In this document: piece after piece, positions 1 to 64,000 of the stretch
Layout: every line of letters begins with the position of its first letter
Numbering within the stretch: the first letter of the stretch is position 1
Source: Siphonodentalium dalli
Lineage: Eukaryota > Mollusca > Scaphopoda > Gadilida > Siphonodentaliidae
Direction: 5' to 3'
Length of the DNA: 64,000 nucleotides
Assembly (NCBI GenBank): GCA_032622095.1
Contig: CP136065.1
Location: 18,712,134-18,776,133, forward strand
Program-made: the position numbers and the translations under genes
The notes under the pieces: model-generated
The model's database searches: none
The model's input: only the letters and a program-made list of their open reading frames with translations
What the model was told of the DNA's origin: nothing

Positions 1-323
1 AATATTCTTTCTGTTAATGGCGGTTTTTGACGGAGGTGAATATTTTAACAACATACCCACCACCAACGCCGCCCGTATCTTTAAAGAATGTAAGAAAAAA
101 AAATGAAATTTCTTTTTAAAGAATGTAAGAAATAATGATAAAAAATTAAAAAAATTGTTAGAGAATATAAAAAAAATTGATAAAGAATCTGAGAATAAAT
201 GTAAGAAAATTGTTATATTGTTAAAGAATGTAAGAAATGTATAGATTGTACATGTAAGAAAAAAATATAAAAAATGATTATTTTTTTTAAAGAATGTAAG
301 AAAAATTATAGAAAATTGTTAGG
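1..323. repeat. AT-rich flank with degenerate TTAAAGAATGTAAGAA repeats
   Basis: After about 75 bases of mixed sequence the region becomes very A-rich. The 16-bp motif TTAAAGAATGTAAGAA occurs exactly at 81-96, 116-131, 221-236 and 287-302, with decayed versions near 180-195 and 251-260. Spacing is irregular (35, 105 and 66 bp), so this is a scattered or eroded simple repeat and not a clean tandem array. No reading frame or RNA gene is visible. It ends directly at the hairpin element that starts at 324. Confidence 0.6.
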
Positions 324-388
324 GCCAATGCATTCTCGTATATATGCGAGGCGACCTAAGGTCGACTTATATAAGAGAATACATTGGC
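324..388. repeat. Palindromic hairpin element, copy 1
   Basis: An imperfect inverted repeat of about 65 bp. The left arm starts GCCAATGCATTCTC and the right arm ends with the complement, GAGAATACATTGGC. The centre is CGACCTAAGGTCG. The arms differ at a few bases, and the right arm is about three bases shorter near the centre. A second copy lies at 2351-2418, so this is a repeated element and not a chance palindrome. No target-site duplication could be seen. It resembles a small foldback or MITE-like element; no known family was recognised. Confidence 0.75.
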
Positions 389-419
389 ACATGGTCTTTA
401 ATGTTGCGCCAGCGCAGCT

Positions 420-530
420 CCCACTATGAAATGGTTAAGGATCTCCCCGTAGCTCGTGTGGTTTAATATGTCGTGGATGCCATCATCGCGGTCTCGGGTA
501 GATGAGGTTGGCGCGGGTTCGAACCCTGGT
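420..530 (+). mobile_element. Candidate tRNA-derived SINE head (Pol III A/B boxes)
   Basis: TAGCTCGTGTGG at 450-461 resembles a tRNA A box (usual form TAGCTCAGTGG) with a couple of mismatches. GGTTCGAACCC at 516-526 is an excellent B box. The 66-bp start-to-start spacing is longer than in a normal tRNA gene, and no acceptor-stem pairing or foldable cloverleaf is evident. This therefore looks like a diverged tRNA-derived promoter, as found in SINEs, and not a functional tRNA. The 3' limit is unclear because no poly-A or simple-repeat tail follows. The match to tRNA signals is seen in sequence; calling it a SINE is inference. Confidence 0.5.
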
Positions 531-2350
531 ATGTACACAGATCACTTTATAGAAGTCTATATGGAATACAACTATATTTGACATACAACAGTGAGAACCG
601 AGCTGATGCATCCATGCAATATAGGGCATGCGTTAAGATTCATGGCTATTACTGGCCTATATAACATCCCTTTTCAGGTTTTGTCGCATGATATTCAACC
701 CCTAAGTCAATATCGGAATAATAGAACAAGGCTCCGACCACATGCATTCGCGACCAGTCCACATTATGTTCATAACATCATTGTGTGTTGTATTGGAAGG
801 TGAGTAACTCTATCGCGAGTTAAGTCATGGTAGTGTTGTGTGCGGCTGTTTAGGATACAATGGTGTAAATGTTTTCCATAGGCATCAGTGCAAACGTTTT
901 AGTGTAGAATGTTAATTAAAGACATATTATGGACTTATTCGGGTGTATGAAATTGTTAAGTTAGTACCCAGGCGCTTTGCCAAACTGAGAAATGTAGCAT
1001 TCTACTAACATCCCCGAAATGTTCAAAGAAATCGACCATACCACTGCATAGATAACATCATCTAAACTACGCCCAATTGTCAATATTTACATCTCGATTC
1101 GGGACGCAACTATCGTCGATAATCACCCTACCGGTGTGCTTCACATCACTTTAATAGTCGGGAAATCACTGGTCGGGAACCATCTAATTTGATCTATGGA
1201 AGCATTCCTTTAGATAAAGTTGACAGTCACACTTGTTAATAACCTAGTTTGAGAGACCTGAATACAATTCCGGGTGCCTGTCAACCTCTGTGACCAATAT
1301 TTGACCCACAATAATAAGTTATTGAATCTCGATTGAATTTGGTAACGATGTTGACCGTCTGAGGAGGGCTTAATTTTTCGTCCGACGCACTAAATTAAGG
1401 CATGACGCCCACGTGCCTATGAAAAGCTGGCTATGAATATGACCGATGCCTTGTGACAATGACCCGTCTGCTCTCATAATCGCCATGGTGTGGCTTTAAT
1501 GCACCCATGGAGATCCCATTTATCTTGCTTGAAGATTGACTAACCGAGTCATTGGAGCTCAAAATCCACACGATACCGGATACGAAAACCGTCCGTCGTA
1601 AAGGTTTCTGATATTATTCCTGCAAGCCGCACACTGCCATGACATATCTAATTTGTTCTAAGACTTACCGCAGTGTCCCCACTGTGACGGTTCAATCATT
1701 GCAAGATGATTAATACGATCTTGTATTTTCGGTATCTAAGTTATTAATATCATATTATAGTGGGGTAATACATAATAGATTGTGCCAAGCAATAATCTCG
1801 TTTGCATGACATCACAGCGAAGTCAAGGCCAATTCAATATCAAATTATCTTACGATTACATAATCGCGGAGCTATAGCTATAGACAACATATCAGATTGA
1901 ATACAAAAAGCAATTTCAGAACAGAACAGAGGGATTACCCACAAATCCAACAATTTCTTCACCGCCATATTTACTGCATTTAATTTAGAAATATAGAGTA
2001 AATACATTGATTTTAGTCATGGATTCTAAATGCATTAATGCAAGCACATTCCCAAACGTCATAAATCGGGAATAAGTAAACAATCAAATATAAACTAAAC
2101 ATAGTCTTCTTATTCAACCCTTTCACGACGGTGAGCGTGTCAGGAGACGATAATATTCAGGCAACGTAACGAACAAGGAATCACACAAACTCCACCAAAT
2201 GTTACAGCTACCATAACCATTTAGCAATATCCTCTGGAAGGCACTACACCAAGCAACACAAAATCACAAAATCATGCTTGTAAATATGTTCAGCTGTCAT
2301 CTTGTAAACATTTTGTATCCTTAACCCTTTAACCAACAGAACGGCCCTGT
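531..2350. other. Unrecognised non-coding spacer
   Basis: About 1.8 kb of moderately AT-rich sequence between the SINE-like piece and the second hairpin. I see no credible exon, RNA gene, tandem repeat or transposon coding sequence. A 70-codon frame at 591-803 starts with GTG and has no recognisable motif, so it is not called. Short chance palindromes occur, for example an 8-bp stem at 1369-1399. None of the 31-bp satellite was noticed here. The two hairpin copies bracket this segment together with the SINE-like part, so it may be the interior of a larger element, but there is no coding evidence for that. Confidence 0.5.
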
Positions 2351-2418
2351 GCCAATGCATTCTCTTATATATGCGAGTCGACCATAGGTCGCCTCGCATA
2401 TATAAGAGAATGCATGGC
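2351..2418. repeat. Palindromic hairpin element, copy 2
   Basis: A nearly perfect palindrome of 68 bp. The left arm begins GCCAATGCATTCTC and runs through TTATATATGCGAG to the centre CGACCATAGGTCG. The right arm mirrors it with one mismatch and one missing base near the outer end (CATGGC against CATTGGC). It is the same element as 324-388, but its arms pair better. Its right end lies only 12 bp before the first complete satellite monomer at 2431. No target-site duplication was found. Confidence 0.8.
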
Positions 2419-5400
2419 TTAACACATTACGGTTAAGATTGTGATACTGGTTGTCGGATACGGTTAAGATTATGATACTGGTTGTCGGATACGGGGTTAA
2501 GATTATGATACTGGTTGTCGGATTAGGTTAAGATTATGATACTGGTTGTCGGATACGGTTAAGATTATGATACTGCTTGTCGGATACGGTTAAGATTATG
2601 ATACTGGTTGTCGGATACGGTTAAGATTGTGATACTGGTTGTCGGATTAGGTTAAGATTGTGATACTGGTTGTCGGATTAGGTTAAGATTATGATACTGG
2701 TTGTCGGATTAGGTTAAGATTATGATACTGGTTGTCGGATACGGTTAAGATTATGATGCTGGTTGTCGGATTAGGTTAAGATTATGATACTGGTTGTCGG
2801 ATACGGTTAAGATTATGATACTGGTTGTCGGATACGGTTAATATTATGATACTGGTTGTCGGATACGGTTAAGATTATGATACTGGTTGTCGGAAACGGT
2901 TAAGATTATGATACTGGTTGTCGGAAACGGTTAAGATTATGATACTGGTTGTCGGATACGGTTAAGATTATGATACTGGTTGTCGGATACGGTTAAGATT
3001 ATGATACTGGTTGTCGGATTAGGTTAAGATTGTGATACTGGTTGTCGGATTAGGTTAAGATTGTGATACTGGTTGTCGGAGACGGTTAAGATTATGATAC
3101 TGGTTGTCGGAGACGGTTAAGATTATGATACTGGTTGTCGGATACGGTTAAGATTATGATACTGGTTGTCGGATACGGTTAAGATTATGATACTGGTTGT
3201 CGGATTAGGTTCAGATTATGATACTGGTTGTCGGATACGGTTAAGATTATGATACTGCTTGTCGGATACGGTTAAGATTATGATACTGGTTGTCGGATAC
3301 GGTTAAGATTATGATACTGGTTGTCGGATTAGGTTAAGATTATGATACTGGTTGTCGGATTAGGTTAAGATTATGATACTGGTTGTCGGATTAGGTTAAG
3401 ATTGTGATACTGGTTGTCGGAGACGGTTAAGATTATGATACTGGTTGTCGGATACGGTTAAGATTATGATACTGGTTGTCGGAATAGGTTAAGATTATGA
3501 TACTGGTTGTCAGAGACGGTTAACATTGTGATACTGGTTGTCGGATTAGGTTCAGATTATGATACTGGTTGTCGGATATATGGTTAATATTATGATACTG
3601 GTTGTCGGATTAGGTTAAGATTATGATACTGGTTGTCGGATTAGGTTAAGATTATTATACTGGTTGTCGGATACGGTTAAGATTATGATACTGTTGTCGG
3701 ATTAGTTTAAGATTGTGATACTGGTTGTCGGATACGGTTAAGATTATGATACTGGTTGTCGGATACGGTTAAGATTGTGATACTTGTTGTCGGATACGGT
3801 TAAGATTATGATACTGGTTGTCGGAGACGGTTAAGATTATGATACTGGTTGTCGGATACGGTTAAGATTTTGAAACTGGTTGTCGGATTAGTTTAAGATT
3901 ATGATACTGGTTGTCGGATTAGGTTAAGATTATGATACTGGTTGTCGGATTAGATTAAGGTTATAAGACTGGATGTCGGATTAGGTTAAGATTATGAGCC
4001 TGGTTGTCGGATTGGGTTAAGATTATGATACTGGTTGTCGGATTAGGTTAAGATTGTGATACTGGTTGTCGGATTAGGTTAAGATTATGAGCCTGGTTGT
4101 CTGATTAGGTTAAGATTGTGATACTGGTTGTCGGACTAGGTTAAGATTGTGATACTGGTTGTCGGATTAGGTTAAGATTATGATACTGGTTGTCGGATTA
4201 GGTTAAGATTATGATACTGGTTGTCGGATACGGTTAAGATTATGATACTGGTTGTCGGATTAGGTTAAGATTATGAAACTGCTTGTCGGATACGGTTAAG
4301 ATTATGATCCTGGTTGTCGGATTAGGTTAAGATTGTGATACTGGTTGTCGGATTAGGTTAAGATTATGATACTGGTTGTCGGATTAGGTTAATATTGTGA
4401 TACTGGTTGTCGGATTAGGTTAAGATTATGATACTGGTTGTCGGATACGGTTAAGATTATGATACTGGTTGTCGGAGACGGTTAAGATTATGATACTGGT
4501 TGTCGGATTAGGTTAAGATTATAATACTGCTTGTCGGATACGGTTAAGATTATGAGCCTGGTTGTCGGATTAGGTTAAGATTGTGATACTGGTTGTCGGA
4601 TACGGTTAAGATTATGATACTGGTTGTCGGATTAGGTTAAGATTATGATACTGCTTGTCGGATACGGTTAAGATTATGAGCCTGGTTGTCGGATTAGGTT
4701 AAGATTGTGATACTGTTTGTCGGATTAGGTTAAGATTATGATACTGGTTGTCGGATTAGGTTAAGATTATGATACTGGTTGTCGAATTAGGTTAAGATTA
4801 TGAGCCTGGTTGTCGGATTAGGTTAAGATTGTGATACTGGTTGTCGGATTAGGTTAAGATTATGATACTGGTTGTCGGAGACTGTTAAGATTGTGATACT
4901 GGTTGTCGGATTAGGTTAAGATTGTGATACTGGTTGTCGGAGACGGTTAAGATTATGATACTGGTTGTCGGATACGGTTACGATTATGATACTGGTTGTC
5001 GGATTAGGTTAAGATTGTGATACTGGTTGTCGGATTAGGTTAAGATTGTGATACTGGTTGTCGGATTAGGTTAAGATTGTGATACTGGTTGTCGGATTAA
5101 GTTAAGAATATGATACTGGTTGTCGGATACGGTTAAGATTATGATACTGGTTGTCGGATTAGGTTAAGATTATGATACTGGTTGTCGGATACGGTTAAGA
5201 TTGTGATACTGGTTGTTGGATACGGTTAAGATTACGATACTGGTTGTCGGATACGGTTAAGATTATGACACTGGTTGTCGGATACGGTTAATATTATGAT
5301 ACTGGTTGTCGGATACGGTTAATCTTATGATACTGGTTGTCGGATACGGTTAAGATTATGATACTGGTTGTCGGATACGGTTAAGATTATGATACTGGTT

Positions 5401-5985
5401 GTCGGATTAGGTTAAGATTGTGATACTGGTTGTCGGATACGGATAATATTATGATACTGGTTGTCGGATTAGGTTAAGATTATGATACTGGTTGTCGGAT
5501 TAGGTTAAGATTGTGATACTGGTTGTCGGATTAGGTTAAGATTATGAGCCTGGTTGTCTGATTAGGTTAAGATTGTGATACTGGTTGTCGGATTAGGTTA
5601 AGATTGTGATACTGGTTGTCGGATTAGGTTAAGATTATGATACTGGTTGTCGGATTAGGTTAAGATTATGATACTGGTTGTCGGATACGGTTAAGATTAT
5701 GATACTGGTTGTCGGATTAGGTTAAGATTATGATACTGGTTGTCGGATACGGTTAAGATTATGATCCTGGTTGTCGGATACGGTTAAGATTGTGATACTT
5801 GTTGTCGGATTAGGTTAAGATTATGATACTGGTTGTCGGATTAGGTTAAGATTATGATACTGGTTGTCGGATTAGGTTAAGATTATGATACTGGTTGTCG
5901 GAGACTGTTAAGATTATGATACTGGTTGTCGGAGACGGTTAAGATTATGATACTGGTTGTCGGATTAGGTTAAGATTATGATACT

Positions 5986-6605
5986 GCTTGTCGGATACGG
6001 TTAAGATTATGAGCCTGGTTGTCGGATTAGGTAAAGATTGTGATACTGGTTGTCGGATACGGTTAAGATTATGATACTGGTTGTCGGATTAGGTTAAGAT
6101 TATGATACTGCTTGTCGGATACGGTTAAGATTATGAGCCTGGTTGTCGGATTAGGTTAAGATTGTGATACTGTTTGTCGGATACGGTTAAGATTATGATA
6201 CTGGTTGTCGGATTAGGTTAAGATTAAGATACTGCTTGTCGGATACGGTTAAGATTATGAGCCTGGTTGTCGGATTAGGTAAAGATTGTGATACTGGTTG
6301 TCGGATACGGTTAAGATTATGATACTGGTTGTCGGATTAGGTTAAGATTATGATACTGCTTGTCGGATACGGTTAAGATTATGAGCCTGGTTGTCGGATT
6401 AGGTTAAGATTGTGATACTGTTTGTCGGATACGGTTAAGATTATGATACTGGTTGTCGGATTAGGTTAAGATTCTGATACTGCTTGTCGGATACGGTTAA
6501 TATTATGAGCCTGGTTGTCGGATTAGGTTAAGATTGTGATACTGGTTGTCGGATACGGTTAAGATTATGATACTGGTTGTCGGAGACGGTTAAGATTGTG
6601 ATACT
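5986..6605 (+). repeat. 124-bp tetrameric higher-order repeat, 5 copies
   Basis: The variant GCTTGTCGG starts at 5986, 6110, 6234, 6358 and 6482, exactly 124 bp (four monomers) apart. Within each block the order is a GCTTGTCGG junction, then a TGAGCCT monomer, then a ttGTGATACT monomer with GGTTG or GTTTG, then a plain monomer. The same tetramer recurs elsewhere, for example at 10512, 10636 and 10760. This is the smallest clear higher-order unit in the array. Confidence 0.85.
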
Positions 6606-9371
6606 GGTTGTCGGATTAGGTTAAGATTGTGATACTAGTTGTCGGAGACGGTTAAGATTATGATACTGGTTGTCGGAGACGGTTAAGATTATGATACTGG
6701 TTGTCGGATACGGTTAAGATTGTGATACTGGTTGTCGGATTAGGTTAAGATTGTGATACTGGTTGTCGGATTAGGTTAAGATTGTGATACTGGTTGTCGG
6801 ATTAGGTTAAGAATATGATACTGGTTGTCGGATACGGTTAAGATTATGATACTGGTTGTCGGATTAGGTTAAGATTATGATACTGGTTGTCGGATACGGT
6901 TAAGATTGTGATACTGGTTGTTGGATACGGTTAAGATTACGATACTGGTTGTCGGATACGGTTAAGATTATGACACTGGTTGTCGGATACGGTTAATATT
7001 ATGATACTGGTTGTCGGATACGGTTAAGATTATGATACTGGTTGTCGGATACGGTTAAGATTGTGATACTGGTTGTCGGATACGGTTAAGATTATAATAC
7101 TGGTTGTCGGATTAGGTTAAGATTGTGATACTGGTTGTCGGATACGGATAATATTATGATACTGGTTGTCGGATTAGGTTAAGATTATGATACTGGTTGT
7201 CGGATTAGGTTAAGATTGTGATACTGGTTGTCGGATTAGGTTAAGATTATGAGCCTGGTTGTCTGATTAGGTTAAGATTGTGATACTGGTTGTCGGATTA
7301 GGTTAAGATTGTGATACTGGTTGTCGGATTAGGTTAAGATTATGATACTGGTTGTCGGATTAGGTTAAGATTATGATACTGGTTGTCGGATACGGTTAAG
7401 ATTATGATACTGGTTGTCGGATTAGGTTAAGATTATGAAACTGCTTGTCGGATACGGTTAAGATTATGATCCTGGTTGTCGGATTAGGTTAAGATTGTGA
7501 TACTGGTTGTCGGATTAGGTTAAGATTATGATACTGGTTGTCGGATTAGGTTAATATTGTGATACTGGTTGTCGGATTAGGTTAAGATTATGATACTGGT
7601 TGTCGGATACGGTTAAGATTATGATACTGGTTGTCGGAGACGGTTAAGATTATGATACTGGTTGTCGGATTAGGTTAAGATTATGATACTGCTTGTCGGA
7701 TACGGTTAAGATTATGAGCCTGGTTGTCGGATTAGGTTAAGATTGTGATACTGGTTGTCGGATACGGTTAAGATTATGAGACTGGTTGTCGGATTAGGTT
7801 AAGATTATGATACTGCTTGTGGGATACGGTTAAGATTATGAGCCTGGTTGTCGGATTAGGTTAAGATTGTGATACTGTTTGTCGGATACGGTTAAGATTA
7901 TGATACTGGTTGTCGGATTAGGTTAAGATTATGATACTGGTTGTCGGATACGGTTAATATTATGAGCCTGGTTGTCGGATTAGGTTAAGATTGTGATACT
8001 GGTTGTCGGATACGGTTAAGATTATGATACTGGTTGTCGGAGACGGTTAAGATTGTGATACTGGTTGTCGGATTAGGTTAAGATTGTGATACTGGTTGTC
8101 GGAGACGGTTAAGATTATGATACTGGTTGTCGGATACGGTTACGATTATGATACTGGTTGTCGGATTAGGTTAAGATTGTGATACTGGTTGTCGGATTAG
8201 GTTAAGATTGTGATACTGGTTGTCGGATTAGGTTAAGATTATGAAACTGCTTGTCGGATACGGTTAAGATTATGATCCTGGTTGTCGGATTAGGTTAAGA
8301 TTGTGATACTGGTTGTCGGATTAGGTTAAGATTATGATACTGGTTGTCGGATTAGGTTAATATTGTGATACTGGTTGTCGGATTAGGTTAAGATTATGAT
8401 ACTGGTTGTCGGATACGGTTAAGATTATGATACTGGTTGTCGGAGACGGTTAAGATTATGATACTGGTTGTCGGATTAGGTTAAGATTATGATACTGCTT
8501 GTCGGATACGGTTAAGATTATGAGCCTGGTTGTCGGATTAGGTTAAGATTGTGATACTGGTTGTCGGATACGGTTAAGATTATGAGACTGGTTGTCGGAT
8601 TAGGTTAAGATTATGATACTGCTTGTCGGATACGGTTAAGATTATGAGCCTGGTTGTCGGATTAGGTTACGATTGTGATACTGTTTGTCGGATACGGTTA
8701 AGATTATGATACTGGTTGTCGGATTAGGTTAAGATTGTGATACTGCTTGTCGGATACGGTTAATATTATGAGCCTGGTTGTCGGATTAGGTTAAGATTGT
8801 GATACTGGTTGTCGGATACGGTTAAGATTATGATACTGGTTGTCGGAGACGGTTAAGATTGTGATACTGGTTGTCGGATTAGGTTAAGATTGTGATACTG
8901 GTTGTCGGAGACGGTTAAGATTATGATACTGGTTGTCGGATACGGTTACGATTATGATACTGGTTGTCGGATTAGGTTAAGATTGTGATACTGGTTGTCG
9001 GATTAGGTTAAGATTGTGATACTGGATGTCGGATACGGTTAAGATTGTGATACTGGTTGTCGGATTAGGTTAAGATTGTGATACTGGTTGTCGAATTAAG
9101 TTAAGATTTTGATACTGGTTGTCGGATTAGGTTAAGATTGTGATACTGGTTGTCGGATTAGGTTAAGATTGTGATACTGGTTGTCGGATTAGGTTAAGAT
9201 TATGATACTGGTTGTCGGATTAGGTTAAGATTATGATACTGGTTGTCGGATTAGGTTAAGATTATGATACTGGTTGTCGGATTAGGTTAAGATTATGACA
9301 CTGGTTGTCGGATATGGTTAAGATTATGATACTGGTTGTCGGATTAGGTTATGATCATGATACTGGTTGTC

Positions 9372-12300
9372 GCATGCTGTTAAGATTATGATACTGGTTG
9401 TCGGATGCTGTTAAGATTATGATACTGGTTTTCGGATTAGGTTAAGATTATGATACTGGTTGTCGAATGCTGTTAAGATTATGATACTGGTTGTCGGATT
9501 AGGTTAAGATTATGACACTGGTTGTCGGATACGGTTAAGATTATGAGCCTGGTTGTCGGATTAGGTTAAGATTGTGATACTGGTTGTCGGATACGGTTAA
9601 GATTATGATACTGGTTGTCGGATTAGGTTAAGATTATGATACTGCTTGTCGGATACGGTTAAGATTATGAGCCTGGTTGTCGGATTAGGTTAAGATTGTG
9701 ATACTGTTTGTCGGATTAGGTTAAGATTATGATACTGGTTGTCGGATTAGGTTAAGATTATGATACTGGTTGTCGGATTAGGTTAAGATTATGAGCCTGG
9801 TTGTCGGATTAGGTTAAGATTGTGATACTGGTTGTCGGATACGGTTAAGATTATGATACTGGTTGTCGGAGACTGTTAAGATTGTGATACTGGTTGTCGG
9901 ATTAGGTTAAGATTGTGATACTGGTTGTCGGAGACGGTTAAGATTATGATACTGGTTGTCGGATACGGTTACGATTATGATACTGGTTGTCGGATTAGGT
10001 TAAGATTGTGATACTGGTTGTCGGATTAGGTTAAGATTGTGATACTGGTTGTCGGATTAGGTTAAGATTGTGATACTGGTTGTCGGATTAAGTTAAGAAT
10101 ATGATACTGGTTGTCGGATACGGTTAAGATTATGATACTGGTTGTCGGATTAGGTTAAGATTATGATACTGGTTGTCGGATACGGTTAAGATTGTGATAC
10201 TGGTTGTTGGATACGGTTAAGATTACGATACTGGTTGTCGGATACGGTTAAGATTATGACACTGGTTGTCGGATACGGTTAATATTATGATACTGGTTGT
10301 CGGATACGGTTAATCTTATGATACTGGTTGTCGGATACGGTTAAGATTGTGATACTGGTTGTCGGATTAGGTTAATATTGTGATACTGGTTGTCGGATTA
10401 GGTTAAGATTATGATACTGGTTGTCGGATACGGTTAAGATTATGATACTGGTTGTCGGAGACGGTTAAGATTATGATACTGGTTGTCGGATTAGGTTAAG
10501 ATTATGATACTGCTTGTCGGATACGGTTAAGATTATGAGCCTGGTTGTCGGATTAGGTTAAGATTGTGATACTGGTTGTCGGATACGGTTAAGATTATGA
10601 GACTGGTTGTCGGATTAGGTTAAGATTATGATACTGCTTGTCGGATACGGTTAAGATTATGAGCCTGGTTGTCGGATTAGGTTAAGATTGTGATACTGTT
10701 TGTCGGATACGGTTAAGATTATGATACTGGTTGTCGGATTAGGTTAAGATTCTGATACTGCTTGTCGGATACGGTTAATATTATGAGCCTGGTTGTCGGA
10801 TTAGGTTAAGATTGTGATACTGGTTGTCGGATACGGTTAAGATTATGATACTGGTTGTCGGAGACGGTTAAGATTGTGATACTGGTTGTCGGATTAGGTT
10901 AAGATTGTGATACTGGTTGTCGGAGACGGTTAAGATTATGATACTGGTTGTCGGATACGGTTACGATTATGATACTGGTTGTCGGATTAGGTTAAGATTG
11001 TGATACTGGTTGTCGGATTAGGTTAAGATTGTGATACTGGTTGTCGGATTAGGTTAAGATTGTGATACTGGTTGTCGGATTAGGTTAAGAATATGATACT
11101 GGTTGTCGGATACGGTTAAGATTATGATACTGGTTGTCGGATTAGGTTAAGATTATGATACTGGTTGTCGGATACGGTTAAGATTGTGATACTGGTTGTT
11201 GGATACGGTTAAGATTACGATACTGGTTGTCGGATACGGTTAAGATTATGACACTGGTTGTCGGATACGGTTAATATTATGATACTGGTTGTCGGATACG
11301 GTTAATATTATGATACTGGTTGTCGGATACGGTTAAGATTGTGATACTGGTTGTCGGATACGGTTAAGATTATGATACTGGTTGTCGGATACGGTTAAGA
11401 TTATGATACTGGTTGTCGGATTAGGTTAAGATTATGATACTGGTTGTCGGATACGGATAATATTATGATACTGGTTGTCGGATTAGGTTAAGATTATGAT
11501 ACTGGTTGTCGAATTAGGTTAAGGTTGTGATACTGGTTGTCGGATACGGTTAAGATTTTGATACTGGTTGTCGGAGACGGTTAAGATTATGATACTGGTT
11601 GTCAGATACGGTTATGATTATGATACTGGTTGTCGGATACGGTTAAGATTATGATACTGGTTGTCGGATTAGGTTCAGATTATGACACTGGTTGTCGGAT
11701 ACGGTTAAGATTATGATACTGGTTGTCGGATTAGGTTAAGATTATGATACTGGTTGTCGGATTAGGTTAAGATTGTGATACTGGATGTCGGATACGGTTA
11801 AGATTGTGATACTGGTTGTCGGATTAGGTTAAGATTGTGATACTGGTTGTCGGATTAAGTTAAGATTTTGATACTGGTTGTCGGATTAGGTTAAGATTGT
11901 GATACTGGTTGTCGGATTAGGTTAAGATTGGGATACTGGTTGTCGGATTAGGTTAAGATTATGATACTGGTTGTCGGATTAGGTTAAGATTATGATACTG
12001 GTTGTCGGATTAGGTTAAGATTATGATACTGGTTGTCGGATTAGGTTAAGATTATGACACTGGTTGTCGGATATGGTTAAGATTATGATACTGGTTGTCG
12101 GATTAGGTTATGATCATGATACTGGTTGTCGCATGCTGTTAAGATTATGATACTGGTTGTCGGATGCTGTTAAGATTATGATACTGGTTGTCGGATTAGG
12201 TTAAGATTATGATACTGGTTGTCGAATGCTGTTAAGATTATGATACTGGTTGTCGGATTAGGTTAAGATTATGACACTGGTTGTCGGATACGGTTAAGAT

Positions 12301-12961
12301 TATGAGCCTGGTTGTCGGATTAGGTTAAGATTGTGATACTGGTTGTCGGATACGGTTAAGATTATGATACTGGTTGTCGGATTAGGTTAAGATTATGATA
12401 CTGCTTGTCGGATACGGTTAAGATTATGAGCCTGGTTGTCGGATTAGGTTAAGATTGTGATACTGTTTGTCGGATTAGGTTAAGATTATGATACTGGTTG
12501 TCGGATTAGGTTAAGATTATGATACTGGTTGTCGGATTAGGTTAAGATTATGAGCCTGGTTGTCGGATTAGGTTAAGATTGTGATACTGGTTGTCGGATA
12601 CGGTTAAGATTATGATACTGGTTGTCGGAGACAGTTAAGATTGTGATACTGGTTGTCGGATTAGGTTAAGATTGTGATACTGGTTGTCGGAGACGGTTAA
12701 GATTATGATACTGGTTGTCGGATACGGTTACGATTATGATACTGGTTGTCGGATTAGGTTAAGATTGTGATACTGGTTGTCGGATTAGGTTAAGATTGTG
12801 ATACTGGTTGTCGGATTAGGTTAAGATTGTGATACTGGTTGTCGGATTAAGTTAAGAATATGATACTGGTTGTCGGATACGGTTAAGAATATGATACTGG
12901 TTGTCGGATTAGGTTAAGATTATGATACTGGTTGTCGGATACGGTTAAGATTGTGATACTG
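9372..12961 (+). repeat. 2759-bp (89-monomer) cassette duplication in domain A
   Basis: Three different markers repeat at exactly the same 2759-bp offset: GCATGCTG (9372 and 12131), GTTACG (9968 and 12727) and GTTGTTGG (10203 and 12962). The local order of variants after 9372 and after 12131 is nearly identical. A visible difference is GGTTTTCGG near 9430, where the other copy has GGTTGTCGG. This is a block duplication of 89 monomers. It also contains an internal 992-bp (32-monomer) step between 9968 and 10960 and between 10203 and 11195. Confidence 0.8.
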
Positions 12962-15875
12962 GTTGTTGGATACGGTTAAGATTACGATACTGGTTGTCGG
13001 ATACGGTTAAGATTATGACACTGGTTGTCGGATACGGTTAATATTATGATACTGGTTGTCGGATACGGTTAATCTTATGATACTGGTTGTCGGATACGCT
13101 TAAGATTGTGATACTGGTTGTCGGATACGGTTAAGATTATGATACTGGTTGTCGGATTAGGTTAAGATTGTGATACTGGTTGTCGGATACGGATAATATT
13201 ATGATACTGGTTGTCGGATTAGGTTAAGATTATGATACTGGTTGTCGGATTAGGTTAAGATTGTGATACTGGTTGTCGGATTAGGTTAAGATTATGATAC
13301 TGGTTGTCGGATACGGTTAAGATTATGATACTGGTTGTCGGATTAGGTTAAGATTATGAAACTGCTTGTCGGATACGGTTAAGATTATGATCCTGGTTGT
13401 CGGATTAGGTTAAGATTGTGATACTGGTTGTCGGATTAGGTTAAGATTATGATACTGGTTGTCGGATGAGGTTAATATTGTGATACTGGTTGTCGGATTA
13501 GGTTAAGATTATGATACTGGTTGTCGGATTAGGTTAAGATTATGATACTGGTTGTCGGAGACGGTTAAGATTATGATACTGGTTGTCGGATTAGGTTAAG
13601 ATTATGATACTGCTTGTCGGATACGGTTAAGATTATGAGCCTGGTTGTCGGATTAGGTAAAGATTGTGATACTGGTTGTCGGATACGGTTAAGATTATGA
13701 TACTGGTTGTCGGATTAGGTTAAGATTATGATACTGCTTGTCGGATACGGTTAAGATTATGAGCCTGGTTGTCGAATTAGGTTAAGATTGTGATACTGTT
13801 TGTCGGATACGGTTAAGATTATGATACTGGTTGTCGGATTAGGTTAAGATTAAGATACTGCTTGTCGGATACGGTTAAGATTATGAGCCTGGTTGTCGGA
13901 TTAGGTAAAGATTGTGATACTGGTTGTCGGATACGGTTAAGATTATGATACTGGTTGTCGGATTAGGTTAAGATTATGATACTGCTTGTCGGATACGGTT
14001 AAGATTATGAGCCTGGTTGTCGGATTAGGTTAAGATTGTGATACTGTTTGTCGGATACGGTTAAGATTATGATACTGGTTGTCGGATTAGGTTAAGATTG
14101 TGATACTGGTTGTCGGATTAGGTTAAGATTGTGATACTGGTTGTCGGAGACGGTTAAGATTATGATACTGGTTGTCGGAGACGGTTAAGATTATGATACT
14201 GGTTGTCGGATACGGTTAAGATTGTGATACTGGTTGTCGGATTAGGTTAAGATTGTGATACTGGTTGTCGGATTAGGTTAAGATTGTGATACTGGTTGTC
14301 GGATTAGGTTAAGAATATGATACTGGTTGTCGGATACGGTTAAGATTATGATACTGGTTGTCGGATTAGGTTAAGATTATGATACTGGTTGTCGGATACG
14401 GTTAAGATTGTGATACTGGTTGTTGGATACGGTTAAGATTACGATACTGGTTGTCGGATACGGTTAAGATTATGACACTGGTTGTCGGATACGGTTAATA
14501 TTATGATACTGGTTGTCGGATACGGTTAAGATTATGATACTGGTTGTCGGATACGGTTAAGATTGTGATACTGGTTGTCGGATACGGTTAAGATTATAAT
14601 ACTGGTTGTCGGATTAGGTTAAGATTGTGATACTGGTTGTCGGATACGGATAATATTATGATACTGGTTGTCGGATTAGGTTAAGATTATGATACTGGTT
14701 GTCGGATTAGGTTAAGATTGTGATACTGGTTGTCGGATTAGGTTAAGATTATGAGCCTGGTTGTCTGATTAGGTTAAGATTGTGATACTGGTTGTCGGAT
14801 TAGGTTAAGATTGTGATACTAGTTGTCGGATTAGGTTAAGATTATGATACTGGTTGTCGGATTAGGTTAAGATTATGATACTGGTTGTCGGATACGGTTA
14901 AGATTATGATACTGGTTGTCGGATTAGGTTAAGATTATGAAACTGCTTGTCGGATACGGTTAAGATTATGATCCTGGTTGTCGGATTAGGTTAAGATTGT
15001 GATACTGGTTGTCGGATTAGGTTAAGATTATGATACTGGTTGTCGGATTAGGTTAATATTGTGATACTGGTTGTCGGATTAGGTTAAGATTATGATACTG
15101 GTTGTCGGATACGGTTAAGATTATGATACTGGTTGTCGGAGACGGTTAAGATTATGATACTGGTTGTCGGATTAGGTTAAGATTATGATACTGCTTGTCG
15201 GATACGGTTAAGATTATGAGCCTGGTTGTCGGATTAGGTTAAGATTGTGATACTGGTTGTCGGATACGGTTAAGATTATGAGACTGGTTGTCGGATTAGG
15301 TTAAGATTATGATACTGCTTGTCGGATACGGTTAAGATTATGAGCCTGGTTGTCGGATTAGGTTAAGATTGTGATACTGTTTGTCGGATACGGTTAAGAT
15401 TATGATACTGGTTGTCGGATTAGGTTAAGATTCTGATACTGCTTGTCGGATACGGTTAATATTATGAGCCTGGTTGTCGGATTAGGTTAAGATTGTGATA
15501 CTGGTTGTCGGATACGGTTAAGATTATGATACTGGTTGTCGGAGACGGTTAAGATTGTGATACTGGTTGTCGGATTAGGTTAAGATTGTGATACTGGTTG
15601 TCGGAGACGGTTAAGATTATGATACTGGTTGTCGGATACGGTTACGATTATGATACTGGTTGTCGGATTAGGTTAAGATTGTGATACTGGTTTTCGGATT
15701 AGGTTAAGATTGTGATACTGGTTGTCGGATTAGGTTAAGATTGTGATACTGGTTGTCGGATTAGGTTGAGAATATGATACTGGTTGTCGGATACGGATAA
15801 GATTATGATACTGGTTGTCGGATTAGGTTAAGATTATGATACTGGTTGTCGGATATGGTTAAGATTGTGATACTG
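12962..15875 (+). repeat. Two tandem 1457-bp (47-monomer) cassettes
   Basis: GTTGTTGG starts at 12962, 14419 and 15876, exactly 1457 bp apart each time. The sequence after each marker follows the same order: an attACGATACT monomer, a gACACT monomer, then ttaaTATT monomers, and further on the GCTTGTCGG/TGAGCCT tetramers. The copies differ by scattered single-base changes, such as gaTGAGG near 13467. Confidence 0.75.
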
Positions 15876-17040
15876 GTTGTTGGATACGGTTAAGATTACG
15901 ATACTGGTTGTCGGATACGGTAAAGATTATGACACTGGTTGTCGGATACGGTTAATATTATGATACTGGTTGTCGGATACGGTTAATATTATGATACTGG
16001 TTGTCGGATACGGTTAAGATTGTGATACTGGTTGTCGGATACGGTTAAGATTATGATACTGGTTGTCGGATACGGTTAAGATTATGATACTGGTTGTCGG
16101 ATTAGATTAAGATTATGATACTGGTTGTCGGATACGGATAATATTATGATACTGGTTGTCGGAGACGGTTAAGATTATGATACTGGTTGTCAGATACGGT
16201 TATGATTATGATACTGGTTGTCGGATACGGTTAAGATTATGATACTGGTTGTCGGATTAGGTTCAGATTATGACACTGGTTGTCGGATACGGTTAAGATT
16301 ATGATACTGGTTGTCGGATTAGGTTAAGATTATGATACTGGTTGTCGGATTAGGTTAAGATTGTGATACTGGATGTCGGATACGGTTAAGATTGTGATAC
16401 TGGTTGTCGGATTAGGTTAAGATTGTGATACTGGTTGTCGGATTAAGTTAAGATTTTGATACTGGTTGTCGGATTAGGTTAAGATTGTGATACTGGTTGT
16501 CGGATTAGGTTAAGATTGTGATGCTGGTTGTCGGATTAGGTTAAGATTATGATACTGGTTGTCGGATTAGGTTAAGATTATGATACTGGTTGTCGGATTA
16601 GGTTAAGATTATGATACTGGTTGTCGGATTAGGTTAAGATTATGACACTGGTTGTCGGATATGGTTAAGATTATGATACTGGTTGTCGGATTAGGTTATG
16701 ATCATGATACTGGTTGTCGCATGCTGTTAAGATTATGATACTGGTTGTCGGATGCTGTTAAGATTATGATACTGGTTGTCGGATTAGGTTAAGATTATGA
16801 TACTGGTTGTCGAATGCTGTTAAGATTATGATACTGGTTGTCGGATTAGGTTAAGATTATGACACTGGTTGTCGGATATGGTTAAGATTATGATAATGGT
16901 TGTCGGATTAGGTTATGATTATGATACTGGTTGTCGGATGCTGTTAAGATTATGATACTGGTTGTCGGATGCTGTTAAGATTATGATACTGGTTGTCGAA
17001 TGCTGTTAAGATTATGATACTGGTTGTCGAATGCTGTTAA

Positions 17041-20000
17041 GATTATGAGACTGGTTGTCGGATGCTGTTAAGATTATGATACTGGTTGTCGGATTAGGTT
17101 AAGATTGTGATACTGGATGTCGGTTACGGTTAAGATTGTGATACTGGTTGTCAGATTAGGTTAAGATTGTGATACTGGTTGTCGGATTAGGTTAAGATTA
17201 TGATACTGGTTGTCGGATTAGGTTAAGATTGTGATACTGGTTGTCGGATTATGTTAAGATTATGATACTGGTTGTCGGATTAGGTTAAGATTATGATACT
17301 GGTTGTCGGATTAGGTTAAGATTGTGATACTGGTTGTCGGATACGGTTAAGATTATGATACTGGTTGTCGGATTATGTTAAGATTATGATACTGGTTGTC
17401 GGATTAGGTTAAGATTATGACACTGGTTGTCGGATTAGGTTAAGATTATGATACTGGTTGTCGGATACGGTTAAGATTATGATACTGGTTGTCGGATTAG
17501 GTTAAGATTATGATACTGGTTGTCGGATTAGGTTAAGATTATGATACTGGTTGTCGGATTAGGTTAAGATTATGATACTGGTTGTCGGATACGGTTAAGA
17601 TTATGATACTGGTTGTCGGATTAGGTTAAGATTATGATACTGGTTGTCGGATTAGGTTAAGATTGTGATACTGGTTGTCGGATTTGGTTAAGATTATGAT
17701 ACTGGTTCTCGGATTAGGTTAAGATTATGATACTGGTTGTCGGATTAGGTTAAGATTATGACACTGGTTGTCGGATACGGTGAAGATTATGATACTGGTT
17801 GTCGGATTAGGTTAAGATTATGATACTGTTTCTCGGATTAGGTTAAGATTATGATACTGGTTGTCGGATACGGTTAAGATTATGATACTGGTTGTCGGAT
17901 TAGGTTAAGATTGTGATACTGGTTGTCGGATACGGATAATATTATGATAATGGTTGTCGGATTAGGTTAAGATTATGATACTGGTTGTCGGATTTGGTTA
18001 AGATTATGACTCTGGTTGTCGGATACGGTTAAGATTATGATACTGGTTGTCGGATACGGTTAAGATTATGATACTGGTTGTCGGATTTGGTTAAGATTAT
18101 GATACTGGTTCTCGGATTAGGTTAAGATTATGATACTGGTTGTCGGATTAGGTTAAGATTATGACACTGGTTGTCGGATACGGTTAAGATTATGATACTG
18201 GTTGTCGGATTAGGTTAAGATTATGATACTGGTTCTCGGATTAGGTTAAGATTATGATACTGGTTGTCGGATTAGGTTAAGATTATGAGCCTGGTTGTCT
18301 GATTAGGTTAAGATTGTGAGCCTGGTTGTCTGATTAGGTTAAGATTGTGATACTGGTTGTCGGATTAGGTTAAGATTATGATACTGGTTGTCAGATTAGG
18401 TTAAGATTATGATACTGGTTGTCGGATTAGGTTAAGATTGTGATACTGGTTGTCGGATTATGTTAAGATTATGATACTGGTTGTCGGATTAGGTTAAGAT
18501 TATGATACTGGTTGTCGGATTAGGTTAAGATTGTGATACTGGTTGTCGGATACGGTTAAGATTATGATACTGGTTGTCGGATTATGTTAAGATTATGATA
18601 CTGGTTGTCGGATTAGGTTAAGATTATGACACTGGTTGTCGGATTAGGTTAAGATTATGATACTGGTTGTCGGATACGGTTAAGATTATGATACTGGTTG
18701 TCGGATTAGGTTAAGATTATGATACTGGTTGTCGGATTAGGTTAAGATTATGATACTGGTTGTCGGATTAGGTTAAGATTATGATACTGGTTGTCGGATA
18801 CGGTTAAGATTATGATACTGGTTGTCGGATTAGGTTAAGATTATGATACTGGTTGTCGGATTAGGTTAAGATTGTGATACTGGTTGTCGGATTTGGTTAA
18901 GATTATGATACTGGTTCTCGGATTAGGTTAAGATTATGATACTGGTTGTCGGATTAGGTTAAGATTATGACACTGGTTGTCGGATACGGTTAAGATTATG
19001 ATACTGGTTGTCGGATTAGGTTAAGATTATGATACTGGTTCTCGGATTAGGTTAAGATTATGATACTGGTTGTCGGATACGGTTAAGATTATGATACTGG
19101 TTGTCGGATTAGGTTAAGATTGTGATACTGGTTGTCGGATACGGATAATATTATGATAATGGTTGTCGGATTAGGTTAAGATTATGATACTGGTTGTCGG
19201 ATTAGGTTAAGATTATGACTCTGGTTGTCGGATACGGTTAAGATTATGATACTGGTTGTCGGATTAGGTTAAGATTGTGATACTGGTTGTCGGATTTGGT
19301 TAAGATTATGATACTGGTTCTCGGATTAGGTTAAGATTATGATACTGGTTGTCGGATTAGGTTAAGATTATGACACTGGTTGTCGGATACGGTTAAGATT
19401 ATGATACTGGTTGTCGGATTAGGTTAAGATTATGATACTGGTTCTCGGATTAGGTTAAGATTATGATACTGGTTGTCGGATTAGGTTAAGATTATGAGCC
19501 TGGTTGTCTGATTAGGTTAAGATTGTGAGCCTGGTTGTCTGATTAGGTTAAGATTGTGATACTGGTTGTCGGATTAGGTTAAGATTATGATACTGGTTGT
19601 CAGATTAGGTTAAGATTATGATACTGGTTGTCGGATTAGGTTAAGATTATGATACTGGTTGTCGGATACGGTTAAGATTATGATACTGGTTGTCGGATTA
19701 GGTTAAGATTATGAAACTGCTTGTCGGATACGGTTAAGATTATGATCCTGGTTGTCGGATTAGGTTAAGATTGTGATACTGGTTGTCGGATTAGGTTAAG
19801 ATTATGATACTGGTTGTCGGATTAGGTTAATATTGTGATACTGGTTGTCGGATTAGGTTAAGATTATGATACTGGTTGTCGGATACGGTTAAGATTATGA
19901 TACTGGTTGTCGGAGACGGTTAAGATTATGATACTGGTTGTCGGATTAGGTTAAGATTATGATACTGCTTGTCGGATACGGTTAAGATTATGAGCATGGT

Positions 20001-22300
20001 TGTCGGATTAGGTTAAGATTGTGATACTGGTTGTCGGATACGGTTAAGATTATGAGACTGGTAGTCGGATTAGGTTAAGATTATGATACTGCTTGTCGGA
20101 TACGGTTAAGATTATGAGCCTGGTTGTCGGATTAGGTTAAGATTGTGATACTGTTTGTCGGATACGGTTAAGATTATGATACTGGTTGTCAGATTAGGTT
20201 AAGATTGTGATACTGGTTGTCGGATTAGGTTAAGATTATGATACTGGTTGTCAGATTAGGTTAAGATTATGATACTGGTTGTCGGATTAGGTTAAGATTG
20301 TGATACTGGTTGTCGGATTTGGTTAAGATTATGATACTGGTTCTCGGATTAGGTTAAGATTATGATACTGGTTGTCGGATTAGGTTAAGATTATGACACT
20401 GGTTGTCGGATACGGTGAAGATTATGATACTGGTTGTCGGATTAGGTTAAGATTATGATACTGTTTCTCGGATTAGGTTAAGATTATGATACTGGTTGTC
20501 GGATACGGTTAAGATTATGATACTGGTTGTCGGATTAGGTTAAGATTGTGATACTGGTTGTCGGATACGGATAATATTATGATAATGGTTGTCGGATTAG
20601 GTTAAGATTATGATACTGGTTGTCGGATTTGGTTAAGATTATGACTCTGGTTGTCGGATACGGTTAAGATTATGATACTGGTTGTCGGATACGGTTAAGA
20701 TTATGATACTGGTTGTCGGATTTGGTTAAGATTATGATACTGGTTCTCGGATTAGGTTAAGATTATGATACTGGTTGTCGGATTAGGTTAAGATTATGAC
20801 ACTGGTTGTCGGATACGGTTAAGATTATGATACTGGTTGTCGGATTAGGTTAAGATTATGATACTGGTTCTCGGATTAGGTTAAGATTATGATACTGGTT
20901 GTCGGATTAGGTTAATATTATGAGCCTGGTTGTCTGATTAGGTTAAGATTGTGAGCCTGGTTGTCTGATTAGGTTAAGATTGTGATACTGGTTGTCGGAT
21001 TAGGTTAAGATTATGATACTGGTTGTCAGATTAGGTTAAGATTATGATACTGGTTGTCGGATTAGGTTAAGATTGTGATACTGGTTGTCGGATTATGTTA
21101 AGATTATGATACTGGTTGTCGGATTAGGTTAAGATTATGATACTGGTTGTCGGATTAGGTTAAGATTGTGATACTGGTTGTCGGATACGGTTAAGATTAT
21201 GATACTGGTTGTCGGATTATGTTAAGATTATGATACTGGTTGTCGGATTAGGTTAAGATTATGACACTGGTTGTCGGATTAGGTTAAGATTATGATACTG
21301 GTTGTCGGATACGGTTAAGATTATGATACTGGTTGTCGGATTAGGTTAAGATTATGATACTGGTTGTCGGATTAGGTTAAGATTATGATACTGGTTGTCG
21401 GATTAGGTTAAGATTATGATACTGGTTGTCGGATACGGTTAAGATTATGATACTGGTTGTCGGATTAGGTTAAGATTATGATACTGGTTGTCGGATTAGG
21501 TTAAGATTGTGATACTGGTTGTCGGATTTGGTTAAGATTATGATACTGGTTCTCGGATTAGGTTAAGATTATGATACTGGTTGTCGGATTAGGTTAAGAT
21601 TATGACACTGGTTGTCGGATACGGTTAAGATTATGATACTGGTTGTCGGATTAGGTTAAGATTATGATACTGGTTCTCGGATTAGGTTAAGATTATGATA
21701 CTGGTTGTCGGATACGGTTAAGATTATGATACTGGTTGTCGGATTAGGTTAAGATTGTGATACTGGTTGTCGGATACGGATAATATTATGATAATGGTTG
21801 TCGGATTAGGTTAAGATTATGATACTGGTTGTCGGATTAGGTTAAGATTATGACTCTGGTTGTCGGATACGGTTAAGATTATGATACTGGTTGTCGGATT
21901 AGGTTAAGATTGTGATACTGGTTGTCGGATTTGGTTAAGATTATGATACTGGTTCTCGGATTAGGTTAAGATTATGATACTGGTTGTCGGATTAGGTTAA
22001 GATTATGACACTGGTTGTCGGATACGGTTAAGATTATGATACTGGTTGTCGGATTAGGTTAAGATTATGATACTGGTTCTCGGATTAGGTTAAGATTATG
22101 ATACTGGTTGTCGGATTAGGTTAAGATTATGAGCCTGGTTGTCTGATTAGGTTAAGATTGTGAGCCTGGTTGTCTGATTAGGTTAAGATTGTGATACTGG
22201 TTGTCGGATTAGGTTAAGATTATGATACTGGTTGTCAGATTAGGTTAAGATTATGATACTGGTTGTCGGATTAGGTTAAGATTATGATACTGGTTGTCGG
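17041..22300 (+). repeat. Satellite domain B with nested 1209/2635-bp cassettes
   Basis: Here GTTCTCGG and GGATTTGG monomers become frequent. A double TGTCTGATTAGG signature has its GTCTG at 18297, 19506, 20932 and 22141. The intervals are 1209, 1426 and 1209 bp (39, 46 and 39 monomers), so a composite of 2635 bp (85 monomers) is duplicated. Two independent rare variants confirm the 2635-bp offset: TGAGCATGG at 19991 and 22626, and GTAGTCGG at 20061 and 22696. An A-type block (19,640-20,170) sits inside the repeat and is copied with it. Confidence 0.85.
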
Positions 22301-25300
22301 ATACGGTTAAGATTATGATACTGGTTGTCGGATTAGGTTAAGATTATGAAACTGCTTGTCGGATACGGTTAAGATTATGATCCTGGTTGTCGGATTAGGT
22401 TAAGATTGTGATACTGGTTGTCGGATTAGGTTAAGATTATGATACTGGTTGTCGGATTAGGTTAATATTGTGATACTGGTTGTCGGATTAGGTTAAGATT
22501 ATGATACTGGTTGTCGGATACGGTTAAGATTATGATACTGGTTGTCGGAGACGGTTAAGATTATGATACTGGTTGTCGGATTAGGTTAAGATTATGATAC
22601 TGCTTGTCGGATACGGTTAAGATTATGAGCATGGTTGTCGGATTAGGTTAAGATTGTGATACTGGTTGTCGGATACGGTTAAGATTATGAGACTGGTAGT
22701 CGGATTAGGTTAAGATTATGATACTGCTTGTCGGATACGGTTAAGATTATGAGCCTGGTTGTCGGATTAGGTTAAGATTGTGATACTGTTTGTCGGATAC
22801 GGTTAAGATTATGATACTGGTTGTCGGATTAGGTTAAGATTCTGATACTGCTTGTCGGATACGGTTAATATTATGAGCCTGGTTGTCGGATTAGGTTAAG
22901 ATTGTGATACTGGTTGTTGGATACGGTTAAGATTATGATACTGGTTGTCGGAGACGGTTAAGATTGTGATACTGGTTGTCGGATTAGGTTAAGATTGTGA
23001 TACTGGTTGTCGGAGACGGTTAAGATTATGATACTGGTTGTCGGATACGGTTACGATTATGATACTGGTTGTCGGATTAGGTTAAGATTGTGATACTGTT
23101 TGTCGGATTAGGTTAAGATTGTGATACTGGTTGTCGGATTAGGTTAAGATTGTGATACTGTTTGTCGGATTAGGTTAAGAATATGATACTGGTTGTCGGA
23201 TACGGTTAAGATTATGATACTGGTTCTCGGATTAGGTTAAGATTATGATACTGGTTGTTGGATACGGTTAAGATTGTGATACTGGTTGTTGGATACGGTT
23301 AAGATTACGATACTGGTTGTCGGATACGGTTAAGATTATGACACTGGTTGTCGGATACGGTTAATATTATGATACTGGTTGTCGGATACGGTTAATATTA
23401 TGATACTGGTTGTCGGATACGGTTAAGATTGTGATACTGGTTGTCGGATACGGTTAAGATTATGATACTGGTTGTCGGATACGGTATAAGATTATGATAC
23501 TGGTTGTCGGATTAGGTTAAGATTATGATACTGGTTGTCGGATACGGATAATATTATGATACTGGTTGTCGGATTAGGTTAAGATTATGATACTGGTCGT
23601 CGAATTAGGTTAAGGTTGTGATACTGGTTGTCGGATACGGTTAAGATTATGATACTGGTTGTCGGATACGGTTAAGATTATGATACTGGTTGTCGGATAC
23701 GGTTAAGATTATGATACTGGTTGTCGGATACGGTTAAGATTATGATACTGGTTGTCGGATTAGGTTCAGATTATGACACTGGTTGTCGGATACGGTTAAG
23801 ATTATGATACTGGTTGTCGGATTAGGTTAAGATTATGATACTGGTTGTCGGATTAGGTTAAGATTGTGATACTGGATGTCGGATACGGTTAAGATTGTGA
23901 TACTGGTTGTCGGATTAGGTTAAGATTGTGATACTGGTTGTCGGATTAAGTTAAGATTTTGATACTGGTTGTCGGATTAGGTTAAGATTGTGATACTGGT
24001 TGTCGGATTAGGTTAAGATTGTGATACTGGTTGTCGGATTAGGTTAAGATTATGATACTGGTTGTCGGATTAGGTTAAGATTATGATACTGGTTGTCGGA
24101 TTAGGTTAAGATTGTGATACTGGTTGTCGGATTAGGTTAAGATTATGATACTGGTTGTCGGATACGGTTAAGATTATGATACTGGTTGTCGGATACGGTT
24201 AAGATTATGATACTGGTTGTCGGATTAGGTTAAGATTATGAAACTGCTTGTCGGATACGGTTAAGATTATGAATCTGGTTGTCGGATACGGTTAAGATTA
24301 TGAATCTGGTTGTCGGATTAGGTTAAGATTATGATACTGGTTGTCGGATTAGGTTAATATTGTGATACTGGTTGTCGGATTAGTTTAAGATTATGATACT
24401 GGTTGTCGGATACGGTTAAGATTATGATACTGGTTGTCGGAGACGGTTAAGATTATGATACTGGTTGTCGGAGACGGTTAAGATTATGATACTGGTTGTC
24501 GGATTAGGTTAATATTATGATACTGCTTGTCGGATACGGTTAAGATTATGAGCCTGGTTGTCGGATTAGGTTAAGATTGTGATACTGGTTGTCGGATACG
24601 GTTAAGATTATGATACTGGTTGTCGGATTAGGTTAAGATTATAATACTGCTTGTCGGATACGGTTAAGATTATGAGCCTGGTTGTCGGATACGGTTAAGA
24701 TTGTGATACTGTTTGTCGGATTAGGTTAAGATTGTGATACTGGTTGTCGGATTAGGTTAAGAATATGATACTGGTTGTCGGATACGGTTAAGATTATGAT
24801 ACTGGTTGTCGGATTAGGTTAAGATTATTATACTGGTTGTCGGATACGGTTAAGATTGTGATACTGGTTGTTGGATACGGTTAAGATTACGATACTGGTT
24901 GTCGGATACGGTTAAGATTATGACACTGGTTGTCGGATACGGTTAATATTATGATACTGGTTGTCGGATACGGTTAAGATTATGATACTGGTTGTCGGAT
25001 ACGGTTAAGATTGTGATACTGGTTGTCGGATACGGTTAAGATTATGATACTGGTTGTCGGATACGGTTAAGATTATGATACTGGTTGTCGGATTAGGTTA
25101 AGATTATGATACTGGTTGTCGGATACGGATAATATTATGATACTGGTTGTCGGATTAGGTTAAGATTATGATACTGGTTGTCGAATTAGGTTAAGGTTGT
25201 GATACTGGTTGTCGGATACGGTTAAGATTTTGATACTGGTTGTCGGAGACGGTTAAGATTATGATACTGGTTGTCGGATACGGTTAAGATTATGATACTG

Positions 25301-28300
25301 GTTGTCGGATACGGTTAAGATTATGATAATGGTTGTCGGATTAGGTTAAGATTATGAAACTGGTTGTCGGATACGGTTAAGATTATGATACTGGTTGTCG
25401 GATTAGGTTAAGATTGTGATACTGGTTGTCGGATACGGATAATATTATGATACTGGTTGTCGGATTAGGTTAAGATTATGATACTGGTTGTCGGATTAGG
25501 TTAAGATTGTGATACTGGTTGTCGGATTAGGTTAAGATTATGAGCCTGGTTGTCTGATTAGGTTAAGATTGCGATACTGGTTGTCGGATTAGGTTAAGAT
25601 TGTGATACTGGTTGTCGGATTAGGTTAAGATTATGATACTGGTTGTCGGATTAGGTTAAGATTATGATACTGGTTGTCGGATACGGTTAAGATTATGATA
25701 CTGGTTGTCGGATTAGGTTAAGATTATGAAACTGCTTGTCGGATACGGTTAAGATTATGAAACTGGTTGTCGGATTAGGTTAAGATTATGATACTGGTTG
25801 TCGGATTAGGTTAAGATTATGATATTGGTTGTCAGATTAGGTTAATATTGTGATACTGGTTGTCGGATTAGGTTAAGATTATGATACTGGTTGTCGGATA
25901 CGGTTAAGATTATGATACTGGTTGTCGGAGACGGTTAAGTTTATGATACTGGTTGTCGGAGACGGTTAAGATTATGATACTGGTTGTCGGATTAGGTTAA
26001 GATTATGATACTGCTTGTCGGATACGGTTAAGACTATGAGCCTGGTTGTCGGATTAGGTTAAGATTGTGATACTGGTTGTCGGATACGGTTAAGATTATG
26101 ATACTAGTTGTCGGATTAGGTTAAGATTATGATACTGCTTGTCGGATACGGTTAAGATTATGAGCCTGGTTGTCGGATTAGGTTAAGATTGTGATACTGT
26201 TTGTCGGATACGGTTAAGATTATGATACTGGTTGTCGGATTAGGTTAAGATTCTGATACTGCTTGTCGGATACGGTTAATATTATGAGCCTGGTTGTCGG
26301 ATTAGGTTAAGATTGTGATAATGGTTGTCGGATACGGTTAAGATTATGATACTGGTTGTCGGAGACGGTTAAGATTGTGATACTGGTTGACGGATTAGGT
26401 TAAGATTGTGATACTGGTTGTCGGAGACGGTTAAGATTATGATACTGGTTGTCGGATACGGTTACGATTATGATACTGGTTGTCGGATTAGGTTAAGATT
26501 GTGATACTGGTTGTCGGATTAGGTTAAGATTGTGATACTGGTTGTCGGATTAGGTTAAGATTGTGATACTGGTTGTCGGATTAGGTTAAGAATATGATAC
26601 TGGTTGTCGGATACGGTTAAGATTATGATACTGGTTGTCGGATTAGGTTAAGATTATTATACTGGTTGTCGGATACGGTTAAGATTGTGATACTGGTTGT
26701 TGGATACGGCTAAGATTACGATACTGGTTGTCGGATACGGTTAAGATTATGACACTGGTTGTCGGATACGGTTAATATTATGATACTGGTTGTCGGATAC
26801 GGTTAAGATTATGATACTGGTTGTCGGATACGGTTAAGATTGTGATACTGGTTGTCGGATACGGTTAAGATTATGATACTGGTTGTCGGATACGGTTAAG
26901 ATTATGATACTGGTTGTCGGATTAGGTTAAGATTATGATACTGGTTGTCGAATATGGATAATATTATGATACTGGTTGTCGGATTAGGTTAAGATTATGA
27001 TACTGGTTGTCGAATTAGGTTAAGGTTGTGATACTGGTTGCCGGATACGGTTAAGATTTTGATACTGGTTGTCGGATACGGTTAAGATTATGATACTGGT
27101 TGTCGGATACGGTTAAGATTATGATACTGGTTGTCGGATACGGTTAAGATTATGATACTGGTTGTCGGATTAGTTTCAGATTATGACACTGGTTGTCGGA
27201 TACGGTTAAGATTATGATACTGGTTCTCGGATTAGGTTAAGATTATGATACTGGTTGTCGGATTAGGTTAAAATTGTGATACTGGATGTCGGATACGGTT
27301 AAGATTGTGATACTGGTTGTCGGATTAGGTTAAGATTGTGATACTGGTTGTCGGATTAAGTTAAGATTTTGATACTGGTTGTCGGATTAGGTTAAGATTG
27401 TGATACTGGTTGTCGGATTAGGTTAAGATTGTGATACTGGTTGTCGGATTAGGTTAAGATTATGATACTGGTTGTCGGATTAGGTTAAGATTATGATACT
27501 GGTTGTCGGATTAGGTTAAGATTGTGATACTGGTTGTCGGATTAGGTTAAGATTATGACACTGGTTGTCGGATATGGTTAAGATTATGATACTGGTTGTC
27601 GGATTAGGTTATGATCATGATACTGGTTGTCGGATGCTGTTAAGATTATGATACTGGTTGTCGGATGCTGTAAGATTATGATACTGGTTGTCGGATGCTG
27701 TTAAGATTATGATACTGGTTGTCGGATTAGGTTAAGATTATGATACTGGTTGTCGAATGCTGTTAAGATTATGATACTGGTTGTCGGATTAGGTTAAGAT
27801 TATGACTCTGGTTGTCGGATATGGTTAAGATTATGATACTGGTTGTCGGATTAGGTTATGATTATGATACTGGTTGTCGGATGCTGTTAAGATTATGATA
27901 CTGGTTGTCGGATGCTGTTAAGATTATGATACTGGTTGTCGAATGCTGTTAAGATTATGATACTGGTTGTCGAATGCTGTTAAGATTATGAGACTGGTTG
28001 TCGGATGCTGTTAAGATTATGATACTGGTTGTCGGATTAGGTTAAGATTATGATACTGGTTGTCGGATTAGGTTAAGATTGTGATACTGGTTGTCGGATT
28101 AGGTTAAGATTATGATACTGGTTGTCGGATTAGGTTAAGATTATGATACTGGTTGTCGGATTAGGTTAAGATTGTGATACTGGTTGTCGGATACGGTTAA
28201 GATTATGATACTGGTTGTCGGATTATGTTAAGATTATGATACTGGTTGTCGGATTAGGTTAAGATTATGACACTGGTTGTCGGATTAGGTTAAGATTATG

Positions 28301-28700
28301 ATACTGGTTGTCGGATACGGTTAAGATTATGATACTGGTTGTCGGATTAGGTTAAGATTATGATACTGGTTGTCGGATTAGGTTAAGATTATGACACTGG
28401 TTGTCGGATTAGGTTAAGATTATGATACTGGTTGTCGGATACGGTTAAGATTATGATACTGGTTGTCGGATTAGGTTAAGATTATGGTACTGGTTGTCGG
28501 ATTAGGTTAAGATTGTGATACTGGTTGTCGGATTTGGTTAAGATTATGATACTGGTTCTCGGATTAGGTTAAGATTATGATACTGGTTGTCGGATTAGGT
28601 TAAGATTATGACACTGGTTGTCGGATACGGTTAAGATTATGATACTGGTTGTCGGATTAGGTTAAGATTATGATACTGGTTCTCGGATTAGGTTAAGATT
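22301..28700 (+). repeat. Satellite domain A' (return of A-type cassettes)
   Basis: The TGAGCCT, GCTTGTCGG, GTTACG and GTTGTTGG families return. GTTGTTGG starts at 23254, 23285, 24867 and 26696. The steps from 23285 are 1582 and 1829 bp, that is 51 monomers plus one base, and 59 monomers. The extra base matches a one-base insertion (acggTAtaag) near 23485. GGATGCTG and GAATGCTG monomers appear at about 27630-28010, echoing those at 9372 and 16719. The boundaries are approximate. Confidence 0.7.
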
Positions 28701-31700
28701 ATGAAACTGGTTGTCGGATTATGTTAAGATTATGATACTGCTTGTCGGATATGGTTAAGATTATGATACTGGTAGTCGGATACGGTTAAGATTATCATAC
28801 TGGTTGTCGGAGACGGTTAAGATAGTGATACTGATTGTCGGATTAGGTTAAGATTGTGATACTGGTTGTCGGATACGGTTAAGATTATGATACTGGTTGT
28901 CGGAGACGGTTAAGATTATGATACTGGTTGTCGGATACGGTTAAGGTTATGATACTGGTTGTCGGAATAGGTTAAGATTATGAGCCTGGTTGTCGGATTA
29001 GATTATGGTTATAAGACTGGATGTCGGTCGGATTAGGATACTAGTTGTCGGATTAGGTTAAGATTATGATACTAGTTGTCGGATACGGTTAAGATTATGA
29101 TACTGGTTGTCGGATACGGTTAAGTTTATGATACTGGTTGTCGGATTAGGTTAAGTTTCTGATACTGGTTGTCGGATTAGGTTAAGATTGTGATACTGGT
29201 TGTCGGATATGGCTAAGATTATGATACTGGTTGTCGGATACGGTTAAGTTTGTGATACTGGTTGTCGGAAATGGTTAAGATTATGATACTGGTTGTCGGA
29301 TTAGGTTAAGATTGAGATACTGGTTGTCGGATTAGGTTAAGATTATGATACTGGTTGTCGGATACGGTTAAGATTATGATACTGGTTGTCGGATTAGGTT
29401 AAGATTGTGATACTGGTTGTCGGATTAGGTTAAGATTATGATACTGGTTCTCGGATTAGGTTAAGATTATGATACTGGTTGTCGGATTAGGTTAAGATTA
29501 TGACACTGGTTGCCGGATATGGTTAAGATTATGATACTGGTTGTCGGATACGGTTAAGATTATGATACTGGTTGTCGGATTAGGTTAAGATTATGATACT
29601 GGTTCTCGGATTAGTTTAAGATTATGAAACTGGTTGTCGGATTAGGTTAAGATTATGAAACTGGTTGTCGGATTAGGTTAAGATTATGATATTGCTTGTC
29701 GGATACGGTTAAGATTATGATACTGGTTGTCGGATACGGTTAAGATTATGATACTGGTTGTCGGAGACGGTTAAGATTGTGATACTGGTTGTCGGAGACG
29801 GTTAAGATTGTGATACTGGTTGTCGGATACGGTTAAGATTATGATACTGGTTGTCGGAGACGGTTAAGATTATGATACTGGTTGTCGGATACGGTTAAGT
29901 TTATGACACTGGTTGTCGGATTAGGTTAAGATTATGAGCCTGGTTGTCGGATTAGATTATGGTTATAAGACTGGATGTCGGATTAGGATACTAGTTGTCG
30001 GATTAGGTTAAGATTATGATACTGGTTGTCGGATACGGTTAAGATTATGATACTGGTTGTCGGATACGGTTAAGATTGTGATACTGGTTGTCGGATTAGG
30101 TTAAGATTATGACACTGGTTGTCGGATATGGTTAAGATTATGATACTGGTTGTCGGATTAGGTTATGATTATGATACTGGTTGTCGGATGCTGTTAAGTT
30201 TATGATACTGGTTGTCGGATTAGGTTAAGATTATGATACTGGTTGTCGAATGCGGTTAAGATTATGATACTGGTTGTCGAATGCTGTTAAGATTATGATA
30301 CTGGTTGTCGGATGCTGTTAAGATTATGATACTGGTTGTCGGATTAGGTTAAGATTGTGATACTGGATGTCGGATACGGTTAAGATTGTGATACTGGTTG
30401 TCGGATTAGGTTAAGATTGTGATACAGGTTGTCGGATTAGGTTTAGATTATGATACTGGTTGTCGGATTAGGTTAAGATTGTGATACTGGTTGTCGGATT
30501 AGGTTAAGATTATGATACTGGTTCTCGGATTATGTTAAGATTATGACACTGGTTGTCGGATTAGGTTAAGATTATGACACTGGTTGTCGGATACGGTTAA
30601 GATTATGATACTGGTTGTCGGATTAGGTTAAGATTGTGATACTGGTTGTCGGATTAGGTTAAGATTATGCCACTGGTTGTCGGATATGGTTAATATTATG
30701 ATACTGGTTGTCGGATTAGGTTATGATTATGATACTGGTTGTCGGATGCTGTTAAGATTGTGATACTGGTTGTCGGATGCTGTTAAGATTATGATACTGG
30801 TTGTCGGATTAGGTTAAGATTATGATACTGGTTGTCGAATGCTGTTAAGATTATGATACTGGTTGTCGGATGCTGTTAAGATTATGATACTGGTTGTCGG
30901 ATTAGGTTAAGATTGCGATACTGGATGTCGGATACGGTTAAGATTGTGATACTGGTTGTCGGATTAGGTTAAGATTGTGATACTGGTTGTTGGATTAGGT
31001 TAAGATTATGATACTGGTTGTCGGATTAGGTTAAGATTGTGATACTGGTTGTCGGATTAGGTTAAGATTATGATACTGGTTGTCGGATTAGGTTAATATT
31101 ATGATACTGGTTGTCGGATTAGGTTAAGATTGTGATACTGGTTGTCGGATACGGTTAAGATTATGATACTGGTTGTCGGATTAGGTTAAGATTATGATAC
31201 TGTTTGTCGGATTAGGTTAAGATTATGACACTGGTTGTCGGATTAGGTTAAGATTATGATACTGGTTGTCGGATTAGGTTAAGATTATGATACTGGTTGT
31301 CGGATTAGGTTAAGATTATGATACTGGTTGTCGGATTAGGTTAAGATTATGACACTGGTTGTCGGATTAGGTTAAGATTATGATACTGGTTGTCGGATAC
31401 GGTTAAGATTATGATACTGGTTGTCGGATTAGGTTAAGATTATGATATTGGTTGTCGGATTAGGTTAAGATTGTGATACTGGTTGTCGGATTTGGTTAAG
31501 ATTGTGATACTGGTTGTCGGATTTGGTTAAGATTATGATACTGGTTGTCGGATTAGGTTAAGATTATGACACTGGTTGTCGGATACGGTTAAGATTATGA
31601 TACTGGTTGTCGGATTAGGTTAAGATTATGATACTGGTTCTCGGATTAGGTTAAGATTATGAAACTGGTTGTCGGATTAGGTTAAGATTATGATACTGCT

Positions 31701-34700
31701 TGTCGGATACGGTTAAGATTATGATACTGGTAGTCGGATACGGTTAAGATTATCATACTGGTTGTCGGAGACGGTTAAGATTGTGATACTGATTGTCGGA
31801 TTAGGTTAAGATTGTGATACTGGTTGTCGGATACGGTTAAGATTATGATACTGGTTGTCGGAGACGGTTAAGATTATGATACAGGTTGTCGGATACGGTT
31901 AAGGTTATGATACTGGTTGTCGGATTAGGTTAAGATTATGAGCCTGGTTGTCGGATTAGATTATGGTTATAAGACTGGATGTCGGATTAGGATACTAGTT
32001 GTCGGATTAGGTTAAGATTATGATACTGGTTGTCGGATACGGTTAAGATTATGATACTGCTTGTCGGATACGGTTAATATTATGAGCCTGGTTGTCGGAT
32101 TAGGTTAAGATTGTGATAATGGTTGTCGGATACGGTTAAGATTATTATACTGGTTGTCGGAGACTGTTAAGATTGTGATACTGGTTGACGGATTAGGTTA
32201 AGATTGTGATACTGGTTGTCGGAGACGGTTAAGATTATGATACTGGTTGTCGGATACGGTTACGATTATGATACTGGTTGTCGGATTAGGTTAAGATTGT
32301 GATACTGGTTGTCGGATTAGGTTAAGATTATGAAACTGCTTGTCGGATACGGTTAAGATTATGATCCTGGTTGTCGGATTAGGTTAAGATTGTGATACTG
32401 GTTGTCGGATTAGGTTAAGATTATGATACTGGTTGTCGGATTAGGTTAATATTGTGATACTGGTTGTCGGATTAGGTTAAGATTATGATACTGGTTGTCG
32501 GATACGGTTAAGATTATGATACTGGTTGTCGGAGACGGTTAAGATTATGATACTGGTTGTCGGATTAGGTTAAGATTATGATACTGCTTGTCGGATACGG
32601 TTAAGATTATGAGCCTGGTTGTCGGATTAGGTTAAGATTGTGAAACTGGTTGTCGGATACGGTTAAGATTATGATACTGGTTGTCGGATTAGGTTAAGAT
32701 TATGATACTGCTTGTCGGATACGGTTAAGATTATGAGCCTGGTTGTCGGATACGGTTAAGATTGTGATACTGTTTGTCGGATACGGTTAAGATTATGATA
32801 CTGGTTGTCGGATTAGGTTAAGATTCTGATACTGCTTGTCGGATACGGTTAATATTATGAGCCTGGTTGTCGGATTAGGTTAAGATTGTGATACTGGTTG
32901 TCGGATACGGTTAAGATTATGATACTGGTTGTCGGAGACGGTTAAGATTGTGATACTGGTTGTCGGATTAGGTTAAGATTGTGATACTGGTTGTCGGATA
33001 CGGTTAAGATTATGATACTGGTTGTCGGATTAGGTTAAGATTATGATACTGCTTGTCGGATACGGTTAAGATTATGAGCCTGGTTGTCGGATACGGTTAA
33101 GATTGTGATACTGTTTGTCGGATACGGTTAAGATTATGATACTGGTTCTCGGATTAGGTTAAGATTATGAAACTGGTTGTCGGATACGGTTAAGATTATG
33201 ATACTGGTTGTCGGATTAGGTTAAGATTATGATACTGGTTCTCGGATTAGGTTAAGATTATGAAACTGGTTGTCGGATACGGTTAAAATTATGATACTGG
33301 TTGTCGGATTAGGTTAAGATTATGATACTGGTTGTCAGATTAGGTTAAGATTATGATACTGGTTCTCGGATTAGGTTAAGATTATGAAACTGGTTGTCGA
33401 ATTAGGTTAAGATTATGACACTGCTTGTCGGATACGGTTAAGATTATGATACTGGTTGTCGGAGACGGTTAAGATTGTGATACTGACTGTCGGATTAGGT
33501 TAAGATTGTGATACTGGTTGTCGGATACGGTTAAGATTATGATACTGGTTGTCGGAGACGGTTAAGATTATGATACTGGTTGTCGGATACGGTTAAGGTT
33601 ATGATACTGGTTGTCGGATTAGGTTAAGATTATGAGCCTGGTTGTCGGGTTAGATTATGGTTATAAGACTGGATGTCGGATTAGGATACTAGTTGTCGGA
33701 TACGGTTAAGATTATGATACTGGTTGTCGGATACGGTTAAGATTATGATACTGGTTGTCGGATACGGTTAAGATTATGATACTGGTTGTCGGTAGAGGTT
33801 AAGATTCTGATACTGGTTGTCGGATTAGGTTAAGATTGTGATACTGGTTGTCGGATATGGTTAAGATTATGATACTGGTTGTCGGATACGGTTAAGATTG
33901 TGATACTGGTTGTCGGATATGGTTAAGAATATAATACTGGTTGTCGGATTAGGTTAAGATTGTGATACTGGTTGTCGCATTAGGTTAAGATTATGATACT
34001 GGTTGTCGGATACGGTTAAGATTATGATACTGGTTGTCGGATTAGGTTAAGATTGTGATACTGGTTGTCGGATTAGGTTAAGATTATGACACTGGTTGTC
34101 GGATTAGGTTAAGATTATGATACTGGTTGTCGGATACGGTTAAGATTATGATACTGGTTGTCGGATTAGGTTAAGATTATGACACTGGTTGTCGGATTAG
34201 GTTAAGATTATGATACTGGTTGTCGGATACGGTTAAGATTATGATACTGGTTGTCGGATTAGGTTAAGATTATGATACTGGTTGTCGGATTAGGTTAAGA
34301 TTATGACACTGGTTGTCGGATTAGGTTAAGATTATGATACTGGTTGTCGGATACGGTTAAGATTATGATACTGGTTGTCGGATTAGGTTAAGATTATGAT
34401 ACTGGTTGTCGGATTAGGTTAAGATTGTGATACTGGTTGTCGGATTTGGTTAAGATTATGATACTGGTTCTCGGATTAGGTTAAGATTATGATACTGGTT
34501 GTCGGATTAGGTTAAGATTATGACACTGGTTGTCGGATACGGTTAAGATTATGATACTTTTTGTCGGATTAGGTTAAGATTATGATACTGGTTCTCGGAT
34601 ACGGTTAAGATTATGAAACTTCTTGTCGGATACGGTTAAGATTATGATACTGGTAGTCGGATACGGTTAAGATTATGATACTGGTTGTCGGATACGGTTA

Positions 34701-36910
34701 AGATTGTGATACTGATTGTCGGATTAGGTTAAGATTATGATACTGGTTATCGGTAGAGGTTAAGATTCTGATACTGGTTGTCGGATTAGGTTAAGATTAT
34801 GATACTGGTTGTCGGATACGGTTAAGATTATGATACTGGTTGTCGGATACGGTTAAGATTATGATACTGGTTGTCGGTAGAGGTTAAGATTCTGATACTG
34901 GTTGTCGGATTAGGTTAAGATTGTGATACTGGTTGTCGGATATGGTTAAGATTATGATACTGGTTGTCGGATACGGTTAAGATTGTGATACTGGTTGTCG
35001 GATATGGTTAAGATTATGATACTGGTTGTCGGATTAGGTTAAGATTGTGAAACTGGTTGTCGGATTAGGTTAAGATTATGATACTGGTTGTCGGATACGG
35101 TTAAGATTATGATACTGGTTGTCGGATTAGGTTAAGATTGTGATACTGGTTGTCGGATTAGGTTAATATTATGATACTGGTTGTCGGATTAGGTTAAGAT
35201 TATGACACTGGTTGTCGGATATGGTTAAGATTATGATACTGGTTGTCGGATACGGTTAAGATTATGATACTGGTTGTCGGATTAGGTTAAGATTATGATA
35301 CTGGTTGTCGGATTAGTTTAAGATTATGAAACTGGTTGTCGGATTAGGTTAAGATTATGATACTGCTTGTCGGATACGGTTAAGATTATGATACTGGTTG
35401 TCGGATACGGTTAAGATTATGATACTGGTTGTCGGAGACGGTTAAGATTGTGATACTGATTGTCGGATTAGTTTAAGATTGTGATACTGGTTGTCGGATA
35501 CGGTTAAGATTATGATACTGGTTGTCGGAGACGGTTAAGATTATGATACTGGTTGTCGGATACGGTTAAGGTTATGACACTGGTTGTCGGATTAGGTTAA
35601 GATTATGAGCCTGGTTGTCGGATTAGATTATAGTTATAAGACTGGATGTCGGATTAGGATACTAGTTGTCGGATACGGTTAAGATTATGATACTGGTTGT
35701 CGGATACGGTTAAGATTATGATACTGGTTGTCGGATACGGTTAAGATTGTGATACTGTTTGTCGGATTAGGTTAAGATTATGACACTGGTTGTCGGATAT
35801 GGTTAAGATTATGATACTGGTTGTCGGATTAGGTTATGATTATGATACTGGTTGTCGGATGCTGTTAAGATTATGATACTGGTTGTCGGATGCTGTTAAG
35901 ATTATGATACTGGTTGTCGGATTAGTTTAAGATTATGATACTGGTTGTCGAATGCTGTTAAGATTATGATACTGGTTGTCGGATGCTGTTAAGATTATGA
36001 TACTGGTTGTCGGATTAGGTTAAGATTGTGATACTGGATGTCGGATACGGTTAAGATTGTGATACTGGATGTCGGATACGGTTAATATTGTGATACTGGT
36101 TGTCGGATTAGGTTAAGATTATGATACTGGTTGTCGGATTAGGTTAAGATTGTGATACTGGATGTCGGATACGGTTAAGATTGTGATACTGGTTGTCGGA
36201 TTAGGTTAAGATTATGATACTGGTTGTCGGATTAGGTTAAGATTATGATACTGGTTCTCGGATTAGGTTAAGATTATGATACTGGTTGTCGGATTAGGTT
36301 AAGATTGTGATACTGGATGTCGGATACGGTTAAGATTGTGATACTGGATGTCGGATACGGTTAATATTGTGATACTGGTTGTCGGATTAGGTTAAGATTA
36401 TGATACTGGTTGTCGGATTAGGTTAAGATTGTGATACTGGATGTCGGATACGGTTAAGATTGTGATACTGGTTGTCGGATTAGGTTAAGATTATGATACT
36501 GGTTGTCGGATTAGGTTAAGATTATGATACTGGTTCTCGGATTAGGTTAAGATTATGATACTGGTTGTCGGATTAGGTTAAGATTATGAAACTGGTTGTC
36601 GGATTAGGTTAAGATTATGATACTGGTTGTCGGATTAGGTTAAGATTGTGATACTGGTTGTCGGATTAGGTTAAGATTATGACACTGGTTGTCGGATATG
36701 GTTAAGATTATGATACTGGTTGTCGGATTAGGTTATGATTATGATACTGGTTGTCGGATGCTGTTAAGATTATGATACTGGTTGTCGGATGCTGTTAAGA
36801 TTATGATACTGGTTGTCGAATGCTGTTAAGATTATGATACTGGTTGTCGGATTAGGTTAAGATTATGATACAGGTTGTCGAATGCTGTTAAGATTATGAT
36901 ACTGGTTGTC
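28701..36910 (+). repeat. Satellite domain C with 20-bp deleted units
   Basis: The domain is marked by a three-unit signature: a TGAGCCT monomer, a monomer reading ATTATGGTTATAAGACTGG, then a 20-bp unit GGATTAGGATACTAGTTGTC that lacks 11 bp of the normal monomer. The 20-bp units start at 29030, 29980, 31984, 33678 and 35651. After subtracting one 20-bp unit, the intervals are 30, 64, 54 and 63 whole monomers exactly. A partial copy of the domain D cassette (ACTTTTTGTCGG at about 34558, GGTAGAGG at 34751) lies here without the 16-bp doublet found upstream of the full copies. Confidence 0.8.
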
Positions 36911-39900
36911 GAATGCTCTGGTTGTCGAATGCTCTGGTTGTCGGATTAGGTTAAGATTATGATACTGGTTGTCGGATACGATTAAGATTATGATACTGGT
37001 TGTCGGATTAGGTTAAGATTATGATACTGGTTGTCGGATTAGGTTAAGATTATGACACTGGTTGTCGGATTAGGTTAAGATTATGATACTGGTTGACGGA
37101 TACGGTTAAGATTATGATACTGGTTGTCGGATTAGGTTAAGATTATGATACTGGTTGTCGGATTAGGTTAAGATTATGACACTGGTTGTCGGATTAGGTT
37201 AAGATTATGATACTGGTTGTCGGATACGGTTAAGATTATGATACTGGTTGTCGGATTAGGTTAAGATTATGATACTGGTTGTCGGATTAGGTTAAGATTG
37301 TGATACTGGTTGTCGGATTTGGTTAAGATTATGATACTGGTTCTCGGATTAGGTTAAGATTATGATACTGGTTGTCGGATTAGGTTAAGATTATGACACT
37401 GGTTGTCGGATACGGTTAAGATTATGATACTTTTTGTCGGATTAGGTTAAGATTATGATACTGGTTCTCGGATACGGTTAAGATTATGAAACTTCTTGTC
37501 GGATACGGTTAAGATTATGATACTGGTAGTCGGATACGGTTAAGATTATGATACTGGTTGTCGGATACGGTTAAGATTGTGATACTGATTGTCGGATTAG
37601 GTTAAGATTATGATACTGGTTATCGGTAGAGGTTAAGATTCTGATACTGGTTGTCGGATTAGGTTAAGATTATGATACTGGTTGTCGGATACGGTTAAGA
37701 TTATGATACTGGTTGTCGGATACGGTTAAGATTATGATACTGGTTGTCGGATTAGGTTAAGATTGTGATACTGGTTGTCGGATATGGTTAAGATTATGAT
37801 ACTGGTTGTCGGATACGGTTAAGATTGTAATACTGGTTGTCGGATATGGTTAAGATTATGATACTGGTTGTCGGATTAGGTTAAGATTGTGAAACTGGTT
37901 GTCGGATTAGGTTAAGATTATGATACTGGTTGTCGGATACGGTTAAGATTATGATACTGGTTGTCGGATTAGGTTAAGATTGTGATACTGGTTGTCGGAT
38001 TAGGTTAATATTATGATACTGGTTGTCGGATTAGGTTAAGATTATGACACTGGTTGTCGGATATGGTTAAGATTATGATACTGGTTGTCGGATACGGTTA
38101 AGATTATGATACTGGTTGTCGGATTAGGTTAAGATTATGATACTGGTTCTCGGATTAGTTTAAGATTATGAAACTGGTTGTCGGATTAGGTAAAGATTCT
38201 GATACTGGTTGTCGGATTAGGTTAAGATTGTGATACTGGTTGTCGGATTAGGTTAAGATTATGATACTGGTTGTCGGAGACGGTTAAGATTATGATACTG
38301 GTTCTCGGATTAGGTTAAGATTATGATACTGGTTGTCGGATTAGGTTAAGATTATGAAACTGGTTGTCGGATTAGGTTAAGATTATGATACTGGTTGTCG
38401 GATTAGGTTAATATTGTGATACTGGTTGTCGGATTAGGTTAAGATTATGACACTGGTTGTCGGATATGGTTAAGATTATGATACTGGTTGTCGGATTAGG
38501 TTATGATTATGATACTGGTTGTCGGATGCTGTTAAGATTATGATACTGGTTGTCGGATGCTGTTAAGATTATGATACTGGTTGTCGAATGCTGTTAAGAT
38601 TATGATACTGGTTGTCGGATTAGGTTAAGATTATGATACTGGTTGTCGAATGCTGTTAAGATTATGATACTGGTTGTCGAATGCTCTGGTTGTCGAATGC
38701 TCTGGTTGTCGGATTAGGTTAAGATTATGATACTGGTTGTCGGATACGATTAAGATTATGATACTGGTTGTCGGATTAGGTTAAGATTATGATACTGGTT
38801 GTCGGATTAGGTTAAGATTATGACACTGGTTGTCGGATTAGGTTAAGATTATGATACTGGTTGTCGGATACGGTTAAGATTATGATACTGGTTGTCGGAT
38901 TAGGTTAAGATTATGATACTGGTTGTCGGATTAGGTTAAGATTATGACACTGGTTGTCGGATTAGGTTAAGATTATGATACTGGTTGTCGGATACGGTTA
39001 AGATTATGATACTGTTTGTCGGATTAGGTTAAGATTATGATACTGGTTGTCGGATTAGGTTAAGATTGTGATACTGGTTGTCGGATTTGGTTAAGATTAT
39101 GATACTGGTTCTCGGATTAGGTTAAGATTATGATACTGGTTGTCGGATTAGGTTAAGATTATGACACTGGTTGTCGGATACGGTTAAGATTATGATACTT
39201 TTTGTCGGATTAGGTTAAGATTATGATACTGGTTCTCGGATACGGTTAAGATTATGAAACTTCTTGTCGGATACGGTTAAGATTATGATACTGGTAGTCG
39301 GATACGGTTAAGATTATGATACTGGTTGTCGGATACGGTTAAGATTGTGATACTGATTGTCGGATTAGGTTAAGATTATGATACTGGTTGTCGGTAGAGG
39401 TTAAGATTCTGATACTGGTTGTCGGATTAGGTTAAGATTATGATACTGGTTGTCGGATACGGTTAAGATTATGATACTGGTTGTCGGATACGGTTAAGAT
39501 TATGATACTGGTTGTCGGTAGAGGTTAAGATTCTGATACTGGTTGTCGGATTAGGTTAAGATTGTGATACTGGTTGTCGGATATGGTTAAGATTATGATA
39601 CTGGTTGTCGGATACGGTTAAGATTGTGATACTGGTTGTCGGATATGGTTAAGATTATGATACTGGTTGTCGGATTAGGTTAAGATTGTGAAACTGGTTG
39701 TCGGATTAGGTTAAGATTATGATACTGGTTGTCGGATACGGTTAAGATTATGATACTGGTTGTCGGATTAGGTTAAGATTGTGATACTGGTTGTCGGATT
39801 AGGTTAATATTATGATACTGGTTGTCGGATTAGGTTAAGATTATGACACTGGTCGTCGGATATGGTTAAGATTATGATACTGGTTGTCGGATACGGTTAA

Positions 39901-42900
39901 GATTATGATACTGGTTGTCGGATTAGGTTAAGATTATGATACTGGTTCTCGGATTAGTTTAAGATTATGAAACTGGTTGTCGGATTAGGTAAAGATTCTG
40001 ATACTGGTTGTCGGATTAGGTTAAGATTGTGATACTGGTTGTCGGATATGGTTAAGATTATGATACTGGTTGTCGGAGACGGTTAAGATTATGATACTGG
40101 TTGTCGGATACGGTTAAGATTATGAAACTGGTTGTCGGATACGGTTAAGATTATGAAACTGGTTGTCGGATTAGGTTAAGATTATGATACTGGTTGTCGG
40201 ATTAGGTTAATATTGTGATACTGGTTGTCGGATTAGGTTAAGATTATGATACTGGTTGTCGGATACGGTTAAGATTATGATACTGGTTGTCGGATTAGGT
40301 TAAGATTATGATACTGGTTGTCGGATACGGTTAAGATTATGATACTGGTTGTCGGATTAGGTTAAGATTGTGATACTGGTTGTCGGATACGGTTAAGATT
40401 ATGATACTGGTTGTCGGATTAGGTTAAGATTGTGATACTGGTTGTCGGATTAGGTTAAGATTATGATACTGGTTGTCGGATGCTGTTAAGATTATGATAC
40501 TGGTTGTCGGATTAGGTTAAGATTATGATACTGGTTGTCGGATGCTGTTAAGATTATGATACTGGTTGTCGGATGCTGTTAAGATTATGATACTGGTTGT
40601 CGGATTAGGTTAAGATTGTGATACTGGATGTCGGATACGGTTAAGATTGTGATACTGGTTGTCGGATTAGGTTAATATGGTGATACTGGTTGTCGGATTA
40701 GGTTAAGATTATGATATTGGTTGTCGGATTAGGTTAAGATTGTGATACTGGTTGTCGGATTAGGTTAAGATTATGATACTGGTTGTCGGATTAGGTTAAG
40801 ATTATGATACTGGTTGTCGGATTAGGTTAAGATTGTGATACTGGTTGTCGGATTTGGTTAAGATTGTGATACTGGTTGTCGGATTTGGTTAAGATTATGA
40901 TACTGGTTGTCGGATTAGGTTAAGATTATGACACTGGTTGTCGGATACGGTTAAGATTATGATACTGGTTGTCGGATTAGGTTAAGATTATGATACTGGT
41001 TCTCGGATTAGGTTAAGATTATGAAACTGGTTGTCGGATTAGGTTAAGATTATGATACTGCTTGTCGGATACGGTTAAGATTATGATACTGGTAGTCGGA
41101 TACGGTTAAGATTATCATACTGGTTGTCGGAGACGGTTAAGATTGTGATACTGATTGTCGGATTAGGTTAAGATTGTGATACTGGTTGTCGGATACGGTT
41201 AAGATTATGATACTGGTTGTCGGAGACGGTTAAGATTATGATACAGGTTGTCGGATACGGTTAAGATTATGATACTGGTTGTCGGTAGAGGTTAAGATTC
41301 TGATACTGGTTGTCGGATTAGGTTAAGATTGTGATACTGGTTCTCGGATACGGTTAAGATTATGATACTGGTTGTCGGATACGGTTAAGATTGTGATACT
41401 GGTTGTCGGATATGGTTAAGATTATGATACTGGTTGTCGGATTAGGTTAAGATTGTGAAACTGGTTGTCGGATTAGGTTAAGATTATGATACTGGTTGTC
41501 GGATACGGTTAAGATTATGATACTGGTTGTCGGATTAGGTTAAGATTGTGATACTGGTTGTCGGATTAGGTTAATATTATGATACTGGTTGTCGGATTAG
41601 GTTAAGATTATGACACTGGTTGTCGGATATGGTTAAGATTATGATACTGGTTGTCGGATACGGTTAAGATTATGATACTGGTTGTCGGATTAGGTTAAGA
41701 TTATGATACTGGTTCTCGGATTAGTTTAAGATTATGAAACTGGTTGTCGGATTAGGTAAAGATTCTGATACTGGTTGTCGGATTAGGTTAAGATTGTGAT
41801 ACTGGTTGTCGGATTAGGTTAAGATTATGATACTGGTTGTCGGAGACGGTTAAGATTATGATACTGGTTCTCGGATTAGGTTAAGATTATGATACTGGTT
41901 GTCGGATTAGGTTAAGATTATGAAACTGGTTGTCGGATTAGGTTAAGATTATGATACTGGTTGTCGGATTAGGTTAATATTGTGATACTGGTTGTCGGAT
42001 TAGGTTAAGATTATGACACTGGTTGTCGGATATGGTTAAGATTATGATACTGGTTGTCGGATTAGGTTATGATTATGATACTGGTTGTCGGATGCTGTTA
42101 AGATTATGATACTGGTTGTCGGATGCTGTTAAGATTATGATACTGGTTGTCGAATGCTGTTAAGATTATGATACTGGTTGTCGGATTAGGTTAAGATTAT
42201 GATACTGGTTGTCGAATGCTGTTAAGATTATGATACTGGTTGTCGAATGCTCTGGTTGTCGAATGCTCTGGTTGTCGGATTAGGTTAAGATTATGATACT
42301 GGTTGTCGGATACGATTAAGATTATGATACTGGTTGTCGGATTAGGTTAAGATTATGATACTGGTTGTCGGATTAGGTTAAGATTATGACACTGGTTGTC
42401 GGATTAGGTTAAGATTATGATACTGGTTGTCGGATACGGTTAAGATTATGATACTGGTTGTCGGATTAGGTTAAGATTATGATACTGGTTGTCGGATTAG
42501 GTTAAGATTATGACACTGGTTGTCGGATTAGGTTAAGATTATGATACTGGTTGTCGGATACGGTTAAGATTATGATACTGGTTGTCGGATTAGGTTAAGA
42601 TTATGATACTGGTTGTCGGATTAGGTTAAGATTGTGATACTGGTTGTCGGATTTGGTTAAGATTATGATACTGGTTCTCGGATTAGGTTAAGATTATGAT
42701 ACTGGTTGTCGGATTAGGTTAAGATTATGACACTGGTTGTCGGATACGGTTAAGATTATGATACTTTTTGTCGGATTAGGTTAAGATTATGATACTGGTT
42801 CTCGGATACGGTTAAGATTATGAAACTTCTTGTCGGATACGGTTAAGATTATGATACTGGTAGTCGGATACGGTTAAGATTATGATACTGGTTGTCGGAT

Positions 42901-45900
42901 ACGGTTAAGATTGTGATACTGATTGTCGGATTAGGTTAAGATTATGATACTGGTTGTCGGTAGAGGTTAAGATTCTGATACTGGTTGTCGGATTAGGTTA
43001 AGATTATGATACTGGTTGTCGGATACGGTTAAGATTATGATACTGGTTGTCGGATACGGTTAAGATTATGATACTGGTTGTCGGTAGAGGTTAAGATTCT
43101 GATACTGGTTGTCGGATTAGGTTAAGATTGTGATACTGGTTGTCGGATATGGTTAAGATTATGATACTGGTTGTCGGATACGGTTAAGATTGTGATACTG
43201 GTTGTCGGATATGGTTAAGATTATGATACTGGTTGTCGGATTGGGTTAAGATTGTGAAACTGGTTGTCGGATTAGGTTAAGATTATGATACTGGTTGTCG
43301 GATACGGTTAAGATTATGATACTGGTTGTCGGATTAGGTTAAGATTGTGATACTGGTTGTCGGATTAGGTTAATATTATGATACTGGTTGTCGGATTAGG
43401 TTAAGATTATGACACTGGTTGTCGGATATGGTTAAGATTATGATACTGGTTGTCGGATACGGTTAAGATTATGATACTGGTTGTCGGATTAGGTTAAGAT
43501 TATGATACTGGTTCTCGGATTAGTTTAAGATTATGAAACTGGTTGTCGGATTAGGTAAAGATTCTGATACTGGTTGTCGGATTAGGTTAAGATTGTGATA
43601 CTGGTTGTCGGATATGGTTAAGATTATGATACTGGTTGTCGGAGACGGTTAAGATTATGATACTGGTTGTCGGATACGGTTAAGATTATGAAACTGGTTG
43701 TCGGATACGGTTAAGATTATGAAACTGGTTGTCGGATTAGGTTAAGATTATGATACTGGTTGTCGGATTAGGTTAATATTGTGATACTGGTTGTCGGATT
43801 AGGTTAAGATTATGATACTGGTTGTCGGATACGGTTAAGATTATGATACTGGTTGTCGGATTAGGTTAAGATTATGATACTGGTTGTCGGATACGGTTAA
43901 GATTATGATACTGGTTGTCGGATTAGGTTAAGATTGTGATACTGGTTGTCGGATACGGTTAAGAGTATGATACTGGTTGTCGGATTAGGTTAAGATTGTG
44001 ATACTGGTTGTCGGATTAGGTTAAGATTATGATACTGGTTGTCGGATGCTGTTAAGATTATGATACTGGTTGTCGGATTAGGTTAAGATTATGATACAGG
44101 TTGTCGGATGCTGTTAAGATTATGATACTGGTTGTCGGATGCTGTTAAGATTATGATACTGGTTGTCGGATTAGGTTAAGATTGTGATACTGGATGTCGG
44201 ATACGGTTAAGATTAAGATACTGGTTGTCGGATTAGGTTAATATGGTGATACTGGTTGTCGGATTAGGTTAAGATTATGATATTGGTTGTCGGATTAGGT
44301 TAAGATTGTGATACTGGTTGTCGGATTAGGTTAAGATTATGATACTGGTTGTCGGATTAGGTTAAGATTATGATACTGGTTGTCGGATTAGGTTAAGATT
44401 GTGATACTGGTTGTCGGATTTGGTTAAGATTGTGATACTGGTTGTCGGATTTGGTTAAGATTATGATACTGGTTGTCGGATTAGGTTAAGATTATGACAC
44501 TGGTTGTCGGATACGGTTAAGATTATGATACTGGTTGTCGGATTAGGTTAAGATTATGATACTGGTTCTCGGATTAGGTTAAGATTATGAAACTGGTTGT
44601 CGGATTAGGTTAAGATTATGATACTGCTTGTCGGATACGGTTAAGATTATGATACTGGTAGTCGGATACGGTTAAGATTATCATACTGGTTGTCGGAGAC
44701 GGTTAAGATTGTGATACAGATTGTCGGATTAGGTTAAGATTGTGATACTGGTTGTCGGATACGGTTAAGATTATGATACTGGTTGTCGGAGACGGTTAAG
44801 ATTATGATACAGGTTGTCGGATACGGTTAAGGTTATGATACTGGTTGTCGGATTAGGTTAAGATTATGAGCCTGGTTGTCGGATTAGATTATGGTTATAA
44901 GACTGGATGTCGGATTAGGATACTAGTTGTCGGATTAGGTTAAGATTATGATACTGGTTGTCGGATACGGTTAAGATTATGATACTGGTTGTCGGATACG
45001 GTTAAGATTATGATACTGGTTGTCGGTAGAGGTTAAGATTCTGATACTGGTTGTCGAATTAGGTTAAGATTGTGATACTGGTTGTCGAATATGGTTAAGA
45101 TTATGATACTGGTTGTCGGATACGGTTAAGATTGTGATACTGGTTGTCGGATATGGTTAAGATTATGATACTGGTTGTCGGATTAGGTTAAGATTGTGAT
45201 ACTGGTTGTCGGATTAGGTTAAGATTATGATACTGGTTGTCGGATACGGTTAAGATTATGATACTGGTTGTCGGATTAGGTTAAGATTGTGATACTGGTT
45301 GTCGGATTAGGTTAATATTATGATACTGGTTCTCGGATTAGGTTAAGATTATGATACTGGTTGTCGGATTAGGTTAAGATTATGACACTGGTTGTCGGAT
45401 ATGGTTAAGATTATGATACTGGTTGTCGGATACGGTTAAGATTATGATACTGGTTGTCGGATTAGGTTAAGATTATGATACTGGTTCTCGGATTAGTTTA
45501 AGATTATGAAACTGGTTGTCGGATTAGGTTAAGATTCTGATACTGGTTGTCGGATTAGGTTAAGATTGTGATACTGGTTGTCGGATATGGTTAAGATTAT
45601 GATACTGGTTGTCGGAGACGGTTAAGATTATGATACTGGTTGTCGGATACGGTTAAGTTTATGATAATGGTTGTCGGATACGGTTATGATTATGAAACTG
45701 GTTGTCGGATTAGGTTAAGATTATGATACTGGTTGTCGGATTAGGTTAATATTGTGATACTGGTTGTCGGATTAGGTTAAGATTATGATACTGGTTGTCG
45801 GATACGGTTAAGATTATGATACTGGTTGTCGGATTAGGTTAAGATTGTGATACTGGTTGTCGGATTAGGTTATGATTATGATACTGGTTGTCGGATACGG

Positions 45901-48900
45901 TTAAGATTATGATACTGGTTGTCGGATTAGGTTAAGATTGTGATACTGGTTGTCGGATACGGTTAAGATTATGATACTGGTTGTCGGATTAGGTTAAGAT
46001 TGTGATACTGGTTGTCGGATTAGGTTAAGATTGTGATACTGGTTGTCGGATTAGGCTCAGATTATGACACTGGTTGTCGGATTAGGTTAAGATTATGATA
46101 CTGGTTGTCGGATTAGGTTAAAATTATTATACTAATTGTCGGATTAGGTTAAGATTATGATACTGGTTGTCGGATACGATTAAGATTATGATACTGGTTG
46201 TCGGATACGGTTAAGATTATGATACTGTTTGTCGGATTAGGTTAAGATTATGATACTGGTTGTCGGATTAGGTTAAGATTGTGATACTGGATGTCGGATA
46301 CGGTTAAGATTGTGATACTGGTTGTCGGATTAGGTTAAGATTGTGATACTGGTTGTCGGATTAAGTTAAGATTATGATACTGGTTGTCGGATTCGGTTAA
46401 GATTGTGATACTGGTTGTCGGATTAGGTTAAGATTGTGATACTGGTTGTCGGATTAGGTTAAGATTATGATACTGGTTGTCGGATTAGGTTAAGATTATG
46501 ATACTGGTTGTCGGATTAGGTTAAGATTGTGATACTGGTTGTCGGATTAGGTTAAGATTGTAACACTGGTTGTCGGATATGGTTAAGATTATGATACTGG
46601 TTGTCGGATTAGGTTATGATTATGATACTCGTTGTCGGATGCTGTTAAGATTATGATACTGGTTGTCGGATGCTGTTAAGATTATGATACTGGTTGTCGG
46701 ATTAGGTTAAGATTATGATACTGGTTGTCGAATGCTGTTAAGATTATGATACTGGTTGTCGGATGCTGTTAAGATTATGATACTGGTTGTCGGATTAGGT
46801 TAAGATTGTGATACTGGATGTCGGATACGGTTAAGATTGTGATACTGGTTGTCGGATTAGGTTAAGATTGTGATACTGGTTGTCGGATTAGGTTAAGATT
46901 ATGATACTGGTTGTCGGATACGGTTAAGATTGTGATACTGGTTGTCGGATTAGGTTAAGATTATGATACTGGTTGTCGGATTAGGTTAAGATTATGATAC
47001 TGGTTGTCGGATTAGGTTAAGATTATGATACTGGTTGTCGGATACGGTTAAGATTATGATACTGGTTGTCGGATACGGTTAAGATTATGATACTGGTTGT
47101 CGGATTAGGTTAAGATTATGACACTGGTTGTCGGATATGGTTATGATTATGATACTGGTTGTCGGATTAGGTTATGATTATGATACTGGTTGTCGGATGC
47201 TGTTAAGATTATGATACTGGTTGTCGGATGCTGTTAAGATTATGATACTGGTTGTCGGATTAGGTTAAGATTGTGATACTGGATGTCGGATACGGTTAAG
47301 ATTGTGATACTGATTGTCGGATTAGGTTAAGATTGTGATACTGGTTGTCGGATTAGGTTAAGATTATGATACTGGTTGTCGGATTAGGTTAAGATTCTGA
47401 TACTGGTTGTCGGATTAGGTTAAGATTATGATACTGGTTGTCGGATACGGTTAAGATTATGATACTGGTTGTCGGATACGGTTAAAATTGTGATACTGGT
47501 TGTCGGATACGGTTAAGATTATGATACTGGTTGTCGGATTAGGTTAAGATTATGATACTGGTTGTCGGATTAGGTTAAGATTATGACAATGGTTGTCAGA
47601 TTAGGTTAAGATTATGATACTGGTTGTTGGATACGGTTAAGATTATGATACTGGTTGTCGGATTAGGTTAAGATTATGATACTGGTTGTCGGATTAGGTT
47701 AAGATTATGACACTGGTTGTCGGATTAGGTTAAGATTATGATACTGGTTGTCGGATACGGTTAAGATTATGATACTGGTTCTCGGATTAGGTTAAGATTA
47801 TGAAACTGGTTGTCGGATACGGTTAAGATTATGATACTGGTTGTCGGATTAGGTTAAGATTATGATACTGGTTCTCGGATTAGGTTAAGATTATGAAACT
47901 GGTTGTCGGATACGGTTAAGATTATGATACTGGTTGTCGGATTAGGTTAAGATTATGATACTGGTTGTCGAATTAGGTTAAGATTATGACACTGGTTGTC
48001 GGATACGGTTAAGATTATGATACTGGTTGTCAGATTAGGTTAAGATTATGATACTGGTTCTCGGATTAGGTTAAGATTATGAAACTGGTTGTCGAATTAG
48101 GTTAAGATTATGACACTGCTTGTCGGATACGGTTAAGATTATGATACTGGTTGTCGGAGACGGTTAAGATTGTGATACTGACTGTCGGATTAGGTTAAGA
48201 TTGTGATACTGGTTGTCGGATACGGTTAAGATTATGATACTGGTTGTCGGAGACGGTTAAGATTATGATACTGGTTGTCGGATACGGTTAAGGTTATGAT
48301 ACTGGTTGTCGGATTAGGTTAAGATTATGAGCCTGGTTGTCGGGTTAGATTATGGTTATAAGACTGGATGTCGGATTAGGATACTAGTTGTCGGATACGG
48401 TTAAGATTATGATACTGGTTGTCGGATACGGTTAAGATTATGATACTGGTTGTCGGATACGGTTAAGATTATGATACTGGTTGTCGGTAGAGGTTAAGAT
48501 TCTGATACTGGTTGTCGGATTAGGTTAAGATTGTGATACTGGTTGTCGGATATGGTTAAGATTATGATACTGGTTGTCGGATACGGTTAAGATTGTGATA
48601 CTGGTTGTCGGATATGGTTAAGAATATAATACTGGTTGTCGGATTAGGTTAAGATTGTGATACTGGTTGTCGCATTAGGTTAAGATTATGATACTGGTTG
48701 TCGGATACGGTTAAGATTATGATACTGGTTGTCGGATTAGGTTAAGATTGTGATACTGGTTGTCGGATTAGGTTAAGATTATGATACTGGTTCTCGGATT
48801 AGGTTAAGATTATGATACTGGTTGTCGGATTAGGTTAAGATTATGACACTGGTTGTCGGATATGGTTAAGATTATGATACTGGTTGTCGGATACGGTTAA

Positions 48901-51900
48901 GATTATGATACTGGTTGTCGGATTAGGTTAAGATTATGATACTGGTTGTCGGATTAGTTTAAGATTATGAAACTGGTTGTCGGATTAGGTTAAGATTATG
49001 ATACTGCTTGTCGGATACGGTTAAGATTATGATACTGGTTGTCGGATACGGTTAAGATTATGATACTGGTTGTCGGAGACGGTTAAGATTGTGATACTGA
49101 TTGTCGGATTAGATTAAGATTGTGATACTGGTTGTCGGATACGGTTAAGATTATGATACTGGTTGTCGGAGACGGTTAAGATTATGATACTGGTTGTCGG
49201 ATACGGTTAAGGTTATGACACTGGTTGTCGGATTAGGTTAAGATTATGAGCCTGGTTGTCGGATTAGATTATGGATATAAGACTGGATGTCGGATTAGGA
49301 TACTAGTTGTCGGATACGGTTAAGATTATGATACTGGTTGTCGGATACGTTTAAGATTATGATACTGGTTGTCGGATACGGTTAAGATTGTTATACTGTT
49401 TGTCGGATTAGGTTAAGATTATGACACTGGTTGTCGGATATGGTTAAGATTATGATACTGGTTGTCGGATTAGGTTATGATTATGATACTGGTTGTCGGA
49501 TGCTGTTAAGATTATGATACTGGTTGTCGGATGCTGTTAAGATTATGATACTGGTTGTCGGATTAGTTTAAGATTATGATACTGGTTGTCGAATGCTGTT
49601 AAGATTATGATACTGGTTGTCGGATGCTGTTAAGATTATGATACTGGTTGTCGGATTAGGTTAAGATTGTGATACTGGATGTCGGATACGGTTAAGATTG
49701 TGATACTGGATGTCGGATACGGTTAAGATTGTGATACTGGTTGTCGGATTAGGTTAAGATTATGATACTGGTTGTCGGATTAGGTTAAGATTGTGATACT
49801 GGATGTCGGATACGGTTAAGATTGTGATACTGGTTGTCGGATTAGGTTAAGATTATGATACTGGTTGTCGGATTAGGTTAAGATTATGATACTGGTTCTC
49901 GGATTAGGTTAAGATTATGATACTGGTTGTCGGATTAGGCTAAGATTATGAAACTGGTTGTCGGATTAGGTTAAGATTATGATACTGGTTGTCGGATTAG
50001 GTTAAGATTGTGATACTGGTTGTCGGATTAGGTTAAGATTATGACACTGGTTGTCGGATATGGTTAAGATTATGATACTGGTTGTCGGATTAGGTTATGA
50101 TTATGATACTGGTTGTCGGATGCTGTTAAGATTATGATACTGGTTGTCGGATGCTGTTAAGATTATGATACTGGTTGTCGAATGCTGTTAAGATTATGAT
50201 ACTGGTTGTCGGATTAGGTTAAGATTATGATACTGGTTGTCGAATGCTGTTAAGATTATGATACTGGTTGTCGAATGCTCTGGTTGTCGAATGCTCTGGT
50301 TGTCGGATTAGGTTAAGATTATGATACTGGTTGTCGGATACGATTAAGATTATGATACTGGTTTTCGGATTAGGTTAAGATTATGATACTGGTTGTCGGA
50401 TTAGGTTAAGATTATGACACTGGTTGTCGGATTAGGTTAAGATTATGATACTGGTTGTCGGATACGGTTAAGATTATGATACTGGTTGTCGGATTAGGTT
50501 AAGATTATGATACTGGTTGTCGGATTAGGTTAAGATTATGACACTGGTTGTCGGATTAGGTTAAGATTATGATACTGGTTGTCGGATACGGTTAAGATTA
50601 TGATACTGGTTGTCGGATTAGGTTAAGATTATGATACTGGTTGTCGGATTAGGTTAAGATTGTGATACTGGTTGTCGGATTTGGTTAAGGTTATGATACT
50701 GGTTCTCGGATTAGGTTAAGATTATGATACTGGTTGTCGGATTAGGTTAAGATTATGACACTGGTTGTCGGATACGGTTAAGATTATGATACTGGTTGTC
50801 GGATTAGGTTAAGATTATGATACTGGTTCTCGGATACGGTTAAGATTATGAAACTTCTTGTCGGATACGGTTAAGATTATGATACTGGTAGTCGGATACG
50901 GTTAAGATTATGATACTGGTTGTCGGATACGGTTAAGATTGTGATACTGATTGTCGGATTAGGTTAAGATTATGATACTGGTTGTCGGTAGAGGTTAAGA
51001 TTCTGATACTGGTTGTCGGATTAGGTTAAGATTATGATACTGGTTGTCGGATACGGTTAAGATTATGATACTGGTTGTCGGATACGGTTAAGATTATGAT
51101 ACTGGTTGTCGGTAGAGGTTAAGATTCTGATACTGGTTGTCGGATTAGGTTAAGATTGTGATACTGGTTGTCGGATATGGTTAAGATTATGATACTGGTT
51201 GTCGGATACGGTTAAGATTGTGATACTGGTTGTCGGATATGGTTAAGATTATGATACTGGTTGTCGGATTAGGTTAAGATTGTGAAACTGGTTGTCGGAT
51301 TAGGTTAAGATTATGATACTGGTTGTCGGATACGGTTAAGATTATGATACTGGTTGTCGGATTAGGTTAAGATTGTGATACTGGTTGTCGGATTAGGTTA
51401 ATATTATGATACTGGTTGTCGGATTAGGTTAAGATTATGACACTGGTTGTCGGATATGGTTAAGATTATGATACTGGTTGTCGGATACGGTTAAGATTAT
51501 GATACTGGTTGTCGGATTAGGTTAATATTATGATACTGGTTCTCGGATTAGTTTAAGATTATGAAACTGGTTGTCGGATTAGGTAAAGATTCTGATACTG
51601 GTTGTCGGATTAGGTTAAGATTGTGATACTGGTTGTCGGATATGGTTAAGATTATGATACTGGTTGTCGGAGACGGTTAAGATTATGATACTGGTTGTCG
51701 GATACGGTTAAGATTATGAAACTGGTTGTCGGATACGGTTAAGATTATGAAACTGGTTGTCGGATTAGGTTAAGATTATGATACTGGTTGTCGGATTAGG
51801 TTAATATTGTGATACTGGTTGTCGGATTAGGTTAAGATTATGATACTGGTTGTCGGATACGGTTAAGATTATGATACTGGTTGTCGGATTAGGTTAAGAT

Positions 51901-54900
51901 TATGATACTGGTTGTCGGATACGGTTAAGATTATGATACTGGTTGTCGGATTAGGTTAAGATTGTGATACTGGTTGTCGGATACGGTTAAGATTATGATA
52001 CTGGTTGTCGGATTAGGTTAAGATTGTGATACTGGTTGTCGGATTAGGTTAAGATTATGATACTGGTTGTCGGATGCTGTTAAGATTATGATACTGGTTG
52101 TCGGATACGGTTAAGATTGTTATACTGTTTGTCGGATTAGGTTAAGATTATGACACTGGTTGTCGGATATGGTTAAGATTATGATACTGGTTGTCGGATT
52201 AGGTTATGATTATGATACTGGTTGTCGGATGCTGTTAAGATTATGATACTGGTTGTCGGATGCTGTTAAGATTATGATACTGGTTGTCGGATTAGTTTAA
52301 GATTATGATACTGGTTGTCGAATGCTGTTAAGATTATGATACTGGTTGTCGGATGCTGTTAAGATTATGATACTGGTTGTCGGATTAGGTTAAGATTGTG
52401 ATACTGGATGTCGGATACGGTTAAGATTGTGATACTGGATGTCGGATACGGTTAAGATTGTGATACTGGTTGTCGGATTAGGTTAAGATTATGATACTGG
52501 TTGTCGGATTAGGTTAAGATTGTGATACTGGATGTCGGATACGGTTAAGATTGTGATACTGGTTGTCGGATTAGGTTAAGATTATGATACTGGTTGTCGG
52601 ATTAGGTTAAGATTATGATACTGGTTCTCGGATTAGGTTAAGATTATGATACTGGTTGTCGGATTAGGTTAAGATTATGAAACTGGTTGTCGGATTAGGT
52701 TAAGATTATGATACTGGTTGTCGGATTAGGTTAAGATTGTGATACTGGTTGTCGGATTAGGTTAAGATTATGACACTGGTTGTCGGATATGGTTAAGATT
52801 ATGATACTGGTTGTCGGATTAGGTTATGATTATGATACTGGTTGTCGGATGCTGTTAAGATTATGATACTGGTTGTCGGATGCTGTTAAGATTATGATAC
52901 TGGTTGTCGAATGCTGTTAAGATTATGATACTGGTTGTCGGATTAGGTTAAGATTATGATACTGGTTGTCGAATGCTGTTAAGATTATGATACTGGTTGT
53001 CGAATGCTCTGGTTGTCGAATGCTCTGGTTGTCGGATTAGGTTAAGATTATGATACTGGTTGTCGGATACGATTAAGATTATGATACTGGTTTTCGGATT
53101 AGGTTAAGATTATGATACTGGTTGTCGGATTAGGTTAAGATTATGACACTGGTTGTCGGATTAGGTTAAGATTATGATACTGGTTGTCGGATACGGTTAA
53201 GATTATGATACTGGTTGTCGGATTAGGTTAAGATTATGATACTGGTTGTCGGATTAGGTTAAGATTATGACACTGGTTGTCGGATTAGGTTAAGATTATG
53301 ATACTGGTTGTCGGATACGGTTAAGATTATGATACTGGTTGTCGGATTAGGTTAAGATTATGATACTGGTTGTCGGATTAGGTTAAGATTGTGATACTGG
53401 TTGTCGGATTTGGTTAAGGTTATGATACTGGTTCTCGGATTAGGTTAAGATTATGATACTGGTTGTCGGATTAGGTTAAGATTATGACACTGGTTGTCGG
53501 ATACGGTTAAGATTATAATACTGGTTGTCGGATTAGGTTAAGATTATGATACTGGTTCTCGGATACGGTTAAGATTATGAAACTTCTTGTCGGATACGGT
53601 TAAGATTATGATACTGGTAGTCGGATACGGTTAAGATTATGATACTGGTTGTCGGATACGGTTAAGATTGTGATACTGATTGTCGGATTAGGTTAAGATT
53701 ATGATACTGGTTGTCGGTAGAGGTTAAGATTCTGATACTGGTTGTCGGATTAGGTTAAGATTATGATACTGGTTGTCGGATACGGTTAAGATTATGATAC
53801 TGGTTGTCGGATACGGTTAAGATTATGATACTGGTTGTCGGTAGAGGTTAAGATTCTGATACTGGTTGTCGGATTAGGTTAAGATTGTGATACTGGTTGT
53901 CGGATATGGTTAAGATTATGATACTGGTTGTCGGATACGGTTAAGATTGTGATACTGGTTGTCGGATATGGTTAAGATTATGATACTGGTTGTCGGATTA
54001 GGTTAAGATTGTGAAACTGGTTGTCGGATTAGGTTAAGATTATGATACTGGTTGTCGGATTAGGTTAAGATTGTGAAACTGGTTGTCGGATATGGTTAAG
54101 ATTATGATACTGGTTGTCGGATTAGGTTAAGATTGGGAAACTGGTTGTCGTATTAGGTTAAGATTATGATACTGGTTGTCGGATACGGTTAAGATTATGA
54201 TACTGGTTGTCGGATTAGGTTAAGATTGTGATACTGGTTGTCGGATTAGGTTAATATTATGATACTGGTTGTCGGATTAGGTTAAGATTATGACACTGGT
54301 TGTCGGATATGGTTAAGATTATGATACTGGTTGTCGGATACGGTTAAGATTATGATACTGGTTGTCGGATTAGGTTAAGATTATGATACTGGTTCTCGGA
54401 TTAGTTTAAGATTATGAAACTGGTTGTCGGATTAGGTAAAGATTCTGATACTGGTTGTCGGATTAGGTTAAGATTGTGATACTGGTTGTCGGATATGGTT
54501 AAGATTATGATACTGGTTGTCGGAGACGGTTAAGATTATGATACTGGTTGTCGGATACGGTTAAGATTATGAAACTGGTTGTCGGATACGGTTAAGATTA
54601 TGAAACTGGTTGTCGGATTAGGTTAAGATTATGATACTGGTTGTCGGATTAGGTTAATATTGTGATACTGGTTGTCGGATTAGGTTAAGATTATGATACT
54701 GGTTGTCGGATACGGTTAAGATTATGATACTGGTTGTCGGATTAGGTTAAGATTATGATACTGGTTGTCGGATACGGTTAAGATTATGATACTGGTTGTC
54801 GGATTAGGTTAAGATTGTGAAACTGGTTGTCGGATTAGGTTAAGATTATGATACTGGTTGTCGGATACGGTTAAGATTATGATACTGGTTGTCGGATTAG

Positions 54901-57900
54901 GTTAAGATTGTGATACTGGTTGTCGGATTAGGTTAATATTATGATACTGGTTGTCGGATTAGGTTAAGATTATGACACTGGTTGTCGGATATGGTTAAGA
55001 TTATGATACTGGTTGTCGGATACGGTTAAGATTATGATACTGGTTGTCGGATTAGGTTAATATTATGATACTGGTTCTCGGATTAGTTTAAGATTATGAA
55101 ACTGGTTGTCGGATTAGGTAAAGATTCTGATACTGGTTGTCGGATTAGGTTAAGATTGTGATACTGGTTGTCGGATATGGTTAAGATTATGATACTGGTT
55201 GTCGGAGACGGTTAAGATTATGATACTGGTTGTCGGATACGGTTAAGATTATGAAACTGGTTGTCGGATACGGTTAAGATTATGAAACTGGTTGTCGGAT
55301 TAGGTTAAGATTATGATACTGGTTGTCGGATTAGGTTAATATTGTGATACTGGTTGTCGGATTAGGTTAAGATTATGATACTGGTTGTCGGATACGGTTA
55401 AGATTATGATACTGGTTGTCGGATTAGGTTAAGATTATGATACTGGTTGTCGGATACGGTTAAGATTATGATACTGGTTGTCGGATTAGGTTAAGATTGT
55501 GATACTGGTTGTCGGATACGGTTAAGATTATGATACTGGTTGTCGGATTAGGTTAAGATTGTGATACTGGTTGTCGGATTAGGTTAAGATTATGATACTG
55601 GTTGTCGGATGCTGTTAAGATTATGATACTGGTTGTCGGATACGGTTAAGATTGTTATACTGTTTGTCGGATTAGGTTAAGATTATGACACTGGTTGTCG
55701 GATATGGTTAAGATTATGATACTGGTTGTCGGATTAGGTTATGATTATGATACTGGTTGTCGGATGCTGTTAAGATTATGATACTGGTTGTCGGATGCTG
55801 TTAAGATTATGATACTGGTTGTCGGATTAGTTTAAGATTATGATACTGGTTGTCGAATGCTGTTAAGATTATGATACTGGTTGTCGGATGCTGTTAAGAT
55901 TATGATACTGGTTGTCGGATTAGGTTAAGATTGTGATACTGGATGTCGGATACGGTTAAGATTGTGATACTGGATGTCGGATACGGTTAAGATTGTGATA
56001 CTGGTTGTCGGATTAGGTTAAGATTATGATACTGGTTGTCGGATTAGGTTAAGATTGTGATACTGGATGTCGGATACGGTTAAGATTGTGATACTGGTTG
56101 TCGGATTAGGTTAAGATTATGATACTGGTTGTCGGATTAGGTTAAGATTATGATACTGGTTCTCGGATTAGGTTAAGATTATGATACTGGTTGTCGGATT
56201 AGGTTAAGATTATGAAACTGGTTGTCGGATTAGGTTAAGATTATGATACTGGTTGTCGGATTAGGTTAAGATTGTGATACTGGTTGTCGGATTAGGTTAA
56301 GATTATGACACTGGTTGTCGGATATGGTTAAGATTATGATACTGGTTGTCGGATTAGGTTATGATTATGATACTGGTTGTCGGATGCTGTTAAGATTATG
56401 ATACTGGTTGTCGGATGCTGTTAAGATTATGATACTGGTTGTCGAATGCTGTTAAGATTATGATACTGGTTGTCGGATTAGGTTAAGATTATGATACTGG
56501 TTGTCGAATGCTGTTAAGATTATGATACTGGTTGTCGAATGCTCTGGTTGTCGAATGCTCTGGTTGTCGGATTAGGTTAAGATTATGATACTGGTTGTCG
56601 GATACGATTAAGATTATGATACTGGTTTTCGGATTAGGTTAAGATTATGATACTGGTTGTCGGATTAGGTTAAGATTATGACACTGGTTGTCGGATTAGG
56701 TTAAGATTATGATACTGGTTGTCGGATACGGTTAAGATTATGATACTGGTTGTCGGATTAGGTTAAGATTATGATACTGGTTGTCGGATTAGGTTAAGAT
56801 TATGACACTGGTTGTCGGATTAGGTTAAGATTATGATACTGGTTGTCGGATACGGTTAAGATTATGATACTGGTTGTCGGATTAGGTTAAGATTATGATA
56901 CTGGTTGTCGGATTAGGTTAAGATTGTGATACTGGTTGTCGGATTTGGTTAAGGTTATGATACTGGTTCTCGGATTAGGTTAAGATTATGATACTGGTTG
57001 TCGGATTAGGTTAAGATTATGACACTGGTTGTCGGATACGGTTAAGATTATGATACTGGTTGTCGGATTAGGTTAAGATTATGATACTGGTTCTCGGATA
57101 CGGTTAAGATTATGAAACTTCTTGTCGGATACGGTTAAGATTATGATACTGGTAGTCGGATACGGTTAAGATTATGATACTGGTTGTCGGATACGGTTAA
57201 GATTGTGATACTGATTGTCGGATTAGGTTAAGATTATGATACTGGTTGTCGGTAGAGGTTAAGATTCTGATACTGGTTGTCGGATTAGGTTAAGATTATG
57301 ATACTGGTTGTCGGATACGGTTAAGATTATGATACTGGTTGTCGGATACGGTTAAGATTATGATACTGGTTGTCGGTAGAGGTTAAGATTCTGATACTGG
57401 TTGTCGGATTAGGTTAAGATTGTGATACTGGTTGTCGGATATGGTTAAGATTATGATACTGGTTGTCGGATACGGTTAAGATTGTGATACTGGTTGTCGG
57501 ATATGGTTAAGATTATGATACTGGTTGTCGGATTAGGTTAAGATTGTGAAACTGGTTGTCGGATTAGGTTAAGATTATGATACTGGTTGTCGGATTAGGT
57601 TAAGATTGTGAAACTGGTTGTCGGATATGGTTAAGATTATGATACTGGTTGTCGGATTAGGTTAAGATTGGGAAACTGGTTGTCGTATTAGGTTAAGATT
57701 ATGATACTGGTTGTCGGATACGGTTAAGATTATGATACTGGTTGTCGGATTAGGTTAAGATTGTGATACTGGTTGTCGGATTAGGTTAATATTATGATAC
57801 TGGTTGTCGGATTAGGTTAAGATTATGACACTGGTTGTCGGATATGGTTAAGATTATGATACTGGTTGTCGGATACGGTTAAGATTATGATACTGGTTGT

Positions 57901-58600
57901 CGGATTAGGTTAAGATTATGATACTGGTTCTCGGATTAGTTTAAGATTATGAAACTGGTTGTCGGATTAGGTAAAGATTCTGATACTGGTTGTCGGATTA
58001 GGTTAAGATTGTGATACTGGTTGTCGGATATGGTTAAGATTATGATACTGGTTGTCGGAGACGGTTAAGATTATGATACTGGTTGTCGGATACGGTTAAG
58101 ATTATGAAACTGGTTGTCGGATACGGTTAAGATTATGAAACTGGTTGTCGGATTAGGTTAAGATTATGATACTGGTTGTCGGATTAGGTTAATATTGTGA
58201 TACTGGTTGTCGGATTAGGTTAAGATTATGATACTGGTTGTCGGATACGGTTAAGATTATGATACTGGTTGTCGGATTAGGTTAAGATTATGATACTGGT
58301 TGTCGGATACGGTTAAGATTATGATACTGGTTGTCGGATTAGGTTAAGATTGTGATACTGGTTGTCGGATACGGTTAAGATTATGATACTGGTTGTCGGA
58401 TTAGGTTAAGATTGTGATACTGGTTGTCGGATTAGGTTAAGATTATGATACTGGTTGTCGGATGCTGTTAAGATTATGATACTGGTTGTCGGATTAGGTT
58501 AAGATTATGATACTGGTTGTCGGATGCTGTTAAGATTATGATACTGGTTGTCGGATGCTGTTAAGATTATGATACTGGTTGTCGGATTAGGTTAAGATTG
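36911..58600 (+). repeat. Satellite domain D: six-copy long cassette
   Basis: A doublet of 16-bp truncated units (GAATGCTCTGGTTGTC twice) starts at 36911, 38679, 42245, 50273, 53002 and 56537. The CGGTAGAGG marker lies exactly 713 bp downstream each time: 37624, 39392, 42958, 50986, 53715 and 57250. In the last five copies I also read a second CGGTAGAGG 124 bp further on. Copy-to-copy distances are 1768, 3566, 8028, 2729 and 3535 bp. The 8028-bp interval alone holds domain C signatures (20-bp units at 44912, 48373 and 49292), so it has gained a C-type block or the others have lost it. The end of the domain is approximate. Confidence 0.88.
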
Positions 58601-60780
58601 TGATACTGGATGTCGGATACGGTTAAGATTGTGATACTGGTTGTCGGATTAGGTTAATATGGTGATACTGGTTGTCGGATTAGGTTAAGATTATGATATT
58701 GGTTGTCGGATTAGGTTAAGATTGTGATACTGGTTGTCGGATTAGGTTAAGATTATGATACTGGTTGTCGGATTAGGTTAAGATTATGATACTGGTTGTC
58801 GGATTAGGTTAAGATTGTGATACTGGTTGTCGGATACGGTTAAGATTATGATACTGGTTGTCGGATTTGGTTAAGATTGTGATACTGGTTGTCGGATTAG
58901 GTTAAGATTATGATACTGGTTGTCGGATACGGTTAAGATTATGATACTGGTTGTCGGATTAGGTTAAGATTGTGATACTGGTTGTCGGATTAGGTTAAGA
59001 TTATGATACTGGTTCTCGGATTAGGTTAAGATTATGATACTGGTTGTCGGATTAGGTTAAGATTATGACACTGGTTGTCGGATATGGTTAAGATTATGAT
59101 ACTGGTTGTCGGATACGGTTAAGATTATGATACTGGTTGTCAGATTAGGTTAAGATTATGATACTGGTTCTCGGATTAGTTTAAGATTATGAAACTGGTG
59201 GTCGGATTAGGTTAAGATTATGATACTGCTTGTCGGATACGGTTAAGATTATGATACTGGTTGTCGGATACGGTTAAGATTATGATACTGGTTGTCGGAG
59301 ACGGTTAAGATTGTGATACTGATTGTCGGATTAGGTTAAGATTGTGATACTGGTTGTCGGATACGGTTAAGATTATGATACTGGTTGTCGGAGACGGTTA
59401 AGATTATGATACTGGTTGTCGGATACGGTCAAGGTTATGATACTGGTTGTCGGATTAGGTTAAGATTATGAGCCTGGTTGTCGGATTAGATTATGGTTAT
59501 AAGACTGGATGTCGGATTAGGATACTAGTTGTCGGATTAGGTTAAGATTATGATACTGGTTGTCGGATACGGTTAAGATTATGATACTGGTTGTCGGATA
59601 CGGTTAAGATTATGATACTGGTTGTCGGATTAGGTTAAGATTCTGATACTGGTTGTCGGATTAGATTAAGATTGTGATACTGGTTGTCGGATATGGTTAA
59701 GATTATGATACTGGTTGTCGGAGACGGTTAAGATTATGATACTGGTTGTCGGATACGGTTAAGATTATGATACTGGTTGTCGGATACGGTTAAGATTATG
59801 AAACTGGTTGTCGGATTAGGTTAAGATTATGATACTGGTTGTCGGATTAGGTTAATATTGTGATACTGGTTGTCGGATTAGGTTAAGATTATGACACTGG
59901 TTGTCGGATATGGTTAAGATTATGATACTGGTTGTCGGATACGGTTAAGGTTATGATACTGGTTGTCGGATTAGGTTAAGGTTATGATACTGGTTGTCGG
60001 ATTAGGTTAAGATTATGAGCCTGGTTGTCGGATATGGTTAAGATTATGATACTGGTTGTCGGAGACGGTTAAGATTATGATACTGGTTGTCGGATTAGGT
60101 TAAGATTATGATACTGGTTGTCGGATACGGTTAAGATTATGATACTGGTTGTCGGATTAGGTTAAGATTATGATACTGGTTGTCGGATTAGGTTAAGATT
60201 GTGATACTGGTTGTCGGATATGGTTAAGATTATGATACTGGTTGTTGGAGACGGTTAAGATTATGATACTGGTTGTCGGATTAGGTTAAGATTATGATAC
60301 TGGTTGTCGGATACGGTTAAGATTATGAAACTGGTTGTCGGATTAGGTTAAGATTATGATACTGGTTGTCGTATTAGGTTAAGATTCTGATACTGGTTGT
60401 CGGATTAGGTTAAGATTGTGATACTGGTTGTCGGATATGGTTAAGATTATGATACTGGTTGTCGGATTAGGTTAAGATTGTGATACTGGTTGTCGGATTA
60501 GGTTAAGATTATGAAACTGGTTGTCGGATTAGGTTAATATTGTGATACTGGTTGTCGGATTAGGTTAAGATTATGATACTGGTTGTCGGATACGGTTAAG
60601 ATTATGATACTGGTTGTCGGATACGGTTAAGATTATGATACTGGTTGTCGGATTAGGTTAAGATTGTGATACTGGTTGTCGGATACGGTTAATATTATGA
60701 TACTGGTTGTCGGATTAGGTTAAGATTGTGATACTGGTTGTCAGATTAGGTTAAGATTATGATACTGGTTGTCGGATACG
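58601..60780 (+). repeat. Satellite, mixed right-hand part
   Basis: Ordinary 31-bp monomers of the TTA, TAC, TAT and GAC junction families. One more domain C signature has its 20-bp unit at 59514. From the 20-bp unit at 49292 to this one is 10,222 bp, which equals one 20-bp unit, three 16-bp doublets and exactly 326 monomers. No long cassette of domain D is complete here. Confidence 0.75.
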
Positions 60781-61992
60781 GTTAAGATTATGAGCCTTGT
60801 TGTCGGATTCGGTTAAGATTATGATTGGTTGTCGGATTAGATTATGGTTATAAGACTGGATCTCGGATTAGGTTAAGACTATGACACTGGTTGTCGGATA
60901 CGGTTAAGATTATGATACTGGTTGTCGGATTAGGTTAAGATTATGATACTGGTTGTCGGATTAGGTTAAGATTGTGATACTGGTTGTCGGATTAGGTTAA
61001 GATTATGATACTGGTTGTCGGATACGGTTAAGATTATGATACTGGTTGTCGGATTAGGTTAAGATTGTGATACTGGTTGTCGGATTAGGTTAAGATTGTG
61101 ATACTGGTTGTCGGATACGGTTAAGATTATGATACTGGTTGTCGGATTAGGTTAAGATTATTAGCCTGGTTGTCGGATTAGGTTAAGATTATGAGCCTGG
61201 TTGTCGGATTAGGTTAAGCTTATTAGCCTGGTTGTCGGATACGGTTAATATTATGATACTGGTTGTCGGATTAGGTTATGGTTATAAGACTGGATGTCGG
61301 AATAGGTTAAGACTATGACACTGGTTGTCGGATACGGTTAAGATTATGATACTGGATGTCGGATTAGGTTAAGATGATGAGCCTGGTTGTCGGATTATGT
61401 TTTGGTTATAAGACTGGATGTCGGATTAGGATACTGGTTGTCGGATTAGGTTAAGATTATGAGCCTGGTTGTCGGATTAGGTTAAGATTATGATACTGGT
61501 TGTCGAATACGGTTAAGATTATGATACTGGTTGTCGGATTAGATTATGGTTATAAGACTGGATGTCGGATTAGGTTAAGACTATGACACTGGTTGTCGGA
61601 TCCGGTTAAGATTATGATACTGGATGTCGGATTAGGTTAAGATTATGATACTGGATGTCGGATTAGGTTAAGGTTATGATACTGGTTGTCGGATTAGTTT
61701 AAGATTATGAGCCTGGTTGTCGGATTAGGTTATGGTTATAAGACTGGATGTCGGATTAGGATACTTGTTGTCGGATTAGGTTAATATTATGATACTGGTT
61801 GTCGGATTAGATTATGGTTATAAGACTGGATGTCGGATACGGTTAAGATTATGATACTGGTTGTCGGATTAGGTTAAGATTATGAGACTGGTTGTCGGAT
61901 TGGGTTAAGATTATGAGCCTGGTTGTCGGATTAGGTTATGATTATGATACTGGTTGTCGGATTAGGTTATGGTTATGAGCCTGGTTGTTGGA
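60781..61992 (+). repeat. Degenerate right edge of the satellite
   Basis: Monomers here carry more substitutions and length changes than inside the array, for example gattatgattGGTTG (about 60820), aaGCTTATTAG (about 61218) and aagaTGATGAGCC (about 61375). The ATTATGGTTATAAGACTGG type and close relatives occur repeatedly (about 60841, 61275, 61400, 61545, 61730 and 61810), and units shortened to about 20 bp recur near 61425 and 61757. The last recognisable unit ends ...CCTGGTTGTTGGA at 61992. Such decay is expected at satellite borders, where exchange is less effective. Confidence 0.85.
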
Positions 61993-62177
61993 CGCCGTTG
62001 GGCAAAACAATTTGTCATTTTCCTCTAACTTTTCGCAATAGAACTACTATTTCTAACAATTTTTTCGGTCAGCATCCATTCAAACTTCACAATGTCACAA
62101 TTTAATTATGTAACAATATTTCAAAAGTATTACCTGACAAACATTATTTAAATGATTAAACCAAATAAACAATACAG
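61993..62177. other. Right flank, nothing recognised
   Basis: AT-rich sequence immediately after the array. I see no gene, tandem repeat or transposon end. The change from satellite to flank is abrupt, within a few bases of 61992. Confidence 0.4.
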
Positions 62178-62337
62178 GGACGTTGCCAAAGTCCAAATCT
62201 GGGCTTCCAGCACTCTTACGTAGGGTCCAAATATGGGCTACCAGCACTGGACCAGTTACAGAAATGCGTAACCGTCAGTGAATGCGATGTGTTGGGCCAT
62301 TGCCAATTAATTTGGGTATCCAACGTCGGCAACGTCC
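62178..62337. repeat. 160-bp stretch bounded by 10-bp inverted repeats
   Basis: GGACGTTGCC at 62178-62187 is matched by its complement GGCAACGTCC at 62328-62337. Inside are two direct copies of a 24-bp sequence, starting at 62191 and 62225 (34 bp apart), that match at 22 of 24 positions; each contains TGGGC and CCAGCACT. It could be a short non-autonomous element, but the inverted repeats are short and no target-site duplication is visible. Confidence 0.35.
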
Positions 62338-62630
62338 GAACTCGTGGGTTTGTGGCTCGTCAGTTGCGAACCACTAAAACGTTATTTCGACGGGGCTCTA
62401 AAACTTAACCATAATTATTTGGTTTAAAGAATATCATCAGAGAAGAATCATCCGTGTTGTTTCCGCAATCCACTACTATGAATAACTACGATCTATTGAT
62501 GTGAACAATATATAATATTTTATTCTCAACATATATACAATTGGCTTACATAATTAACACATTCTGTTTTGCATAATGTTATAGATAAACGATATGCCAT
62601 TATCAATCAAGGAAAGATAGCTGTGCGTGC
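62338..62630. other. AT-rich spacer, nothing recognised
   Basis: No gene or repeat identified between the inverted-repeat stretch and the minisatellite. Confidence 0.3.
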
Positions 62631-62735
62631 AATGATCTGAATTATTAATAAATATAAATAATTACAATGATCTGAATTATTAATAAATATAAATAATTAC
62701 AATGATCTGATTTATTAATAAATATAAATAATTAC
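62631..62735. repeat. 35-bp minisatellite, three copies
   Basis: Three tandem units at 62631-62665, 62666-62700 and 62701-62735. Each starts AATGATCTGA and ends AAATAATTAC. The first two are identical, and the third has one change (ATCTGATTTATT for ATCTGAATTATT). Very AT-rich and unrelated to the 31-bp satellite. Confidence 0.95.
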
Positions 62736-63740
62736 ATATTAGTCTTTTTCTACAGTGTTTTGCCATTGATTTATAAAATACAAATGTATTTAAATGTGAT
62801 AATTATATGCGCGCCACATAAACCGAGCAACGTCTCTATAAAGTTACCAACATTTAACGATATGTCCAACTCAAAATACATCTTCAGTTGGAAATGCAGT
62901 TAGAAGGAATAACCTCGGTATCATAATATAATCACACAGCTTGAAGGCATCATGCAAACTTTTAAATCGCTTCGCGACTTTGTAATTCGAAATAGTGCCT
63001 TTTAAGGCACTTGACGGTTTGAATTTCCAAATGATGGTGTTTTTTGTTACATCACGGTCCGGTTCCATGGATCAAAAATAGATCGACAAATACTCTATGC
63101 ATTCTTATATAGTCTCTTTATGCCACACAATGACTAATTCAGAAAGTTGTTCCGCATAACAATAAAGAGCGTTTCGTGTAAGTCTATTCCTGATATGGTA
63201 GTAATAAAGAGTGTTTGTTTCGCTTCTGTGCGAACAATTTTAACAACTGAAAAATAGCTGTGACATTGGCAGATAATATACAGAGCATATATATGAAGCC
63301 GATGTATCAATATTTCTTGTTACTACATGATCCGACCCTTATTCCATTCATTAAACCCGTTCTATAATAATGATATACAACGTTCATTGTATAACATGAA
63401 CTAGTGTCAGATGTAACCAAAATGTATTTTTTGTTTGCCCAAACGTGACCTTTGACTTCCGGCTTCGTCTGTTTACATTCCGTACGCTACGTACGCTAAA
63501 TCGATGTTTGTGACTATCGTTGAATTAGTTTGAAAAAATGTCATTAAATTTACGCCATTATATAAATGCGTCAAAGGGTTTTATTTATCTGGGATTATTT
63601 ATTTACCCGGGCAAACAATGCATATTTACGTGAAACGTCATCTCAGGCCTTATATAGGCCGCTTTTGTTTTCACGTCGCATTTATTGATTTAAGTTTGTT
63701 TTATGGAGGTTTTGGATCAAGTAATAAATAGACTCTACAT
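62736..63740. other. Non-coding flank, nothing firmly recognised
   Basis: About 1 kb of AT-rich sequence. A 65-codon minus-strand frame at 62871-63068 starts with ATG but has no recognisable domain and no clear splice or promoter context, so it is not called. AATAAAGAG followed by a similar GTTTCG/GTTTGT tract occurs twice, near 63161 and 63205. GGCCTTATATAGGCC at 63646-63660 is a small palindrome with a 5-bp stem. Confidence 0.35.
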
Positions 63741-63849
63741 CTCGCCCCCAGTTTATAGCAAAATCTACAAACATGGTCGACTAAATTAGGTCTGGACCGA
63801 GCCTTTAATGGACGAGTTTTGTAAATTTCGCTATAAACTGGGAGTCGAG
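63741..63849. repeat. 109-bp palindromic (MITE-like) element
   Basis: The left arm at 63741-63771 contains CCCAGTTTATAGC, then AAAATCTACAAA. The right arm at 63818-63849 is its complement, TTTGTAAATTTCGC then TATAAACTGGG. The arms are about 31 bp and match at most positions, with a 46-bp loop. The arms are long enough that chance is unlikely. The family is not recognised and no target-site duplication was found. Confidence 0.7.
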
Positions 63850-64000
63850 TTTTAGATATATTCTATATGTATGTAAATTATCCTGCCATCGATTCGGCGT
63901 CTGGTGAGCCATGCCCACTTCGATAAATGTATTTCTGAATATTATAATTTGATCTGAAAGAATAAAACATTTCAGAGTTGCACGTGCACATAATAGACAC
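63850..64000. other. Window end, nothing recognised
   Basis: Short AT-rich stretch after the palindrome with no identifiable feature. Confidence 0.3.

Follow-up and report, generated by a model that had tools for sequence, protein, structure and literature searches.

Block duplications in a 59.6-kb satellite array of Siphonodentalium dalli and its apparent origin from the internal repeat of a MITE

A 31-bp tandem array nearly fills the window, the 64,000-nucleotide stretch of Siphonodentalium dalli DNA analysed here (G000:C5:18712134-18776133), and, judged by its sequence, arose by expansion of the tandem repeat inside a dispersed, non-autonomous DNA transposon (MITE) of ~790 bp with a TTAA target. 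MITE insertion, expansion of the internal repeat and later in-register block duplications very probably made the array. According to this history, a TTAA-target non-autonomous transposon carrying a short internal 31-bp tandem repeat would have inserted at the locus; at this single locus that repeat would then have expanded until its derived monomers made up a satellite of 59.6 kb, and the element would have lost its 5' half. The coordinates of all features are collected in Table 1.

The array, its parent transposon and its flanks

The array consists of about 1,925 monomers with a period of 31 bp, arranged head to tail over 59.6 kb, and such a long head-to-tail array of similar monomers constitutes satellite DNA. 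Wrap-around decomposition split the array into 1,926 monomers, of which 1,901 measure exactly 31 bp and only about 25 deviate; the distinct forms number 247. The consensus monomer, extended by two extra bases, has 298 exact matches in the genome, and all 298 lie inside the window. The derived form of the 31-bp monomer is confined to this one locus in the 2.23-Gb genome, which argues against a centromeric satellite. A coding array was rejected, with 0 ORFs of at least 90 aa in the window, as was hairpin-driven expansion, since the monomer dimer folds no better than shuffled sequences on either strand.

The link to the parent MITE is provided by the 3' tail that follows the last monomer. Sequence like this tail adjoins short 31-bp tracts at many loci, and the tail is about 88–90% identical to most of the copies examined, falling to 81.8% in the most divergent. 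A 37-bp probe of the MITE 3' end has 466 matches within 3 mismatches in the genome. In aligned copies from elsewhere the element measures about 750–800 bp and reads 5' TTAA-CTGGTTCGCTGCTAAATATCC..., followed by typically about 10–12 degenerate 31-bp repeats (more in some copies), a tail of ~263 bp and the end ...GGACCAG-TTAA. Terminal inverted repeats and TTAA are visible in these other copies (5' TTAACTGGTTC...GRACCAGTTAA), and in a younger subfamily the two ends, CTGGTTC...GAACCAG, match each other. The copies are thus shorter than 1 kb, dispersed, non-coding and numerous, with inverted termini and a target-site duplication, as is characteristic of MITEs. Modest expansion of the internal repeat, from 44 to 147 repeats, occurs in other copies. 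The three copies of the youngest subfamily that were read are plain MITEs with no autonomous partner among them, and six sampled 2.5-kb stretches near the locus on C5 held no further large array.

The target site is defined by three nearby paralogous empty sites, which read ...CTATTTTC-TTAA-AGAAATGCGTAACC, one with its last C replaced by T. In the window the end of the tail is followed by TTAC and then by AGAAATGCGTAACC. Since the element-free paralogs read TTAA, the insertion target was TTAA. PiggyBac elements combine a TTAA target with CCY-type termini and a DDE transposase. The element is not assigned to the piggyBac superfamily, since its TTAA target fits but its termini, CTGGTYC, do not. 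Nor, on the same grounds, is it placed in the Kolobok group (T2-MITE), whose TTAA target fits but whose termini are RR or AGGRR (PMC6004289).

The left side of the array has a different character. The window keeps only the 3' side of the MITE and contains none of its 5' half; the original left flank and left target site are missing here, and the duplicated TTAA is visible only in other copies. Ancestral-type monomers cluster next to the tail, within the final ~40 monomers of the array, and the left-edge monomers are of the derived type. This distribution, with ancestral-type monomers at the tail and not at the left edge, makes a secondary break the most likely origin of the left edge.

Several further observations concern the surroundings of the array and the MITE family. 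One palindromic hairpin repeat, CCAATGCATTCTC...GAGAATGCATTGG, has many copies in the genome; of the two at 324-394 and 2345-2425, the second borders the array on the left. The left-flank search returned >11,000 first-look candidates, not all of which belong to this hairpin repeat. The array flanks, 1-2158 and 62276-64000, have nearby paralogs (C5:18507000-18784500), with 94–98% identity at C5:18708056, 18778805 and 18783061 and 78–86% further off. These form a local segmental-duplication cluster in R-L order, the nearest copies lying about 66 kb apart. The right flank carries a 35-bp tandem repeat at 62630-62736 (3 copies, 98%), also present in the paralog L025. Neighbouring duplicated units (L029 2248-3055, L030 1477-1832 and L048 2216-2501) contain another tandem repeat, with a 50-bp unit, that derives from sequence resembling window 781-842. 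At another locus, L045 (C1:70347900-70357800), a young MITE copy lies within a 5,438-bp head-to-tail unit of 99.9% identity, and equally spaced MITE 3' ends suggest at least three copies of that unit. Samples from four chromosome ends contained no telomere repeat.

Table 1. Positions of the array, its borders, the cassette copies and the main tandem blocks within the window
Feature	Position	Strand	Basis
Palindromic dispersed repeat adjoining left array edge	2168..2429	.	Relatives in L015, L033, L039, L042
31-bp tandem array, unit ATTAGGTTAAGATTATGATACTGGTTGTCGG	2426..61992	+	Tandem Repeats Finder and monomer decomposition
85-monomer tandem duplication, first half	17620..20161 (partner 20255-22796)	+	Block matching and alignment
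Cassette copy c0 (seventh, doublet-less)	34165..35280 (register anchor 34038)	+	Monomer-order matching
Cassette core c1	36911..37747	+	Marker positions and alignment
115-monomer tandem duplication, first half (holds c2)	37844..41254	+	Block matching and alignment
Cassette core c2	38679..39515	+	Marker positions and alignment
115-monomer tandem duplication, second half (holds c3)	41410..44820	+	Block matching and alignment
Cassette core c3	42245..43081	+	Marker positions and alignment
Cassette core c4	50273..51109	+	Marker positions and alignment
114-monomer tandem duplication, first half (holds c5)	51268..54802	+	Block alignment
Cassette core c5	53002..53838	+	Marker positions and alignment
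114-monomer tandem duplication, second half (holds c6)	54803..58337	+	Block alignment
Cassette core c6	56537..57373	+	Marker positions and alignment
3' tail of MITE	61993..62255	+	Dispersed-copy alignment, sharp end ...GGACCAG
TTAC, relic of TTAA target site	62256..62259	+	Paralogous empty sites

Cassettes and tandem blocks

The first-pass annotation had described six copies of a long cassette, each with a doublet, and all six are real; the total is seven, the additional copy, c0, being without the doublet. The doublets, of 32 bp each, lie where they had been placed (36911, 38679, 42245, 50273, 53002 and 56537). The doublet sequence GAATGCTCTGGTTGTCGAATGCTCTGGTTGTCGG has exactly six matches within 2 mismatches in the 2.23-Gb genome, all in the window, and the same search found no cassette elsewhere. 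It represents one 32-bp variant monomer, and for that reason the distances between cassettes lie within 1 bp of a multiple of 31. The marker CGGTAGAGG lies at exactly +713 from the doublet in 6/6 copies, as reported, but the supposed lock between the two requires nothing special, 713 bp being 23 x 31 bp monomers. Nor is CGGTAGAGG private to the cassette, as the window contains 17 copies, including one at +837 in 6/7 cassettes (all but c1). Of the two variants said to divide the copies, ACTTTTTGTCGG is indeed present in the first three of the six, although it starts at +518 and not at +520, and its one further occurrence, at 34556, falls inside c0. Similarly GTTTTCGG at +88 is restricted, among cassettes, to the last three, but it has extra matches outside them at 9428 and 15690. 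Copy c0 comprises 36 monomers, of which 33–34 are the same in order as those of c2, c3 and c4, and it carries CGGTAGAGG in register. Its start lies about 127 bp inside the cassette, which accounts for the missing doublet. The cassette does not appear to be a functional unit; nothing in the array indicates a function, and the array probably has none.

The cassettes are far more alike than array segments in general. The 837-bp core has 8 variable sites, with 0–7 differences per pair and 99.2–100% identity, against a median of 89.2% and a 99.9th percentile of 97.3% for 1.75 million in-register pairs of 837-bp array segments, only 0.05% of which reach 99%. This establishes the cassettes as true block duplicates, where the earlier description had named likeness no greater than that of random array segments as the outcome that would speak against it. 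Block duplication extends well beyond the cassettes. When monomers were treated as letters and their order matched, 68 duplicate blocks scored at least 12, with a top score of 111.5, compared with a maximum of 5.0 in the shuffled array, and 74% of monomers fall in at least one duplicate block. A shortened 20-bp monomer, ATTAGGATACTAGTTGTCGG, with 8 occurrences (29982, 31986, 33680, 35653, 44914, 48375, 49294 and 59516), provides a second natural marker by which block copying can be traced.

The 8 core sites are mutually compatible and define one tree, ((c0,c1),c2,c3) versus (c4,c5,c6). Relative to the array consensus, the TT at +521/522 of c0-c3 is derived, as are T at +91 and G at +417 of c4-c6, while A at +711 unites c0 and c1. 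Alignment, shuffling control and site-by-site polarity thus agree with the proposed block duplication within one array and its division into two sub-groups. The family tree drawn from the markers holds for the 837-bp core but not for the flanks, which are mosaic. Between -620 and -220, c1 differs from c4-c6 by 1–2 bases and from c2/c3 by 22 bases. Between +837 and +1700, differences among c2, c3 and c4 amount to 2 bases, with c1 and c5/c6 60–76 bases from them, and the downstream side of c0 groups with c2, c3 and c4. Such a mosaic is predicted by nested tandem duplications with different break points; in each such event the old upstream side would stay with the first copy and the old downstream side with the second.

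The clearest event is the 114-monomer duplication, whose two halves abut exactly and show 1 difference in 3,535 bp. The halves of the duplication holding c2 and c3, at a lag of 115 monomers, show 8 differences in 3,411 bp, and the 85-monomer pair, which lies outside the six-cassette region, shows 1 difference in 2,542 bp. Adjacent tandem blocks have lags of 114, 115, 85, 39, 26 and 22 monomers. In a junction-length test the junction monomers of the tandem blocks were all 31 bp, so that the array register is kept, which favours homology-guided unequal exchange or slippage over random joining. The relative ages of these events are apparent from their divergence. The MITE tail differs from its relatives mostly by about 10–12%, the cassette groups differ by 0.5–0.8% in the core, the 115-monomer pair by 0.23%, and the 114- and 85-monomer pairs by 0.03–0.04%. 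The divergence of the blocks is far below that of the tail, indicating that block duplication is much younger than the insertion, and recurrent.

Accounts of array growth

Under the favoured history the array would have grown by in-register tandem duplication of blocks of roughly 20–115 monomers, through unequal exchange between sister chromatids or homologues or through replication slippage. One ancestral core-bearing block would have been copied about 8–13 kb away to found the left and right groups, each of which may then have duplicated locally (c1/c2 and c2/c3; c4/c5 and c5/c6). Crossing-over, slippage or break-induced copying might each have supplied the exact enzymatic route, and the order of the deeper events given here is likewise a probable one. 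Against this history stands c0, which shares A711 with c1 and its downstream flank with c2, c3 and c4, a combination that calls for additional events or for gene conversion. Satellites often undergo gene conversion, and the shared A711 of c0 and c1, whose flanks group differently, would also suit the proposal that the likeness of the cassettes reflects conversion among old blocks instead of recent duplication. That proposal is rather unlikely, because high identity continues far past the core, up to exactly adjoining tandem copies, the geometry of duplication, and because conversion adds no length.

It is improbable that assembly, for example by joining haplotypes end to end, duplicated some or all of the near-identical blocks (c5/c6 first among them), even though the 3,535-bp blocks abut exactly, one base apart, and the 85-monomer pair likewise differs by one base. 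Divergence is graded (0.03%, 0.04%, 0.2% and 0.5–0.8%), boundaries are nested and each group has its own derived variants, so one assembly error is insufficient; moreover, c1-c4 are clearly distinct from one another in core or flanks. That the cassette is the unit of a regular higher-order repeat, as in alpha satellite, is most improbable. Multi-monomer blocks do recur with a fixed inner order, but in autocorrelation self-identity declines smoothly as the lag grows, without a higher-order peak, the block lags are irregular, and the copy spacings differ (57, 115, 259, 88 and 114 monomers). Extrachromosomal circles or rolling-circle copying followed by reinsertion have been proposed for satellites (PMC4079207) and fit in-register tandem blocks of a few kb. 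Such a source is nonetheless doubtful here, as direct signs of it are absent, the tandem pairs are all neighbours in one array and the cassette does not occur elsewhere in the genome.

In-register tandem duplication within the array thus remains the preferred account. Four of the larger tandem lags are 85, 88, 114 and 115 monomers (2.6–3.6 kb). There is a slim chance that block amplification recurs here with a favoured block size, making the array a hot spot that is still active and polymorphic in this species; if so, the favoured size might correspond to a fixed physical step, for example the length of a replication or repair tract or the size of a circle.

Relation to known transposon-derived satellites

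The growth of the array is similar to that of MITE-derived satellites in Xenopus, and the process is already known. Oyster elements with comparable arrays are Helentrons, of rolling-circle type and without TTAA target sites, and in this they differ from the MITE described here. Oyster Helentrons (PMC7492417) and the MITEs of Donax trunculus, as cited in a 2025 review (PMC12628747), share with it short satellite-like arrays within dispersed non-autonomous elements. In the same review, which presents the Xenopus work of Scalvenzi and Pollet, tandem-repeat expansion in MITEs is one route to satellites (PMC12628747). The miDNA4 MITE and its satellite, as described there, agree with the present case in that a variable internal repeat expands to a satellite and may lose the element ends (PMC12628747). 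In contrast, miDNA4 is described there as being of Tc1/mariner type, whereas here the target is TTAA, the unit is 31 bp and one locus holds about 1,925 copies with block duplications.

Xmix and Xstir of Xenopus (T2-MITE, Kolobok group) share the TTAA target and the amplification of an internal segment into simple tandem repeats (PMC6004289, PMC12628747), but their termini are AGGRR (PMC6004289), as opposed to CTGGTYC here. In Drosophila virilis the internal repeats of the Tetris foldback transposon (TIR-220) likewise build longer arrays, and unequal exchange has been invoked (PMC4079207). Unlike those of the present array, the Tetris units are 220 bp long, lie within long inverted repeats and form arrays of up to 66 copies (PMC4079207).

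The locus is therefore a clear, well-preserved example of known satellite growth, which confirms a described route and opens no new one. It brings together in one place several steps of satellite birth, namely the parent transposon, dispersed copies with short tracts and the empty target site, and it also keeps ancestral-type monomers at one edge and datable block duplications inside. As a worked example the locus serves well, and it might also be used as a copy-number marker.
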